This document shows positions 1 through 48,255 of a stretch of DNA of 48,255 nucleotides, piece by piece (within the stretch, counting starts at the first letter, position 1; every line of letters begins with the position of its first letter). The notes beneath the pieces were generated by a model that was not told the DNA's origin, ran no database searches, and saw only the letters and a list, made by a program, of their open reading frames with translations. A program made the translations under genes and the position numbers. The stretch lies in contig JALWEI010000010.1 in assembly GCA_027014125.1 (NCBI GenBank), forward strand, positions 1-48,255. The letters are read 5' to 3'. Origin of the DNA: Acidilobaceae archaeon (GTDB taxonomy: Archaea > Thermoproteota > Thermoprotei_A > Sulfolobales > Acidilobaceae).

Positions 1-567
1 GTTGGGGCCCTGGGTAAGGGGCACTCTTCCACAGTCTTCGCCGCCGTATACCGGGGGGTTTACGTGGCTGTGAAGTCGAGGAGGCCCGGGGGTAGGCGGG
101 GTAGCCTAGCCGGTGAGGCTAGGCTCCTCTCCATAGCATCTAGGGCTGGGGTGGCTCCTAGGGTCTACTCGTGGTCCCGCGACTTCATTGTCATGGATTA
201 CCTGCCCGGGCCTAGCCTGGCCGAGGTTCTTGAGGATGCTGGCCGCCTGCCCGCTTGGGCGGTGCTGGGTATGCTGGAGGCTGCCGCGGCCCTGGACTTG
301 GCTGGGATCCTGCACCACGAGCTCCATAGGCCCTGGTGGAACGTGTTCTACACGCCCACACCCAGCCCTAGGGCCGTTGTTGTGGACTTTGACTCCGCCT
401 CTAGGGGCTGTGGCAACCTGGCTAAGGTCGTCTCTGCCCTGGTGCACCTGGGCCTGCTTAGCATGGAGGCTGGGCTCAGGAGGGTGCTGTCTTGGTACAA
501 GAAAGAGTGTAGTGTGGAGGGTGTTAGGGCAGCCCTAGTGGGTATTCACGACCTCCTGGCGGTCTAG
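1..567 (+). CDS. COG2112-type predicted protein kinase, 5' end cut by window
   Basis: The frame is open from base 1 and begins inside a glycine-rich loop (GALGKGHSSTVF) followed by VAVK, whose lysine would contact ATP, so the true start lies upstream. The catalytic-loop region reads HHELHRPWWNVFY and is followed by VVVDFDSAS in the place of the DFG motif. The HxELxRP form with DFxSAS is what I know from the archaeal COG2112 'predicted Ser/Thr kinase' family, which is small and lacks the large C-lobe insertions of eukaryotic kinases. The substrate is unknown. The last 33 bases overlap the convergent zinc-ribbon gene. The family call is fairly sure, but activity is inferred. Confidence 0.8.
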   Translation, partial: VGALGKGHSSTVFAAVYRGVYVAVKSRRPGGRRGSLAGEARLLSIASRAGVAPRVYSWSRDFIVMDYLPGPSLAEVLEDAGRLPAWAVLGMLEAAAALDLAGILHHELHRPWWNVFYTPTPSPRAVVVDFDSASRGCGNLAKVVSALVHLGLLSMEAGLRRVLSWYKKECSVEGVRAALVGIHDLLAV

Positions 568-954
568 TACTGCCGTGTCGACGCCCACGCCGGCGGTGAC
601 TGACTCGCGCATGTGCTCCTCGACCAGCGACTTCCTGCTGTAGATCCTGTACCTGCCTACTACGTACCTCTCCTCGAACTCCCGCCTGCTCATGAAGTAT
701 ATGCCCACAGGCCTCCTCTTCAGCTCCCTGCCGCACATTGGGCATCTGTTCTGCTTCTCCACGTCGAACTGGTACAATATCTTCTGAGGTGTGGGTGGTC
801 CGATGAACTTAGTCTTATTAGACTTCTCTCCTATCGCGTACCAGTAGAGCTTGAAGCCGCAGCTGCACACAGCTGCGATTATCCCGACTCCATTGCTGTT
901 TAGACCCACTAGTTCCACCTCTGTGGGACGGTGGGAACCCGGTACTACCGCCAC
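535..954 (-). CDS. Hypothetical zinc-ribbon protein (139 aa)
   Basis: A GTG start at 954 gives MAVVPGSHRP. The only recognisable feature is a probable metal site: CSCGF near residue 31 and CPMCGREL near residue 72, the spacing of a two-knuckle zinc ribbon. The C-terminal part is charged (RREFEERYVVGRYRIYSRKS) and may bind nucleic acid or a partner. A TATA-like GTTATATAAAAG on the minus strand around 996-1007 places a transcript start about 20 bases before the GTG. Its 3' end overlaps the kinase gene tail-to-tail by 33 bases. I do not recognise the family. Confidence 0.6.
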   Translation of the reverse strand: MAVVPGSHRPTEVELVGLNSNGVGIIAAVCSCGFKLYWYAIGEKSNKTKFIGPPTPQKILYQFDVEKQNRCPMCGRELKRRPVGIYFMSRREFEERYVVGRYRIYSRKSLVEEHMRESVTAGVGVDTAVLDRQEVVNTH

Positions 955-1116
955 CCGTATACAAATTTAATATATTGGCAGCATAGCCCTCCGATCTTTT
1001 ATATAACCACCCCGTACGTAATACCCTACCAGCAACCCCGGAGCCCCGCTATAGTGAACAACCTATTCGATATGGATATTCGTAATCAGATAAGGCCTGA
1101 GAGGTGCTGGGCAAAA

Positions 1117-1124
1117 CTTTAAAT
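1117..1124 (+). promoter_or_regulatory. TATA box of tRNA-Pro
   Basis: CTTTAAAT lies about 45 bases before the mature tRNA 5' end in an otherwise GC-rich spacer. Transcription would start near 1145, leaving a short 5' leader for RNase P to remove. Confidence 0.5.
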
Positions 1125-1165
1125 CCCCGGTTGCGCGGTAGTAATCAGTAATGGGGCCGTGTGGA

Positions 1166-1274
<109 letters not shown>

Positions 1275-1325
1275 GGCAACCCTTATAAAACCCGCCTGTC
1301 ACAGGTGGAGCCAAGGGATTAGGAT

Positions 1326-1595
1326 ATGGTCAGGGAGGGAATCTACCGGGTCAAGGCTGGCTCAAAGGAGATCGAGATCACAGAGGAGGTCCTAGAGACC
1401 CTACAGAGGTACGTGCACACCGAGATGACGCTGGAGGAGCTGGCTGCCAAGCTAGACCTCGAGGGCTGGGAGGAGGCTTACGACTTCCTCAAGAACCTCC
1501 CGGCGTGGATCCTATGGATACACCCCACCCTATGGAAGACGATGAGGACCATGGAGGCGGTTAGGGAGGAGGTAACTAGGCCGGGCAGGAAGTAG
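1326..1595 (+). CDS. Hypothetical small acidic protein (89 aa)
   Basis: The ATG start lies about 14 bases after the start predicted from a TATA box CTTATAAAA at 1282-1290, so the leader is short. The protein begins MVREGIYRVKAGSKEIEITE, then has helical stretches (VLETLQRYVHTEMTLEELAAKL) and a tryptophan-rich tail (LPAWILWIHPTLWKTM). The middle resembles a small helix-turn-helix or helical bundle, but I do not recognise a family. It follows tRNA-Pro and converges with the modB operon. Confidence 0.6.
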   Translation: MVREGIYRVKAGSKEIEITEEVLETLQRYVHTEMTLEELAAKLDLEGWEEAYDFLKNLPAWILWIHPTLWKTMRTMEAVREEVTRPGRK

Positions 1596-1640
1596 GCCCC
1601 ATGGGCTGTGACCGAGCGTTCCAGCGCTGACCCTTCCCGG

Positions 1641-1666
1641 GGGGAATGAAGTAAAACTTCCGCCCC
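1641..1666. terminator. Hairpin between convergent genes
   Basis: GAAGT-AAA-ACTTC forms a five-base-pair hairpin, enclosed by GGGG (1641-1644) and CCCC (1663-1666) across a small internal loop. It lies between the ends of the 89-aa gene and modB, so it may mark the 3' end of either transcript. No T-run follows, so the terminator role is a guess. Confidence 0.3.
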
Positions 1667-1692
1667 TGGGGAGCCCCCTAACGCTAGGCTCC

Positions 1693-2490
1693 TCATCCCC
1701 AGCCCAGCGCCTCGAGCCTCCTAGACAATACGGCCTGTAGCCTCGTGTATATGAGGAGGAGCACCACGCCCAGGCCGACTGTCACGAGTAGGAGGGCCCC
1801 CGCCGCCTCCACGTCTGCAACCGAGATCATGTTATAGATCGCGAGTGGCAGGGTCTCAGTGTACCCCGGAGTGTTCCCTGCTAGCACAAGCGTTGCACCG
1901 AATTCGCCTATGGCCCTGAAGAGGGATAGCACCCAGGCCCCCGCGATGCCCGGTAGGGCTACTGGTAGGAGTATTCTGGCTAGGAGCCCCGTGCCCTGGA
2001 GGCCGTAGAGGCTGGCCAGCTCGTCTAGGGTGCGGGGGATGTAGGAGAATACGCTGGTTAGGAGTGATATAGCCAGGGGGGCTACTACGGCTGCTTGCGC
2101 TACTATCACAGCCTTCAGGGTGAATAGTATGCCTATGCGCTCCTCTGCTAGGGTGAATGGGGGTAGGTGGCGGAGGAGTATCAGTATGCTGACCCCAAGC
2201 CCTACCGGCGGGAGGCCTAGGAAGAGGAGGTGGAGGGACGATACAAGCCTTGCCAGGGAGCTGCTCCTCCTCGACACGTAGTAGGCTACAGGTATGGAGA
2301 GGAGCACCGCTATCGATGCCGAGATCGTGGCCGTCACCAGGGATAGGAGGAGGGCCCTCTGGAACCTAGCCTCACCCAGTACCCTGGCGACCGCACTGGG
2401 GCTCGCGACTGTAGCGGGGGCCAGGGCCACGGTTAGGGTTAGCATCGCTAGCCCAGCAACTACAACGGCTAGAGGGCTTGGCTTCTCCAC
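1693..2490 (-). CDS. modB: Molybdate/tungstate ABC transporter permease
   Basis: This 265-residue protein of about six hydrophobic segments has the ABC permease EAA-type loop (LDELASLYGLQGTGLLARIL followed by a conserved PVALPGI) that docks on the ATPase. The stretch AIGEFGATLVLAGN is typical of ModB/CysT-type permeases for molybdate, tungstate or sulfate. It starts with GTG at 2490, five bases after the modA stop, and is last in a modE-modC-modA-modB operon. Context with a ModE-like regulator favours molybdate/tungstate over sulfate. Which metal is carried cannot be told from sequence; tungsten is common in hyperthermophiles. Confidence 0.88.
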   Translation of the reverse strand: MEKPSPLAVVVAGLAMLTLTVALAPATVASPSAVARVLGEARFQRALLLSLVTATISASIAVLLSIPVAYYVSRRSSSLARLVSSLHLLFLGLPPVGLGVSILILLRHLPPFTLAEERIGILFTLKAVIVAQAAVVAPLAISLLTSVFSYIPRTLDELASLYGLQGTGLLARILLPVALPGIAGAWVLSLFRAIGEFGATLVLAGNTPGYTETLPLAIYNMISVADVEAAGALLLVTVGLGVVLLLIYTRLQAVLSRRLEALGWG

Positions 2491-2495
2491 GCCCT

Positions 2496-3284
2496 TCAGC
2501 CCCCAGCCGGCTCTACCCCATACTTGTAGAAGACCTCCTTGTTCTCTAGGATGTAGTTGTAGAACTCTACCCCCGCCTCGCTGGCGCCCCGGGGGAGTGC
2601 GACCACGACTGGGGCCCTGAGGCTTGCCAGGATGGGGTCTTCCACGGCGTCTAACCTGTCCGGGTTCAGTGTTACGTAGATATTGAATGTTATAGCGGCA
2701 TCCACTAGGCCCATCATGACGTATGATGCGGCCTCTGACGCGCTCTTAACCATCACGATCCTCCCGCTGCCTACCAGGTCCTCCACCTTATCCCACAGGC
2801 CCGCTTTCTCTAGGACCCTCTTTGCTAGAACGCCGGCGGAGACGTGCTCGGGGTTCCCGATGGCAATCGTCACATCACTCCTCTCCAACGCGTCCTCCAC
2901 GGAGGTTATACCCTTCGGGTTACCCTCCCCGACAACCAGTACTAGGCGGAGGTAGCCTATGGTCTCCAAGGTCTTAGGGTAGAGGAGCCCCTTCTCAACG
3001 CCAACCAGGGCGAAGTGCTTGTCATCAGCCACGTAAACGTCCCCGCGCCCCTGGATTTCTAGCTGGGACAACACGTAACCACTACTCCCATAGATGAAGG
3101 TGACGTTAACATCAACCCCCTCCCTGGCCTTGTCCTCCACATACATCCTAGCCAGCTCCTCCAGCGGCGGCTGGAGGGTCCTGTCCGCGAACACTAGGAT
3201 CCTAGCCCCGGCCCCGCCCCATGGCTGGGCCAGGGCCAGTGCCACCGCTAGGGCGAGGACCGCTAGGGCTGCTAGCCTCTTCAA
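2496..3284 (-). CDS. modA: Molybdate/tungstate-binding protein
   Basis: The protein starts with a signal sequence (LAALAVLALAVALALAQPWGGAGA) and continues into a type-II periplasmic-binding fold of the ModA family: ILVFADRTLQPPLEELARMY, then YGSSGYVLSQLEIQGRGDVYVADD, where the GSS serine region normally contacts the oxyanion. The later segment SASEAASYVMMGLVDAAITF also matches ModA. The start is TTG at 3284 and overlaps the modC stop in TTGA, implying coupled translation. In archaea such a protein is tethered outside the membrane. It lacks a lipobox cysteine that I can see, so anchoring may be through the uncleaved N-terminal helix. Confidence 0.88.
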   Translation of the reverse strand: MKRLAALAVLALAVALALAQPWGGAGARILVFADRTLQPPLEELARMYVEDKAREGVDVNVTFIYGSSGYVLSQLEIQGRGDVYVADDKHFALVGVEKGLLYPKTLETIGYLRLVLVVGEGNPKGITSVEDALERSDVTIAIGNPEHVSAGVLAKRVLEKAGLWDKVEDLVGSGRIVMVKSASEAASYVMMGLVDAAITFNIYVTLNPDRLDAVEDPILASLRAPVVVALPRGASEAGVEFYNYILENKEVFYKYGVEPAGG

Positions 3285-4240
3285 CTCTCAACCACCCTGG
3301 CAACCGGGACGAGGGAGACATGGTCCCCGGGCTCCACATCCCCGGGGGCTAGTGCGTAGAGTATGGTGCCGCCCAAATCCACGATGCCAACCCTGTCGCC
3401 GTTGAACATAGTGACGCCAAGCAGCCTTGGGCCTTGGCTCGCCTTTACCGCCCGGAGCATGCTATAGTGTATGCTGGCCCTGCCCTCGAGGCCGAGCTCC
3501 TTGCATACGCTAAGCTTGCCACAATCTACCGTTGCAGTTAGTGGGGGCTTTAGGATGGTGGAGGCGGGGCCGGGCTCCGCCAGGAGGCTCCATGGGGGGC
3601 CGTGGGCCACGATCCTGCCCCCGTCCATCACCCATACCGTGTCGGATGTGTAGACCAGATCGTCTAATATGTGGGTTGCAACGAGTATCGTGTAGCCCCG
3701 GCCCCGCAGCCTGTGGATGAGCGAGTAGAGCTCCTGCCTATACTCCGGGTCGATGTTGGAGAAGGGTTCATCCAAAACCAGGTTCCTGGCGCCCCCTGCC
3801 AGGGCTGTGGCGATTGCGACCCTCTGCCTCTCGCCCCCACTAAGGCTCCAGGGCTTCCTGTACAGCAGGTGCTCTACACCCGTTAGGGATGCTATGCTAG
3901 CCGCCTTTGCCCTGGCCTCTGCCCCCGCAACGCCCTGGGCAAGTAGGGGAAGCATTATGTGGTCTAGCACCGTTGGCGTGGGTAGGAGTGGAGAGCCCTG
4001 GAGCACGACCCCCAGGCCCCTCCTGCTAGGCTCAGCCTGGGTCACGTCCACGCCATCCACGATCACCCTGCCCCTGCTGGGCTTCACCAAGCCAGTTATC
4101 GCCTTGAGGAGGCTCGTCTTCCCCGCCCCGTTGCGGCCTAGGATCACGTGCAGCTCGCCAGGCCCGGCGGAGAGGCTGGCGTCCATGACCACCGTTCTCC
4201 CTGCTAGCCTTACCTCGATGTCCCTGGCCTCGATGGGCAC
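3281..4240 (-). CDS. modC: Molybdate/tungstate ABC transporter ATPase
   Basis: A 319-residue ABC ATPase: Walker A GRNGAGKT (35-42), Q-loop glutamine at 81, signature LSGGERQ (133-139), Walker B LVLDEP (154-159) and the switch histidine at 190 (VATH). The last roughly 85 residues form a small beta-rich regulatory domain (GVTMFNGDRVGIVDL), like the oxyanion-sensing C-terminal domain of ModC proteins. The start is GTG at 4240, first of the three transporter genes. A TATA-like TTATTATG lies about 30 bases upstream and is overlapped by a perfect inverted repeat that is a likely ModE operator. Confidence 0.9.
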   Translation of the reverse strand: MPIEARDIEVRLAGRTVVMDASLSAGPGELHVILGRNGAGKTSLLKAITGLVKPSRGRVIVDGVDVTQAEPSRRGLGVVLQGSPLLPTPTVLDHIMLPLLAQGVAGAEARAKAASIASLTGVEHLLYRKPWSLSGGERQRVAIATALAGGARNLVLDEPFSNIDPEYRQELYSLIHRLRGRGYTILVATHILDDLVYTSDTVWVMDGGRIVAHGPPWSLLAEPGPASTILKPPLTATVDCGKLSVCKELGLEGRASIHYSMLRAVKASQGPRLLGVTMFNGDRVGIVDLGGTILYALAPGDVEPGDHVSLVPVARVVES

Positions 4241-4252
4241 CTACAGGCACCA

Positions 4253-4275
4253 ATTATGCCATAGTATAGCATAAT
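4253..4275. promoter_or_regulatory. Candidate ModE operator: ATTATGC-N9-GCATAAT
   Basis: ATTATGC (4253-4259) and GCATAAT (4269-4275) are perfect inverted repeats with nine bases between them. The right arm overlaps the TATA region used by modC. ModE dimers in bacteria bind palindromes of similar overall length, and a ModE-like gene is the adjacent upstream gene, so binding that blocks modC transcription when metal is plentiful is the natural reading. This is inference from position and symmetry. Confidence 0.6.
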
Positions 4276-4291
4276 AAGGGAATATATACAC

Positions 4292-4609
4292 CTACCCGCC
4301 CCCGCACCCCCTGATCACATCCTCCATCCTCCTATACTCCTCAACGATCATCCTACCCAGCTCCGTGAGCCGAGCCCTGCCCCTGCCACGACCCCTCTCC
4401 ACCAGCCTACCCCCGGCCAGCTGCTCTGCACGCACAAGCCTAGCCCAGAGCCTCCTATAATTCAAGCCCAACTCCTCAGCCGCCCCCCGGAGGCTCCCAT
4501 GCCTCTCTATAGCCTCCAGCATCTCCACCAGGCCGTTGCTACCGATCACAACAGTGTCCCTAACCACGAAGAGGCGAGCCACGACCCTTATACCCATGGG
4601 CTCCCCCAC
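4292..4609 (-). CDS. ModE-like winged-helix regulator (DNA-binding domain only)
   Basis: Residues 25-70 match the N-terminal LysR-like winged helix of ModE: GLVEMLEAIERHGSLRGAAEELGLNYRRLWARLVRAEQLAG, then VERGRGRGRARLTELGRMIV. The metal-binding MOP domains of full-length ModE are absent at 105 residues, as is common in archaea; the C-terminal domain of ModC may do the sensing. The GTG start at 4609 has a TATA-like GATATACT only a few bases before it, so a downstream start (ATG 4598 or GTG 4583) is possible. It stands directly upstream of modC in the same direction. Confidence 0.8.
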   Translation of the reverse strand: MGEPMGIRVVARLFVVRDTVVIGSNGLVEMLEAIERHGSLRGAAEELGLNYRRLWARLVRAEQLAGGRLVERGRGRGRARLTELGRMIVEEYRRMEDVIRGCGGG

Positions 4610-4692
4610 CAGTATATCACTGGTAGCCGTGATAATAAGCAGCGGGGGGCATATTGCTCCCCACTACCCCCAGCTAGTATGGTGTAGCCCGG

Positions 4693-5613
4693 ATGGGGTT
4701 CAGGATAGCAATCATAGGGGCCGGGGCCATGGGGCACCTCATAGGGGGCCTCCTCAGCCTCTCCAACGCTAGCGTAGACCTAATCGACGTCGACGAGGTA
4801 AAGGTTAGGGCCATCAGGAGGGGAGGCGTGGCGATAGTGGCCCCCGAGGGGGAGATCCAGGCCAAGCCAGGGGCCCTGCACGCCAGCGAGGCCAGGTGCT
4901 GCTATGACGCTAGCATAATACTAGTCAAGTCCTACCACACCAGAGAGGCTAGTGTGCTAGCCTCCAGGATCACCGGTAGCAGGGGGGTGGTCGTTACCCT
5001 ACAGAACGGGCTGGGGAACCTCGAGATCCTCCGGGGCATAGCAGGGGATAGGGCCCACGGCGGCTCGACCACGTGGGGCGCAACCCTCCTCCAGCCTGGG
5101 AGGGTACTGCTCGGCGGCAGGGGTGTTGTGTACATAGAGTCTCCTAGGCCCGGCTACGAGGAGGCCCACCAGGGCCTTGTTAGTGCTATGGAGGAGGCAG
5201 GCCTCTCCCCCAGGGTTGTCGATGATATAGATAGCGTGTTGTGGGCGAAGGCCGCTGTTAACAGTGTGATCAACCCTATAACCGGGCTACTCCATGTCAG
5301 GAACGGCTTCATCTCCATGAACAGGTGGGCTAGGAGGCTGGCCGAGGAGGTTGCCTCAGAGGTTGAGATGATTGCTAGGGCCGAGGGTGTCAACCTTGGG
5401 AACGTCTTGGATACTGTGCTCAGGGTGGCGGAGGCTACCAAGGATAACAGGTCTAGCATGCTCCAGGACCTTGAGGCCTGTAGGAGGACTGAGGCTGATT
5501 CAATCATGGGGGAGATCGTAGAGAGGGGGAGGAGGCACGGGATCCAGGCCAGCCACCTGGAGGCCCTCTACCTCCTGGTGAAGGCGGCGGAGGAGGCGTG
5601 CAGGCAAGACTAA
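4693..5613 (+). CDS. panE: 2-dehydropantoate 2-reductase
   Basis: The enzyme reduces ketopantoate to pantoate with NAD(P)H in coenzyme A synthesis. The N-terminus has the dinucleotide-binding GAGAMG (residues 9-14). The middle has VVTLQNGLGN, the loop seen in KPR enzymes, and LWAKAAVNSVINPITGLL holds the catalytic lysine (K186) of the family. The C-terminal all-helical domain includes RTEADSIMGEIVERGRRHGI, which normally supplies the substrate-binding glutamate. At 306 residues it is full length. It is followed after only three bases by the RraA-family gene, suggesting one transcript. Confidence 0.92.
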   Translation: MGFRIAIIGAGAMGHLIGGLLSLSNASVDLIDVDEVKVRAIRRGGVAIVAPEGEIQAKPGALHASEARCCYDASIILVKSYHTREASVLASRITGSRGVVVTLQNGLGNLEILRGIAGDRAHGGSTTWGATLLQPGRVLLGGRGVVYIESPRPGYEEAHQGLVSAMEEAGLSPRVVDDIDSVLWAKAAVNSVINPITGLLHVRNGFISMNRWARRLAEEVASEVEMIARAEGVNLGNVLDTVLRVAEATKDNRSSMLQDLEACRRTEADSIMGEIVERGRRHGIQASHLEALYLLVKAAEEACRQD

Positions 5614-5616
5614 TAA

Positions 5617-6270
5617 ATGCCCCACACTTATCCCACCACCAGGTGCCATGCATTGGATCCCATCAAGGCCCTCGAGGAGGCGGGCACCGCCCCCGTTTCA
5701 GACGCCCTCTCAAGGCAACCAGGTATCTCCGGGGTCAGGCCGGTGAGCATAGGCAAGCCGGTAGCAGGGCCAGCCTTCACCGTTAGGACCACACGGAGCA
5801 ACTGGCTGCCCGTCGCCAGGGCCGTGGAGGAGGCCCCCCAAGGCTCGGTTATAGTTGTCTACGACGAGGAGCCCCTGGGAGCTGTATGGGGCGAGCTCAT
5901 GACAAGGAGTGCAATGGCTAGGGGCGTTAAGGCAGCCCTAGTCTACGGATACACCAGGGACACTATGGAGATAAGGGAGCTAGGATTCCCACTGTACTCT
6001 CTAGGCACAACCCCTAGAGCGGGAGCCCCAGGTGAGGGGGGCGAGCTCGGCGTGGAGCTAAGCCTCCCCGGGGCCAGGGTAAGGCCTGGCGACCTGGTGG
6101 TGATGGACCAGGACGGGGTGATAGTTGTGCCAGGGGAGAAGCTGGAGGAGATCGTGGATGCTACACGGAGGATACTAGACCTAGAGGCGAGGATACGGGC
6201 AAAGATCCAAGATGGCAAGGGGCTTTACACTATACTTCTAGAGGAGGGACTCCTAGGCAAGGTAGGCTAG
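5617..6270 (+). CDS. RraA/HMG-aldolase family protein
   Basis: The sequence is colinear with the RraA-like fold (DAL near the start, GAVWGELMTRSAMARGVKA, TRD, then PGDLVVMDQDGVIVVPGEK). Members that are class II aldolases of 4-hydroxy-4-methyl-2-oxoglutarate or oxaloacetate decarboxylases carry an acidic residue followed 20 residues later by Arg-Asp; here the glutamate of GEL and the RD of YTRD show exactly that E-X20-RD spacing, so it may be a metal-dependent 2-oxo-acid lyase. The substrate is unknown. ATG 5617 lacks a Shine-Dalgarno site; TTG 5653, with AGGTG just upstream, would give a start at LDPIKALEEAG and fits the family better. Confidence 0.75.
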   Translation: MPHTYPTTRCHALDPIKALEEAGTAPVSDALSRQPGISGVRPVSIGKPVAGPAFTVRTTRSNWLPVARAVEEAPQGSVIVVYDEEPLGAVWGELMTRSAMARGVKAALVYGYTRDTMEIRELGFPLYSLGTTPRAGAPGEGGELGVELSLPGARVRPGDLVVMDQDGVIVVPGEKLEEIVDATRRILDLEARIRAKIQDGKGLYTILLEEGLLGKVG

Positions 6271-6273
6271 AGC

Positions 6274-6352
6274 GGGGGCCTCCGGTAAAGGAACTACCAC
6301 CATACCCCTAGCAGGGGTCTGGCTGGGGAGTACCCGTCACGGGCCCCCAACA
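6274..6352 (+). ncRNA. Candidate H/ACA-type guide RNA
   Basis: GGGGGCC (6274-6280) pairs with GGCCCCC (6342-6348), and one base later comes ACA (6350-6352), as in the lower stem plus ACA box of H/ACA RNAs. Inside, GGTA pairs with TACC and CCCC-TAGCA-GGGG closes a hairpin. About six unpaired bases (CGTCAC) before the lower stem could be the 3' guide. The region is in a 148-base gap with no gene. I see no clear kink-turn, so this is tentative. Confidence 0.35.
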
Positions 6353-6418
6353 CGGTAGTCTACGCCATTCCAGGATAAATCCCCCGCCAGGCACCTAAGG
6401 CCCCTAGGGGAACAATTA

Positions 6419-7366
6419 TTGCCGGGAGGAGCAGTACTTGCATGGTCCCGCCTAGCAAGGAGGAGCAGGGACATAGCCAGGAGGCTAGGCCTGGCACTCT
6501 ACCACCTAAACGATAGGCCCCCATACCTGAGAGCCCTCATATCAACACTAAGGCTAGCCCCCCGCCACGACTGCCTGATCCTCCAGCTCCCCCCAGGCCC
6601 AGCCCTGCCTGGCACCCTACTCGCACAGAGGGGCCGAGGGGAGTTGCTGTGCGACGTACATACGGGCATGTTCCACTATAGGAGCCTCGGAGAGATCGTG
6701 CTCAACAGGCCCTTCAAAAGCCTCCTATCCAGGTGTAGCAGGGTCCTGGCTCACAACGAGGACGCCGCTAGGCTACTGGAGGAGGTAGCCCCCGGGCTGG
6801 TCGAGGTCATCTACGACCCCCTACCACAGCCGGTATCCCTGGAGCCTGTGGAGGGCCTAGAGCCTAGCAGGTTTATACTGCTACCAGCATCGTGGGACCC
6901 CGACGAGCCTATAAGCTACATGGCCAGGGAAGCCCTAAAAGGGCTCCCCGGGGGCCTCAAACTAGTAATCACAGGCAAGCCCAAGGGCAGGGAGGCTAGG
7001 AGAGTTAAGGAGCTGGCCAAGAGTAACGGTAATATAATCCTGGCGGGCTTCCAGCCCTGGCCCCGGTACTATTGGCTAGTCGCCAACTCCGCGGCAGTCA
7101 TCGCACTGACGACATGGGAATACACCGTGTTATCCGTTGTATGGGAGGCAGCGGCCTACACGAGGCCAATAGTGGCCTCCAGCACAGCCACGCTCCGCAA
7201 CCTCCTGGGAGACGATGCAACCTACTTCAGGGTGGGAGAGGAGGGGAGCCTGGCAAGGGCGTTAAACGGCCTCAAGCCCGAGATGGGGAAGAGGCTATCA
7301 TCAAGGCTGAGGAGGCTGTCGAACGAGAGCATGAACCGCCTCGGCTTCCTCTGCCAGCATCATTAG
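6419..7366 (+). CDS. Glycosyltransferase, GT-B fold (GT4-like)
   Basis: A 315-residue protein with a two-domain GT-B layout. The N-terminal half contains LLCDVHTGMF and VLAHNEDAARLLEEVAPG, the linker is VIYDPLPQP, and the C-terminal half holds FILLPASWDPDEPI, LVITGKPKG, NIILAGFQPWPRYYWLVANS and a conserved acidic/aliphatic stretch TWEYTVLSVVWEAAAYTRPIV that binds the nucleotide sugar in such enzymes. It probably adds a sugar to a lipid or surface glycan on the cytoplasmic face. It sits just before the filament operon, whose products have many N-glycosylation sequons, but it has its own start (TTG 6419, nearly leaderless) and no shared promoter is evident. Confidence 0.75.
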   Translation: MPGGAVLAWSRLARRSRDIARRLGLALYHLNDRPPYLRALISTLRLAPRHDCLILQLPPGPALPGTLLAQRGRGELLCDVHTGMFHYRSLGEIVLNRPFKSLLSRCSRVLAHNEDAARLLEEVAPGLVEVIYDPLPQPVSLEPVEGLEPSRFILLPASWDPDEPISYMAREALKGLPGGLKLVITGKPKGREARRVKELAKSNGNIILAGFQPWPRYYWLVANSAAVIALTTWEYTVLSVVWEAAAYTRPIVASSTATLRNLLGDDATYFRVGEEGSLARALNGLKPEMGKRLSSRLRRLSNESMNRLGFLCQHH

Positions 7367-7522
7367 GCACACTGCAATACAAGCATAGTAATCTAATTAA
7401 CATAAATAAAATAATATGATTAATCTTCTCGCATATACCGTATAAACGTGATAGTACCTGTAGATACGATGATATATTAGGAGGCAATATGACACCAGCG
7501 CCCAGACAGCCGGGGGGTATAT
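7367..7522 (+). promoter_or_regulatory. AT-rich promoter region of the filament operon
   Basis: This 156-base gap is much richer in A+T than its surroundings. GATATATTA at 7471-7479 is the best TATA box, giving a start near 7500 and a leader containing GGGGGGT (7511-7517), a strong Shine-Dalgarno six bases before ATG 7523. A second TATA-like ATATACCGTATAAA is at 7432-7445. AGGAGG before ATG 7489 looks like a translation start, but it opens only a 39-codon frame inside the leader. Confidence 0.55.
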
Positions 7523-8122
7523 ATGTCCGGGCTCCGTCTAGACAAGAACGCCAAGAAGATAGTGCCCATAGCAATAGTAATGTTCGCAGGAATAGTACTA
7601 GCTAGTGTGTTCGTATACAACCCAATAACCGGTCGTCTAGTGACAACAACACCAGCAATAATATTCCAACCGGGCGCCAACGCTGGCCAGGCAGATCTAG
7701 GAAACAACAACACTATAACCGTTAGCCTATCCCCAAGCCAGACAAGCGCATCAGTCTTACTCCACCCAACATACCAGAAAACCTACTACAAAGACATTCT
7801 AGAGGTAAACAATACCGACGCAAATACTACATACTACATACTACTTAGAGTAACCGATCCACTAGACGATGCGAAGGTCGTCGAAGCCTTTGCGTATCTA
7901 AAGGACACAGGGGGAACACTACTTGCCACGCTGGATCTAACAGTAGCCGGGACAGAAACAGTCTGGATCCCGATACCCGCAAACACAGTATACATCATAG
8001 ACTTCTCATTTGTAATATCTGATGGGGCAGGCGACTCACCAAATACAGCACCATCACTAACAGATACGCAGTTCGCTATAGACCTGATCTACAGCACTTC
8101 CGGCACTGAGGCGGCGCCATAG
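7523..8122 (+). CDS. Secreted filament-subunit candidate (TasA/AbpA-like)
   Basis: A 199-residue protein: short basic head (LRLDKNAKK), hydrophobic signal segment at residues 13-32, then a beta-rich, Thr/Asn/Ser-rich domain with several NxT/NxS sequons (NNNTIT, NNTDANTT). The mature N-terminus (about TPAIIFQPGANAGQ) would be free after cleavage, as in donor-strand filaments such as TasA, the archaeal bundling pilin AbpA and Pyrodictium cannula proteins, all of which are made with a dedicated signal peptidase. A signal peptidase gene lies two genes downstream. Homology to any one of these families is not provable by eye; the function is inferred from architecture and neighbours. It has the strongest translation signal of the operon, as expected for a major subunit. 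Confidence 0.6.
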   Translation: MSGLRLDKNAKKIVPIAIVMFAGIVLASVFVYNPITGRLVTTTPAIIFQPGANAGQADLGNNNTITVSLSPSQTSASVLLHPTYQKTYYKDILEVNNTDANTTYYILLRVTDPLDDAKVVEAFAYLKDTGGTLLATLDLTVAGTETVWIPIPANTVYIIDFSFVISDGAGDSPNTAPSLTDTQFAIDLIYSTSGTEAAP

Positions 8123-8140
8123 GCAGGGGCGGGCGGTTAG

Positions 8141-9298
8141 ATGCAGGGGAAACCCGCCCTCTACACAATCCTTTTTACGCTATTCTCACTCCTATCAATC
8201 ACCAGCTATGCGGTTGCATTCGCCACCTTAGGATTAGGTGGCTCCCTGTTACCGGTGTCTCCAGGCCTTGTGCTCGGGGATCCGGGTCTGCCCCAGGTTT
8301 ACGTAACCCTAAGCCCGAGTAACACTACTGGCGAGGTGGTTGTTGTAGCGTCTAATAGGCAACAGGTAATCTATAACCCGGACTTCTATAGCAGCCCGGA
8401 TGGGTGGCTGTGCAGCCCCGGCTCTAGCCTTTCCTGCTACTGGCTCCCTGGCGATACGGGGGCTAGTGGCGGCGTGGCGGCGATAGGCGGTAACCTGCCC
8501 TCGCTGTCTAGCGACTCCGCCTTTATACTCCAGGAGGTGAGGATGCCCGATTCCGGGCTTAACCAGGTTGTGATGGAGGCTAGGGTGCGGCTGTCCCAGG
8601 GCGTGCCCGGCCTCGCCTCCTACATAGTGGGGGTGTATGACCCCGTTAACTCCTCCCTCTACTATGCCAGTGGCGTGTTGCAGAGTACCTATACTGTGGT
8701 GTCCGTCAACCTAACGGGGTACCTCGAGCCAGGGAGGAACTATTATGCCGTGGTCGGCCTCTACGCCGTGTCCCTGGCCTCTTATACCGTGGAGATGCTG
8801 ATAGACTGGGCTAACCTTTATGTTGACACGAATGAAAGCACCTATACGGGCCCCCTCCTCCTGGTCAACGCCAGTGAGAGGGTGTACACCAGCCTAACGC
8901 TGGCTGCGCTAGACAGCCCCGGGGGACTTGATGCCGAGATTACGCTGACCAACCTATCAGCCACATCCACACCCATAACAATAGAGAATAGCACGGTCAC
9001 AAGTAGCTCTACTAGCGAGATAATGCTCGACGTACCGCCCCCGGGCTACACCTCGGGGAGGATTAACCTGACAACCTCCAAGGTGGATGGAAATCATACA
9101 CTAGGGCTCCAGCTCAGATATTGCACCCTACCCGGAGGCCTGGGCGCCTGTGTCTACTACAACATAACCCTCGTAATAGACCCTCCAGGACCCCCCTACA
9201 GGTGGGTGGGCAACCCTACACCTGCTAGTATATCCGGGGCCCGTATACCCGTGTCTTCCCTAATCCCCCTCGAGGTGGCCAACCGTGATGCCCGGTAG
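8141..9298 (+). CDS. Large secreted beta-rich protein, filament accessory
   Basis: The 385-residue product has an N-terminal signal helix (ALYTILFTLFSLLSITSYAVAF), followed by repeated beta-strand patterns. Residues 75-210 resemble a carbohydrate-binding jelly roll (NPDFYSSPDGWLCSPG, then AFILQEVRMPDSGLNQVVMEARV), and the C-terminal third has Ig-like strands with many N-glycosylation sites. It may be a minor subunit, tip or anchor of the filament made by the upstream gene. GGCGGGCGG precedes its ATG, and its 3' end overlaps the signal peptidase start by 14 bases, so the genes are translationally coupled. Confidence 0.6.
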   Translation: MQGKPALYTILFTLFSLLSITSYAVAFATLGLGGSLLPVSPGLVLGDPGLPQVYVTLSPSNTTGEVVVVASNRQQVIYNPDFYSSPDGWLCSPGSSLSCYWLPGDTGASGGVAAIGGNLPSLSSDSAFILQEVRMPDSGLNQVVMEARVRLSQGVPGLASYIVGVYDPVNSSLYYASGVLQSTYTVVSVNLTGYLEPGRNYYAVVGLYAVSLASYTVEMLIDWANLYVDTNESTYTGPLLLVNASERVYTSLTLAALDSPGGLDAEITLTNLSATSTPITIENSTVTSSSTSEIMLDVPPPGYTSGRINLTTSKVDGNHTLGLQLRYCTLPGGLGACVYYNITLVIDPPGPPYRWVGNPTPASISGARIPVSSLIPLEVANRDAR

Positions 9299-10367
9299 GA
9301 GGGGTGTGGCCTTTATTCTACTCCTACTACTGCTGATGGCTATGAACCTTACAGGCTACTCTCCGGTGGCTATCCACATTGTTATGGGGTACTCCATGTA
9401 CCCTCACTTCAGGCCAGGGGACCTGCTGGTCTCGGTTAATACTATGATACTCGGCTACAAGCCCGGGGATGTTGCTGTCTACTGCACGGGCCTAGCGGGG
9501 TGTGTGGCCCACAGGGTCGAGGATATACAAGGCGATATGGTGGTGTTCAAGGGCGATAATAATCCTTCCTCCGACCCGCCTGTCCCGGTTGACAGCGTTA
9601 GGTACAGGGTTATAGCCAGGGTTCCCCTGCCCCTGTGGATGCCCTTAACCCTCACGATAGCGGTTGCATGGCTCCAGGGCTCCAGGGTCCGGTCTCCCGA
9701 GATAGCTGCTATGGCCATCTTTATAGCCGCTATCTCGCTGGCAGCCTATGCAGCAGCCGCTCCCCCGGGTGGTGTTAGCCTCCCCCTGCCTGGTTCCAGC
9801 CTTAAGTATTCTAGGATGGCCAATATGACTGTTGTCGAAGCGGTTTTTAGGGTCGAGAATACTAGTATCGACTCTATATCCTCATGTGTAGCCTCCTCCG
9901 CCGGCGTCTTGGCTAGGTGTACATGGGCAAATTATACTAGCCAGGGCGAGTGGGTACTGTTTAGGGCCGGGATTCCTGTTGAGGTCCTTGCCGCGGCCTA
10001 TGGTAACCATACTAGGGAGATAGTTGTGCAGGCGAACTTTACGATGAGTAACGGCGTGCTCCTGGCCTCCAGGATACCGGTTTACGTGGCGTGGAGGGAG
10101 CCCAGTATTAGCATCGATAATGGCACGTTGAGCATAGTCAACCCCTTGCCCTTCCACCTTCGTGTAGAGGCTAATGTTACACTATACCGTAGCACTTGGC
10201 CAATCATGGAGCCTCCTAGGACTGTTAGCTTAGAGGCTGTGGTTGACCCCTTCCAGGTGTATAATGCTAGTGTGGGTAGCGGGTACAGGTATGCTAGGGC
10301 GTGGGTTGTGTATGTGGTGGAGGAGGCTGGGGTGCGTGGTGAGGTGGTGTTGAAGGATGCGGGGTAG
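9285..10367 (+). CDS. SipW-like signal peptidase with extracellular C-terminal domain
   Basis: The first 140 residues are a signal peptidase I (family S26): transmembrane helix at 8-32, catalytic serine in MGYSMYPHFRPGDLL (Ser37 counting from GTG 9285), then GDVAVYCTG and AHRVED, where His76 replaces the bacterial lysine, as in archaeal, ER and SipW-type enzymes. After a second membrane region (residues 120-160) there is an extra roughly 190-residue beta-rich domain not found in plain signal peptidases. It would cleave the two upstream pre-proteins at the outer face of the membrane. ATG 9288 is an alternative start. Confidence 0.8.
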   Translation: MMPGRRGVAFILLLLLLMAMNLTGYSPVAIHIVMGYSMYPHFRPGDLLVSVNTMILGYKPGDVAVYCTGLAGCVAHRVEDIQGDMVVFKGDNNPSSDPPVPVDSVRYRVIARVPLPLWMPLTLTIAVAWLQGSRVRSPEIAAMAIFIAAISLAAYAAAAPPGGVSLPLPGSSLKYSRMANMTVVEAVFRVENTSIDSISSCVASSAGVLARCTWANYTSQGEWVLFRAGIPVEVLAAAYGNHTREIVVQANFTMSNGVLLASRIPVYVAWREPSISIDNGTLSIVNPLPFHLRVEANVTLYRSTWPIMEPPRTVSLEAVVDPFQVYNASVGSGYRYARAWVVYVVEEAGVRGEVVLKDAG

Positions 10368-10878
10368 GCTCATGCCCCTCCTCCCCCTGGCCTCCTCTCT
10401 CCTTATCGTGGCTGTCGTAGTGTCTCCCCTCTACGTGTTTGAGGGTACAACGTCCGGTAGGGTTGGGCTGGCGAGCTACACGGTTAGGGTGCTGGGTGTT
10501 GATGTCAGGGTTGACCCCCTGGAGAGGCCGAGGCCCCTGGTTCTGGCGATCCTAGTCGCCCCCATCCAGGTCGCCTTGATACTCCTCCTGCTCCCCTTTA
10601 GGCCGAGGCTGGCTAGGAGGCTCCTTGTCGGGGCCTCGTACAACATCGTGTTGTCAGCATCCCTGGCCTGGGCGCTGATTGGGAGGCTTGTCTCCGATGT
10701 TGTGAGTAAGCTCCTGGCTAGGGAGGTGGTGGGTACTAATATGGGGTATATAGTCCTGGGGCCGACTCGTATGGAGCCAACGCTAGTTGGGAGGCTATGG
10801 CCCCTCCTTCTGGGGGCTAGCATGCTACTGGCGGCGGCGTATATAGTATATGGAGGGGAGGGTGAGGAGGGTAAATAG
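10357..10878 (+). CDS. Membrane protein of the filament operon (173 aa)
   Basis: Four hydrophobic segments can be seen (residues 7-28, 62-82, 90-112 and 148-166), with an outside loop after the first helix (FEGTTSGRVGLASYTVRVLGV). The start overlaps the signal peptidase stop by 11 bases, so it belongs to the same operon. I recognise no family. By position it may help export, anchor or assemble the filament. Confidence 0.55.
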   Translation: MRGRLMPLLPLASSLLIVAVVVSPLYVFEGTTSGRVGLASYTVRVLGVDVRVDPLERPRPLVLAILVAPIQVALILLLLPFRPRLARRLLVGASYNIVLSASLAWALIGRLVSDVVSKLLAREVVGTNMGYIVLGPTRMEPTLVGRLWPLLLGASMLLAAAYIVYGGEGEEGK

Positions 10879-10973
10879 GCGTGGGGGCGCCTATGGCCCC
10901 CTTGGGGCCGGTGAGGTGTACTCCCGACTATGAGTGGGTGATTGGAAGGCATTTGCCCGAGGCCCCAACACGC

Positions 10974-10980
10974 ATATATA
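10974..10980 (+). promoter_or_regulatory. TATA box of thioesterase gene
   Basis: ATATATA lies about 25-28 bases before TTG 11002/GTG 11005, so the transcript should be leaderless. This rules out longer starts such as TTG 10942. Confidence 0.6.
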
Positions 10981-11004
10981 ACTCTAGCCGATATATCGGG
11001 CTTG

Positions 11005-11439
11005 GTGGCGCCCGTGGCGATCCACAGCTTCAAGTCAAGAGTGTATTGGAGTGATACAGACGCCGCTAGGATAGCACACTTCTCCAGCATATTCAGGTTC
11101 TGCGAGATGGCGGAGGAGAGCCTCTTCAACGAGAGGCTGGGGTGGAGGTGGAGCCCCAGGGCGGGGGTTATGATGCCCCGGGTTAGGGCCGAGTGCGACT
11201 TCCACAAGCCCCTCCACGTCCACGACGAGTTCAGGGTAGATATAGTCGACATACTGATAGGGGAGAAGAGCATAACCTACAGGTTGGAGGTGCATAACGA
11301 GACCCGGGGCTACAAGGCGGCTACCTGTAGCCTGGTAACGGTGGCCGTGGACCCGGAGACGATTAGGCCCATACCGGTCCCCCAGGACCTGAGGAGGAGG
11401 CTCCTGGAGCTGGGGGCCAGGGAGAGGAGCCAGGCATAG
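11005..11439 (+). CDS. Acyl-CoA thioesterase, hot-dog fold (4HBT family)
   Basis: The N-terminal motif VYWSDTDAARIAHFSSIFRFCEMAEESLF is the catalytic-aspartate region of 4-hydroxybenzoyl-CoA-type thioesterases (usually SDTDxxGxxxxxxYxRxxE). The hot-dog helix and following strands (FHKPLHVHDEFRVDIVDI, KSITYRLEVHNETRGYKAATCSLVTVAVD) complete a single domain of normal length (about 145 residues). It would hydrolyse an acyl-CoA, substrate unknown. The start is set by the TATA box at 10974; GTG 11014 is a close alternative. It lies just upstream of gatD on the same strand. Confidence 0.8.
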   Translation: MAPVAIHSFKSRVYWSDTDAARIAHFSSIFRFCEMAEESLFNERLGWRWSPRAGVMMPRVRAECDFHKPLHVHDEFRVDIVDILIGEKSITYRLEVHNETRGYKAATCSLVTVAVDPETIRPIPVPQDLRRRLLELGARERSQA

Positions 11440-11468
11440 CCTAATAGCCCCTACACTATAGTAACGCC

Positions 11469-12836
11469 ATGGTGGCACGTGTGGGGATAGGCGGCTACCC
11501 AGAGGAGGTCTCCCACTTCCTGAGGAGCCATGGGTTGGAGGTTGGCGACAGGGTAAAGCTACGCCTAGACTCCGGCCTAGTGTTAGAGGGCGTGGTTATG
11601 CCTAGGTACAGCCCGAGCACCAGGCCGGTGCTCGTACTTAAGCTTAGGAACGGGTACAATGTTGGAGTCCGGATCCAGGAGATCCGTAGCGTGGATAAGG
11701 TGGAGAGGGTTACCCAGGAGAGCCCCGGAGCCCCCGTGCCCCTAGTTGAGGAGCTAAGCATAGCCGAGGATAAGAGGGTCGCGCTGATAGGCACCGGGGG
11801 TACCATAGCTAGCAGGGTTGACTATGAGACCGGCGCGGTCAAGCCCAGCCTCAGCCAGGAGGAGCTAGTCCTCAGCGTCCCCGAGGCGTTCCAGTACGCT
11901 AGGATAGACGTGGAGGAGCTATACTCGATCCTAAGCGAGGACATGAAGCCGGGCATGTGGGCTAGGATAGCGGAGGAGGCTGCGAGGAAGCTCGAGTCCG
12001 GGTACGACGGGGTGGTTATAGCACACGGAACCGACACTATGGGGTACACGGCAGCAGCCCTAAGCTTCGCGTTCCACAAGGGCCTGCCGGGGCCGATAGC
12101 CCTCACCGGGGCGCAGAGGAGCAGTGATAGGCCGAGTAGCGATGCCGCCTTCAACCTAACCGCTGCCGTGTTGGTTGCATCGAGAGCCCCCTTCGCCGAG
12201 GTTACAGTGGTCATGCACGGGGAGACCGGGGACAGCTATGCCCTGGCCCACAGGGGGGTGAGGGTGAGGAAGATGCATACCAGTAGGAGGGATGCCTTCC
12301 AGAGTATAAACGCCCTCCCCCTGGCAAAGGTGTACCCCCAGGATGGAAGGATAGAGGTTATAGATCCCAGCCACAGGCCCCGGGGAGGCGGACTGGTACT
12401 TGAGAATGGGTTCGATGAGAGGGTGGCTCTGGTGAAGCACTTCCCCGGCGCCACGGGCGAGATAATAGAGATGCTCCTAGACAAGGGGTTCCACGGTATA
12501 GTTGTTGAGGGCACGGGCTTCGGCCATATCGCTAGCGACGCTATAGGCGCTGTTAGGAGGGCCACCGAGATGGGCGTCCCGGTGGTGATCACCAGCCAGA
12601 CCCTCTTCGGCAGGGTGAACCTAAACGTGTATAGCAACGGGAGGCGCCTCCTGGAGGCGGGGGCTATACCGGTGGAGGACATGCTGCCGGAGACCGCCTA
12701 CGCCAAGCTATCATGGGTCCTAGCCCGCACCCGGGACCTGGGCGAGGTCAGGAGGCTCATGACGACGAGCCTCGCAGGGGAGATCAGCTGGAGGCATAAT
12801 CTCAGGCTATACCCGAGGTGGAGGCACAGTGCCTGA
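11469..12836 (+). CDS. gatD: Glu-tRNA(Gln) amidotransferase subunit D
   Basis: GatD is the asparaginase-like subunit that frees ammonia from an amide donor for conversion of Glu-tRNA(Gln) to Gln-tRNA(Gln) in archaea. Residues 1-80 are the small beta-barrel domain specific to GatD (GDRVKLRLDSGLVLEGVVMP). Then come the type-I asparaginase motifs GTGGTIAS (108-115), with the nucleophilic threonine, and IAHGTDTMGYTAAALSF, with the second catalytic Thr-Asp pair at 188-189. The length of 455 residues is normal. The stop overlaps the gatE start by 8 bases, so the two subunits of the heterodimer are made together. Confidence 0.95.
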   Translation: MVARVGIGGYPEEVSHFLRSHGLEVGDRVKLRLDSGLVLEGVVMPRYSPSTRPVLVLKLRNGYNVGVRIQEIRSVDKVERVTQESPGAPVPLVEELSIAEDKRVALIGTGGTIASRVDYETGAVKPSLSQEELVLSVPEAFQYARIDVEELYSILSEDMKPGMWARIAEEAARKLESGYDGVVIAHGTDTMGYTAAALSFAFHKGLPGPIALTGAQRSSDRPSSDAAFNLTAAVLVASRAPFAEVTVVMHGETGDSYALAHRGVRVRKMHTSRRDAFQSINALPLAKVYPQDGRIEVIDPSHRPRGGGLVLENGFDERVALVKHFPGATGEIIEMLLDKGFHGIVVEGTGFGHIASDAIGAVRRATEMGVPVVITSQTLFGRVNLNVYSNGRRLLEAGAIPVEDMLPETAYAKLSWVLARTRDLGEVRRLMTTSLAGEISWRHNLRLYPRWRHSA

Positions 12837-14745
12837 GCTAGACTACCGGGCCCTAGGCCTCAAGGTCGGCCTCGAGATCCACCAGCAGCTAGCCACCAGG
12901 GAGAAGCTGTTCTGCGCCTGCCCCGCCGAGCTGGGTGAGGAGGAGCACGACGAGTTTGAGAGGAGGCTGAGGCCCACGAGGAGCGAGCTCGGTGATGTAG
13001 ACGTCGCCGCCCTCTTCGAGTGGAGGAGGGGGAGGAGCTACCTCTACGAGGCCCCCACAATGCATAGCTGCCTGGTGGAGGCCGACGAGGAGCCGCCCCA
13101 CCCGATTAATAGAGAAGCGGTGGCTATAGCCCTGGCTATAGCACTCGCAGCCGGCTCCTGGATACCGGGCGAGGTCTACGTTATGAGGAAGGTCGTTATC
13201 GACGGGAGCAACACGAGCGGCTTCCAGAGGACCGCCATAGTAGCGCTGGGCGGCGAGGTTGATGCCGCAGGTAAGAGGGTTCCTATAGAGACGATCGTCG
13301 TCGAGGAGGATGCGTCGAGGAAGATGGGCGAAGAGGGCAGGAGGGTCAGGTATAGGCTGGATAGGCTCGGGATACCGCTCATAGAGATCGCCACTGGCCC
13401 CGTGATAGAGACGCCCGAGGAGGCTAGGGAGGTAGCCCTGGCAATAGGTAGGCTCCTACGCCTGACCGGTAGGGTTAGGCGTGGCCTAGGCACGATCAGG
13501 CAGGACCTCAACGTGAGTATAAGGGGAGGGGCCAAGACGGAGATCAAGGGGGTACAGAGGCTGGACCTGATACCAAAGGCCGTCCACTACGAGGTACTCA
13601 GGCAGGTCAGGCTCCTCGAGATAAGGGACGAGCTCAGGGCCCGGGGGGTGAGTAGGGAGGACGTGCTCTCCATGCAGCCAGTCGATGTAACCGACCTGTT
13701 CAGGTCGACCAAGAGTAAGGTGGTGAGGAGGAGCCTGGGCAAGGGCGGGAGAGTACTAGCCCTGAGGCTCCCCCAGTTCAAGGGCCTACTAGGAAGGGAG
13801 CTGATGCCGGGGAGGAGGTTTGGCACCGAGCTGGCTGACTATGCGAGATTCTGGGCTGGCGTGGGTGGCCTCTTCCACAGCGACGAGCTGCCAAAGTACG
13901 GTATAACGGGCGATGAGGTAGAGGCCGTCTACAAGGCGCTAGGCGCCGACCCTGGTAGGGATGCATTCGTGCTCGTGGCTGATGAGGAGGAGAAGGCCAG
14001 GAGGGCCCTAGAGGTGGTTAAGGAGAGGGCTGCCAAGGCGCTGGAGGGTGTCCCGGAGGAGACTAGGGCTGCCAACCCTGACGGGACCACCAGGTTCCTC
14101 AGGCCCAGGCCGGGTAGCGCTAGGATGTATCCCGAGACCGATATACCTCCCCTGGAGGTTGACGAGGAACTGGTTAGGATGGCGGAGGAGATCAAGCCAG
14201 AGCCCGTTGAGGCTAAGATGAGGCGGCTCGTGGAGGAGTACGGCCTATCCAGGGAGCTGGCGGAGCAGGTTATCGAAGATGTCAGGCTTGACCTGATCGA
14301 GATGCTAATATCCCGGTACCACGGGGAGCTGCCTGCCAGTGTTATAGCGTCTCTCTTCACAGTAACCCTCAGGGGGCTCCGGGGCGAGGGGGTTGATATA
14401 GAGGCTATCTCAGACGACGTCCTAGAGGAGCTGGTGGACATGATAGCTCGGGGCGAGGTGGCGAAGGAGGCGGCGGAGGAGATACTCAAGAAGGCGGCGG
14501 AGGAGCCCGGTAAGGGGGCCAGGGCCATAGCCAGGGAGCTGGGCCTGGGCAGGGTGACTAGAGAGGAGGCTGAGAGGATCGTCGAGGAGATAATCAAGGA
14601 GAATATCGACAAGGTGAGGGAGAAGGGAGAGAGGGCGAGAGGCCTGATAATGGGCCGGGCTATGGCCAAGCTCAGGGGCAGGATAGAGGGCAAGATAGTA
14701 GCGCAGATCGTCGAGGAGAAGCTCAGGGAGGCTTTAAGAGGGTAG
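12829..14745 (+). CDS. gatE: Glu-tRNA(Gln) amidotransferase subunit E
   Basis: GatE phosphorylates the glutamyl end of Glu-tRNA(Gln) and transfers ammonia from GatD. The N-terminus GLKVGLEIHQQLATREKLFCACPAE is the GatB/GatE signature, with cysteines for metal binding. Later motifs include YVMRKVVIDGSNTSGFQRTA, LIEIATGPVIETPEEA and RQDLNVSIRGGAKTEIKGV. An AspRS-like insertion lies in the middle (KYGITGDEVEAVYKALGAD), specific to GatE over GatB, and the C-terminal YqeY-like helical tail (GKIVAQIVEEKLREALRG) binds tRNA. The start is GTG 12829, 638 residues, full length. Confidence 0.95.
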   Translation: MPELDYRALGLKVGLEIHQQLATREKLFCACPAELGEEEHDEFERRLRPTRSELGDVDVAALFEWRRGRSYLYEAPTMHSCLVEADEEPPHPINREAVAIALAIALAAGSWIPGEVYVMRKVVIDGSNTSGFQRTAIVALGGEVDAAGKRVPIETIVVEEDASRKMGEEGRRVRYRLDRLGIPLIEIATGPVIETPEEAREVALAIGRLLRLTGRVRRGLGTIRQDLNVSIRGGAKTEIKGVQRLDLIPKAVHYEVLRQVRLLEIRDELRARGVSREDVLSMQPVDVTDLFRSTKSKVVRRSLGKGGRVLALRLPQFKGLLGRELMPGRRFGTELADYARFWAGVGGLFHSDELPKYGITGDEVEAVYKALGADPGRDAFVLVADEEEKARRALEVVKERAAKALEGVPEETRAANPDGTTRFLRPRPGSARMYPETDIPPLEVDEELVRMAEEIKPEPVEAKMRRLVEEYGLSRELAEQVIEDVRLDLIEMLISRYHGELPASVIASLFTVTLRGLRGEGVDIEAISDDVLEELVDMIARGEVAKEAAEEILKKAAEEPGKGARAIARELGLGRVTREEAERIVEEIIKENIDKVREKGERARGLIMGRAMAKLRGRIEGKIVAQIVEEKLREALRG

Positions 14746-14749
14746 GCCC

Positions 14750-16405
14750 ATGGACCCCCGGATGGCCGCCGAGGCCTCGAAGATACTAGGGGAGACGGTG
14801 TATAGGCTATGGGGCCCCGGCCCCGGGGGCTTCATCTACACCCGCAGCGGCCCTGGGATGCGGACCCTTCACCTGTATAATGTGAGGCGTAGGGAGGCTG
14901 AGAGGCTGAGCGAGGGGCCCGTGAGGGTAGCTGCTGGCTCCGAGGCTTTTATCGTCTATGCCGTCTCCAGGCACAACGGCTCTATCCTAGAGATACACGA
15001 TGGAGCCGAGGCTCAGCCCGTCATGGGGTTCAAGCCGGGCAAGGTCACGGGTCTAGCTGTCACTAAAGACATGGCCGCGGCCAGCGTCTCCCTAGCCCAG
15101 GGGGTAGAGGTCAGGATCATAAATCCCAGGGAGGCGGCAGTCACCTCCACGATAATGCTTGAGGAGCCCTTCCGGGTAGAGGCTATACACAAGGGGCTTG
15201 TCCTCGGGGTTGACGATGCCAGCGGCCGCCTGGGGGTGCTGGATCCTAGCGACGGGAGGCTCCACCTAACCAGGCCACCCGGCGGTGGGAGGGTGAAGCA
15301 GGTTAGGCTTAGGGGAGACGACGTCTCGGTCCTGGTCTCCAATATAGTGGATGAGGTGTACATATATGACATCGAGACCGGCTTCAGGGAGAAGGTATCT
15401 TCTAGCCATGAGACGCCCAGGGCCAGCGAGATCCTCGACCACGGTTGGCTGGACGGCGCGCTCTGGACCATAGCAAGAGGCCAAGGCACCTGGCTCCAGA
15501 TAGACGGTAGGAGGATTAATGCAAGGCTAAAGGGGAACCCCAAGAGGGCGGCCCCAATACCCGGGGGCCTCGCGGTGGAGTACAGTAGCATAACTATGCC
15601 CAGCAGGATCGCGCTCATAGAGGACCCCGCAGGGAAGGCCAGGGTCAGGATCCCTAGGGATATGGAGAAGGCCAGGGAGGTTGTTGAGGCCGGTGTGAGG
15701 GAGATCCACATAGAGGCCCGGGGCCAGGTTAGGGTCCCCCTGCTGATAGCTGAGCCGCGGGGAGCGCCCAAGCCTGGGGGCGTGGTTGTTTACATACACG
15801 AGGGCCCCTGGAGCAGGGTCAGGGATGAGTGGAACCCTGTGATAGCCACGTTACTACTCCTAGGCTATAGGGTCGTCGCTCCGAACTATAGGGGCAGCAG
15901 CGGGGAGGGGAGGCACTACGCCGACCTGGTGCTGGGAGACCCTGGAGGCGGTGATGTTGAGGATGTGGTTGAGGCTGCCAGGTGGGCAAGGAGCCAGGGG
16001 CTGGGGGAGCAAATCCACCTGGTCGGCAGAGGGTACGGCGGTTACCTAGCCATACTCGCCTCGATGGAGGCCCCGGGTATTGTTAGGAGCGTGGCGGCCG
16101 AGAACCCTATAGTTAACTGGGTGGACGAGGCGAGCAGCGGAGACGTGGGTGACAGGTGCAGGGCCGACGCTCTATTCCAGGGAGACACCGAGCTGATGGC
16201 AAGGAGGAGCCTAACAGAGCTAGGGGTGCCGAAAACCAGGATCCTGATAGTCTCAGCCCCCCACCGGGCTAGGAGCATACTGAGCTACGCCGCCACGCTG
16301 ATCGACTCCGGCGTCGACATCTCCCTCCACGTTGACAGGAACTCGGAGAGCAGGTTCATCTTGGAGCTCGCCCTGTTCCTGGCCAAGCCACGGGGACGAG
16401 GGTAA
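14750..16405 (+). CDS. S9-family alpha/beta-hydrolase homologue lacking catalytic residues
   Basis: The layout is that of acylaminoacyl-peptidases: an N-terminal beta-propeller-like part (residues 20-310) and a C-terminal hydrolase domain (VVVYIHEGPWSRVRDEWNPVIATLL, YRVVAPNYRGSSGEGRHYADLVLGD). The nucleophile elbow, normally GxSxGG, is GRGYGG (426-431), with glycine at 428 where serine is needed. The regions that should give the acid (usually NDxxxP) and histidine (GH) read VSAPHRARS and DRNSESRF. All three catalytic residues are therefore missing while the fold is kept, so it is likely a pseudo-peptidase with a binding or regulatory role. It starts 4 bases after gatE. Confidence 0.8.
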   Translation: MDPRMAAEASKILGETVYRLWGPGPGGFIYTRSGPGMRTLHLYNVRRREAERLSEGPVRVAAGSEAFIVYAVSRHNGSILEIHDGAEAQPVMGFKPGKVTGLAVTKDMAAASVSLAQGVEVRIINPREAAVTSTIMLEEPFRVEAIHKGLVLGVDDASGRLGVLDPSDGRLHLTRPPGGGRVKQVRLRGDDVSVLVSNIVDEVYIYDIETGFREKVSSSHETPRASEILDHGWLDGALWTIARGQGTWLQIDGRRINARLKGNPKRAAPIPGGLAVEYSSITMPSRIALIEDPAGKARVRIPRDMEKAREVVEAGVREIHIEARGQVRVPLLIAEPRGAPKPGGVVVYIHEGPWSRVRDEWNPVIATLLLLGYRVVAPNYRGSSGEGRHYADLVLGDPGGGDVEDVVEAARWARSQGLGEQIHLVGRGYGGYLAILASMEAPGIVRSVAAENPIVNWVDEASSGDVGDRCRADALFQGDTELMARRSLTELGVPKTRILIVSAPHRARSILSYAATLIDSGVDISLHVDRNSESRFILELALFLAKPRGRG

Positions 16406-16434
16406 TAACCCTCCCGTTGTCATAGAGGCCAGCG

Positions 16435-16528
16435 GGGGCCGCGCTGGGGTATGGGATGGAATCCGGGATCCGAGCCCCACCGGGGGGCGGTGGCGTGGCA
16501 TAACTTCGCCGACCCCCAGCGCGGCCCC
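16435..16528. ncRNA. Candidate structured RNA with 15-bp GC-rich terminal helix
   Basis: Bases 16435-16449 and 16514-16528 form a perfect 15-base-pair helix. Inside, TATG (16450-16453) pairs with CATA (16499-16502), CCACCG-GGGGG-CGGTGG (16477-16493) makes a hairpin, and GGAT-GGA-ATCC makes a small one. The 146-base gap holds no reading frame. The compact nested structure suggests a stable RNA or a leader of the downstream gene. I recognise no known RNA family, and the strand is not determined. Confidence 0.4.
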
Positions 16529-16551
16529 GATACCTGGGAGGGCCCCTAGGG

Positions 16552-17355
16552 TTGGCGTGCGGGATATACAGGCTGAGGGACTGGTCTAGAGTCGAGGCTG
16601 GCGAGGTACTCGGGTGTAGGCCTGCTAGGAGGTGGATCCTCTACCTGGGCGAGGTACACGAGGCCGGGTGGAGTATATACTGCAACACTATGCTCCTTAG
16701 GGAGGCAGCTAAGGCAGGGGCAAGGTTCCTCGGCCTAGAGCACTTCACCTACGACCAGCAGGAGCTGCTGGATGAGTGGTTCGCTGGCACACTAGACTGG
16801 GGCGGCTTAACCGGCAAGTACACAGGAGGCTTCAGGCTGGACGCATACAAGCCCCTACTAGAGGAGGCCCGCAGGCTCGGGCTACGCCCCGTAGCACTCT
16901 TCCCGCCCCGTAGGCTGGCTGGCCAGGTCGCCAGGATGGGCATCGATGCCCTGGATAGCCTTGAGACTCCCCTCCCGACCAGCCTACTCAGGGAGGCGGT
17001 TGCTGAGGAGTACCGGGGCTACCGTGAGAGGCTGCTTAGCCTCTTCCCCCGTGAGGGACCCATGGCGAGGCTAGGCAGAGAGGGCCTTATACTCGCGCAG
17101 GCCTTCAAGGACACGGTTGCCGGCTACCTGGCAGCGGAGGCGTCCTCTAGGTATGGTAGTGGCGTCGTGCTTGCCGGCTGGGCTCACGTAGAGTTCAACG
17201 GCTCCATACCCTCCAGGGCCAGGAGGTTTGACCCGGGCCACGGGTTCCTGGCTGTGACTGCCCGGGAGTCGGGCCTAGACGAGGCTAGGATCGGGCTGGA
17301 GGAGTGGCTACCCGTCACTATTGCCAGTTTTCTCAGCATCCCCCATGGCCATTAG
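16552..17355 (+). CDS. ChaN-like haem-binding/Tiki-superfamily protein
   Basis: The start of the domain, LYLGEVHEAGWSIYCNTMLLREAAKAGARFLGLEHFTYDQQ, matches the ChaN/PF04187 pattern (GExH near the N-terminus, then ALE(M/H)F), in which the glutamate, histidine and later acidic residues line a metal or haem pocket. The distal motif GVVLAGWAHVEFNGSIPSRARRF corresponds to the second conserved part (G..HV..GxGIPxRL). Length is normal at 267 residues. There is no signal peptide, so it is probably cytoplasmic, unlike bacterial ChaN. TTG 16552 is preceded by GGGAGGGCC. Its exact role is unknown. Confidence 0.7.
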   Translation: MACGIYRLRDWSRVEAGEVLGCRPARRWILYLGEVHEAGWSIYCNTMLLREAAKAGARFLGLEHFTYDQQELLDEWFAGTLDWGGLTGKYTGGFRLDAYKPLLEEARRLGLRPVALFPPRRLAGQVARMGIDALDSLETPLPTSLLREAVAEEYRGYRERLLSLFPREGPMARLGREGLILAQAFKDTVAGYLAAEASSRYGSGVVLAGWAHVEFNGSIPSRARRFDPGHGFLAVTARESGLDEARIGLEEWLPVTIASFLSIPHGH

Positions 17356-17850
17356 GACCTTCTCCAGGCCGTAGCCCTCCTCCAGCCTGTTTATGAATGT
17401 GAGCCTATCATCCACGTAGACTAGGAAGTAGCTCCTCCTATACTCTGGGTGGTCCTCCTTTATCCGTTCCAGGAGCGGCGGGGGCCAGAAGAGGCCCTCC
17501 ACATCCTCCGGCCTGACCCAGTGGAACTCTAGGCCCTGGAAGCTGGGCCTGGGGTCGCCCCTGTGGCGGCAGAGGAAGTAGAATAGGACCTCGTGCCTCG
17601 AGAAGCCCCTCCTTACGTAGATCACCTCCACCACGTACACCAGGCGGAGGGGGGTTACTTCTATCCCCGCCTCCTCCCTTAGCTCCCTCACCGCGCAGAA
17701 GGGTATAGTCTCATCCCACTCCAGCCTGCCTCCGGGTATCGAGTATACCCCGTTCTCCTCCCTCTGCATCAGTATCCTGCCAGCCTCGTCGACGACTATA
17801 CACCGGCTCCTAACCAGTACTGGCCTGCGGCGCCTGTAGCGGTAAACCAT
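17308..17850 (-). CDS. NUDIX hydrolase
   Basis: The NUDIX box GX5EX7REUXEEXGU is complete: G41, E47, R55, E56, E59, E60, G62 in GRLEWDETIPFCAVRELREEAGI, where the glutamates hold the catalytic magnesium. The basic N-terminus (YRYRRRRP) may contact an RNA or nucleotide substrate. Total 180 residues, with a C-terminal helical region. The substrate, some nucleoside diphosphate linked to another moiety, cannot be told. Its 3' end overlaps the ChaN-like gene by 48 bases tail-to-tail. Confidence 0.9.
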   Translation of the reverse strand: MVYRYRRRRPVLVRSRCIVVDEAGRILMQREENGVYSIPGGRLEWDETIPFCAVRELREEAGIEVTPLRLVYVVEVIYVRRGFSRHEVLFYFLCRHRGDPRPSFQGLEFHWVRPEDVEGLFWPPPLLERIKEDHPEYRRSYFLVYVDDRLTFINRLEEGYGLEKVLMAMGDAEKTGNSDG

Positions 17851-17931
17851 AACCTCTCCCCCACTGTAATACCCTCCATCACGCCTTAAAACGAGGGCCC
17901 CCTCTCAATAGTGTGATCCAGGGGTGTAGGC

Positions 17932-18246
17932 TTGAGCCTAATGGTGAGGATCCTGGAGACGCTGAAGAGCGGCGGCCCGATGGGCCCCGGGGATGTTGCC
18001 CAGAGGCTCGCCGCGCCAAGGTATAGGGTGCTCTCCACATTCCACTGCCTCAAGGAGCTGGGCCTGATAGAGGAGGTATACTCCAAGGGGAGCTACAAGA
18101 TATACACGATCACGCTGGCCGGCAGGACACTGCTAGAGGAAGCAGAGAAGGCTGGGGGCCTAGCAGCGGTGATGGAGAGGCTCACCCTAGCACAGCCCAG
18201 CCACGAGGAGGCCGCGGGGGAGGCTCAGATATCATCCGGCATATAG
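17932..18246 (+). CDS. Winged-helix transcriptional regulator (104 aa)
   Basis: The sequence ILETLKSGGPMGPGDVAQRLAAPRYRVLSTFHCLKELGLIEEV is a winged helix, with the recognition helix at RYRVLSTFHCLKELG and the wing at YSKGSYKIYTITLAG, of the MarR/ArsR-like archaeal type. A glutamate-rich helical tail follows and may dimerise. TTG 17932 or ATG 17941 is the start; a TATA-like CTTAAAACG at 17884-17892 fits a short leader. Target genes are unknown. It converges with the next gene by 22 bases. Confidence 0.7.
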   Translation: MSLMVRILETLKSGGPMGPGDVAQRLAAPRYRVLSTFHCLKELGLIEEVYSKGSYKIYTITLAGRTLLEEAEKAGGLAAVMERLTLAQPSHEEAAGEAQISSGI

Positions 18247-18587
18247 CCGGGCTTCTCCTCCAGGTTGATCACAGGTATAGCGATCCACCCGGTCCTAGTC
18301 CTATCAGAGACCTCGACCCTCTCCCCAGTCTCATCAGCCCTAGCCAGGATATAACGGACAGGCCTCCCAGGCTCCTCCTCGCCAGCCACATAATAATACA
18401 CGACAGGCACACCGTAATACTTATAATAATCCTTGTAAATCGTCTGCAACGCATAAACCCACCCAGAGGAGCCGCGGAACCTATAGACAGGCATAAGGAA
18501 CATCCTAGAGGCAAGGGTTGACGCAAGCCTAGCAATATCACCCAGGCTGGATACCCTCACAGCGACAACCCTATCAAGCTCCACCAC
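18225..18587 (-). CDS. Hypothetical protein (120 aa)
   Basis: The start GTG 18587 (GTG GTG GAG CTT) follows GGGGTG by three bases, and a minus-strand TATA box TGTTTTATCCC near 18615-18625 fits; longer frames would run antisense into tRNA-Leu. The protein has an N-terminal helix (LGDIARLASTLASRMFLMPVYRFRG), a tyrosine-rich middle (YKDYYKYYGVPVVYYYVAG) and beta strands. No known family. It is the last host gene before the integrated element. Confidence 0.55.
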   Translation of the reverse strand: MVELDRVVAVRVSSLGDIARLASTLASRMFLMPVYRFRGSSGWVYALQTIYKDYYKYYGVPVVYYYVAGEEEPGRPVRYILARADETGERVEVSDRTRTGWIAIPVINLEEKPGYMPDDI

Positions 18588-18674
18588 AAGCACCCCAACA
18601 AGACAGGCAACAACGGGGGATAAAACATTAAACCCCCACAGACAAAAAACCCAAACCCAGGCCAGGCAGGCAGC

Positions 18675-18762
18675 GCGGGGGTGCCCGAGCCTGGTCAAAG
18701 GGGTCGGGCTTAGGACCCGATGGCGTAGGCCTGCGTGGGTTCAAATCCCACCCCCCGCACCA
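18675..18762 (+). tRNA. tRNA-Leu(TAG), target of the 9-kb element
   Basis: The acceptor stem GCGGGGG (18675-18681) pairs with CCCCCGC (18752-18758), with A and encoded CCA after it. The anticodon stem TCGGG/CCCGA encloses loop CTTAGGA, so the anticodon is TAG. A long variable arm (TGGCGTAGGCCTGC) is typical of tRNA-Leu. No intron. The 3' 60 bases from 18703 are shared with the distal attachment site, so the element's copy supplies the 3' half and the gene stays functional. Confidence 0.95.
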
Positions 18763-18763
18763 C
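18703..18763 (+). repeat. Left attachment site (61-bp direct repeat)
   Basis: These 61 bases, from the anticodon stem of tRNA-Leu to one base past CCA, occur again without change at 27754-27814. Bases on both outer sides differ, which fixes the repeat edges. This is the attL of an element that uses the tRNA 3' half as its crossover site. Confidence 0.95.
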
Positions 18764-18987
18764 GGGAAATCCTTCCCGTCCCCTGACTCATTCTTGTACA
18801 ACTCTAGGATTTTCCTGAGGCTGAGGTGTAGTAGTACCCTCTTACGTTTTGATTCTGGATTGTATTCTTCTATTACCAGATAGTAGTATGTTTTATCTCC
18901 CTGCTTAACCTTTTTAACGAAGATGTACATGTTGAAGCCCTGTCTTGAAGCCTTATAGCCCAGGCACTCTAATACATCGCTAGGCAT
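18703..18987 (-). pseudogene. N-terminal fragment of SSV-type integrase (intN)
   Basis: From ATG 18987, with GGTGGTGATACC just upstream, the frame reads a beta-rich domain (FNMYIFVKKVKQGDKTYYYLVIEEY) and then runs into the attachment site, which is translated as CGGWDLNPRRPTPSGPKPD. Beyond 18703 the frame reads only host tRNA sequence. In SSV-type integrases attP lies inside the gene, so integration cuts it into intN at one end and intC at the other; the right-hand part lies at 26956-27753. The same N-terminal domain, about half identical, is seen at 27815-28017. Confidence 0.85.
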
Positions 18988-19060
18988 GGTATCACCACCA
19001 TGAACCCATTAGGGGCTTCAAAAAATCCATGAACACGGCTTCAAAACCCGTGTTGAAGCC
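18932..19060. repeat. Five copies of GGCTTCAA/TTGAAGCC
   Basis: TTGAAGCC is at 18932-18939, 18945-18952 and 19053-19060; the inverse GGCTTCAA is at 19014-19021 and 19037-19044. The last two sites form an inverted repeat with eight bases between them. The cluster covers the intN start and its promoter. A related GCTTCAAAA occurs in the integrase near the right attachment site (27687-27695), so these could be integrase arm sites, iterons or a repressor's sites. Confidence 0.6.
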
Positions 19061-19701
19061 TATACACACTCGGGCCCCGAGACCACAATGTCCCAGCACC
19101 TACGCCTGGGCCTAGGAAACCTGGTTATGAAGATGTTTCCTAGCCAATTGAAGAGGGCCCAGTGTGATGTGGGCATAGTCCTGTAGACGTCATAGTAGTC
19201 CCACAGACTCTCCAGCTTAAAGCTCCATCTAAGCTGCTCTATCTCCTCTGGGTCGGCTAGGCTAGTCAGTATCTTGCTATGGCTCTGCCTAATGAAGGGC
19301 AGGGTTGCTCTCGAGTAGTGCATTATAGTGACTACAACCCAGCGTTTAACGCTTGGGTTGGCATGTCTTATCTTGGCTAGGCGGTGGAGAAACTCCCTAT
19401 CTCCTCTGCTCAGGCTAAATGATATATCATCTATAACAATGTAAGCATAATATGCGTCGAGGCTCTCGAGCGTCTCCCAGAACACGTCTATCTTCTCCCT
19501 TTCAAATTGGAAGTAAACGGAGACTACACCCCGCTTAGCGCGGCCCCAGCGATACCTTGAGTAGAGGTAGCGAGCTAGGGTTGTCTTGCCGCTTCCCATA
19601 GTTCCTACTATTGATATCTGATGTAGCGGTTTAACCCATACTAGCTTAGGCGGAGCAGTATCCTCGAGTATTGTAGCCTGCTCCAAACCGTATCCACCCA
19701 T
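19060..19701 (-). CDS. P-loop ATPase, viral packaging (A32/FtsK-HerA-like) type
   Basis: Walker A is GTMGSGKT (33-40), and the Walker B strand YIVIDD (87-92) is followed by serine-rich SFSLSRGD. The distal pattern AKIRHANPSVKRWVVVTIMHYSRATLPFIRQSHSKIL places a polar sensor strand and a histidine after Walker B, as in A32-like genome-packaging and related ATPases of archaeal viruses. At 213 residues it is a single domain. It probably pumps DNA into virions or, less likely, acts in replication. It is the last gene of a minus-strand run that starts at the RHH gene (20527). Confidence 0.65.
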   Translation of the reverse strand: MGGYGLEQATILEDTAPPKLVWVKPLHQISIVGTMGSGKTTLARYLYSRYRWGRAKRGVVSVYFQFEREKIDVFWETLESLDAYYAYIVIDDISFSLSRGDREFLHRLAKIRHANPSVKRWVVVTIMHYSRATLPFIRQSHSKILTSLADPEEIEQLRWSFKLESLWDYYDVYRTMPTSHWALFNWLGNIFITRFPRPRRRCWDIVVSGPECV

Positions 19702-19710
19702 AATATTATG

Positions 19711-20043
19711 TTACTGGTTCTTACTCCGCCTGCCTAGCGGCAGGAATTTAGTACGGGTGCCCTGCTCCTCGACATAGTTCACCTGGGCCGAAATCTTGGC
19801 CACCTTCTCCACGTTCCTTTGGGCTACGGTCTCGTACCTTGCAGCCTCTATTACGCTCAGCCTAACCCAGTCCTGAACTAGCTTCCCGAGACCTAGCTCC
19901 ACGCCATAGCGCCTAGTAATATAGTCGTTGACGGCTATGATGCTTGCCAGTTGTGCAGCGCTCCAGATCTGCCCCTTGTCCCGCAGGTAGCTTAGGAGTT
20001 CGTGGACGGCATACCCGTAGTCCCCAGTAGGCCCCGAGCTCAT
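19711..20043 (-). CDS. Hypothetical helical protein of provirus (110 aa)
   Basis: ATG 20043 is preceded by GGTGGTGCTT, the same signal seen at several starts of this element. The product is soluble and mostly helical (YAVHELLSYLRDKGQIWSAAQLASIIAVNDYITRRYG), with a basic tail (FLPLGRRSKNQ). No family is recognised. It lies 9 bases upstream of the packaging-type ATPase gene and may be its partner. Confidence 0.55.
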   Translation of the reverse strand: MSSGPTGDYGYAVHELLSYLRDKGQIWSAAQLASIIAVNDYITRRYGVELGLGKLVQDWVRLSVIEAARYETVAQRNVEKVAKISAQVNYVEEQGTRTKFLPLGRRSKNQ

Positions 20044-20052
20044 AAGCACCAC

Positions 20053-20364
20053 CTAGCCTGGGGGCGGGGGCAGGCTGGGCCCCGATACTATTCCTGTCTT
20101 AGCGGCGATGACTATGCCAAGCCCGAGACCAGCCATAGCCCCAAACACAAAGAGTAGTAACCACTGCCACCAGACGGGCGGGCGCTCGTTTGCTGCCCTG
20201 ATTGCATTAACCAGTGTAGCCTGTAGGGCATCCTCTACGTCCTCTTTTACCTTATCGATAAACGACTTGCGGCAGTTTGGCCTCTCCAGGCAGGCATTAG
20301 CCAGCTCCTCGTCCTTGGCGTCTATTACCCGTACCTTCTCCTTGCACTCTTTAACCACTGTCAT
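20053..20364 (-). CDS. Tail-anchored membrane protein of provirus (about 104 aa)
   Basis: A charged helical N-terminus (ECKEKVRVIDAKDEELANACLERPNCRKSFIDK) leads to an amphipathic stretch and a single C-terminal membrane helix (WWQWLLLFVFGAMAGLGLGIVIAA), ending in proline-rich PSLPPPPG. Two cysteines flank ERPN. The start is ATG 20364, inside the end of the RHH gene, so translation is coupled. Function unknown; a virion or membrane scaffold role is possible. Confidence 0.55.
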   Translation of the reverse strand: MTVVKECKEKVRVIDAKDEELANACLERPNCRKSFIDKVKEDVEDALQATLVNAIRAANERPPVWWQWLLLFVFGAMAGLGLGIVIAAKTGIVSGPSLPPPPG

Positions 20365-20527
20365 CACCTAGGGCCCAGTCCCATAGTATTAGTAGTATGG
20401 TGTCTTGGTAGGTTGTGCCCCACCTCTTGCTCAGCTCGTCTATGTACTTGAAGAGGCCGCGGGGGATACGTATAGTGAGCTGGGTGTACGAGTCTGACTT
20501 TGCATTACCCAGACTCCACCACCCCAT
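20351..20527 (-). CDS. Ribbon-helix-helix DNA-binding protein (58 aa)
   Basis: A short frame from ATG 20527 (GGGGTG directly upstream) to TAA 20351. The sequence SYTQLTIRIPRGLFKYIDELSKRWG followed by TTYQDTILLILWDWAL has the beta strand (TQLTIRIP), helix, turn and second helix of RHH repressors such as those of fuselloviruses. It is first in the leftward operon and divergent from the structural genes, the usual place for an element's repressor. Its 3' end overlaps the next gene by 14 bases. Confidence 0.7.
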   Translation of the reverse strand: MGWWSLGNAKSDSYTQLTIRIPRGLFKYIDELSKRWGTTYQDTILLILWDWALGDDSG

Positions 20528-20595
20528 CACCCCGAATCTATACTATATTGATTCTGATTCAGTAGATATATATGTATTTATGATGTATATATTGT
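20528..20595. promoter_or_regulatory. Divergent promoter region of provirus
   Basis: This AT-rich spacer separates the RHH gene (leftward) from the membrane-protein operon (rightward). GATATATATGTATTTA (20563-20578) can serve as a TATA box in both directions. GAATC (20534-20538) and GATTC (20550-20554) form an inverted repeat with 11 bases between, a possible operator for the RHH protein. Assignment is by position only. Confidence 0.45.
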
Positions 20596-20886
20596 ATGTG
20601 TGATACCATGCCGAGGTACAGGCGCAGGAGAGGCCATAGGATGACTATAGAGAAATACCTCAGGGACTTTGCCTTTGGTGGTATGATCCTAGTGCTTAGC
20701 ACAACAATAATAATCCTGGGTGGCTATGCTGGCCAGGCCATCTCCCCCTACGCAACCTTCAACGTGACAATAGGCAGCAACACCATAACCATAGACCTAG
20801 GAATAGTGCCAGTACTGGTAACTGGTATCGGTGGTGTACTGCTCTTCATCTACGGGTGGAGGAAGATAGCCAGGGCCAGGATATAG
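20596..20886 (+). CDS. Two-helix membrane protein, provirus structural candidate (96 aa)
   Basis: A very basic N-terminus (MPRYRRRRGHR) is followed by two hydrophobic helices (GGMILVLSTTIIILGGYAG and GIVPVLVTGIGGVLLFIYGW) with a beta-like outside loop (YATFNVTIGSNTITIDL), ending RKIARARI. Short two-helix proteins with basic ends are the usual coat proteins of spindle-shaped archaeal viruses. ATG 20596 would be nearly leaderless; ATG 20608 follows GTGATACC and may be the true start. Confidence 0.55.
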   Translation: MCDTMPRYRRRRGHRMTIEKYLRDFAFGGMILVLSTTIIILGGYAGQAISPYATFNVTIGSNTITIDLGIVPVLVTGIGGVLLFIYGWRKIARARI

Positions 20887-20969
20887 AGTATATACAATCC
20901 TAAACTATACATATAAGCATATACTTTTCTTTCCTTATACATACTATACAGATAAGTATAGGTGGGAGT

Positions 20970-21206
20970 ATGGGTTGGCAGGACGCGATGGCGAGCAGCT
21001 GGCTAGGTCTCATGATCAGGGGCATAGTCAAGATAGCGCTAGCGGCTGTTATAGCTGCAATGCTGGGCGGCGTAAATATGAACCTATCCAGCGTGTCTAT
21101 AGGCGGCGTGACCGTGGACCTAAGCATTATATGGGATACAATCAGAGTCTTCGCCCCGCTACTCCTAGTCATATCAGGTCTACGGGACTTGGGTGTTAGG
21201 CTATGA
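20970..21206 (+). CDS. Two-helix membrane protein, possible VP1/VP3-like coat protein (78 aa)
   Basis: GGTGGGAGT lies right before ATG 20970, a strong translation signal, and TATA-like CTTATACATAC sits at 20933-20943. The protein has a first amphipathic/hydrophobic helix (LGLMIRGIVKIALAAVIAAML), a short loop (NMNLSSVSIGGVTVDLS) and a second helix (FAPLLLVISGL). Strong expression and size fit a major coat protein, but homology is not shown. Its stop overlaps the next start as ATGA. Confidence 0.55.
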   Translation: MGWQDAMASSWLGLMIRGIVKIALAAVIAAMLGGVNMNLSSVSIGGVTVDLSIIWDTIRVFAPLLLVISGLRDLGVRL

Positions 21207-21499
21207 GGCGTAGCGTAGCAGCTAGGCTTAGGGGGCTGGCCATAGCAATAATCCTGCTCTTCTCCTACTACTTGTTCCTCTTCGACGTGGCTATGGCAGT
21301 GAAGGACAGCATGGTGTCGTGGCTTCAGGATAGCGGCATGACCACCGTTGAGTTCAACCTGCGAGAGTACAACGCTACGAGCGGAGAGTGGGAACCCCGC
21401 CCCTACCAGCTAGACCTAGCTGGACTACTAGACCTAGCCATGACCCTAGCGATCGTGCTAGCCCCACTACTCATCATAGCCTGGTACATGTGGCCATGA
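21203..21499 (+). CDS. Two-helix membrane protein of provirus (98 aa)
   Basis: An N-terminal membrane helix (GLAIAIILLFSYYLFLFDVAMA) precedes a 45-residue polar loop that should lie outside (FNLREYNATSGEWEPRPYQ) and a C-terminal helix (AMTLAIVLAPLLIIAWYMWP). It overlaps both neighbours by ATGA junctions, so the three genes 20970-23310 are translated as a unit. Probably a virion membrane component. Confidence 0.55.
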   Translation: MRRSVAARLRGLAIAIILLFSYYLFLFDVAMAVKDSMVSWLQDSGMTTVEFNLREYNATSGEWEPRPYQLDLAGLLDLAMTLAIVLAPLLIIAWYMWP

Positions 21500-23310
21500 G
21501 GTGGGTACGGATGGACTGGGGGCGGGCCCTCGCAGCCATAATCATATCAATAATAGTGAACGTGCAGCTGGTGGCCGCTGGCCTGTGGCCTCCGCTGGAG
21601 CTTCAAACTGAGCTAGCACAGCTCAGCCCGCCCCCACCAGGCTCGTGGATATATGATTACTTCACACAAGAGCAGCTAGATTTCATCCTGGAGAATTGGA
21701 ACAGCGACAAGAAGTGGGTGATAGTCGACAAGAAGGGCGGTATGTGGAGTGTTGGACAGGGCGAGATACCCCCTCTAGTCGCCTACGCAATACAGGTTTA
21801 CAACAGCAACCTGGCTAATGCGATTGTCGACTACATAGCCGTACTACACAACCTAGAGATGAGGTGGACCTTCGGGCATGGAGGCTATAGCGTATACCCC
21901 GCTTGGGGAGCCTGGCTCAAGCCAGCCTCCAGCCAGGTGCAATACATAAATATCGAGAATCCTCGAGGAGGCCTAGGTAGCCCCTTCTATAGCGGCTACG
22001 CAAAGGCGTACTGTGGCAGTTGGAGAAGAGTCGGGTTGCAGCAGACCTTCGGGATTGTATTCATTACTGTATACAATAACGGACTAGAAATCGACGCGGC
22101 CTACACTTGGAACGGTAGCCACGAGCTGTGCTTCCCAGTAGATCCAGGCCAGGGCGTACTAGTGAGACTCCGCTTCTGGCACAACCTGAACGATATAGCC
22201 TCCCTGCCGAACAGTGTATACAACTATAATTATATCATAAATAAGCTTACGTTCATAAAGTACAACAGCTCCACAGGGAAGTATGACGAGTTGTCGAGTT
22301 CCTACGAGCTCAGAAGTGTGACGAATAATGGTAACGAGGTTGAATTCGAGTTCATACTGTATAATAACTCGACTAAGAGGGCACCCATGATACTGTTTAG
22401 GCTGGGTCTGGTAGCCAATATATGGTACTCGCATGAAGCGCCAAGCGGGGGCGACATCATATATAGGATAAGGATAGAGAACCCGCCTCCCTGGGAGCAG
22501 AACAACACTCAACCAGAGACTTGCATAGTGGATAGGAGCCCGCGCGGCCCCCCTATTGCCTTGGCAGGCCTGATAGGGGGTGGGGGTGGCCAGGAGGCCC
22601 AGTGGGTAATCCATGAGAACCCCTTTAATCCATATTGGGGAGTAAATAATACCGATCCAGATCTTGACAGGTACTACCATGTTAGCATTGGCTGGGCTTG
22701 GAGCACCCTGGAGCCGCAGAACTGTAGCCTTATCCTTAGGAGCAAGATAGAGACGCTTGACCTGGGCGAGTACAGCTGGGACTGGAACTACCTGATGGGG
22801 AACGTGAGCGTTGACGCTATGCTATACGACACGCAGCTCCCGCCCCAGCCTGGCAGCTACTACTTCGTATGGATTAATGTGTTCGATCATAATAAGACTA
22901 GTAGGGACATTATAGTGAAGTATTATAATGTTACTATAGGGCAGGGGAGCGGGAGCGACAATCCGATAGTCAGGGCGCTCAGGAACGCCTTCCGCCCAGT
23001 CGTATCGGCCATAAAGAGCGCCCTGGTCGGGGCATTAAACTTCGCCTGGGACCTGCTCCCTAGGGAATTCCAGGACCTATTGGTATTTCTAGGGAGCTTC
23101 CTCAAGGATATAATAGTGGGATTGGTTAATGCCATACTCCAGTTTCCTCTTGTGCTGGAGATACTGAAGTTGCTTGTGGTCCTCTTCCCAGCGGTAGTCA
23201 TAGCAATAATGGTGTATGACCCCTTCATGGTTATAGACTTGATACGTAAGCTCATAAGTCTGATAAGCCAGGTGATACAGGCGATAAGGTCAGCGCTACC
23301 CCTACCCTAG
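21496..23310 (+). CDS. Large spike-like membrane glycoprotein of provirus (604 aa)
   Basis: ATG 21496 overlaps the upstream stop (ATGA). Features in order: signal/membrane helix at residues 8-28, a roughly 470-residue outside domain rich in Asn, Tyr and Trp with about ten N-glycosylation sequons, a glycine-rich hydrophobic patch (IALAGLIGGGGG), then a C-terminal region of amphipathic and hydrophobic helices (residues 505-600, including LEILKLLVVLFPAVVIAIMV). This plan resembles the large end-spike protein VP4 of fuselloviruses, which binds host structures. I infer attachment; no sequence family is recognised. Confidence 0.6.
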   Translation: MRWVRMDWGRALAAIIISIIVNVQLVAAGLWPPLELQTELAQLSPPPPGSWIYDYFTQEQLDFILENWNSDKKWVIVDKKGGMWSVGQGEIPPLVAYAIQVYNSNLANAIVDYIAVLHNLEMRWTFGHGGYSVYPAWGAWLKPASSQVQYINIENPRGGLGSPFYSGYAKAYCGSWRRVGLQQTFGIVFITVYNNGLEIDAAYTWNGSHELCFPVDPGQGVLVRLRFWHNLNDIASLPNSVYNYNYIINKLTFIKYNSSTGKYDELSSSYELRSVTNNGNEVEFEFILYNNSTKRAPMILFRLGLVANIWYSHEAPSGGDIIYRIRIENPPPWEQNNTQPETCIVDRSPRGPPIALAGLIGGGGGQEAQWVIHENPFNPYWGVNNTDPDLDRYYHVSIGWAWSTLEPQNCSLILRSKIETLDLGEYSWDWNYLMGNVSVDAMLYDTQLPPQPGSYYFVWINVFDHNKTSRDIIVKYYNVTIGQGSGSDNPIVRALRNAFRPVVSAIKSALVGALNFAWDLLPREFQDLLVFLGSFLKDIIVGLVNAILQFPLVLEILKLLVVLFPAVVIAIMVYDPFMVIDLIRKLISLISQVIQAIRSALPLP

Positions 23311-23768
23311 GGGCCGAATATGGTTATGAATGTGTGCTGCCCCTCACCCGTTTTTATCCTGACTATAGCTTGGTCCCCTGGTCTCGGCTCCCTCTCTACT
23401 ATTATCCTAATATTATTCTCTCCCTCGCTGAGCTGCCCACTCCACTCGCCGCCAAAGTAGTCCACGGTTATAGTAGCGTTGCACGGCCTCTCGGCCCACA
23501 CTGTGAGCGTTACGGCCCGCTTGCCTGCCGACGCAGTCCCGTGCACATTACTTATACATGGCTCTGGGCTGGCCGCGGTCGCATTGGTACTTGTTGCCTG
23601 CCTAGTAGTATTGGTAACATTCTGGGAGACGCTCTGGCTGGTTGTATCAGCCTCTTGCTGCTCCTGTACCTGCTGGCTTGCTGGCTGCTCTGCCTGCTGC
23701 AACATGTAGTAGGCGCCCGCCAGGCTCAGGACTATGATAGCGAACGCTAGGGCATACTTTACTGGCAT
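23307..23768 (-). CDS. Anchored extracellular protein with Gln/Thr linker (153 aa)
   Basis: A minus-strand TATA box CTTATAAAG at 23803-23811 puts the transcript start near 23780, so ATG 23768 is chosen over TTG 23792. The product has a membrane helix (YALAFAIIVLSLAGAYYMLQ), a Gln/Ser/Thr linker (QQVQEQQEADTTSQSVSQN) and a C-terminal Ig-like domain with two cysteines (PCISNVHGTASAGKRAVTLT; WAERPCNATITVDYFGG). It overlaps the end of the spike gene by 4 bases tail-to-tail. It may be a second surface protein. Confidence 0.55.
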   Translation of the reverse strand: MPVKYALAFAIIVLSLAGAYYMLQQAEQPASQQVQEQQEADTTSQSVSQNVTNTTRQATSTNATAASPEPCISNVHGTASAGKRAVTLTVWAERPCNATITVDYFGGEWSGQLSEGENNIRIIVEREPRPGDQAIVRIKTGEGQHTFITIFGP

Positions 23769-23851
23769 AACATTGCACCCGACCGCGATCAATGCTAGGG
23801 GACTTTATAAGCATTTCACCATTGAAATCGGCTTAACCCCGTCCTGCTACA

Positions 23852-23881
23852 CCCAACCCCCGCCACCAGGCGGGGGTTGGG
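23852..23881. repeat. Perfect 13-bp hairpin before a start codon
   Basis: Bases 23852-23864 pair fully with 23869-23881 around loop ACCA. The right arm holds GGCGGGGGTT, the only Shine-Dalgarno-like sequence for GTG 23884, which begins three bases after the stem. In RNA the hairpin would hide that site. In DNA it is a GC-rich palindrome between divergent genes and could be an origin or protein-binding site. Confidence 0.7.
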
Positions 23882-23883
23882 CC

Positions 23884-24147
23884 GTGCAGTTGGAGGAGCG
23901 CCTAGCCAGGCTCGAGAGGATCCTAGAAGCAATGCTAGCCAGGCCAGTGCACGTACACGTATCACTACCCGAGAAGAGGGACTGTGCCAAGGCCCAGCTG
24001 GTGGTGCTTATGGACTACCTGCTGGGCAGGATACGGGATGCTGCTAGGCGGGGCGACTGGGGTGAGGCCCTTAGGACAGTGGAGGAGGTCAGGGAACGGA
24101 TATACTACTACGGCCTAGAAGAACTCCAAAAAGAGCTAGGACTCTAG
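23884..24147 (+). CDS. Coiled-coil protein of provirus (87 aa)
   Basis: GTG 23884 is chosen because the frame upstream runs through the hairpin and promoter region. The sequence starts with a heptad-patterned helix (QLEERLARLERILEAML), has a short strand (HVHVSLPEKRD) and ends in helices (AQLVVLMDYLLGRIRDAARRGDWGEALRTVEEVRERIYYY). It probably forms a dimer or trimer. No family is known to me. It converges with the winged-helix gene by 12 bases. Confidence 0.55.
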   Translation: MQLEERLARLERILEAMLARPVHVHVSLPEKRDCAKAQLVVLMDYLLGRIRDAARRGDWGEALRTVEEVRERIYYYGLEELQKELGL

Positions 24148-24402
24148 CAGCTCCCTTATTTTTACTATATACTCCCTGACCTGCCGACCCTTCTCCGTTA
24201 GCTTCAGGAGTCTACGGGCTGGCGGCTGCCTTTCCCGCCACGTCTCTATAAGGCCCAGGCTCTCAAGTAGCTTAATCCTGTTGTAGAGGGTCTGCCTGTT
24301 AAGCCCCAGCCCCTGTTGCACCTCTAAGAGTTCATACTCCCTGCCAGGTTGCATAAAGACTAGAATATCCGCCGCTCCGTTACAGAACTCCACACTACCC
24401 AC
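24136..24402 (-). CDS. Winged-helix regulator of provirus (about 88 aa)
   Basis: The recognition part is REYELLEVQQGLGLNRQTLYNRIKLLESLGLIETW, followed by a wing RRLLKLTEKGRQVREYIVKI, a MarR/PadR-like DNA-binding domain. A TATA-like CTATTATAATTTT around 24428-24440 suggests a start near 24411, so GTG 24402 (GSVEFCNG) fits better than longer alternatives. It is divergent from the gene at 24493 and is likely to control that promoter. Confidence 0.7.
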   Translation of the reverse strand: MGSVEFCNGAADILVFMQPGREYELLEVQQGLGLNRQTLYNRIKLLESLGLIETWRERQPPARRLLKLTEKGRQVREYIVKIRELLES

Positions 24403-24492
24403 CGTGTAGTCATTGGGAGCGAAAATTATAATAGGATAGATAGTTATTAATCCTAACAACTGGACATCTAAACATCTAGATAGGTGGTGTAT
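24403..24492. promoter_or_regulatory. Divergent promoter with CATCTAGATA leader motif
   Basis: AGTTATTAATCC (24441-24452) is a plausible rightward TATA box. ATCTAAA then ACATCTAGATA (24470-24480) come directly before the GGTGGT translation signal of the next gene. The same pair (ATCTAAA... ACATCTGGATA) lies before GGTGGT at 25373-25404. This shared arrangement suggests one regulator for both operons. Confidence 0.45.
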
Positions 24493-24951
24493 ATGATGGA
24501 TGAGCCTACAACGGCGGGTTTCAAGGAGGTGGATGTTTACAAACGTTTACAAACACGGTTAGGAGAAGTATGGGGCAGGCGGGATATAACACAACCGATC
24601 AGCTTCAGGATACCACTCTACATAAAGATGATATATGACTCTCTCGATGCAGAGAGCAAACGCAGGATACGCCTCGGGCTAGAGCAACTTATACTCGCAA
24701 TAGCTGGCCTAGATCCACACCCCAACCCAACTCAGCCTATTATAATAAATATGAATATGAATATCAACGAGAACAGGAATGAATTCAGACTAGAGATCTC
24801 CCAAGAACTTATGAAAAAGCTTGATGATCTTCTAGGGCTACTGGAGTTTATTGCATTCCAATCCACATATCCTGAGAACATTAAGAGGCGTGCTGAGCTT
24901 GGTTACCGTGCCCTGAGACAACTCAAGAAGCTCCTGGTTGATATGAATTAG
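24493..24951 (+). CDS. Hypothetical protein of provirus (152 aa)
   Basis: ATG 24493 is set by GGTGGT five bases upstream. The protein has an N-terminal polar part, a possible ribbon-helix-helix-like segment (PISFRIPLYIKMIYDSLDAESKRRIRLGLEQLILAI), an Asn-rich linker (INMNMNINENRNE) and a C-terminal helical pair (ISQELMKKLDDLLGLLEFIAF). DNA binding is possible but not shown. The gene is much richer in A and T than those of the host. Confidence 0.5.
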   Translation: MMDEPTTAGFKEVDVYKRLQTRLGEVWGRRDITQPISFRIPLYIKMIYDSLDAESKRRIRLGLEQLILAIAGLDPHPNPTQPIIINMNMNINENRNEFRLEISQELMKKLDDLLGLLEFIAFQSTYPENIKRRAELGYRALRQLKKLLVDMN

Positions 24952-24960
24952 GTGGTGTGT

Positions 24961-25170
24961 ATGAGTGTGGTTGGGTATTTCTGGCGGTGGGCAGGCTTCT
25001 GGGCTGGTTTCATATCTGGGTTCCTAGCCCACAGAATGTATTATAGCCTGGACCCGCCTTGGCTGCGGACAGTGCTAGCCGCTGGGATAATACTCATGTT
25101 TATTATTTCAGGTATTCCTCTAACCCGAGCCCGTAGAAAAGCAAAGTCAGGCCGAATAGGAATGTTATAA
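24961..25170 (+). CDS. Small two-helix membrane protein (69 aa)
   Basis: GGTGGTGTGT right before ATG 24961 fixes the start. Two membrane helices (YFWRWAGFWAGFISGFLA and TVLAAGIILMFIISGIPL) and a basic tail (RARRKAKSGR) are seen. Its end overlaps the opposite-strand gene by 68 bases. Function unknown. Confidence 0.5.
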   Translation: MSVVGYFWRWAGFWAGFISGFLAHRMYYSLDPPWLRTVLAAGIILMFIISGIPLTRARRKAKSGRIGML

Positions 25171-25303
25171 TTATTGTAATGCCGCCCCACGGGTTTAGGG
25201 CTTCATCCAATCCTATCCTGTTCAGTAGACCAGCTATGATTATGAGGCCTAGGCCTAGTATGAATGCCTTAGTCCTCTCCTTTATCACGGCTATCAGACC
25301 CAT
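25103..25303 (-). CDS. Small two-helix membrane protein (66 aa)
   Basis: AGGAGGTGCGACC precedes ATG 25303, one of the best ribosome-binding sites in the window, so this is a real gene despite its tail overlap with the previous one. Two hydrophobic helices (AFILGLGLIIIAGLLNRIGL and ITIIITFLFGLTLLFYGLGL) make up most of it. Possibly a minor virion or holin-like protein; nothing decides this. Confidence 0.5.
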   Translation of the reverse strand: MGLIAVIKERTKAFILGLGLIIIAGLLNRIGLDEALNPWGGITIIITFLFGLTLLFYGLGLEEYLK

Positions 25304-25414
25304 GGTCGCACCTCCTGACTGGATTTCTAGGCTTCTAGACGGAAAAACTTATTAGGTCTCATTAGTATAGATATCTAAATGACCAGACATCTGGATATAT
25401 GAGAGGTGGTGTGT

Positions 25415-25657
25415 GTGGGTAGGGTTAAGGTTGGACTGGTGCTCCCGAGCGTCTTGGATCGTAGGGTTGAACTGGTGGCCGCTGCCAGTGGTATGAGTAA
25501 GAGTGAGGTTGTCGAGGCGGCGCTGGTGCTGCTGCTGGCCCTGATAGAGCATGGTGTACCAGACGACCTAGCCTACCTGTTGGCAAACACCAGGACAGAG
25601 CTGCTGGAGAAGCTACAGAGGATGCAGCAGGAGGCATCTCCATACATCAAAGCCTAG
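25415..25657 (+). CDS. Ribbon-helix-helix-like DNA-binding protein (80 aa)
   Basis: By analogy with other starts here, GAGAGGTGGT leads to GTG 25415. The segment RVKVGLVLPSVLDRRVELVAAASGMSKSEVVEAALVLLLAL has the strand, helix A, turn and helix B of RHH proteins. A further 30-residue helical tail follows. It begins a six-gene rightward operon (25415-26959) and probably regulates it through the leader motif at 25373-25398. Confidence 0.65.
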   Translation: MGRVKVGLVLPSVLDRRVELVAAASGMSKSEVVEAALVLLLALIEHGVPDDLAYLLANTRTELLEKLQRMQQEASPYIKA

Positions 25658-25671
25658 AGGGGGTGACCGTG

Positions 25672-25941
25672 GTGGCTGTGCAGAGGCTAGTGGATGACAT
25701 GATTAAACATAAAGTGATAAACGAGGATCAGCGTGAGCTGGCGGAGTTCATACTAGAATACATGGAGAAGGGGAGAGAAGCTGTCAACACACAGGAAAGA
25801 GAGCAGTGGTTCAATACAATCAAAAAGAATAGGTGCATAGACGAGCAGGGCAGGCTCATAGCAGATGGCGACATAGATACATTCCAGGTTCTACTATGGA
25901 TGCTCTGTGCTGAAGGTATAATAGCAAGGTATGAGGGGTGA
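25672..25941 (+). CDS. Hypothetical acidic helical protein (89 aa)
   Basis: GTG 25663, 25669 and 25672 are all possible; GGGGGTGA spaces best to 25672. The product is helical and soluble (RLVDDMIKHKVINEDQRELAEFILEYMEK), with a C-terminal WMLCAEGIIARYEG. It is the second gene of the operon, and its stop overlaps the next frame. No family recognised. Confidence 0.5.
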   Translation: MAVQRLVDDMIKHKVINEDQRELAEFILEYMEKGREAVNTQEREQWFNTIKKNRCIDEQGRLIADGDIDTFQVLLWMLCAEGIIARYEG

Positions 25942-25946
25942 TCAGG

Positions 25947-26288
25947 GTGGCTGAGCCTAGGTATGTCGAGAGGCTGGATAGCCTGGCGCTGGCTAGGCTA
26001 CTCAGGCAGGCCAGGGCCGAGGACGGGAGCCTAGTGCTGCCAGAGGAGCTCGGCGAGGTGGACATGAGGCGCCTGATCCTGCTATACTGGCGTGATGTAC
26101 TTGCAAGGCTCGGAATACACGTGCTAGGCGAGGCCGACGCTATAGTAGAGGAGAGGCTAGACTCAGGGGCCAGGTACAGGATACACACGGCAACCCTAAC
26201 CATAACAATAGAGGTAGTCGGGCCAGAGCTCTACGCCTACACCGACCCCAGAGCCACCATAGTCATCCACAGGAACACATGCACCTAG
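25947..26288 (+). CDS. Hypothetical protein of provirus (113 aa)
   Basis: GGGGTGATCAG spaces well to GTG 25947 (GTG 25938 is the longer choice and overlaps the previous stop as GTGA). An arginine/leucine-rich helical half (RLDSLALARLLRQARAEDG) is followed by a half made of strands (RYRIHTATLTITIEVVGPELYAYTDPRATIVIH). The mix suggests a small alpha/beta protein. Function unknown. Confidence 0.5.
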   Translation: MAEPRYVERLDSLALARLLRQARAEDGSLVLPEELGEVDMRRLILLYWRDVLARLGIHVLGEADAIVEERLDSGARYRIHTATLTITIEVVGPELYAYTDPRATIVIHRNTCT

Positions 26289-26485
26289 CCCTGGGGGATC
26301 CAAGGGTGCTGGCGTACCCATCCTGCATAAAACGGCTCATACAGGCCCTCGGCTACGGCAACACAACCCTCCCAGACCTACCACAGGCGGCCAGGGAGTG
26401 CATAGTCAACGCATGCAGAGAGTACGCCGCTGGCGAGAAGACACTATCCAAGGCTATCAGGACCTGCATGGGGGCCACGGGATGA
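26279..26485 (+). CDS. Hypothetical small cysteine-containing protein (68 aa)
   Basis: ATG 26279 lies inside the end of the previous gene (10-base overlap), and the stop overlaps the next start as ATGA. Four cysteines (SCIKR, ECIVNACRE, TCMGATG) in a short helical protein could bind a metal. No recognisable family. Confidence 0.45.
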   Translation: MHLALGDPRVLAYPSCIKRLIQALGYGNTTLPDLPQAARECIVNACREYAAGEKTLSKAIRTCMGATG

Positions 26486-26835
26486 AGCTAGAGGAGCTTT
26501 CTCCCTCAGAGTACAGGACCCTGGTCCTGGTCTATAGGTACGTCTACAGGGACGGCAGGCAGTCGAGGTGCTTCACCTACCAGGGCCTCCGCTCCTGGGT
26601 ACACTACTCGCTGCCGAAGGCCGAGAGGCCCGAGTGGCACACCATAGAGCGGGCGATACGCAGCCTAGCCGAGAGGCAGGTCCTCAAGAGGATAAGGCGG
26701 GGAAGACTAGTCATATTCTGCCCAGGCCAATACTGGCACAGGCTACTAGACCAGTACAGGAGCCAGCTAAGAAACACAGAGCTCCCCGAAGCCAGCCCCT
26801 ACAGGCAGCTACTCGAATACCTGGATACGGGGTGA
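26482..26835 (+). CDS. Winged-helix-like protein of provirus (117 aa)
   Basis: ATG 26482 overlaps the previous stop (ATGA). The order helix (SPSEYRTLVLVYRYVYRDG), helix (TYQGLRSWVHYSLPKAERPEWHTIERAIRSLAERQVL) and wing (RIRRGRLVIFCPG) fits a winged helix with the recognition helix at TIERAIRSLAERQ. A basic surface supports DNA binding, perhaps as a replication initiator or late regulator. Confidence 0.55.
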   Translation: MKLEELSPSEYRTLVLVYRYVYRDGRQSRCFTYQGLRSWVHYSLPKAERPEWHTIERAIRSLAERQVLKRIRRGRLVIFCPGQYWHRLLDQYRSQLRNTELPEASPYRQLLEYLDTG

Positions 26836-26839
26836 TACC

Positions 26840-26959
26840 GTGGAGTGGTGGGAGTGGCTCTTCCTAACGGTAATCGTGGCGATAGCCTCTAGGGCAAACA
26901 TAACGATAATGGTTAGACGGCAGGAGTGCAGGCACAACCAGGCTATATGCTACCCCTAA
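26840..26959 (+). CDS. Very small membrane peptide (39 aa)
   Basis: GTG 26840 follows GGGGTGATACC, the same signal as for neighbouring genes, and the frame runs to TAA 26957-26959. The peptide WWEWLFLTVIVAIASRANI has one membrane helix, and the tail (RRQECRHNQAICYP) holds two cysteines. It closes the rightward operon and overlaps the end of the integrase gene by 4 bases tail-to-tail. Support is by signal and position only. Confidence 0.45.
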   Translation: MEWWEWLFLTVIVAIASRANITIMVRRQECRHNQAICYP

Positions 26960-28017
26960 CCCAGCCACCCCCTGAGCCAGGCTGCATACTTCCCATACTC
27001 CTTATCCGCTACTACCAGCCTATCCGCATAGTGCTTTCTTAGCACGCTAGAGGGTACTCGGCCCTGGATGAAGTCCACGGCTATCTCGCTTACCCCTGCT
27101 AGCAGCATCTTAGTCGTAACCCATTTCCTTATGTATTTGAAGGGGGTTAGCCTTAGTGCCGCCCTTGCCTCTTGCAGCTCCTCTAGGTCCACGGGCATTG
27201 GGTTGGGGGGCTCTAGCAGGTAGGCCCAGAGGGCCCTCTTGCTCCCCCTAGTCCAGAGTATGGGGCACCTGTAGTAGCCCCCTAGGTCCACGCACTCCCT
27301 AGGCTCCCCTAGCAGCTTAGCAGCTTCCACCGCCCTGAGGCCTGACTGCACTAGTATAAGGTAGAAGTAGCCTAGGGATCCAGGGGCTCCTAGTGCCTGC
27401 CTTACCTCGCTGTCGCTGGGTATATACAGGTCGGCGCTGCTCCTCTTGCTCTTCACACGCTTAAACTCCTCGCAGGCCTTAGCGAGACCCTTCTCCTCGC
27501 AGAGCCACCTGGCTAGGCGCTTGTAGGCGGTCACGTGCCACCTCGAGGCGTCTATAGGCCTCTCCCCTGTATCTATCTCCTGTATCTTACGGAGATACTG
27601 TTGGCAGGTCTCCCCCGAGCTCCTAGCCCTGCACCACTCGAGGAACTCTCCTAGCAGCCTTTGCGAAAGGGCTATGCCCAACCTTTGCTTCAAAACTCCT
27701 AGGCTCTGGCTATGGTTTGGTGGGCCTCGGGGTTGAGGGGCGGAAGCCCCCAAGTCGGGCTTAGGACCCGATGGCGTAGGCCTGCGTGGGTTCAAATCCC
27801 ACCCCCCGCACCACTTGAGGGGCTCCGCCCCCTCAACCCCTAGTTTATCCAAGTTCTTGAGTAGCTTCTGGATGGAGAGTTGCAGGACCGGCCTTCTCCT
27901 ACCATTACCGAGGTACTCCTCTATTACGAGGTAGTAGTAGGTTCTGCCGCCAGCCCTCACCCTCTTAATGTAAACGTACAAGTTGCAGTCGCCCAGTTGA
28001 GAACTAGCAGAAACCAC
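26956..28017 (-). CDS. SSV-type tyrosine integrase, intact across the attachment site
   Basis: The 353-codon frame from GTG 28017 has three parts: an N-terminal beta domain (LYVYIKRVRAGGRTYYYLVIEEY), the attachment site translated as WCGGWDLNPRRPTPSGPKPD, and a catalytic domain. In the last, QSGLRAVEAAKLL gives the first arginine, YIRKWVTT the middle basic box, and FIQGRVPSSVLRKHYADRL the final box with the tyrosine nucleophile. The part right of the site (27815-28017) is outside the 9-kb element, so the gene joins intC of one element to intN of another, or is an undisturbed gene of a second element. Confidence 0.88.
   Translation of the reverse strand: MVSASSQLGDCNLYVYIKRVRAGGRTYYYLVIEEYLGNGRRRPVLQLSIQKLLKNLDKLGVEGAEPLKWCGGWDLNPRRPTPSGPKPDLGASAPQPRGPPNHSQSLGVLKQRLGIALSQRLLGEFLEWCRARSSGETCQQYLRKIQEIDTGERPIDASRWHVTAYKRLARWLCEEKGLAKACEEFKRVKSKRSSADLYIPSDSEVRQALGAPGSLGYFYLILVQSGLRAVEAAKLLGEPRECVDLGGYYRCPILWTRGSKRALWAYLLEPPNPMPVDLEELQEARAALRLTPFKYIRKWVTTKMLLAGVSEIAVDFIQGRVPSSVLRKHYADRLVVADKEYGKYAAWLRGWLG
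27729..27840. repeat. Imperfect 22-bp inverted repeat flanking the right attachment site
   Basis: Bases 27729-27750 (GGGGTTGAGGGGCGGAAGCC...) and 27819-27840 (...CCCCCTCAACCCC) are inverted copies with only a one-base gap shift, three bases outside the 61-bp site on the left and four on the right. Nothing like it flanks the left site, where CGGGAA-ATCC-TTCCCG is found. Symmetric arms of this kind could bind integrase and suggest that both flanks came from one attP. Confidence 0.65.
27754..27814 (+). repeat. Right attachment site (61-bp copy of tRNA-Leu 3' half)
   Basis: Identical over 61 bases with 18703-18763. The tRNA 5' half is missing here, so it is not a working gene. It closes the 9.05-kb element and is read through in frame by the integrase gene. 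Confidence 0.95.
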
Positions 28018-28197
28018 ACCAGCTAAATCTCAACCATAGTGACTATGTTATAGCTCCGCTCGCGATAAAATTCAGTATTTCATAGTCTAGTATGAATTAA
28101 CTAATAGAGTATATGCCATTATATCGTAAAGGACCTCTGCATGATTCTTACAGTGTATATCTTGAGTAGTACTAGCCATGACTAGATCTCTCCTACA
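28018..28197. other. AT-rich spacer without gene
   Basis: 180 bases, strongly AT-rich against the host. A leftward TATA-like AATTTTATCG (28063-28072) could drive the integrase gene. Otherwise I see only scattered TATA-like words and no frame, tRNA or clear repeat. Confidence 0.4.
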
Positions 28198-28602
28198 TTA
28201 AATCTCGTGCACTTTTAAAGCCGTCATTCTTTTACGCACCTCCTCCGCTAACTCCTTAACTGGTCTCCCATCCCTAAGAGAGAACTTAGATTGCCCATAG
28301 TAGACAGTAACAACAAATCTATTACGCCATCCATAAGTCGCAATGGCAAGACCTACCAGAAACACGACTATGGCTATATCACTAGCCCCTGTTCCAATTT
28401 CGCTCGATAACATTGGTATAACGAATGACACTATTACTAACATTACGCCTAGAATGACCATAAACCAGGACTCTGTTAACTCTACAGCGTACACATGGAA
28501 CAGGTCTATATCCAACCGCCAACCCGGCCTCTCCAACGTCAAAAAATTATCCGTTACCCTAACTTCAAGATCCCTAACACGCTTAACCCACTCACTGCCC
28601 AT
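28198..28602 (-). CDS. Membrane protein with two central helices (134 aa)
   Basis: GGGGGTGGT precedes ATG 28602. The N-terminal 45 residues are strands (RVRDLEVRVTDNFLTLERPGWRLDIDLFHVYAVEL), then come helices WFMVILGVMLVIVSFVIPML and IAIVVFLVGLAIATYGW, then a strand-rich tail (RFVVTVYYGQSKFSLRDG). The layout resembles PH-domain-like YcxB/DUF304 membrane proteins, but I am not sure. Low GC and position next to the lone intN suggest it belongs to a second element. Confidence 0.5.
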   Translation of the reverse strand: MGSEWVKRVRDLEVRVTDNFLTLERPGWRLDIDLFHVYAVELTESWFMVILGVMLVIVSFVIPMLSSEIGTGASDIAIVVFLVGLAIATYGWRNRFVVTVYYGQSKFSLRDGRPVKELAEEVRKRMTALKVHEI

Positions 28603-28619
28603 TACAAACCACCCCCAAT

Positions 28620-29375
28620 CTAGCGTGGAGGAGGTTCAGGAGCAGGACAGAGGTAATAGTATACAGCTGTTACGCTGACACTAACTGGTTCCACCGAGTA
28701 TCGATTCTCCACTGCTAATGCCAGAAACATTACACTGTCTCTTTGTGAAGTAAATACAGGCACCCAGAGGGTACCAGTATTCTGCCCCGTGGAAACTGCA
28801 AAAGATGATAGCTCGGCATTACTATAGGGTATATTGTAGCTTATCGTAAATATTACACCGTCTGGACTGTTGTAGTCTATTACAACCACACCAGGCGATT
28901 TTATATCACCTAGACCTAATAATACGGTGTCCCAGACCTCGCTATACCCGAGATTTATAGTCCTATCCAATAGAGATCTACTGCACCATTGTGGCTGTTG
29001 TGTTTCTGTTACCGTCTGGGTTTTGGTGGCTGTTGTTGTCACCGTGGTGGTTACCGGGGTGGTGGTTGTTATGGTTACTGTGGCCTGTGGCAGGGTCTCG
29101 GTTTTAGTCACAGTGCGGGTCGCTTCCTGTGTTGTTGTCACGGTTAGGGTAGAGGTGCTGGTAATAGTGCTGAACATGGTCTCAGTCTCGGTCACTGTAG
29201 TAGCCACACTGGTGGTCGTAGGGCTAACTGTAACTATCGTAACAGTCTCTGTCTCGACAGGCACAAACCCCAGCCGGGGCCCCCACCACACACTAAACAC
29301 AAGCCCAGCCACAAAGAACATACCAGCAACAACCAAAACCCCAAACCGTCCCCCAACCTCACTCAAAAACACCAC
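28620..29375 (-). CDS. Surface protein with threonine-rich stalk (251 aa)
   Basis: An N-terminal membrane helix (FGVLVVAGMFFVAGLVFSVWW) is followed by about 90 residues of Thr/Val/Ser repeats (TVTETET, TTTPVTTTVTTTATK), surely extended and likely O-glycosylated, and then a globular beta domain (residues 135-245) with cysteines at both ends (WCSRS, YYLCPAP). Archaeal cell-surface adhesins and some virus proteins look like this. GTG 29375 or TTG 29366 is the start after GGGGTGGT. Function unknown. Confidence 0.6.
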   Translation of the reverse strand: MVFLSEVGGRFGVLVVAGMFFVAGLVFSVWWGPRLGFVPVETETVTIVTVSPTTTSVATTVTETETMFSTITSTSTLTVTTTQEATRTVTKTETLPQATVTITTTTPVTTTVTTTATKTQTVTETQQPQWCSRSLLDRTINLGYSEVWDTVLLGLGDIKSPGVVVIDYNSPDGVIFTISYNIPYSNAELSSFAVSTGQNTGTLWVPVFTSQRDSVMFLALAVENRYSVEPVSVSVTAVYYYLCPAPEPPPR

Positions 29376-29630
29376 CCCATCTAGGATACTAGCGCTGAAC
29401 CAAGCATGACAACGGCTACACTCAATAAATTCACTATATAAGCAACTTTTATAAGCCTAAACTCGTCTAACATGCTTCCTCTATATAATTATCACATCAT
29501 AGCCTTTATTTAAGATTTTTGCTAATTCTATAATACTAAATGTTTTACTTATTTGCTCATTATGTGCAGTGTGCCGCGTGAGACCAACTATTTAGGTAGA
29601 TTAGTTTTAGATAATCTGGGGGTTTTATTG
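29376..29630. promoter_or_regulatory. AT-rich intergenic region with leftward promoter
   Basis: CTATATAAGC (29434-29443) and CTTTTATAAGC (29445-29455) provide leftward TATA boxes for the stalk-protein gene. The rest, up to the tRNA-Gly fragment, is AT-rich with no frame; I see no RNA gene there. Confidence 0.4.
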
Positions 29631-29681
29631 TGGTGCGGCCGCCGGGATTTGAACCCGGGACCACCGGCTTGGAAGGCCGGC
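29631..29681 (-). repeat. 3' fragment of tRNA-Gly(TCC), attachment site of the large element
   Basis: Read on the minus strand, the sequence runs from anticodon stem CCGGC through loop CTTCCAA (anticodon TCC), stem GCCGG, a complete T-arm (GGTTCAAATCC), the 3' acceptor strand CGGCCGC, A and CCA. The matching 5' acceptor strand and D-arm are missing: past 29681 the sequence is unrelated. This is what integration into a tRNA 3' half leaves at the distal end. The intact tRNA-Gly should lie beyond the right edge of the window. Confidence 0.85.
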
Positions 29682-29766
29682 CGGATTCAATGATATAATT
29701 GGGTCTAATCCTGGGCCCAGTGGTGTACCCTTTTTATCCCATAAATGGGGTTAATTGGATCCATGA

Positions 29767-30006
29767 GTGGCTGCTACTGGGTCCAGGATTGGGGTGAGAG
29801 GAGTGGCTAGGAGGCCTAGGAGCCCAGAGGAGATAGTGGAGAGAGCACTAGCCCAGACGGTTACTGTAAAGCGTAAGTACGGAGACTACGTCAGCGTCGA
29901 CATTCCCGCCAGGTTCGCCAGGGCCCTCGGCCTCAAGCCTGGGGATGTGCTTCTTGCCAGGCTCGATCCGGTCAGGAAGCGTATAATATTTGAGGTCGTC
30001 GAGTAG
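29767..30006 (+). CDS. AbrB-family DNA-binding protein (79 aa)
   Basis: The C-terminal half TVTVKRKYGDYVSVDIPARFARALGLKPGDVLLARLDPVRKRIIFEVV is a swapped-hairpin AbrB/SpoVT domain, preceded by a basic arm (RGVARRPRSPEEIVERAL). GTG 29767 is close to the start predicted from TTTTTATCC (29730-29738); GTG 29803 has a better ribosome site (GGTGAGAGGA). It likely regulates the element's integrase: its last 159 bases are antisense to the integrase 3' end. Confidence 0.75.
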   Translation: MAATGSRIGVRGVARRPRSPEEIVERALAQTVTVKRKYGDYVSVDIPARFARALGLKPGDVLLARLDPVRKRIIFEVVE

Positions 30007-30765
30007 CCTCCTAAGCCCTATCCCCTCGTCCAGGAACCTATGGGCTAGGGGCCATACAAGCCTAGACGCCCTGACGGCGGCGTACTTATAGTCCTCGTAG
30101 TGGGCTATATCGGTGGGCCTCCACCGGCCCTGGATAAACCCGCAGAGCTGCCTATCCCCTGTGGCTGCTATACAAAGGTTCCAGTGGATCTTCCTCGCGC
30201 AGCTCAACGGAGCCCTTCTCCTGGCAGCAGTATCCCTGAGTCTACTGTAGGAGTATGAAGAGAGTACATGGTGCAGCCTAGGCGCTGTCTCCTCCGGGTC
30301 TAACACTATTATGTTAACCCTCTTAGTCCCAGTCGTAACCCGCACATCCCAGACCAGCGCCCCATCAACCTCCTCTGGCCGGATCCTCGTGATCCTCCAG
30401 AGGTGCTTTGCCCTAACCCCGCTCTCCAGCAAGCCCCTCCAAACCCAGTACACAGGGCCCTCAAGCGGATTCAGACTTTCCGGGCACCTGCCTATCCCCT
30501 CACCCCGGCGCCCTATAAACGGGCTGCACGCCTGCCTCCGCAGCCGGAGCTCCGCCTTCTTAGCGGCGTATGTCGTGAAGTCTATAGCACCATGATACAG
30601 GAGATACTCTATATAGTTCCCCACAAGCTTTAGCAACCAACTATTACAAGGCAGCCTAGCCAGATCTAGGCTACTCAATGCCTCCCTATACCTTTCATAA
30701 TACCTAGCATAATCTCCAATACTATACGGAGCCTTGACCCGCAGCCACTCTATAAACCCATCCAT
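29848..30765 (-). CDS. Tyrosine recombinase/integrase of the large element
   Basis: In the 305-residue protein, LLESGVRAKHLWRI gives the first catalytic arginine, CARKIHWNLCIAAT the middle box, and FIQGRWRPTDIAHYEDYKYA the final box with the tyrosine nucleophile. The RKxH, FIQGR and HY spacing mirrors that of the other integrase at 26956-28017, so they are distant relatives. Unlike that one, no attachment site lies inside the gene, so it stays whole after integration, as in pNOB8-type plasmids. The catalytic tyrosine lies before the AbrB overlap, so the overlap covers only the tail. Confidence 0.8.
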   Translation of the reverse strand: MDGFIEWLRVKAPYSIGDYARYYERYREALSSLDLARLPCNSWLLKLVGNYIEYLLYHGAIDFTTYAAKKAELRLRRQACSPFIGRRGEGIGRCPESLNPLEGPVYWVWRGLLESGVRAKHLWRITRIRPEEVDGALVWDVRVTTGTKRVNIIVLDPEETAPRLHHVLSSYSYSRLRDTAARRRAPLSCARKIHWNLCIAATGDRQLCGFIQGRWRPTDIAHYEDYKYAAVRASRLVWPLAHRFLDEGIGLRRLLDDLKYYTLPDRIEPGKKHIPRLEAEGPGEPGGNVDADVVSVLTLYSNRLG

Positions 30766-30862
30766 GAAAACACCCCTACACCACTACATATAATAGGCAC
30801 CAGGAGACTAGGCCTTAGAGTTGTATGTACTGACACAGTATTAACTATAAGAACGGTCAGAC

Positions 30863-30878
30863 GCAACCCCCCGGTTGC
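30863..30878 (+). repeat. Dyad repeat copy 1 (GCAACC-CCCC-GGTTGC)
   Basis: Perfect dyad in the gap between integrase and winged-helix genes, followed by ACCTACCTAGG and GGCTACTCC, which also follow copy 5 at 36361. Confidence 0.85.
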
Positions 30879-30902
30879 GCCTGGAACCTACCTAGGTCCC
30901 GG

Positions 30903-31169
30903 CTACTCCTCCAGGCAAGCCTCCCTCGCACGCTCCAGCCCTTCCCGAGTGAGGCCGTAGCTCTTGGTTCCGCCCTTCCTGTAGACTAGGCCTTCTGCCT
31001 CTAGTTGTTTGAGTGCACGTTTGACTATGCCCCTCATAGCTGGGGGTAGCTTCCTCATTATCGCCTCCAGCGGGTAGTGTGCATGCGTAGTCTCACCGGT
31101 TAGCCTGTAGAGGGCGCATAGAACCCTTTCCATGTGCCTCTTTGACGGCTTGGGGGTCAAGCTGGACAC
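30903..31169 (-). CDS. Winged-helix regulator (88 aa)
   Basis: KRHMERVLCALYRLTGETTHAHYPLEAIMRKLPPAMRGIVKRALKQLEAEGLVYRKGGTKSYGLTREGLE is a winged helix, with recognition helix RGIVKRALKQLEAEG and wing KGGTKSYGLT. GTG 31169 lies just after the start predicted from CTTAAATAC (31196-31204). Three copies of ATTCTGTAAGAAT lie in its promoter, so it probably represses itself and the divergent AbrB-like gene. Confidence 0.75.
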   Translation of the reverse strand: MSSLTPKPSKRHMERVLCALYRLTGETTHAHYPLEAIMRKLPPAMRGIVKRALKQLEAEGLVYRKGGTKSYGLTREGLERAREACLEE

Positions 31170-31177
31170 CCTGGATT

Positions 31178-31237
31178 ATTCTGTAAGAACCGTGCAAGTA
31201 TTTAAGCTATTCTGTAAGAATATCATACTGTAAGAAA
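31178..31237. promoter_or_regulatory. Three operator copies ATTCT-GTA-AGAAT
   Basis: Copies lie at 31178-31189, 31209-31221 (perfect inverted repeat) and 31225-31237. Starts are 31 and 16 bases apart, about three and one and a half helix turns. They flank the leftward TATA box of the winged-helix gene and the rightward AATATAAACC (31235-31244) of the next gene. This is the typical layout of an autoregulated divergent promoter. Confidence 0.75.
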
Positions 31238-31274
31238 TATAAACCCTAGGTATCGCCTATACAGGAACCAGGGG

Positions 31275-31724
31275 GTGCAAAAAGGCTTGATAACACCCGC
31301 AATACCCCTAATAGTCAAACCATACAAGATGAAGAAGAGGCTCAAGACAGGGGAGGAGAGGGAGTACACGATATACAGGATAAACCTCCCCAAGAACCTC
31401 GCAGAAACCCTAGGCCTAGAAGACGGTGAGGACCTCATACTAGCCTACATAGCCCAGGCCAAGTGGTACCACCTCTTCGACTGGAGCAACCCTGAGGTTC
31501 TCAGGGAGGTGTTGCCGAGGCTAACCGAGAAGGAGAGGCTGGAGCTATGCGCAACACTAGCCCCCGAAAAGGTATGCGAGGGCAGGAGGCCACACATACT
31601 AGTAGCCAGCCCAGAAGAACTAAGGCAGCTAGGCCTAGACCCCGACAGGCCCCTAACCCTGGAGGACCTTGTAGAGGCGGTGAAGCGCAAGGTCCTGGCG
31701 GAGGCGCAGTCCCCCAGCACATAG
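31275..31724 (+). CDS. AbrB-like protein with C-terminal extension (149 aa)
   Basis: Residues 18-62 (KMKKRLKTGEEREYTIYRINLPKNLAETLGLEDGEDLILAY) fit an AbrB-type swapped hairpin. The C-terminal 80 residues are helical (NPEVLREVLPRLTEKERLELCATLAPEKVCEG) and unlike anything I know. GTG 31275 is almost leaderless from the TATA box at 31235. It is divergent from the winged-helix gene and followed after 11 bases by the next gene. Confidence 0.65.
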   Translation: MQKGLITPAIPLIVKPYKMKKRLKTGEEREYTIYRINLPKNLAETLGLEDGEDLILAYIAQAKWYHLFDWSNPEVLREVLPRLTEKERLELCATLAPEKVCEGRRPHILVASPEELRQLGLDPDRPLTLEDLVEAVKRKVLAEAQSPST

Positions 31725-31735
31725 TATAACACGGG

Positions 31736-32317
31736 GTGGGACCCGTGGTACTGGGACTATTCAGGAGGAGGGGCAACCCCCCGGCTGCCGGGGCAAAGCC
31801 CATAGGTCCTAGGGGCAGGATGACCCCGGAAGGATACATACCAACACCAGAAGAGCTAGAAGCCGCCGAGCCTATACCCCCTATGGGGGAGTGGTGGGAT
31901 CCGAAGAGTGTAGGTATGAGCGAGGAGGAGGCTGGGTGGGTTCTCCTGGCTAGGGATGAGTGGAGGCCTAGGAGGAAGGAGGGGCTCAAGGGGAGGGCCC
32001 TGGCGGAGCCGGTGTACAGGCCTGGGTTCAAGATGCCCTTCCACGCTCTAGCCTTCGACACTAAGTCCGGGAGGATATACCTGCTAGACGGTACATCACA
32101 CGCTATGATATACGAAGCCACGGGAGATAAGACTGCCAGGGAGATCGTTGAGATGCTGATAGAGGAGGCTATACCAGCCCTACACGACGACGACCCCCTG
32201 AAGATAGCGTTCCTAAAGGAGGAGCCGGGCGAGGAGGATAAAAAAGAGATAGAGAGCTTCATAGCAGCCCTATACTTCCAGATGGCACTGCTACGCAGCA
32301 AAGGCCTACTCATATAA
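31736..32317 (+). CDS. Hypothetical protein of large element (193 aa)
   Basis: The N-terminal 50 residues are proline-rich and probably flexible (RRRGNPPAAGAKPIGPRG); part of this is encoded by a dyad repeat at 31773. The rest is a soluble alpha/beta domain (KMPFHALAFDTKSGRIYLLDGTSHAMIYEATGDKTAREIVEMLIEEAI). It converges with the VirB6-like gene by 12 bases. I recognise no family. Confidence 0.5.
   Translation: MGPVVLGLFRRRGNPPAAGAKPIGPRGRMTPEGYIPTPEELEAAEPIPPMGEWWDPKSVGMSEEEAGWVLLARDEWRPRRKEGLKGRALAEPVYRPGFKMPFHALAFDTKSGRIYLLDGTSHAMIYEATGDKTAREIVEMLIEEAIPALHDDDPLKIAFLKEEPGEEDKKEIESFIAALYFQMALLRSKGLLI
31773..31788 (+). repeat. Dyad repeat copy 2 (GCAACC-CCCC-GGCTGC), inside a gene
   Basis: One mismatch in the right arm, the same change as in copy 4. 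It is translated as GNPPAA. ATAGGTCCTAGG follows at 31802-31813, the companion motif. Confidence 0.7.
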
Positions 32318-34375
32318 CGCCCTACCACTAGCATGGGCCCTGCCCAGGTTTACCCTGCTGCTCATCCACTCCCAGGTGCGGCCAGCATAATGCCTAACCC
32401 TAGGCGCGGCCCATCTGGCTGCCTTGATCGTGTATTTTGCCGGGTAGTATACCCCGTACTTGCCTGTCCTCACCGTTGCCCTTACCGGGGTTACCCCCAG
32501 CTCTCTGGATAGGGTCTGGTCGAATTCTTGGGCTGTGCGCTTCAGGCGCTCCCCCAGGGCCAGGCCAGCCTTGGCTGCCCCCACCGCCGCGCGGCGCCTC
32601 AGACCGGGCTCGACCGTCTCGACCTCGCCCCTTGCCTCGGCTAGTACGTCCTTAACCGGCTCTGTTATTCTCCCTAGGCCCCTGGGCGGCTCTACTTCTT
32701 GGATTGTGGGCTTGCCTGCCGCTGGACCGGGCTGCGGTGGCGGGACTGGGGGCTGCGTCGCTACTGTCGGCTGCCGGGGCTGGTATACTGGGCTGGGGGC
32801 ATAGCCCACCACCTGCCCCGACATGGGGCGTTTGCCCGCCATGAGGAGGGCGCCCCCGCCCGCCGCCGCTGCTACCGTGGATATTGTGGGGGTTGGCGGG
32901 GCCCTGGCCAGGCTCCTTATGCCTCCCATAAGCCCTCCTAGGCCCATTTGGCTTGTGATCATGTTTGCTATCCACGGGGTGGCTGCTGCGAAGATTAGGG
33001 GTATGGCTATAGCTGCCACCACGCTCGTCCCCTCCGTCGTAGTAGTTAGGGTTAGGGCCATCTGGGAGATGAGGCCGCTCATCACCGAGGCTATGATGCT
33101 GAAGATGAAGAGGGCGGCTAGGAGCTGTAGTACTGCCTGAACCACGCCCCGGAAGCCTGGGACGAGCCAGGCAACCAGGAGTAGCGGGGAGCTGGCCACG
33201 ATGACGGCTGCCACCACCCACTTCAGGATGCCAACCAGCACCATGAATATGAGCATGACCACCAGCACCGCCGCCACGGTCCCGGCGGTGGGTGCTACCA
33301 GCCCCAGCGCACCCATAACCGCCCCGAGGCTAACCACCATAGCGTAAAGGGCGCCGAGCTGGCCGAGCTGGGCCATACTCAGGCTTATGGTGTTAAACGT
33401 CTCGGCCAGGAGGTTGTAGAGGTCAAGCAACACGTAGATCCCCACCAGGACGGCTATCATGTCCCGGAAGACCTCCAGCAGCGCCTGGCCTCCCCTCTCC
33501 CACTCCCAGAACGCGGTCCAGACCAGCCTAGCCAGGGAGGCGGCGGATATGAGTAGAAGGGCCCACATACTCGCCAGGCCATAGTACTTCTCCACAGCCG
33601 GGTAGTTCGAGACCGTGGGCATCGCCACATAGTAGTAGAAGGCGTAGCCAGCGTTCAAGCCGAGCCTCGCAAGAGCCTGAGCCATCAAATCCATAACCCC
33701 GGCGAAGGCGTCAGCCACCACCGGGCCTATCGCCTTCGCAGCCTTCTTAACACCCTTCTCCACAATGCCGCCCTCCTCGTCCAGCCCGGCTAGGAAGCTC
33801 TTCACCACCCCGGCGTAGGCGTACCAGGGCGCCGTGACGTTGACGAGGAAGCTCCTAGTCTCCGTGGCAACTGGGGTGTTAGGGGTCCCGGAGAGGCTGC
33901 TGTAGGTGTAGATCGTGATCGTGACCTGGTACAACCCCTCATCGTGGTACACGTGGCTTAGGCTGGCCGGCTCCCCGGGCCCAGTAGTAGTATACCCGGG
34001 TGGGGGCCAGCTGCTCGTGCTCCCATCACCCCAGTCAATCTCAACCCCATACCAGTCGTGAACCGGCAGTATGGGGACCACGGTAACCTCGACGGGGAAG
34101 TACCTGCTGGCGTGGAACGCTTCCCCACGGCTGGCATAGTAGTCTGCCGGGCTCACCACAAAGCTACTCTGAACTCCTAGGGCCTGCCCCCCGCCATACA
34201 ACCAGTAGATTATCCCATACCCGCCAGATGCAAACACTAGGAGGGCCACACCCCATAGGAGTGGAGCTCTAGGGTCCTGTCCTAACGCTAGTCTTATTGC
34301 TGCTACTAGCAGGAGGAAGACGCCCCACGCGGCGGCTATGAATAGCACTGTGCCTGCCAGGGCTTGCACAGTCAC
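32306..34375 (-). CDS. VirB6/CedA-like polytopic protein with PKD-like domain
   Basis: In the 689-residue protein, an N-terminal signal/membrane region (residues 1-50) leads to an outside PKD-like beta domain (EVTVVPILPVHDWYGVEIDWGDGS, then LSHVYHDEGLYQVTITIY). Then come about eight membrane helices (residues 260-480, e.g. GTVAAVLVVMLIFMVLVGIL) and a Pro/Gln-rich cytoplasmic tail that is basic at the end. Large polytopic proteins with this core form the inner-membrane channel (VirB6/TrbL; CedA in crenarchaea) of DNA-transfer machines. GGGAGGTGACT suggests GTG 34369 as the actual start. It is the last gene of a leftward operon with VirB2-, VirB3- and VirB4-like proteins. Confidence 0.65.
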   Translation of the reverse strand: MTVQALAGTVLFIAAAWGVFLLLVAAIRLALGQDPRAPLLWGVALLVFASGGYGIIYWLYGGGQALGVQSSFVVSPADYYASRGEAFHASRYFPVEVTVVPILPVHDWYGVEIDWGDGSTSSWPPPGYTTTGPGEPASLSHVYHDEGLYQVTITIYTYSSLSGTPNTPVATETRSFLVNVTAPWYAYAGVVKSFLAGLDEEGGIVEKGVKKAAKAIGPVVADAFAGVMDLMAQALARLGLNAGYAFYYYVAMPTVSNYPAVEKYYGLASMWALLLISAASLARLVWTAFWEWERGGQALLEVFRDMIAVLVGIYVLLDLYNLLAETFNTISLSMAQLGQLGALYAMVVSLGAVMGALGLVAPTAGTVAAVLVVMLIFMVLVGILKWVVAAVIVASSPLLLVAWLVPGFRGVVQAVLQLLAALFIFSIIASVMSGLISQMALTLTTTTEGTSVVAAIAIPLIFAAATPWIANMITSQMGLGGLMGGIRSLARAPPTPTISTVAAAAGGGALLMAGKRPMSGQVVGYAPSPVYQPRQPTVATQPPVPPPQPGPAAGKPTIQEVEPPRGLGRITEPVKDVLAEARGEVETVEPGLRRRAAVGAAKAGLALGERLKRTAQEFDQTLSRELGVTPVRATVRTGKYGVYYPAKYTIKAARWAAPRVRHYAGRTWEWMSSRVNLGRAHASGRALYE

Positions 34376-34467
34376 CTCCCTTCACACCCTATACTAGTTA
34401 GGGTGCTGGTGGACTCCCCCGGCAGCTAGGACCTAGCCCCCAGGCTCCATAGGGTAGGTCCTTGCCC

Positions 34468-34483
34468 GCAACCGGGGGGTTGC
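34468..34483 (-). repeat. Dyad repeat copy 3 (GCAACC-GGGG-GGTTGC)
   Basis: Perfect dyad between the VirB6-like and the 444-aa genes, followed by GTGTCGACGTG, as in copies 4 and 10. GTAGGTCCT is upstream at 34455-34463. Confidence 0.85.
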
Positions 34484-34501
34484 GTGTCGACGTGCAGCAG
34501 G

Positions 34502-35836
34502 CTAGGATCTCGCCAGGACCCAGGCGGCAATGTACAAGAGCGACAGCACTATGATAGCTACAAGGATGAGATCCCTAAAGCCGACAGGAGCCCCAGGGCT
34601 CGTGCCCTGTGGGGCTGGCCTCTCGATCATAGTCACGTTAATGGGCTCATCCACGTGCACCCACACCCTATAGCAGTTGCTGCACTCCAGCTCCCAGCTG
34701 CCCAAAGGGAGGCATAGCCTAGCAGGCCAGGGCCCCTGCACGCTATACACGGGCCCCATCGTCGAGTTGCTTGCGTAGACTATGCTGGCTGGGGCGTCCC
34801 ATATCCAGACCCAGCCCCACGGCAGGCTAGCCCGGCTGGGCCCCACGCTCACCGGCTTCACTGTGGGGCCCTGGGGCTTGTCCCACACGGCATAGGCCTC
34901 GGGGTAGATGACTACGCTCCTATCCAAACCCGTATCCGCCACGCTTAGGTTAAGCTCCAGGTATTCCCCCGGCCTGAGGGGCGAGTACAGGTCCCCGACC
35001 CAGCTCGCGCTAGCCATACTCTTGTTCGACTGGAGCCCCCTGACGTCAAGACTTATGGACAACCCCTCAACTATGAGCTGCCCCGGCCTCAGCCTTGCTA
35101 GCTTCTGCCACTCCCCGCTCCAGGGGCCGGGGACACCAGTGCCAGGGTTCTCCAGTCTGACTCCCAGGGTTGCATTGCTCCAGTAGCACTCCGTCTCGCT
35201 GCTATAGACTAGGCTGTATAGGATCAGGCCGTAGCTTGGCTGCCTCGCGTATAGGCGGAGGTGCCTGGGGTCTGGGTGGTCCTCCTCCGTGTCTGATGTA
35301 ACATCTACGGTGTAGTTGGTGCAGTTCTCATCCTCGCAACTGTATATTGGTTTCTCGATGACCCACTCCATGTAGATCTCCTCCCTAGTATAATTCCCGC
35401 TCCAATCCTCCCTTCCAAACACGTCTGCATCTTGCCTCACAAGGAGCTCTGCCATATACACGGCTACAGCAGTATATATCGTCCAATTCCCACTGCTACT
35501 ACTAGTGGTGTTGACCTCCAGCGTCTCGTTAATTATGAGAAACTGATCCTCATCATACACCAGCTTGGCGTTTAGACTTGGGGGCCCGGCATCACAACCA
35601 TCGCAGGGCTCAGGAGGCACGGCTGTGGAGACGCTGTACTCGGCCTCCACGTACAGGATGTGACCCCTGTATGCGATCGGCCAGTCCTCTATGCCAGCGG
35701 CCTCCACCACGTCCCTGTACTGCTCCATCTTCGGGTTCACTATCGTTACACTGGCCTGGGCCACGTCGACACGCAACCCCCCGGCTGCGCTAGGTCCTAG
35801 CAGCAATAGCAATAGTAAAGGTGCTAGCAGCCGCAT
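34502..35836 (-). CDS. Large secreted, C-terminally anchored glycoprotein (444 aa)
   Basis: The signal peptide is MRLLAPLLLLLLLGPSAAG. A long beta-rich outside domain carries about ten N-glycosylation sequons and cysteine pairs (EPCDGCDAG, SCEDENCTN, LECSNCYRV), and one C-terminal helix (LILVAIIVLSLLYIAAWVLA) anchors it. Lying among T4SS-like genes, it may be the mating-pair adhesin or the outside cap of the channel. Its first mature residues are encoded by a dyad repeat (copy 4). No sequence family is recognised. Confidence 0.6.
   Translation of the reverse strand: MRLLAPLLLLLLLGPSAAGGLRVDVAQASVTIVNPKMEQYRDVVEAAGIEDWPIAYRGHILYVEAEYSVSTAVPPEPCDGCDAGPPSLNAKLVYDEDQFLIINETLEVNTTSSSSGNWTIYTAVAVYMAELLVRQDADVFGREDWSGNYTREEIYMEWVIEKPIYSCEDENCTNYTVDVTSDTEEDHPDPRHLRLYARQPSYGLILYSLVYSSETECYWSNATLGVRLENPGTGVPGPWSGEWQKLARLRPGQLIVEGLSISLDVRGLQSNKSMASASWVGDLYSPLRPGEYLELNLSVADTGLDRSVVIYPEAYAVWDKPQGPTVKPVSVGPSRASLPWGWVWIWDAPASIVYASNSTMGPVYSVQGPWPARLCLPLGSWELECSNCYRVWVHVDEPINVTMIERPAPQGTSPGAPVGFRDLILVAIIVLSLLYIAAWVLARS
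35773..35788 (+). repeat. Dyad repeat copy 4 (GCAACC-CCCC-GGCTGC), inside a gene
   Basis: Same one-base variant as copy 2. On the coding (minus) strand it gives AAGGL at the end of the signal peptide, followed by GTGTCGACGTG. CTAGGTCCTAGC lies directly on the other side (35790-35801). Confidence 0.75.
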
Positions 35837-36066
35837 GCCTGGAGCACCCCCTCGGCGTCGGCCAGCAGCTCCCTGGCGTAGCGCCTCAGCTCATCCATGC
35901 TCCTTATCTTGTAGTATCCCCTAAGCACCCCCTCTATGAGGCGGGCCGCCTCCCTAGCCTCCTCGGCAAGCTCCCCCGATGCAGGGCACCTGCACAGGAG
36001 TAGCCTGGGTATGAGGTCCTGAAGCCTACCCGCCAGCTCCTCTAGCTCTCCTGCGACGCTCTGCAT
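35824..36066 (-). CDS. Small helical protein of large element (80 aa)
   Basis: It is almost all helix (VAGELEELAGRLQDLIPRLLL; ELAEEAREAARLIEGVLRGYY; DELRRYARELLADAEGVL), with cysteine pairs at LLCRCPAS and QACGC. It overlaps both neighbours (13 and 41 bases) and so is translated as part of the operon. Function unknown; a cytoplasmic adaptor is possible. Confidence 0.5.
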   Translation of the reverse strand: MQSVAGELEELAGRLQDLIPRLLLCRCPASGELAEEAREAARLIEGVLRGYYKIRSMDELRRYARELLADAEGVLQACGC

Positions 36067-36328
36067 TCCTCCACGCCTCCCTCAGGTCTCTGACTGTGTC
36101 GATCGTGGCCATGTAGAGCAGGGCTGCCACTGCGGCCAGCAAGCCGCCGCCCACTGTAGCCAGCATGGTTACGGTATCGGCCTCAACCAGGCGGCCAGCT
36201 GCCAGGGCCTCATAATACTCTGCACCGGTGGCGAAGCCGAAGAGGCCCGAGAGGGCCCCGACTAGGAACACCCCGGCAAGCACCCGGGCATACCTACGCC
36301 ACACTACACACCACCATAAGTATAGCAT
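36026..36328 (-). CDS. Small membrane protein of large element (about 100 aa)
   Basis: Two clear helices (VLAGVFLVGALSGLFGFATGA and TMLATVGGGLLAAVAALLYMA) and a basic tail (REAWRNAERRRRARGAGG). ATG 36328 is chosen so that the dyad copy at 36361 stays in the leader; GTG 36307 after GGTGGTGTGTA is an alternative. It is the first gene of this part of the operon, next to the sRNA promoter that faces the other way. Confidence 0.5.
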   Translation of the reverse strand: MLYLWWCVVWRRYARVLAGVFLVGALSGLFGFATGAEYYEALAAGRLVEADTVTMLATVGGGLLAAVAALLYMATIDTVRDLREAWRNAERRRRARGAGG

Positions 36329-36360
36329 GCCTGGGGGACTCCCGGCTGCTAGGACCCAGC

Positions 36361-36376
36361 GCAACCGGGGGGTTGC
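36361..36376 (-). repeat. Dyad repeat copy 5 (GCAACC-GGGG-GGTTGC)
   Basis: Perfect dyad with companion motifs on both sides: CTAGGACC before it and GTAGGACCTACCTAGGACC after it (36379-36397). It lies 67 bases before the promoter block of the first sRNA. Confidence 0.85.
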
Positions 36377-36443
36377 AGGTAGGACCTACCTAGGACCTGG
36401 CTACTCCCCCAGCAGGCCCCTGACTTCATTAAATTATTACTTA

Positions 36444-36498
36444 GAGTATCTCTAAACAATCATATTTAAATATGGTTGAGAACATACCCGGCACTTGG
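36444..36498 (+). promoter_or_regulatory. sRNA promoter block 1 (55 nt, shared)
   Basis: The block begins with GAGTATCTCTAAACAATC, has TATTTAAATATG as TATA box and ends GCACTTGG. It aligns without gaps over 55 bases with the blocks at 38519 and 46259. The TATA box puts the start of transcription at about the final CTTGG. Confidence 0.8.
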
Positions 36499-36527
36499 AG
36501 AAACCATGTCTGTAGAAGCCTGGAGAA

Positions 36528-36610
36528 GCGGCGGGGGATGATGACGCGCTCCAGCGCTGAGGGCCCACCGGCCGGCCCGATGGGCGGTCGGGTGCAATCT
36601 GACCCGCCGC
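36528..36610 (+). ncRNA. C/D-box sRNA 1
   Basis: The terminal stem GCGGCGGG (36528-36535) pairs with CCCGCCGC (36603-36610). Box C is ATGATGA (36538-36544), box D' CTGA (36557-36560), C' CGATGG (36578-36583) and box D CTGA (36599-36602). The guides are 12 bases before D' (CGCGCTCCAGCG) and 15 before D (GCGGTCGGGTGCAAT). A GC-rich spacer between D' and C' can form a small stem. Archaeal C/D RNAs direct 2'-O-methylation by fibrillarin; targets were not identified. Confidence 0.85.
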
Positions 36611-36647
36611 TCCATATTGATTATACAGTAGTGCGTGGCTATAACGC

Positions 36648-38444
36648 TTACCACTCTCCGGGCCGAGTGGTGAACTCCCGGAGCTCTGTCTTGCTGGGCT
36701 GTATGTAGACTGCCAGCCGCCAGTGGCCAGCACGCAAGACACCCTCCCCCGGCCTAGCTTCAATCAACCGCTGCTCCTCGCCCTCTGTAAGCATGTAGAT
36801 GTCCCTGATCGCCGCTATACTAGCCTCGTTGAGGCGTAGCAGCAGCACGGTGGCACTCTGTTCTAGTATAGTCCTCCCCGCCTCGGATCTAAGAACATCG
36901 GCAGGACGCTGGGTCAGGAATAGGAAGTTGACCCCATACTTCCTCCCGACCCTGCTGGTCTCCGCTAGCATGTGCATTAGGGCCGGATATTCGGCCCACA
37001 TCCACCCCTCGTCCACGACGAGTAGACTACGCTTTCTAAGCCTGGGCCGCAGGAGGCCCGCCAGTATCGCTCCTGCTAGGACCTTCTGTCTCTTGCCTCG
37101 GAGCTCCGAGAGGTCGAAGACCACGCTGGAGCCGTTGGAATCGAGTTCGGGCGGCCTCCCCTCGAATAATCCCATATCGGCCCGGGCCTCCCTCAACACC
37201 CCGCTGCTTATGAGGTCCTCCATGGAGTCAGCATCGTCTAGCGCCTCCATCAGCTGGAGCTTCTCCTCCCTACGCTGCAACCCATATATGTCGACTAGTA
37301 TCTCGTAGACTGTGCTGAAGTCGAGGAGCCCCTGCCTGTGGAGCCTGACGGGGTCTAGGCCGGCTGCATCGGGGTCTGCCCTGTAGACCTGGAACTCCGG
37401 AGAGAGGCGCTGGGCCACCTTGGCGTACTCCCCGCTAGGGTCTATGATGTAGACTGGGGATAGGAAGCGGCGCCACCACCTCCTGATATACACCTTCCCC
37501 GTCATTGACTTGCCGCTGCCAGTCTCTCCGATAACCACGAGATTGTAGTTTTGCATCTGGTAGGGGTTGTAGACTATCGGCGACCCAGTCCTAACATTGA
37601 AGCCAAGGAACAAGCCGTCGGGATGGCTTAGCTCCTCTGAAACAAATGTATAGAGAGCATGAGCAGCGGCGCTACTAGCCAGCACCCCATTGGCTAGCCA
37701 CATAGCAGTGGAGTCCAGCACGTAGAGGCGGGCCTGGCCCCTGAGCGGCGCCTGGTACCTCACACCGAGGCCGTCCAGGTAGCTCTCTAGGCTTCTGGCC
37801 TTCTCCTCCAGCTCCTCCAGGCCTTCAGCCTTGATTATAGCTAGGGCCTTGATCCGTAGCACCCTGTGGCCAGCTGAGGCCTCTGCTAGTAGAGCCTCCA
37901 GGGCCTCGGCTACCTCGGCCAGGTAGCCCTCCCTTGCGGCTATTGATAGGCGGCGCCACTTGGTCCTCAGCCTGTCCACTTTGCTGAAGGGCTCCAGTAG
38001 GATGTGGAGCTCGTCCCAGGGGGCCCCTGCCATGAAGGCTTCGGGTAGGCTCGGTGGTAGCCTGCCTAGGAGGTAGGTTCTAGCCCATACTCCGCCAGTT
38101 AGTAGGACTGCTTTTGGCTTCTCCTTCACTGGCCAGGGCCTCCCCAACGGCAGGGCCATCCTGGCCTGCAAGCCCGCTATAACCGGGTCGTCGTCCCTGT
38201 GCGCCTCGATATAGTAGCGTAGCGCCCTATACTCGGCTTGGAGGTCCTCCCACTCTATTACGCCCTCCTCCGCTACTGCGTGTATCCAGGCCTTGCGCCT
38301 GAGGCTTGCTATCCACCGTGTAAAACCAGAGACCAGCCTGTCCCTCTCGCTCTCGGGCATATCCTCGAAGGGCGTAACCTCAACCTGCCACCACAAGGTC
38401 CTAGGCGCAACCCCCCGGTTGCGCCCCTTTCTCCTCCCGAGCAC
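36648..38444 (-). CDS. VirB4/CedB-like conjugation ATPase
   Basis: The N-terminal half (residues 20-290) is the less conserved VirB4 domain, and the C-terminal half is a HerA/FtsK-type motor: Walker A GETGSGKS (306-313), VYIIDPSGEY after it, Walker B LLVVDEGWMW (474-483) and FLFLTQRPADVLRS as the sensor strand. This ATPase powers DNA transfer or pilus assembly in T4SS, including crenarchaeal Ced/Ted. The drawn start (38444) would translate a dyad repeat as NRGVA; TTG 38396, preceded by CTAGGACC, leaves the dyad in the leader and may be right. Confidence 0.85.
   Translation of the reverse strand: MLGRRKGRNRGVAPRTLWWQVEVTPFEDMPESERDRLVSGFTRWIASLRRKAWIHAVAEEGVIEWEDLQAEYRALRYYIEAHRDDDPVIAGLQARMALPLGRPWPVKEKPKAVLLTGGVWARTYLLGRLPPSLPEAFMAGAPWDELHILLEPFSKVDRLRTKWRRLSIAAREGYLAEVAEALEALLAEASAGHRVLRIKALAIIKAEGLEELEEKARSLESYLDGLGVRYQAPLRGQARLYVLDSTAMWLANGVLASSAAAHALYTFVSEELSHPDGLFLGFNVRTGSPIVYNPYQMQNYNLVVIGETGSGKSMTGKVYIRRWWRRFLSPVYIIDPSGEYAKVAQRLSPEFQVYRADPDAAGLDPVRLHRQGLLDFSTVYEILVDIYGLQRREEKLQLMEALDDADSMEDLISSGVLREARADMGLFEGRPPELDSNGSSVVFDLSELRGKRQKVLAGAILAGLLRPRLRKRSLLVVDEGWMWAEYPALMHMLAETSRVGRKYGVNFLFLTQRPADVLRSEAGRTILEQSATVLLLRLNEASIAAIRDIYMLTEGEEQRLIEARPGEGVLRAGHWRLAVYIQPSKTELREFTTRPGEW
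38407..38422 (+). repeat. Dyad repeat copy 6 (GCAACC-CCCC-GGTTGC)
   Basis: Perfect dyad at the 5' end of the virB4-like frame, with CTAGG directly before it. If the long start is used it encodes NRGVA. Confidence 0.85.
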
Positions 38445-38487
38445 GTCTAGACCCCACTACTATACCCCCGCCGGGGGACTCCCCAGG

Positions 38488-38503
38488 GCAACCGGGGAGT
38501 TGA
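38488..38503 (-). repeat. Dyad repeat copy 7 (degenerate, GCAACC-GGGG-AGTTGA)
   Basis: The left arm is intact, the right arm has two changes. It lies 15 bases before promoter block 2. CCGGGGGACTCCCC is next to it. Confidence 0.55.
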
Positions 38504-38518
38504 CGACACGATTACCTT

Positions 38519-38573
38519 GAATATCTCTAAACCATCAAACTTAAATACGACTGGGAGCATATCTAACACTTGG
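38519..38573 (+). promoter_or_regulatory. sRNA promoter block 2 (55 nt, shared)
   Basis: Starts GAATATCTCTAAACCATC, TATA box ACTTAAATACG, then GGGAGCATA and ends ACACTTGG. It aligns without gaps to the blocks of sRNA 1 and sRNA 3. Confidence 0.8.
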
Positions 38574-38602
38574 CTAATTGCAGGCGATAGGAGTAGGCGG
38601 GA

Positions 38603-38690
38603 GCGGCGGGGATGATGAACCACATCCGGGCTGAGGGCCTCGGGCCCTCCGGGGCCCGATGGCCTGCGGCTGGCACACTGACCCCGCCGC
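38603..38690 (+). ncRNA. C/D-box sRNA 2
   Basis: The stem GCGGCGGGG (38603-38611) pairs with CCCCGCCGC (38682-38690). Box C ATGATGA (38612-38618), D' CTGA (38631-38634), C' CGATGG (38657-38662), D CTGA (38678-38681). Guides are ACCACATCCGGG (12 bases) and CCTGCGGCTGGCACA (15 bases). The frame matches sRNA 1, including a GC-rich D'-C' hairpin (GGGCC/GGCCC), while the guides differ, as expected for a duplicated gene with a new target. It is antisense to the gap between virB3- and virB4-like genes. Confidence 0.85.
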
Positions 38691-38722
38691 CGATATTTAA
38701 CTAAAAAGACTTGAGGCTTAAT

Positions 38723-39304
38723 TTATATGACTCTTATAATCACGCGGCGGAGCTCCACGTTGCCGTGTCTCACGCTTAACTGGTGGACTCCCTTCGGCAG
38801 CTCTAATGATAACCTGTAGCGTCCATCCCCTGAGACCTCAACATCGTAGACTCTACCATCCACGATCACCAGCACCTCCTCTAGGGGCTCCATGGTGGCT
38901 GGGTCTAGGGCGTATCCCAGGAGCTCCACCCTGGCTACGCCTAGATCCCTGTCGGCGGTGAGAGTATAGTCCTCCGCTGCATCCTGCCTCTTCCCGGGCT
39001 TCTTCGGCTGCGATAGGAGTAGCAGCTGCGCCTCCGCTGAGAGGGGCCGGGGCTCCTGCCAGCCCAAGGCAATCAAGCCAGCTGCAGCTATGAGAGCTAT
39101 AAGGGTACCCAGGGTTACCGGGATGCCGCCAGTTGCGACAAAGAGCACTGGACCCTGAGGAGCTAGCGTGTATGCTATGGTTGCAGCGAGGCCCAGGGCT
39201 ATCATTCTACGCAGCGAGAGGTATAGGCTGCCGAAGCCGAGGGTGGGCTCGTCCAATATCGAGAATTCCGGTATTGTGTTTATGGAAAAAAGTCGTCTAG
39301 GCAT
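38723..39304 (-). CDS. VirB3-like membrane protein fused to a beta-sandwich domain
   Basis: The N-terminal half has the VirB3-type pattern: a polar head with LDEPTLGFGSLYLSLRRM, then membrane helices (IALGLAATIAYTLAP and GTLIALIAAAGLIALGW). The C-terminal 90 residues are a beta sandwich (VARVELLGYALDPATMEPLEEVLVIVDGRVYDVEVSGDGRYRLSLELPKG) like carboxypeptidase-regulatory or transthyretin-like folds, which plain VirB3/CedA2 proteins lack. It lies between the pilin and the ATPase genes, as virB3 does in T4SS operons. Confidence 0.6.
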   Translation of the reverse strand: MPRRLFSINTIPEFSILDEPTLGFGSLYLSLRRMIALGLAATIAYTLAPQGPVLFVATGGIPVTLGTLIALIAAAGLIALGWQEPRPLSAEAQLLLLSQPKKPGKRQDAAEDYTLTADRDLGVARVELLGYALDPATMEPLEEVLVIVDGRVYDVEVSGDGRYRLSLELPKGVHQLSVRHGNVELRRVIIRVI

Positions 39305-39319
39305 ATCTATTCCCCTAAG

Positions 39320-39646
39320 CTAGGGCGTGGTGAGCCACGCCACTATATCATTCGCAAAGAACGCTAGAACTAGTGCTACAACGCCGCCGACTAGCAATCT
39401 ACCTCCTCCTTCTTGGCCTGTCGCCATCTTGAAGCCGCCCCATAGTATAGCTGCAATCCCAGCAGCCGCCACAAGCAACATAATAAATCCTAGAACCTTA
39501 CCCAGTGTACTCTCCACTGCCGGTGGGGCCTGGGGGGTCACGGTTATGTCGACCTGCGCCGCGGCTAGGGTTGCAGCTAGGGGTGCGGCTAGCTGGAGCG
39601 CCAGGACAAGAACCGCTATCCAAATACGCAAGCCCACTTCCCTCAC
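39320..39646 (-). CDS. VirB2/CedA1/TedC-like pilin
   Basis: A signal peptide (IWIAVLVLALQLAAPLAATLAAAQ) is followed by a short polar segment and two membrane helices (VLGFIMLLVAAAGIAAILWGGFKMAT and LLVGGVVALVLAFFANDIVAWL) with a glycine-rich, positively charged loop (GQEGGGR) between. This is the plan of conjugative VirB2/TrbC pilins and crenarchaeal CedA1/TedC. GTG 39637 with GGTGAGGGAA upstream may be the true start. It is the first gene of the leftward transfer operon. Confidence 0.7.
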   Translation of the reverse strand: MREVGLRIWIAVLVLALQLAAPLAATLAAAQVDITVTPQAPPAVESTLGKVLGFIMLLVAAAGIAAILWGGFKMATGQEGGGRLLVGGVVALVLAFFANDIVAWLTTP

Positions 39647-39681
39647 CTCTCTACTAGTATAGAAGGGTTGGTGGACTACCC

Positions 39682-40731
39682 TCAGGGGCAGGAATAGAGG
39701 AGGGCTAGGGCCTCCCCGGAGGAGGGGAGGCGGGCCTCAACAGTGCCCCCCAGCCATACCCCGCTTCCCGCCCCTCCGGTTAGGAGGGGCACGCTCCTCT
39801 CTGATACCGTGGTGTTTAGGGGGGCCAGCCCCCAGGGAGGCTCGATTACATACACGGGCCGGGTCCCATAAAGCACGGCGTCAGGCTCTATTGGGGTGAA
39901 CCAGTCTCCCAGGACCACGGCCTTATACCCGCTGGGGATAGACAAGTTGGCAACCACGCTGGCCTCGGCCCTCAGCCTAAACCCTCCGTCGTAATCTATA
40001 GCGGCATATAGGCCTAGAGGTGGCTGTATAATGGTCGCGTTTATGGGGAGCGGGAACCCCTTGTTCGTATTGTTGTCCCACTGCTTCTCTTCAACCAAAC
40101 TATTAGCCTGGGCCCTGAACAGCCAGGCCCAATACGAGCCATACTCGAGGTACAAGGCCTGGGCGCCGGCGGAATAGGCGCCGGGGGCCGACGCGCTAAT
40201 CCATGACGAGTTAACGTAGTAGCAGCCCCGGAGCTCCGGGACCAGCGAGAGCCCCTCAAGGATAACCGTGATATTACTGGACAACGGCTCCCCTGGCAGG
40301 TCCAGGACCCCGTCGATCGTCAGCTCGGGGTCCCACCTGAACACGCTACCCCGCTGCGTCACAACTGCTATATCCAGCCTGCCGCTGCTCCAGTCGCCTA
40401 GCCTGAACATTGTCATGATGCCGGGGCTCAACAGCAACTGGGGGGTTGCATGGTACACCACCTGCCCGCTGCTCCTGTTGACCACGACAATATGTCGTAT
40501 AACTACATCAACGTAGCCCCGGTTAAGGACCTCAGCATAAACCCCTGTGCCATTGACTATCGGGGTGATCTTGAGGTCCTCCCTTGCCCGCTCCAGCCGC
40601 TCCTCAACTAGTCTGATCCGCTCGTCGAAAGCCTGCGTTACTATGAGAGCAAACAAGATCATCGCCGCTAGGGCTATAATAGTGCCTACAACTGGCGCGA
40701 CCCCCCTACGGTAGGTACTTGGCCGCCTCAA
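39682..40731 (-). CDS. Large type IV pilin-like secreted protein (349 aa)
   Basis: The N-terminus TYRRGVAPVVGTIIALAAMILFALIVTQAF is an archaeal class III signal peptide: basic residues and RRG, then a hydrophobic helix starting VAPVVGTI, as cleaved by PibD. A long beta-rich domain with several NxS/T sites follows (residues 50-345). At 349 residues it is much bigger than common pilins and may be a tip or adhesin. TTG 40731 overlaps the previous gene by 26 bases. Confidence 0.7.
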   Translation of the reverse strand: MRRPSTYRRGVAPVVGTIIALAAMILFALIVTQAFDERIRLVEERLERAREDLKITPIVNGTGVYAEVLNRGYVDVVIRHIVVVNRSSGQVVYHATPQLLLSPGIMTMFRLGDWSSGRLDIAVVTQRGSVFRWDPELTIDGVLDLPGEPLSSNITVILEGLSLVPELRGCYYVNSSWISASAPGAYSAGAQALYLEYGSYWAWLFRAQANSLVEEKQWDNNTNKGFPLPINATIIQPPLGLYAAIDYDGGFRLRAEASVVANLSIPSGYKAVVLGDWFTPIEPDAVLYGTRPVYVIEPPWGLAPLNTTVSERSVPLLTGGAGSGVWLGGTVEARLPSSGEALALLYSCP

Positions 40732-40978
40732 GGTCCTCCATCACCACTAGATCCCCTGCACAGTAGACCCCGTAGGAGGTGTTGATGCTCACGGCGTCAA
40801 CACAACCCTTAACAACATAGTATATACTATGTGTCTGATTCAAGGCTGCAACGCGCTCAAGCACCACTGTGTCATGAGTCTTGAGAGCCTCAGCCCCCTG
40901 GAGCTGGTGAGGAAGAAAGGTTGCGAGGGCTACAGTCATTGCTATGAATACAGCCGCCACGACTACATGGCTTGGCAT
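40706..40978 (-). CDS. Small pilin-like secreted protein (90 aa)
   Basis: An N-terminal hydrophobic helix (VVVAAVFIAMTVALATFL) is followed by about 65 residues with two cysteines (VKGCVDAV, VYCAGDL). There are no basic residues just before the helix, so it is not a standard pilin; it may be a FlaG/FlaF-like minor component. It lies between two pilin genes and overlaps the downstream one by 26 bases. Confidence 0.5.
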   Translation of the reverse strand: MPSHVVVAAVFIAMTVALATFLPHQLQGAEALKTHDTVVLERVAALNQTHSIYYVVKGCVDAVSINTSYGVYCAGDLVVMEDLEAAKYLP

Positions 40979-40985
40979 CGCCAGG

Positions 40986-41468
40986 TCACACTATGAACTC
41001 TACACTCTTCTCCCTAACCTCGCCGTGGTCGATGTAGACTATTGTGAGTACGTGCCTGCCGGGCTGGAGGTTCAGGCTGCTAACGTCTATAGTATCAACG
41101 ATGCTCCCACCTGGGGCGAGCGTCGTGCCGTTCCATGGTATGCTAGCGGCTATGCTTGTGTTGTCTATCCTAACGTCTATGATCTGGGCGTTGCTGTCGC
41201 CGGCATTCCTCACCTCTATATTGAGGAGGAGCCCGTTCTGCGGGTACACCGGGTCGACTACCACGCTGAGCCTAGCACTGCTAAAGCTCTGCATGACCCC
41301 ATTGGCGTTGTTGTGGACGAATGCGACACCCACGAGTGCAACAGCTATGACTGCCACTACGGCTATGATATCACTCAGAGCCTTCCTAGATCGTAGCCTA
41401 GGCCCCACGCCTATCACCTGATTATAATAGGCGTGGGAGGGGACGCGGGAAACCTGCTTGTGTCGCAC
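40986..41468 (-). CDS. Type IV pilin (160 aa)
   Basis: RLRSRKALSDIIAVVAVIAVALVGVAFVH is a class III signal peptide with cleavage expected around KAL|SDII, followed by a single Ig-like beta domain (SARLSVVVDPVYPQNGLLLNIEVRNAG ... GRHVLTIVYIDHGEVREKSVEFIV). This is a normal archaeal pilin. GTG 41468 lies about 25 bases from a TATA box TAATAAACC (41487-41495, minus strand), so it is leaderless. It heads the pilin cluster. Confidence 0.75.
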   Translation of the reverse strand: MRHKQVSRVPSHAYYNQVIGVGPRLRSRKALSDIIAVVAVIAVALVGVAFVHNNANGVMQSFSSARLSVVVDPVYPQNGLLLNIEVRNAGDSNAQIIDVRIDNTSIAASIPWNGTTLAPGGSIVDTIDVSSLNLQPGRHVLTIVYIDHGEVREKSVEFIV

Positions 41469-41669
41469 CCTAGCCTGGATAGTAAGGTTTATTAGGGTGC
41501 AGGTGTCGATGGCCGTGGCGCATATACGCCAGGGTCGTGCGCTGCGTGCATAGACACTCTCCCCTTAATAAACCTTTCCCTGTTGGATGGAGTATACAGT
41601 AGACGGTAAGGTTTATTAACCCGAGATTCTCAACTTCAGCGGCATCCATCGACCATCGATATGCGTCGT
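41469..41669. other. Intergenic region with three AATAAACCTT boxes and a folded segment
   Basis: AAGGTTTATTA is at 41485-41495 and 41610-41620, and the inverse AATAAACCTT at 41567-41576. The first (read leftward) is the TATA box of the pilin gene. Between the first two, 41508-41555, GTGTC pairs with GACAC and TGGCG-CATATA-CGCCA makes a hairpin, so a small RNA is possible. GTGTCGATGG resembles the companion word of the dyad repeats. Confidence 0.45.
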
Positions 41670-43763
41670 CTAGAATAGGAGGGCGGCGAGCAACGGGGCA
41701 GTGGCCAGGGCCAGGAGGCTGGAGGCCACGACGCTGGCAACCCTAAGCGTGTTCCTGTACGTGTAGTCGTAGAACCTTGCAGCCATAACCCCCAGGATCA
41801 GGCTAGAGGCGACTATAACGATCCTGCTGGCCTCATACACCGGCTCCACGCCCCCGGCCTGGAGGCCTATCCCAGATACAAGGACCTGGTACCGTAATGC
41901 AAGGCTGTATAGGACCTCTACTAGGACTGCGGTGAGCCAGGGCACGGCGTAGGCTAGGAGCAGGACGAGGCGGCCAGCCTCACGGGCCCTCCTCAACACC
42001 GACATGTACTCCGATACATGCCTGTAGAGCAGCTCCACATCCCTTACACTTGCAGAGCCACTATCCAGGAGCAGTTGTGTAAGGGCGAAGACGCGGCGGA
42101 GGAGCCCCGAGACGGCCTGCCTCGACTCGAACCCGCCCCCTGCTAACAGCCTCCGCCGGGCCTCCTCTACCCTGGCACATGTTAGGTCCTCCCGGCGCCT
42201 GGCCTGAGCAACCCCCCGGTTGCACCCAAGCGCCTCCACGAGGGGCCTGCCAGACCTCATACCCTCCATAACACCCCGGAGCCACTGCTCCAAGCCACGC
42301 TCCTCCCCGGCTGCTATAGCAGCAATCCTCCTATAGTGCAGTCCATAGCCAGCGAGGCCCGCTATGATAACAATGCCCAGGCCCAGCCAGGCCTCTAAGC
42401 CGAGGCCTAGGCTTGCCAGTAGTGCTATGCTCCCAGCTAGGAGCCCCCACGCCAGTCCTCTCCTGTCATCAACCCTATGCTCCACCGCTGGCAGGCGGGA
42501 GCCCGCCAGGAGGACGAGTACGCCCAGGACCGGTATGCTATACACTAGAAGCATCACCAGACTACTGCTGGGCACGAAGAGGGCTGCCGCAAGGAGCACG
42601 AGCACACCCAGCCCAGCAACCAGGAGAACCACCTCCGCGAGTATCAGGCCCTCCCTTGAAGCCCTTTCAAGCCTCGCACTGTATTCTTCTAGAAGTGTTC
42701 TAGCCTTGTCGTACAGATACTCCTTGACTGCACCACCTGAAGCCATAACGTTTGCCAGGCCCGTGGCGAACAACCGGAGCTCCCGGCTAGGATGCCTCTC
42801 AGCATAGGCTGCTAAACCCTCTACCGGGCCTCTAGTCTCTATACTAGCGTCAAGCTCCCCCGCCTCTTTCCCTAGACCACCCATACTCCTGGCGAGCATT
42901 CTCACAGCGTGGCCTATGGGTAAGGGCCAGGACAACGCTGCAGCTAGACTTAGCCAATGCAGGTTCTCGTCAACTAGCCTCCGCCGTGTATTCACCTTAT
43001 AATATAATAATAAGGTATAGCCGGCCAGCGGTGCTGGAACAGCCAAGAGCAGGGCCAGCGCCGGCGTTGAACCCAGCAGCAGGTACGCTACCCCAGCCAG
43101 GGGCAGCATGGCGGTGCCGAGCCCTACCAGGGCCCCAGCCAGGGCCTCAGTCTCCGCCCTAGTCCTCCCGGTGGAGGCTAGGACCCCTAGCTTATGGAGC
43201 CTAAGCCGCCTAGCCATTAGACTGCCTGCCACCTGTAATGGCTTCCTGCCTGCGACTCGTAGCCGGGATAGCCTAACATACCATGGTATCGCTGCTACTA
43301 GTTTAGGCGACTCTCTGGATAAAGTGAGGCTCACCGGCGGTTCCAGTAAGGCCCCCAACAGTAGCACACCGCCTACAAGACCTGCCACGATCATGATAAT
43401 GGTCGCGGCTAGGAACAGTGGGGTAGGCGCCAGGGGCGAGGCTAGTAGGTATACCAGTGATGCTGCAGCCGAGGCCAGGTATGGTGTAGCTAGGAGGAGT
43501 GCCTCGGGGTTCGCTACGTTGATGCGCCATAGCTTAACCTTGACCGGCAGCGACCTGTATCGGAGTTCAAGCCTAGACAGAAGCCAGGATCCCATTAGGA
43601 AGTCTACCATGAGAAACCCGCCGATCATATACACTAGGCTGCCGGGCAACAGGGCCCTGGCGCTACCAGGACCTACCAGGTCGGCTACTGAACGGATACT
43701 ATAGAGGCCAACCCCGAGGAAGAACACTCCAGCTAAGAGCTCCGCGAGCCTCGAGGTCCTCAT
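41670..43763 (-). CDS. TadC/FlaJ-like pilus assembly membrane protein, duplicated
   Basis: The 697-residue protein consists of two similar halves, each with a T2SF-like cytoplasmic helical domain between membrane helices. In the first, LHWLSLAAALSWPLPIGHAVRMLARSMGGLGKE is the conserved part; in the second, LEQWLRGVMEGMRSGRPLVEALGCNRGVA. This is the platform protein that works with the GspE-like ATPase encoded just upstream to polymerise pilins. A dyad repeat (copy 8) sits in the second domain and encodes NRGVA. Archaeal FlaJ/TadC proteins are commonly double like this. Confidence 0.75.
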   Translation of the reverse strand: MRTSRLAELLAGVFFLGVGLYSIRSVADLVGPGSARALLPGSLVYMIGGFLMVDFLMGSWLLSRLELRYRSLPVKVKLWRINVANPEALLLATPYLASAAASLVYLLASPLAPTPLFLAATIIMIVAGLVGGVLLLGALLEPPVSLTLSRESPKLVAAIPWYVRLSRLRVAGRKPLQVAGSLMARRLRLHKLGVLASTGRTRAETEALAGALVGLGTAMLPLAGVAYLLLGSTPALALLLAVPAPLAGYTLLLYYKVNTRRRLVDENLHWLSLAAALSWPLPIGHAVRMLARSMGGLGKEAGELDASIETRGPVEGLAAYAERHPSRELRLFATGLANVMASGGAVKEYLYDKARTLLEEYSARLERASREGLILAEVVLLVAGLGVLVLLAAALFVPSSSLVMLLVYSIPVLGVLVLLAGSRLPAVEHRVDDRRGLAWGLLAGSIALLASLGLGLEAWLGLGIVIIAGLAGYGLHYRRIAAIAAGEERGLEQWLRGVMEGMRSGRPLVEALGCNRGVAQARRREDLTCARVEEARRRLLAGGGFESRQAVSGLLRRVFALTQLLLDSGSASVRDVELLYRHVSEYMSVLRRAREAGRLVLLLAYAVPWLTAVLVEVLYSLALRYQVLVSGIGLQAGGVEPVYEASRIVIVASSLILGVMAARFYDYTYRNTLRVASVVASSLLALATAPLLAALLF
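42208..42223 (+). repeat. Dyad repeat copy 8 (GCAACC-CCCC-GGTTGC), inside tadC-like gene
   Basis: A perfect dyad deep within the coding sequence, read on the minus strand as CNRGVA without breaking the frame. TTAGGTCCT is 15 bases away (42182-42190). Confidence 0.85.
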
Positions 43764-43807
43764 CCTAGCGCACCCTGTTTAGAAGATACACCCGGGTGGA
43801 CCACTGC

Positions 43808-43823
43808 GCAACCGGGGGGTTGC
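43808..43823 (-). repeat. Dyad repeat copy 9 (GCAACC-GGGG-GGTTGC)
   Basis: Perfect dyad in the 61-base gap between the GspE-like stop and the TadC-like start; GCTAGGACCTTGCTAGG follows and encodes the last residues of the ATPase. Confidence 0.85.
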
Positions 43824-43824
43824 G

Positions 43825-45126
43825 CTAGGACCTTGCTAGGAGCCTGCCCTGATCAATGATGATCCTATCAAGCTCATTCCGGCTTACGCCTAGACCATGC
43901 GCCAGCCTATCCCTAAGCCTGGCTGCCTTTTCAAGCCCGACAACATGGCTATCATCCTCTCTTCTCCAATAAGCTATCCTAGCCCAGCCACTATCCTCCC
44001 TGCTGTACACCTCCACGACCCTCCTCCCAAGCCCCGGGATTATGCCAGTTACAACTACAAGCCACACAAGGTCTAGCAGGTCCTCGCCTATACCTAGTAT
44101 AGAGAGGCGCCGCATTAACTCCTCTAGACCGCCAGCGTGGAACGTCGCCAGAGAGCCACTACCCAGCGCGGCGGCCTCAAAGATATACCTGACCTCCTCC
44201 CCTCTAGCTTCAGCAACAGCGACATAGTCGCTCCTCATCCTAAGCGCTGCCTTGAGGAGCTGCCTGAAGCCTATCCTAGCCCTCTCGGCCAGGGGGTCCA
44301 GGACCTGGGGCTCCCTAGGGTACAAGGCCACCCAGTTGCTATGCTTCAGCCGGAGCTCCGGGACCTCCTCCACCGTAACAATCCTCCTCTCCCCGGGGAC
44401 CCGGTCTAGTAGGGCTCCCATGAGCGTTGTCTTCCCCGAGCCCTGCGGGCCAACAATTAGTACCATACCCTTAGCCAACACGGCGATCTCCAATAGAGCT
44501 GCCAAGTCTCTCGACATCATTCTCCTGGCCACTAGGTCCTCAAGAGTCAGGGGTTCCTCCGGGAACTTCCTTATCGTTATAGTAGTGTTTTTGGAAACCC
44601 TGGCAGCCGCTAGTGCTACTGTTACACGGTGTCCTTCCGGCAGCCTAAACTCCTGGAGAGGGAACGCGGGGGATATGGATGACCCGGAGCGGTATGCTAG
44701 CCTGTAGGCTAGATCCTCAGCCTCTCCCGGCCTGAACCGTAGGTTTGTCTGGAACCAGCCCTCGTAGTCCCGGTGGACTACTTTTACCGTGGTGCCGTCG
44801 ACTGCTACCTCCTCCAGGCCTGGGTCCCGGATTAGGGGGTCTAGCTTGCCGTACCCTTGTAGGTCCCTGGTTAGGTAGTAGTCAATCGAGTGCCTGCACC
44901 TGTCGTACAGGTCGGCTAAGCCTAGGACCTCGGCTGCTATCCACCTATCCTCGGGTTTTCCGGGGTCGGCTTCGATGTGGACGGTGAAGTACTCCTTGAG
45001 GTAGGATAGTACCGGGCTGCACTCTTCGGGCATGACGGGCTCGTATATGTTGTAGTACTTGTACAGTTCCGCTTCTACTATCTGTACCTCCACAGGGCCT
45101 ACCGTGTACTGGGCTAGGACCTTCAC
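43825..45126 (-). CDS. GspE/TadA/VirB11-like secretion ATPase
   Basis: The N-terminal domain (1-190) ends with ISPAFPLQEFRLPEGHRVTVALA, typical of archaeal pilus ATPases. Walker A is GPQGSGKT (226-233), the Asp-box TVEEVPEL (251-258), then FRQLLKAALRMRSDYVAVAEARG with the conserved arginines, and LATFHAG as the His box. It drives pilus assembly or secretion with the TadC-like protein downstream. A small winged-helix gene overlaps its start by 4 bases. Length of 433 is normal for the archaeal type. Confidence 0.85.
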   Translation of the reverse strand: MKVLAQYTVGPVEVQIVEAELYKYYNIYEPVMPEECSPVLSYLKEYFTVHIEADPGKPEDRWIAAEVLGLADLYDRCRHSIDYYLTRDLQGYGKLDPLIRDPGLEEVAVDGTTVKVVHRDYEGWFQTNLRFRPGEAEDLAYRLAYRSGSSISPAFPLQEFRLPEGHRVTVALAAARVSKNTTITIRKFPEEPLTLEDLVARRMMSRDLAALLEIAVLAKGMVLIVGPQGSGKTTLMGALLDRVPGERRIVTVEEVPELRLKHSNWVALYPREPQVLDPLAERARIGFRQLLKAALRMRSDYVAVAEARGEEVRYIFEAAALGSGSLATFHAGGLEELMRRLSILGIGEDLLDLVWLVVVTGIIPGLGRRVVEVYSREDSGWARIAYWRREDDSHVVGLEKAARLRDRLAHGLGVSRNELDRIIIDQGRLLARS

Positions 45127-45410
45127 GGCTGGGCACCTGCTAGGTCCTCGGGCTCGACTGCAAGCCTGTACAGGTAGCCCTTCCTCCCCTTCCTCCTCTC
45201 CACAACACCCATCACGTGGAGCCTTGAGAGTATGGCGGCGCTACTATGCGGCCTCACATAGAGCACCCCCGCCAGGTCGCGGGCCGTGAACCACTCCCTG
45301 CCGAAGCTCCTCTTAATCAAGGACGCGAGGTGTATAGCGTCGTACTCGACCAGGACCCTCACCCTCCACACCCCCTCAACACCACTACTATACAGCCTAC
45401 GGTAGACCAT
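45123..45410 (-). CDS. Winged-helix protein (95 aa)
   Basis: GAGGTGT directly before ATG 45410 fixes the start and excludes a longer frame. The domain EYDAIHLASLIKRSFGREWFTARDLAGVLYVRPHSSAAILSRLHVMGVVERRKGRKGYLYRLA is a winged helix with recognition helix PHSSAAILSRLHVMG. It overlaps the ATPase gene by 4 bases and the upstream gene by 14, so it is co-expressed with the pilus machine and may regulate it. Confidence 0.65.
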   Translation of the reverse strand: MVYRRLYSSGVEGVWRVRVLVEYDAIHLASLIKRSFGREWFTARDLAGVLYVRPHSSAAILSRLHVMGVVERRKGRKGYLYRLAVEPEDLAGAQP

Positions 45411-45975
45411 ACACCTCCACCCCCACGGCCCAGCCTGGAGGCCTAACAGTACGGCCCCACACAAGCCGCTCCCAAGCCACCCACGGCCCATCCCGCACGA
45501 CGAGTATTGCAGGGGCCCGGGGCAGCAGGATCCTACCCTGGCTAGTCCACTTGTAGCCAGCTGGCTCGACTAGGTGTATGAGCCTGTGGAACCCTGGCAT
45601 GTGGCCTAGGGCCTCGGTGAAGCGTTGGAGGGCTGTGTACGCCGTCTGCTTTGGAACCCCCATGCCCCTGTAGATCTCCTTCCAGGATGTGCTGGAGCCT
45701 AGGGTCCTGAGGGTGTAGTATAGTAGGGCTGCTGCCTGGGCCCTCGGCTCTCCTCCCCTCCCGCCCGCACTCCTAACTATCTCCACTGCTGCGCTGTAGC
45801 TCGCCAGCTTCTCTATTAGTAGGCGAGGGGCTGGGCCGTGGTGTGTTATGTAGTAGTCTAGGGCTAGGGTCGCCGCCAGCTCCCCAGGCTTGTGGTAGTA
45901 CAGGCTCCTCGAGTATCCCCTCACCCTGGGTTTTGGTGGGGTGAAGCTTGGCACAATTATTGTCCTGATGGCCAT
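45397..45975 (-). CDS. Hypothetical protein with HTH-like segment (192 aa)
   Basis: The protein is largely helical. The segment SWKEIYRGMGVPKQTAYTALQRFTEALGHMPGF looks like a helix-turn-helix, preceded by AAALLYYTLRTLGSSTS. The C-terminal 60 residues are strands (GYKWTSQGRILLPRAPAILVVRDG). It is first in the operon with the pilus ATPase. TATA-like CATATAAC (46014-46021, minus) lies upstream. It could be a regulator or a replication protein; I cannot decide. Confidence 0.5.
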   Translation of the reverse strand: MAIRTIIVPSFTPPKPRVRGYSRSLYYHKPGELAATLALDYYITHHGPAPRLLIEKLASYSAAVEIVRSAGGRGGEPRAQAAALLYYTLRTLGSSTSWKEIYRGMGVPKQTAYTALQRFTEALGHMPGFHRLIHLVEPAGYKWTSQGRILLPRAPAILVVRDGPWVAWERLVWGRTVRPPGWAVGVEVYGLP

Positions 45976-46059
45976 GCGCCACGCCCATAACCAACCATAG
46001 ATGCTGAAGCATAGTTATATGGCTTTAACCACATAAACAAGCCAGGGGTAATATACTTT

Positions 46060-46079
46060 TGTCAACCAACCGGTTGACA
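46060..46079. promoter_or_regulatory. Palindrome TGTCAACC-AACC-GGTTGACA
   Basis: Two perfect eight-base arms around a four-base centre: the same geometry as the dyad repeats but with GTCAACC in place of GCAACC. It overlaps TATA-like words in both directions (ATATATAAG at 46079-46087, GTATATTAC leftward at 46048-46056), so it looks like an operator for the gene ending at 45397. Confidence 0.6.
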
Positions 46080-46095
46080 TATATAAGCTTTCCCC

Positions 46096-46111
46096 GCAAC
46101 CCCCCGGTTGC
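46096..46111 (+). repeat. Dyad repeat copy 10 (GCAACC-CCCC-GGTTGC)
   Basis: Perfect dyad followed by ATGTCGACGTGGCGGG, close to the 3' side of sRNA 3 and 16 bases from the related TGTCAACC palindrome. Confidence 0.85.
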
Positions 46112-46163
46112 ATGTCGACGTGGCGGGAATAGTATTAAGCCCCGGCGCCCTATAGTATGACGT

Positions 46164-46237
46164 GGGGCGGCGGGGTCAGCGCATCGAGCGTACATCACGC
46201 GTCAGACCGTGCCGCAGTCATCATCCCCCGCCGCCCC
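46164..46237 (-). ncRNA. C/D-box sRNA 3
   Basis: On the minus strand: a perfect 12-bp terminal stem (46226-46237 with 46164-46175), box C ATGATGA (46218-46224), guide CTGCGGCACGGT, D' CTGA (46202-46205), three-base spacer, C' GTGATGT (46192-46198), guide ACGCTCGATGCG and D CTGA (46176-46179). Both guides are exactly 12 bases, the classic archaeal spacing. It is the most regular of the four, and its promoter block is at 46259-46313. Confidence 0.9.
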
Positions 46238-46258
46238 CTTCTCTTAGCACTGGGTTAT

Positions 46259-46313
46259 CCAAGTGCCTGTTATGCTCCTGCATGTATTTAAACACGATGG
46301 TCTATAGATATTC
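46259..46313 (-). promoter_or_regulatory. sRNA promoter block 3 (55 nt, shared)
   Basis: Read leftward: GAATATCTATAGACCATC, TATA box GTTTAAATAC, GGAGCATA and final GCACTTGG. It aligns base for base, with no gap, to blocks 1 and 2 in spite of lying 8-10 kb away and on the other strand. Confidence 0.8.
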
Positions 46314-46340
46314 CAAGTAATCACTAGATAGGTCCTAGGC

Positions 46341-46356
46341 GCAACTGGGGGGTTGC
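46341..46356 (-). repeat. Dyad repeat copy 11 (GCAACT-GGGG-GGTTGC)
   Basis: One change in the left arm. Flanked by ATAGGTCCTAGG before and GTAGGACCTACC after. It lies 27 bases upstream of promoter block 3. Confidence 0.8.
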
Positions 46357-46381
46357 GGGTAGGACCTACCTGCACGAATTG

Positions 46382-46894
46382 CTAGACCCTGTACACGACT
46401 ACCTTGTTGGGTGCCACCTCGATTATTAGTGGGGTCTTCACCCTTAGGATATGATCCAGCTCCTCCGGGTCCACCGTTAGAAGGTCGGCCAGTATGGTTG
46501 CTAGGTCGCTGCATAGGCCCGGGTCGAACCCAGCCGCTTCGACGCCGTGCTCGGTCTTGTATGCCATGGCTCCCCTACCACAGTCTATTATCATGATAGC
46601 GGGATTCTCCCTCTCCAGCTCCTCCCGTAGGGTGCCCAGCATTAGGGGGCCCCGGGCCCTGCCTGAGCGGATTAGGCTTAGCATCTCCCGGATCCTAGCG
46701 TCGCCAGCGGCTCCGGCCTTGGCCTTGTATATGCTCCTGGCTGGCTTAACAAGCATGGCTCCATCCCTATAGGTTACCAGGACCTCCTCGGGCCTCCCCA
46801 TGGCCTGGTAGATCTCCTCGGGTATGGTTATAGTATAGGAGATCCCGCCCCTGCCCCCGGTCTTCCTCGTGACCCTCATCCTACGCCAAACCAT
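46382..46894 (-). CDS. AbrB-family regulator with C-terminal domain (170 aa)
   Basis: GGGGGTGGTTATA before ATG 46894 sets the start. Residues 4-50 (RRMRVTRKTGGRGGISYTITIPEEIYQAMGRPEEVLVTYRDGAMLVKP) form an AbrB-type hairpin domain. The last 90 residues (PAIMIIDCGRGAMAYKTEHGVEAAGFDPGLCSDLATILADLLTVDPEEL) are a separate alpha/beta domain, perhaps for a ligand or partner. It lies between sRNA 3 and sRNA 4 and is a candidate binder of the dyad repeats. Confidence 0.7.
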   Translation of the reverse strand: MVWRRMRVTRKTGGRGGISYTITIPEEIYQAMGRPEEVLVTYRDGAMLVKPARSIYKAKAGAAGDARIREMLSLIRSGRARGPLMLGTLREELERENPAIMIIDCGRGAMAYKTEHGVEAAGFDPGLCSDLATILADLLTVDPEELDHILRVKTPLIIEVAPNKVVVYRV

Positions 46895-46925
46895 TATAAC
46901 CACCCCCATACATATAGCAATAGTG

Positions 46926-47002
46926 GGGCGGGTCAGCGGGTCGCATCGCGCCCATGCGGCGTGGGCTGCCGTCGCCTACGGGCTCGCACATCACTCCCGC
47001 CC
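46926..47002 (-). ncRNA. C/D-box-like sRNA 4
   Basis: On the minus strand: stem GGGCGGG/CCCGCCC (7 bp), box C GTGATGT (46988-46994), box D CTGA (46933-46936) with CGCGATGCGACCCG before it as guide. The internal D'/C' pair is not clear; instead GCCCA-TGGGC closes an inner hairpin. Leftward TATA box ACTTATTAG (47028-47036) fits. Its promoter is unlike the shared 55-base block. Confidence 0.6.
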
Positions 47003-47110
47003 TACTACAGTACGATAAACGTTCGACCCTAATAAGTCTTACCCACACCTAGACACGTCGACACCCAGCAGGAGAGTCCACGCGGGCCCGCTTCCTAACG
47101 GTGCCCAGGA

Positions 47111-48255
47111 GTGCTGGAGCCTGGAGTATGGTTCCGGATCCTGCCCCGGGTAGGGGCAAAACCGGACTCCCTGGCCGAGGTCCTATCTGCATCTCCATGG
47201 TTCATTCTAGAGGTATGGAAACGCGGCGGGAAGCTTAGGATCTACGTCACTGGGCAGCTCGCGGAGGCTAGCCTTAGGAAGGTTGTAGGGGTGAGGAGGG
47301 AGGAGCCACCGCCACTAGAGCCGGGCTACTATATGGCTGAGGTGCGGCAGCCAGCGGTAGAGTTCTGGGAGCCCCTGGAGGCTAGCGGGTTCCAGGATAT
47401 CTACGAGTTCCTAGATGAAGGAATGATGTTGCAGGTGGGGGCGTGGAGGGAGCCAAAGGCCCCCAAGATAATATCCAAGAAGGCGGCGGAGCTAAGGGGC
47501 AAGCGCGGCATACTACACGAGTTGCGGGACGGGTTCTTCGACACGGCTGACGAGATTATGGGCCAGGACCCTATGAGGAGGGAGCGGCTCAAGAGGATGA
47601 GGAGCAGCCCCGGCGAGGAGGAGGCCAAGAGGAGAAAGGCACAGACAGCACTGGACCGCCTCCGCTATGCCCCATTCTATATTGTACGCCTCAGGATGTA
47701 CGGCCCAGAGAAGCGGCAGGTAAGGGAGCTGGCAGAGCTTGTGGCATCACGCTTCACTCGGCCCCTCGAGGTGAAGGGAGCTGGCATGCTTGCCCGGCCA
47801 ATAGGCAGCCGGGGGGTTGACAACGCCAGGAGGCTGCCAGGCCCCGCCGGCTTCCTCCAGAGCCCACCGAAGACATACCTGTGGATGAACACGAGGGAGG
47901 TCAAGAGCATCCTCGTCCTTCCAGACCCGAGCCTGCACCCTGTGGAGTTCGAGCGCGGGAGCCCGCTGCCAGCCATTCTACCAAGGAGGAGGGGCGATGT
48001 AAGGCTAGGAGCCCTGCAGGACGGCTCGGTTCTAGCTGTGGACCTAGAGGACCTCTATAGGCACCTGTGGGCTATCGGCATGACTGGCACGGGTAAGAGC
48101 ACGTTCCTATGGAACCTGGCCCTCAGGCTGCACTCCACAGGTAGGGCCGCCGTCGTTGTCATAGACCCCCACGGGGATCTAAGCCTTGACATACTTGAGA
48201 GCGTAGAAACGCTGGATGGAGTCTACCTGCTCGACCCGTTCCTCAGGCCCTTCGG
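47111..48255 (+). CDS. HerA/VirD4-like DNA-transfer ATPase, 3' end cut by window
   Basis: The frame opens after TAA 47096-47098, and GTG 47111 is the first sensible start. The first 300 residues are a divergent N-terminal domain. Then come GALQDGSVLAVDLEDLYRHLWAIGMTGTGKSTFLWNLALRLHS with Walker A GMTGTGKS (323-330), and VVVIDPHGDLSLDIL. GxTGxGKS followed by IDPHGD is typical of TraG/VirD4-like and HerA-like pumps of archaeal plasmids. It would bring DNA to the channel formed by the VirB6-like protein. Walker B lies beyond the window. Confidence 0.8.
   Translation, partial: MLEPGVWFRILPRVGAKPDSLAEVLSASPWFILEVWKRGGKLRIYVTGQLAEASLRKVVGVRREEPPPLEPGYYMAEVRQPAVEFWEPLEASGFQDIYEFLDEGMMLQVGAWREPKAPKIISKKAAELRGKRGILHELRDGFFDTADEIMGQDPMRRERLKRMRSSPGEEEAKRRKAQTALDRLRYAPFYIVRLRMYGPEKRQVRELAELVASRFTRPLEVKGAGMLARPIGSRGVDNARRLPGPAGFLQSPPKTYLWMNTREVKSILVLPDPSLHPVEFERGSPLPAILPRRRGDVRLGALQDGSVLAVDLEDLYRHLWAIGMTGTGKSTFLWNLALRLHSTGRAAVVVIDPHGDLSLDILESVETLDGVYLLDPFLRPF
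47805..47820 (-). repeat. Dyad repeat copy 12 (degenerate, GCAGCC-GGGG-GGTTGA), inside a gene
   Basis: Three arm changes, but the GGGG centre and frame are kept; it encodes SRGVD in the HerA-like protein, close to the NRGVA of copies 6 and 8. Confidence 0.5.

Follow-up and report, generated by a model that had tools for sequence, protein, structure and literature searches.

The closest described systems are the SSV-type integrases (SSV1 Int, APOV1 orf21), with which the locus reported here shares the PF16795 domain, an attachment (att) core that lies within the gene and equals the 3′ half of a tRNA, and the splitting of the gene into a 5′ half (intN) and a catalytic half (intC) on integration. 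It differs from them in that the integrated form once more contains a full-length open reading frame (ORF). It is not yet settled, for archaeal mobile elements, how those whose integrase gene is destroyed on entry persist and leave the chromosome. The answers currently given, as outlined in a review, are a second infecting element or leftover intC activity (PMC8371274). The same review describes intN as needed for multimerisation and intC alone as weak, and reports excision of related elements with the complete enzyme supplied in trans (PMC8371274).

Three kinds of known arrangement bear on the locus. In Sulfolobus islandicus, orphan intN fragments occur at tRNA genes (PMC3718332) and overlap them in the same way as here, but they only mark past insertions, whereas the putative fossil described below forms part of a new ORF. 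In Thermococcales, chimeric suicidal integrases (Badel et al., reviewed in PMC8371274) likewise unite an intN and an intC with separate histories in a single gene, through module shuffling. As far as the review describes them, two integrated elements give rise to these by homologous recombination or by inversion, whereas here site-specific insertion next to a fossil intN would produce the join, and homologous recombination would be unneeded. Lastly, tandem integration at one site (PMC8371274, PMC6563490) involves the same reuse of an att, although here the second element would be present as a relic only. Fossil intN (PMC3718332), tandem insertion (PMC8371274, PMC6563490) and, going by the review, chimeric suicidal integrases (PMC8371274) have thus been published separately. 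In the open-access papers searched, outside which the primary Thermococcales study lies, we found no description of an integrase being rebuilt by insertion beside a fossil intN.

Element A and the full-length frame at its right edge

The window, by which we mean the whole 48,255-nt stretch of DNA analysed, comes from a draft assembly of an Acidilobaceae archaeon (47 contigs, 99.8% complete), and its features are collected in Table 1. A previous interpretation, made from the sequence alone, had located the att sites, the intN and intC parts and the junction ORF, and all of these coordinates proved correct when re-computed. Element A measures 9.05 kb and is flanked by two identical copies of a 61-bp att core that corresponds to the tRNA from the anticodon stem to the CCA, plus one base. 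This repeat was found twice in the 33 kb searched, and copies with 100% identity also number two genome-wide; the other tRNA-Leu matches in the source genome are the CAG, GAG, CAA and TAA genes and the right edge of a decayed element on contig C22. ARAGORN additionally calls a second tRNA-Leu at 27727-27813, composed of the right att and intC sequence, and the stretch to the left of the right att resembles the 5′ half of a tRNA.

Table 1. Features of the tRNA-Leu(TAG) locus and of the sequence to its right
Feature	Coordinates	Strand	Remarks
tRNA-Leu(TAG)	18675..18762	+	intact, regenerated at left edge of element A; ARAGORN
Left att copy	18703..18763	+	61 bp
intN_A, 5′ half of element A's own integrase	18764..18987	-	ATG start at 18987; A-type intN clade
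Inverted repeat GCTTCAACACGGGTTTTGAAGC	19038..19059	-	upstream of intN_A
Element A body	19060..26955	.	virus- or plasmid-like
intC_A, catalytic half	26956..27753	-	PF16795; SSV1 Int structures
Rebuilt full-length integrase ORF	26956..28017	-	353 aa, GTG start, stop-free
Hairpin TTGAGGGGCGGAAGCCCC	27733..27750	+	left of right att; inverted match with 27815-27843
Right att copy	27754..27814	+	61 bp, 100% identical to left copy
intN_B, putative fossil intN in frame with intC	27815..28017	-	no upstream inverted repeat
1.6-kb stretch	28037..29629	.	44% GC, two patchy ORFs
tRNA-Gly(TCC) 3′ half	29630..29681	-	boundary of separate right-hand element
Tyrosine recombinase, undivided	29848..30765	-	305 aa; adjoins tRNA-Gly half; 43% relative on C33

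The body of element A encodes small membrane proteins, a 213-aa P-loop ATPase, a 640-aa protein and DNA-binding proteins, and its largest protein has no phage match. In the circle form, intN_A, att and intC would read in one frame (1083 nt, 360 aa), which identifies element A as a complete insertion of SSV type that carries its own gene in split form: integration has partitioned that gene into intN_A and intC_A, while the rebuilt ORF itself is unsplit. Separately, the 385 bp at 18675-19059, comprising the tRNA, intN_A and the upstream repeat, are 97.7% identical to C23:6071-6455 (locus L021) of the source genome. The block carries tRNA-Leu(TAG) here and tRNA-Leu(GAG) on C23, and its limit coincides exactly with the outer edge of the inverted repeat, which would suit an exchangeable cassette of intN and upstream repeat.

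To the right of element A, a second and clearly different intN continues in frame through the right site into intC, as the sequence-only reading had it, giving an open ORF of 353 codons. The two intN share 34% amino acid identity. The rebuilt ORF matches Pfam PF16795 (E 4.9e-26, residues 198-346) and the catalytic domain structures of SSV1 integrase (3uxu/3vcf/4dks, E ~1e-20), and integrases of APOV1 and of fuselloviruses (SSV) align over 94-97% of it. Residues R228, K260, K294, R297, R320 and Y330 are all present at positions aligned to the catalytic positions of SSV1 Int; we take them to be the Arg/Lys/Arg/Arg/Tyr residues of a tyrosine recombinase. The 61-bp core provides codons of the ORF and at the same time matches the 3′ half of tRNA-Leu(TAG) exactly. 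By sequence, then, the product is an SSV-type (suicidal) tyrosine integrase. All integrases of this family use the att core as coding sequence, so the open frame across the right site is no coincidence. A scan of IMG/VR for free relatives carrying the undivided gene yielded none.

The second intN and the sequence to its right

Several features of intN_B are those of a relic. Relative to the intN on C22 it has a 1-nt deletion, which puts its homologous ATG (28035-28037) out of frame, and the reading frame now starts at an internal GTG at 28017. Upstream of intN_A lies an inverted repeat of the form GCTTCAA..TTTTGAAGC, for which 0.00 occurrences are expected by chance in the window, and the exact repeat also precedes seven other intN (C22, C23, G006, G010, G016 C8, G020 and G032). 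It was not found upstream of intN_B, nor upstream of the intN of G003 C155 and G044 C34. G003 C155 has lost its homologous start codon as well, by ATG to ACG, where intN_B lost it by frameshift. Because intN_B lacks both this start and the upstream repeat, normal expression of the rebuilt ORF is less likely. The relic signature is not uniform, however, since in MAG JAPDJV a match to the inverted repeat lies ~400 nt ahead of the site; moreover, G016 C7 has an intact intN yet lacks the exact repeat. That intN_B is open along its whole length also speaks against a fossil origin, since an old fossil need not be. Many intN loci, in addition, show a short hairpin directly 3′ of the tRNA (CGGGAAATCCTTCCCG, TTGAGGGGCTCCGCCCCCTCAA, TAGGGGCTCCGCCCCTA, TTGACGCCTTCGGCGTCAA), conserved in structure with varying letters.

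We also considered that intN_B might open a second complete SSV-type element in tandem with element A, running from 27815 past the contig end, as it is a real intN at the right place and archaea are known to carry tandem arrays at a single site (as treated in PMC8371274 and PMC6563490). Such an element should bring an intN that has kept its start and the repeat upstream, both absent from intN_B, and a third att with a second intC, which do not appear in the sequence up to the contig end at 48255. Neither a third TAG site nor an orphan intC able to be the other end of intN_B was found in the 99.8% complete assembly, and from 29630 onward the sequence is that of another element, which has a recombinase of its own at a tRNA-Gly half. 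The second inserted SSV-type element that had been proposed to the right of the junction is therefore not borne out. The contig end leaves room for a distant second intC, which counts against a fossil origin of intN_B, and yet we judge two complete elements in tandem to be distinctly improbable.

The region from 29.63 kb is, on the evidence of its genes and boundary, a different, conjugation-like element at another tRNA. It carries VirB4-, TadA- and pilus-like genes, and a collinear, likewise conjugation-like relative of 29630-48255, with an undivided recombinase, ends at a tRNA-Glu half on source-genome contig C33 (L192). The full tRNA-Gly(TCC) gene was not found in the assembly, where the best other matches are the GCC (94%) and CCC (92%) genes. 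The recombinase at the boundary gave a weak, sub-threshold match to PF16795 only (E 0.006) and none to NCBIfam; it resembles pNOB8-type integrases in being undivided and adjoining a tRNA-derived att, an arrangement paralleled on C33. Given the other tRNA, the other recombinase and the collinear relative, we rejected the right-hand region from 29630 on as the body of an element B, of which at most about 1.8 kb could then remain. Within that remainder, the DNA at 28037-29625 has no match in 25 relatives. The patchy 134-aa gene at 28198-28602 has a relative in a distant genome (L191, G051), where a tRNA-Leu(GAG) gene lies ~400 bp away. A dispersed palindrome, CGCAACCGGGGGGTTGCG, often beside AGGTCCTA, occupies intergenic positions in the right-hand element, at 30861, 34467, 35751, 36359, 38396, 42208, 43806, 46085 and 46339.

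Misassembly would offer another origin for the junction, in that the exact 61-bp repeat could have fused the right edge of element A to the tRNA-Leu(TAG)-intN_B edge of another strain, and the assembly is a 47-contig draft. Reads and k-mers are usually longer than 61 bp, though, and the same arrangement recurs in other assemblies at other anticodons, which makes an artefact very improbable, even more so than a tandem pair.

Related loci and exchange of integrase halves

We examined 14 intC-side att sites, which were chosen by match to the integrase, so that the proportions that follow are not frequencies. At 5/14 the site was followed by an intN that completes a full-length ORF (the window, G003 C155, G044 C34, JAPDJV and G006 C70), although the G006 C70 case, which has the inverted repeat and lies at a contig end, may be an undisturbed gene. 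Decayed intN remnants stood behind two sites (G028 C97, interrupted by stops, and G010 C6, where a short piece still in frame was recognised by eye), and at 7/14 there was no intN behind the site. G003 C155 is a tRNA-Leu(TAA) locus with host lipoate genes ~2 kb beyond its intN, syntenic with source-genome contig C25, while the left end of G044 C34 carries a tRNA-Leu(TAG) and a clearly distinct intN. Accordingly, the claim that two such elements in tandem always give a chimeric integrase holds in one part, as the geometry forces the join and the join recurs elsewhere, and lacks support in the other, that the partner is a second element.

Two related genomes lack element A and have a decayed intN directly after tRNA-Leu(TAG). 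In one of them, the sister genome G001, the left flank of the same tRNA is 94.5% identical over 4.65 kb; the other is G003. Both loci may represent the kind of pre-insertion state that a fossil intN at our locus calls for, but the relic in G001 differs in sequence from intN_B, which counts against it. Neither genome supplied the ancestral right flank: the radical-SAM flank of G001 has no DNA match in the source genome, and the flank gene of G003 sits on source-genome contig C25.

Open intN frames were also observed behind many tRNA-Leu genes of all five anticodons (L072, L089, L021, L067, L107/L108), some of them in well-assembled genomes where no intC was found (G016 C3 and C4, source-genome C23). 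In G009 the intN at the CAG and TAG genes are 99% identical. The decayed 4.8-kb element on source-genome C22 (L020) has a left site at 6082 with anticodon CAG and a right site at 10902-10962 with GAG, which suggests integration across isoacceptors.

That the gene at the junction is composite by position is certain, but its two halves may already have been partners in the past. On that account, intN_B and intC_A would be the original gene of one element, the locus would once have been a tandem dimer or something similar, and the left intN would later have been replaced by an A-type block copied from another tRNA-Leu locus. The near-identity of 18675-19059 to the tRNA-Leu(GAG) locus on C23, with its abrupt end, would suit such a replacement, although intN_A has kept its start codon and the repeat upstream of it. 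An inverted match exists between the hairpins on either side of the right att (score 19, against 14 for the best of 5000 shuffles), but as proof of partnership this is weakened by the occurrence of the same hairpin type elsewhere in these genomes, including beside a G032 intC with a presumed A-type partner.

Phylogeny is similarly divided. Trees of intN fall into two strongly separated groups (support 1.000) and those of intC into several; intC_A clusters with its closest relatives C155 and C22, both of which have B-type intN. This clustering and the hairpin match would fit an old partnership and so weigh against a fossil partner. Yet intN_B, itself B-type, is nearest to G016 C7 (63%) and not to C155 and C22 (54/53%), so that its tree does not mirror that of intC, and apart from the att there is no trace of a dimer. 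Halves do get swapped, as two elements of G016 show with intC 94% identical in amino acids and intN 31%; their DNA is 95% identical over att and intC only (L054 3394-4248, L055 2921-3775), on unrelated backbones. With modules shuffling this often, we dropped the trees as a verdict on native pairing. Overall, a shared past of intN_B and intC_A appears unlikely, though less so than either a tandem pair or an artefact.

Probable origin and meaning of the composite frame

The explanation that we consider probable is that element A inserted beside a fossil intN, the surviving part of an earlier element of its kind, and thereby made a composite ORF. The att pair, the frames, the relic features of intN_B, the absence of a second SSV-type element from the assembly and the recurrence at other loci speak for it. 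The order of events that we infer begins with a tRNA-Leu(TAG) that would already have carried intN_B directly downstream, as a relic of an earlier SSV-type element. Element A would then have integrated into the 3′ half of this tRNA, splitting its own integrase into intN_A beside the tRNA and intC_A at the far end, and the same insertion would have joined intC_A in frame to intN_B, giving a full-length composite integrase ORF again. Because the core is coding and is read in one frame in all these genes, the join needs only site-specific insertion. If the rebuilt ORF is active, excision would split it once more, with intN_A and intC_A leaving on the circle and the fossil staying in the chromosome. 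The rebuilt ORF could thus possibly offer the trapped element A a way out.

More broadly, and as a tentative proposal that we hold to be rather doubtful, fossil intN at tRNA genes may act as a standing stock of front halves from which a landing element regains a complete, possibly active integrase. If this were true, the 'suicidal' integrase would not be suicidal at such sites, excision could proceed without a helper element, and repeated cycles would, in addition, reshuffle the two halves. Rebuilding next to a relic front half would be a cis route out of the chromosome that follows from geometry alone, with the arrangement seen in several genomes. Such rebuilding would allow a prediction of the integrated copies capable of excision, and it would be a simple source of the swapped intN/intC combinations in these elements.

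Follow-up and report, generated by a model that had tools for sequence, protein, structure and literature searches.

Why does a conjugative-type archaeal element carry three C/D box sRNA genes (sA, sB and sC), each behind a copy of the same promoter block? The window, i.e., the whole stretch of DNA that was analysed, comprises 48,255 nt of contig JALWEI010000010.1 of an Acidilobaceae archaeon (metagenome assembly, 1.8-Mb genome). Pfam profile search of the element carrying the three genes gave, all on the minus strand, a VirB4/HerA-like conjugation ATPase at 36648..38444 (DUF87, 3e-10; AAA_10, 3e-8; relatives in 43 of 214 genomes), a VirB11-like type II/IV secretion ATPase at 43825..45126 (T2SSE, 2e-30), a T2SSF-like membrane protein at 41670..43763 (T2SSF, 3e-5, slightly below the cut-off), a VirB2/TrbC-like pilin at 39320..39646 (TrbC, 2e-5, likewise slightly below) and an archaeal tyrosine integrase at 26956..28017 across a tRNA-Leu(TAG) att site (Phage_integr_3, 5e-26). 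The features expected of Sulfolobales conjugative and integrative elements (VirB4-type ATPase, VirB11-type ATPase, pilin, integrase) are all present; the element is of the conjugative, integrative type, transfer being predicted from gene content. The integrase is placed where two elements join.

The preliminary description had placed a 55-base block 5' of each sRNA gene; the three blocks were found at 36444-36498 (sA, plus strand), 38519-38573 (sB, plus) and 46313-46259 (sC, minus), within the promoter regions 36438..36502, 38513..38577 and 46255..46319, and their ungapped alignment was confirmed. Identities: sA/sB 42/55, sA/sC 39/55, sB/sC 40/55, all three agreeing at 35/55; next best 55-mer within the window, 27–30 identities to the block. 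Search of the whole 1.8-Mb genome returned these three places only (E 4e-16, 4e-16 and 2e-13; next match, E 0.36). TTAAATA stands at equal offset in all three (36466-36472, 38541-38547 and 46291-46285), and box C begins 40, 39 and 35 bases past the block end in sA, sB and sC, respectively, as had been noted. The block contains BRE/TATA and, just 5' of it, an imperfect dyad TTAGA-N5-TCTAA; the upstream part, earlier suspected to be a regulator site, thus has the look of one. The dyad is perfect in 3 of 6 block copies, namely sA (TTAGA-GTATC-TCTAA, 36441..36455, plus strand; a candidate operator immediately 5' of BRE/TATA), G035b and G035c, imperfect in sB (38516-38530) and degenerate in sC (46316-46302). 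The sister genome G035 has three further copies, each 5' of an sRNA. The view of sA, sB and sC as an amplified, jointly promoted set on a conjugative-type element is borne out.

By sequence architecture, sA (box C from 36538, plus), sB (38612, plus) and sC (46224, minus), all intergenic, are C/D box sRNA genes with the order ATGATGA – 12 nt – CTGA – variable – D guide – CTGA and G+C-rich closing stems of the GCGGCGGGG/CCCCGCCGC type. sA (36528..36610, plus): box C 36538-36544, D' guide CGCGCTCCAGCG 36545-36556, box D' 36557-36560, D'-C' hairpin, D guide GTCGGGTGCAAT 36587-36598, box D 36599-36602, closing stem; syntenic relatives are G000:C33, G035:C154 and G210:C11. sB (38603..38690, plus): box C 38612-38618, D' guide ACCACATCCGGG 38619-38630, box D' 38631-38634, D guide (38666-38677) ending in GCGGCTGGCACA, box D 38678-38681, stem GCGGCGGGG/CCCCGCCGC. 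sC (46165..46236, minus): box C 46224-46218, D' guide CTGCGGCACGGT 46217-46206, box D' 46205-46202, C' 46198-46192, D guide ACGCTCGATGCG 46191-46180, box D 46179-46176, stem GGGCGGCGGGG/CCCCGCCGCCC; the ortholog in G035:C72 differs by one guide change. The box order C, D', C', D is kept in all three, with a canonical C' in sC only (GTGATGT); in the other two it is degenerate. The D' guide is exactly 12 nt in sA, sB, sC, C33 and G035a-c and 11 nt in G035e; the D guide is 12 nt in sC and, depending on C' placement, 12 or 15 nt in sA and sB. The architecture occurred three times in the window and not once in 20 Markov-shuffled windows. Rfam scores lie below the gathering cut-offs (sC: 33.5 bits, E 6e-4, cut-off 45, for snoPyro_CD and 22.5/39 bits for sR28; sB: 18.6/45 for sR10). 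Boxes, guide spacing, closing stem and covariance model together support the original assignment of the loci. A weak fourth C/D-like candidate (46919..47007, minus; GTGATGT, degenerate D' GCGA, CTGA, good stem AGTAGGGCGGG/CCCGCCCCACT) scored 24 bits, E 0.019, in one model search and E 0.24 with model R2 (see below), and is not counted as established.

Two covariance models were used, R1, built without any Sulfolobus sequence, and R2, built from Sulfolobus plasmid RNAs only. With R1, matches at E ≤ 0.03 were obtained on 11 of the 16 conjugative plasmids from Sulfolobus and Acidianus, and on nine of these E was < 1e-3; the reverse search with R2 recovered sC (E = 2e-12), sA (2.5e-5) and sB (2e-3), all model E-values being rough. 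The carriers include pNOB8, pKEF9, pSOG1 and pAH1. sA, sB and sC would accordingly belong to a C/D sRNA family that is carried, throughout Sulfolobales sensu lato, by conjugative plasmids and by integrated elements; since the same family is common on known Sulfolobus conjugative plasmids, the window set appears to be one case of a wider pattern, which had not been foreseen. Neither the open literature searched nor the record annotation mentions C/D RNAs for conjugative plasmids. Five Sulfolobales viruses (176 kb) contained no R1-type RNA at E ≤ 1; exact-pattern search of viral collections gave either no match or chance matches in coding sequence lacking box D or stem; ca. 35 kb around VirB4 of a Thermococcus plasmid contained no family RNA. 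RNAs of the sA type converge on the 3' end of VirB4 in the window (distance 32–38 nt), in G000:C33, in G035 and also in f10, a distant family (G210, gap ca. 49 nt). Some members appear chromosomal (near rps19, near CopA), so that membership is not strictly limited to element-borne RNAs. A housekeeping-only reading is weakened by the plasmid linkage, yet some members are at chromosomal places.

Scaffold and guides are conserved to very different degrees. In the plasmid alignment (8 plasmids; 7 rows compared, pARN3 left out) identity was 100% for the boxes, 85% for promoter/leader and 57% and 46% for the two guides; among sA-type orthologs it was 42–50% for the D' guide and 82–98% for the rest of the RNA. 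The closing stem beside boxes C and D is kept by covariation: in an alignment fitted to the stem, 93.9% of cells are paired, 9 of 10 pairs show changes on both sides, and the covariation score is 0.470 (0.113 shuffled, ≤0.146 slid). The reverse pattern, boxes lost in related elements with the surroundings kept, had been named as evidence against the sRNA assignment; on examination the boxes were conserved and the guides varied.

The genome assembly of the window was searched for rRNA genes and contains none; guides were therefore compared with the rRNA of relatives. The D guide of sB is complementary to the 530 loop of 16S rRNA (GGUGUCAGCCGC, p = 0.012), the sole one of six window guides at single-guide significance; the duplex has a G-U pair at the methylation position (position 5) and a mismatch at position 1. 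The D guide of G035e also matches the 530 loop (p = 0.022). Guide complementarity to 16S is strong in pKEF9 and pNOB8. The pKEF9 D' guide pairs 11/11 with CCCGUCGCUCC (p = 0.005), and guide GCACGACACGAG matches 16S CUCGUGUUGUGA (p = 0.005). Matches to rRNA of relatives at p ≤ 0.05 numbered two among the 14 window-type guides and two among the 32 Sulfolobus guides (Fisher-combined p 0.09 and 0.07); with reversed-rRNA decoys there were none, and the chromosomal control RNA C22 matched 16S and 23S. Most guides, including 5 of the 6 window guides, found no convincing target in the rRNA of relatives. The suggestion that the element modifies host RNA is partly supported, by the sB D guide and the plasmid matches at the decoding site, and not by the other five window guides. 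Its own mRNAs, likewise suggested, are not supported as targets: two perfect 12-mers are not significant against shuffles (p 0.07 and 0.03, 11 guides tested), and the sA D match at 23772 lies opposite a more likely gene and is probably antisense. Among plasmid mRNAs no guide targets and no enrichment were found.

We take as the most probable reading (roughly 0.6) that mobile elements bring C/D sRNAs of their own, promoter-driven and guide-swapping, which would use the host methylation RNP and act partly on 16S rRNA. The shared promoter, with its upstream dyad presumably regulator-bound, would yield a short leader transcript; host L7Ae, Nop5 and fibrillarin would assemble on the two K-turns (C/D and C'/D'), and an RNA of 70–85 nt would remain after processing. 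Where a target can be identified, one of the two guides would bind a conserved 16S site in the decoding region (the 530 loop, the U1498 and the U1406 side of helix 44, or CUCGUG around 1070), guiding 2'-O-methylation or acting as an RNA chaperone at that site; predicted methylated positions are the U in CCCGU of CCCGUCGCUCC (pKEF9 D', U1406/U1498 side), the U of GUCGUAACAAG and the U of CUCGU (pNOB8). The second guide turns over quickly among elements by replacement within the conserved scaffold, so that elements may differ in what they mark. The sequence itself establishes the architecture of the RNAs, the common promoter, the linkage to elements, the conserved scaffold, the covarying stem and the turnover of guides; that the RNAs are transcribed, assemble into RNPs, guide methylation and help to maintain the element or serve the ribosomes of its carrier is inferred. 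A bolder form, in which rapidly re-targeted guides rewrite 2'-O-methylation of the host decoding centre, and variable guides that of other RNAs, for the element's benefit, is put forward tentatively and is rather less probable than its opposite; possible benefits are protection of carriers, a host made element-dependent and exclusion of competing elements.

The RNAs might instead be passengers, ordinary host C/D sRNAs captured by the elements and duplicating and drifting without benefit to them, the guides varying because they are unselected. Many guides are indeed orphans, in G035a the promoter is gone and box C is altered to ATGACGA, related RNAs stand at chromosomal-looking places, and guides of archaeal C/D RNAs are known to evolve fast (PMC7994747). 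Drift of this kind is nevertheless unlikely, as boxes and promoter are conserved across plasmids although guides differ, the closing stem covaries, the RNAs are on most conjugative plasmids checked and absent from the viruses searched, and the position beside VirB4 is kept over two families.

Variable guides devoid of rRNA targets and a shared, possibly regulated promoter would also suit regulation, whereby pairing with mRNAs of the own or competing elements (antisense or mRNA methylation) controls conjugation or excludes rivals; the C33 D' guide pairs 12/12 with the sense strand of a rival element's gene (32306-34375), ca. 42 nt past its start. The chance-level 12-mers, the probably antisense position of the sA D match and the lack of enrichment in plasmid mRNAs make this distinctly improbable. 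That the structures act in cis, as UTR K-turn hairpins binding L7Ae or ending transcription of conjugation genes, is hardly credible: sA does lie close to the VirB4 3' end, on pYN01 and pAH1 a related RNA class directly precedes a TraG-like gene and shares its strand, and L7Ae-based regulation has been put forward for archaea (PMC5539422), but the RNAs have their own promoters in the RNA direction, sA and sB are antiparallel to neighbouring genes, two K-turns stand at exact 12-nt guide spacing, and several plasmid copies sit in long intergenic regions.

Element-borne, guide-swapping sRNAs, the reading preferred here, resemble archaeal C/D box sRNAs (Sulfolobus sR, Pyrobaculum and Pyrococcus families; snoPyro_CD, RF00095) in boxes C/D' and C'/D, 12-nt dual guides and closing stem, and, for the few guides with a predicted target, in sites at 16S helix 18 and the decoding centre (PMC4644070). 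Unlike these, they form a set on a conjugative element with dedicated shared promoters (a TATA-like motif occurs at about 20% of archaeal C/D genes, PMC7994747), have unusually long G+C-rich closing stems and, in sA and sB, a D'-C' hairpin, and fall below Rfam cut-offs. The Sulfolobus conjugative plasmids (pNOB8, pKEF9, pSOG, pARN, pAH1, pTC) share with the window element a VirB4/TrbE-like ATPase, a tyrosine integrase and the C/D sRNA family; the window element differs in being integrated in another family and in having VirB2-like pilin and VirB11, and the plasmid RNAs, unannotated in the plasmid records, have another promoter sequence and another closing stem. TIGR-Tas systems (PMC12045711) likewise have box C/D-flanked dual guides on mobile elements, whereas the window sRNAs appear to depend on host Nop5. 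Identity with TIGR-Tas was rejected: the genes are single and 2–8 kb apart, forming no tandem array, and Nop, fibrillarin and IS110 domains are absent from the element proteins scanned. Epstein-Barr virus v-snoRNA1 (PMC2718842) is likewise a selfish replicon's C/D RNA using host machinery, but a single eukaryotic viral copy; here the family is recurrent, multi-copy and guide-swapping in archaeal conjugative elements.

Mobile features of archaeal C/D box sRNA genes were still awaiting discovery according to the closing statement of a 2021 review (PMC7994747). Such genes are now seen to be carried repeatedly by conjugative elements, pNOB8, pKEF9 and pAH1 among them, and may offer a route for the spread and change of C/D guides between archaea. 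If the RNAs work, a gene of ca. 80 bases encoding no protein would let a plasmid alter host ribosome modification at the decoding site, which is directly testable in cultivable Sulfolobus strains, plasmid-carrying versus plasmid-free. As to location, and only suggestively because archaeal C/D genes can neighbour tRNAs anyway, tRNA genes neighbour 7 of 29 loci versus 1 of 28 control loci (one-sided p = 0.03).

Shared promoter block: The three 55-base blocks (cores 36444–36498, 38519–38573 and 46259–46313, minus strand) that the preliminary description had placed before the C/D box sRNA genes sA (36538, plus), sB (38612, plus) and sC (46224, minus) are real; pairwise identity 39–42/55, common to all three 35/55; best other 55-mer of the window, 27–30 identities. 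A genome search (1.82 Mb) with a 65-base consensus returned these three only (E 4e-16, 4e-16 and 2e-13; next E 0.36), and box C of a C/D sRNA lies 35–40 bases 3' of every block, as had been claimed. Three more copies, each preceding an sRNA, were found in a sister genome of the same genus (G035), two of them on one contig, 2.3 kb apart; GATTAYTTAGAATATCTCTAAACCATC, TTTAAATA and CACTTGG are common to the six aligned copies. The element sRNAs are thus equipped, as far as the sequence can tell, with shared promoters of their own. From the TATA spacing, transcription would start near CACTTGG, so that a leader of ~40 nt would need to be trimmed from the transcript. At the regulator site proposed upstream of the TATA box, a dyad TTAGA-N5-TCTAA is present (perfect in sA and in the G035 copies b and c, imperfect in the others); it is a plausible, not proven, candidate operator, and together with the rest of the block it had no further match elsewhere in the window.

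RNA architecture: All three RNAs have the layout ATGATGA-12 nt-CTGA-...-D guide-CTGA and closing stems GCGGCGGGG/CCCCGCCGC or longer; a pattern search for this architecture with a stem of ≥7 pairs gave exactly sA, sB and sC in the window and nothing in 20 Markov shuffles. A covariance model (R1) was built from 12 RNAs of this family, none of them a Sulfolobus sequence; both-side changes occur at 9/10 stem pairs, and the stem covariation score was 0.470 (shuffled, 0.113; slid versions, ≤0.146), a value favoured by the alignment having been fitted to that same stem.

Distribution: R1 matched 33 of the 211 genomes of the order and 11 of 16 conjugative plasmids (pSOG1, pSOG2, pNOB8, pB12E5 (three times), pARN4, pYN01, pKEF9, pAH1, pHVE14, pTC and pRT2; E 1e-7 to 0.03); five Sulfolobales viruses (176 kb) gave no match at E ≤ 1. 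A second model (R2), built solely from plasmid RNAs, recovered sC (E 2e-12), sA (2.5e-5) and sB (2e-3) in the window; 35 kb of a Thermococcus plasmid gave no match. C/D guide RNAs recur as cargo of the conjugative elements of these archaea. Several of the Sulfolobaceae chromosomal matches adjoin plasmid integrase remnants or other plasmid genes; some members in the window host's family occupy chromosomal-looking sites, and the RNA family is therefore not exclusively mobile.

Position on the element: Genes for a VirB4/HerA-like ATPase, a VirB11-like ATPase, a T2SSF-like membrane protein and a TrbC/VirB2-like pilin lie between 28 and 46 kb of the window. A second, divergent element of the same genome (contig C33; VirB4 54% identical) carries an sRNA at the equivalent position; sA-type RNAs are convergent with the VirB4 3' end in the window, C33, G035 and G210 of another family, with gaps of ~30–50 nt. 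The C33 element may carry a second C/D RNA (L043, 4907–5013; E 0.011 with R1, 9e-4 with R2), which has a D'-C' hairpin and, besides, a perfect 10-bp stem.

Guide turnover: Among sA, its C33 counterpart and G035a, identity is 82–98% outside the D' guide and 42–50% within it. The sB D' guide ACCACATCCGGG was found at the sA site of G035 (GCCACATCCGGG), whose sB site holds an sC-type RNA; guides therefore undergo replacement or exchange in a conserved scaffold. One plasmid locus of 200 bases is conserved across nine plasmids, with no annotated gene there in eight; identity at this locus is 100% in boxes C, D' and D, 85% in promoter plus leader, 57% in the D' guide and 46% in the D guide. The G035 sA-site copy (L014, contig C154, 877–969) is probably decaying, because ~100 bases including the promoter block are absent and box C is mutated to ATGACGA.

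Guide targets: Pairing of the guides with 16S and 23S rRNA was scored with the methylation position set at base 5 ahead of box D or D' (controls, shuffled guides and reversed rRNA). The chromosomal control RNA (C22) gave 16S and 23S matches at the ~5% level. pKEF9 D' guide: 11/11 positions paired to 16S CCCGUCGCUCC, p = 0.005; D guides of pKEF9 relatives (TTGTTACG) match GUCGUAACAAG, in the facing strand of the decoding helix, and the two guides of a pKEF9-type RNA would therefore aim at a single site; the pKEF9 D guide's own match is weak. D' guide common to pNOB8, pB12E5 and pSOG: 16S CUCGUGUUGUGA, p = 0.005; D guide class GGYTGACACR (including sB and G035e): 530 loop GGUGUCAGCCGC, p = 0.012 and 0.022, the position-5 pair of sB being G-U. 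The sites are named by E. coli numbering.

Overall, 4/46 guides reached p ≤ 0.05 (decoys, 0; combined p 0.07 and 0.09), a weak enrichment, and the majority are orphans in this scoring. The suggestion that the guides act on host or element RNA was thus borne out in part for rRNA, including the sB D guide; the mRNAs of the elements gave no significant match. The likeliest predicted activity is that the element RNAs would use the host methylation RNP on 16S rRNA.

Known work: Helix 18 and the decoding centre are dense in predicted methylation (Dennis et al. 2015, PMC4644070). A TATA-like motif at ~20% of archaeal C/D genes and accelerated evolution of their guides have been described, with the closing remark that mobile features of these genes are still to be discovered (Breuer et al. 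2021, PMC7994747). No report of C/D RNAs on conjugative plasmids was found in the openly accessible literature, and RNA genes go unmentioned in the pTC1 genome paper; the two nearest analogies are TIGR-Tas systems (PMC12045711) and the Epstein-Barr virus snoRNA (PMC2718842).

Further observations on the window: The near-palindrome GCAACCGGGGGGTTGC has about a dozen copies (30861, 34462, 35771, 36355, 38405, 38482, 42206, 43802, 46094, 46335 and others), mostly intergenic in the conjugative element and three just upstream of sRNA promoters; these are possibly sites for a regulator or partition protein. Two tRNA-Leu(TAG) genes (18675–18762 and 27754–27813), directly oriented, are identical over a 60-base 3' part, and an integrase ORF extends across the second; this fits two tandem integrated elements, the first of ~9 kb, with a hybrid integrase where they meet. 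A tRNA-Gly 3' fragment within the element (29629–29681) matches a tRNA-Gly that G040 has close to a related element; an intron-containing tRNA-Gly gene (1166–1271) has the opposite orientation.

Further C/D-like RNAs: Another class was seen on pYN01 (L148, 24949–25024), pAH1 (L152, 10081–10156) and pBEU9E1 (L154, 17475–17539); the pYN01 and pAH1 copies lie immediately 5' of a TraG-like gene and share its strand, and hence may act in cis. Tandem C/D RNA pairs within ~240 bases are present on pRT2 (L153, 24852–25074) and pTC (L149, 19005–19243), one RNA of each having the upstream motif AAAATAAAAACRGAAA and a TATA box in common with other plasmid families. In G165 (L176, 2701–3053) and G166 (L177, 5005–5355), C/D RNA pairs of opposite orientation stand ~180 bases apart, each with a tRNA-Glu gene at less than 1 kb.
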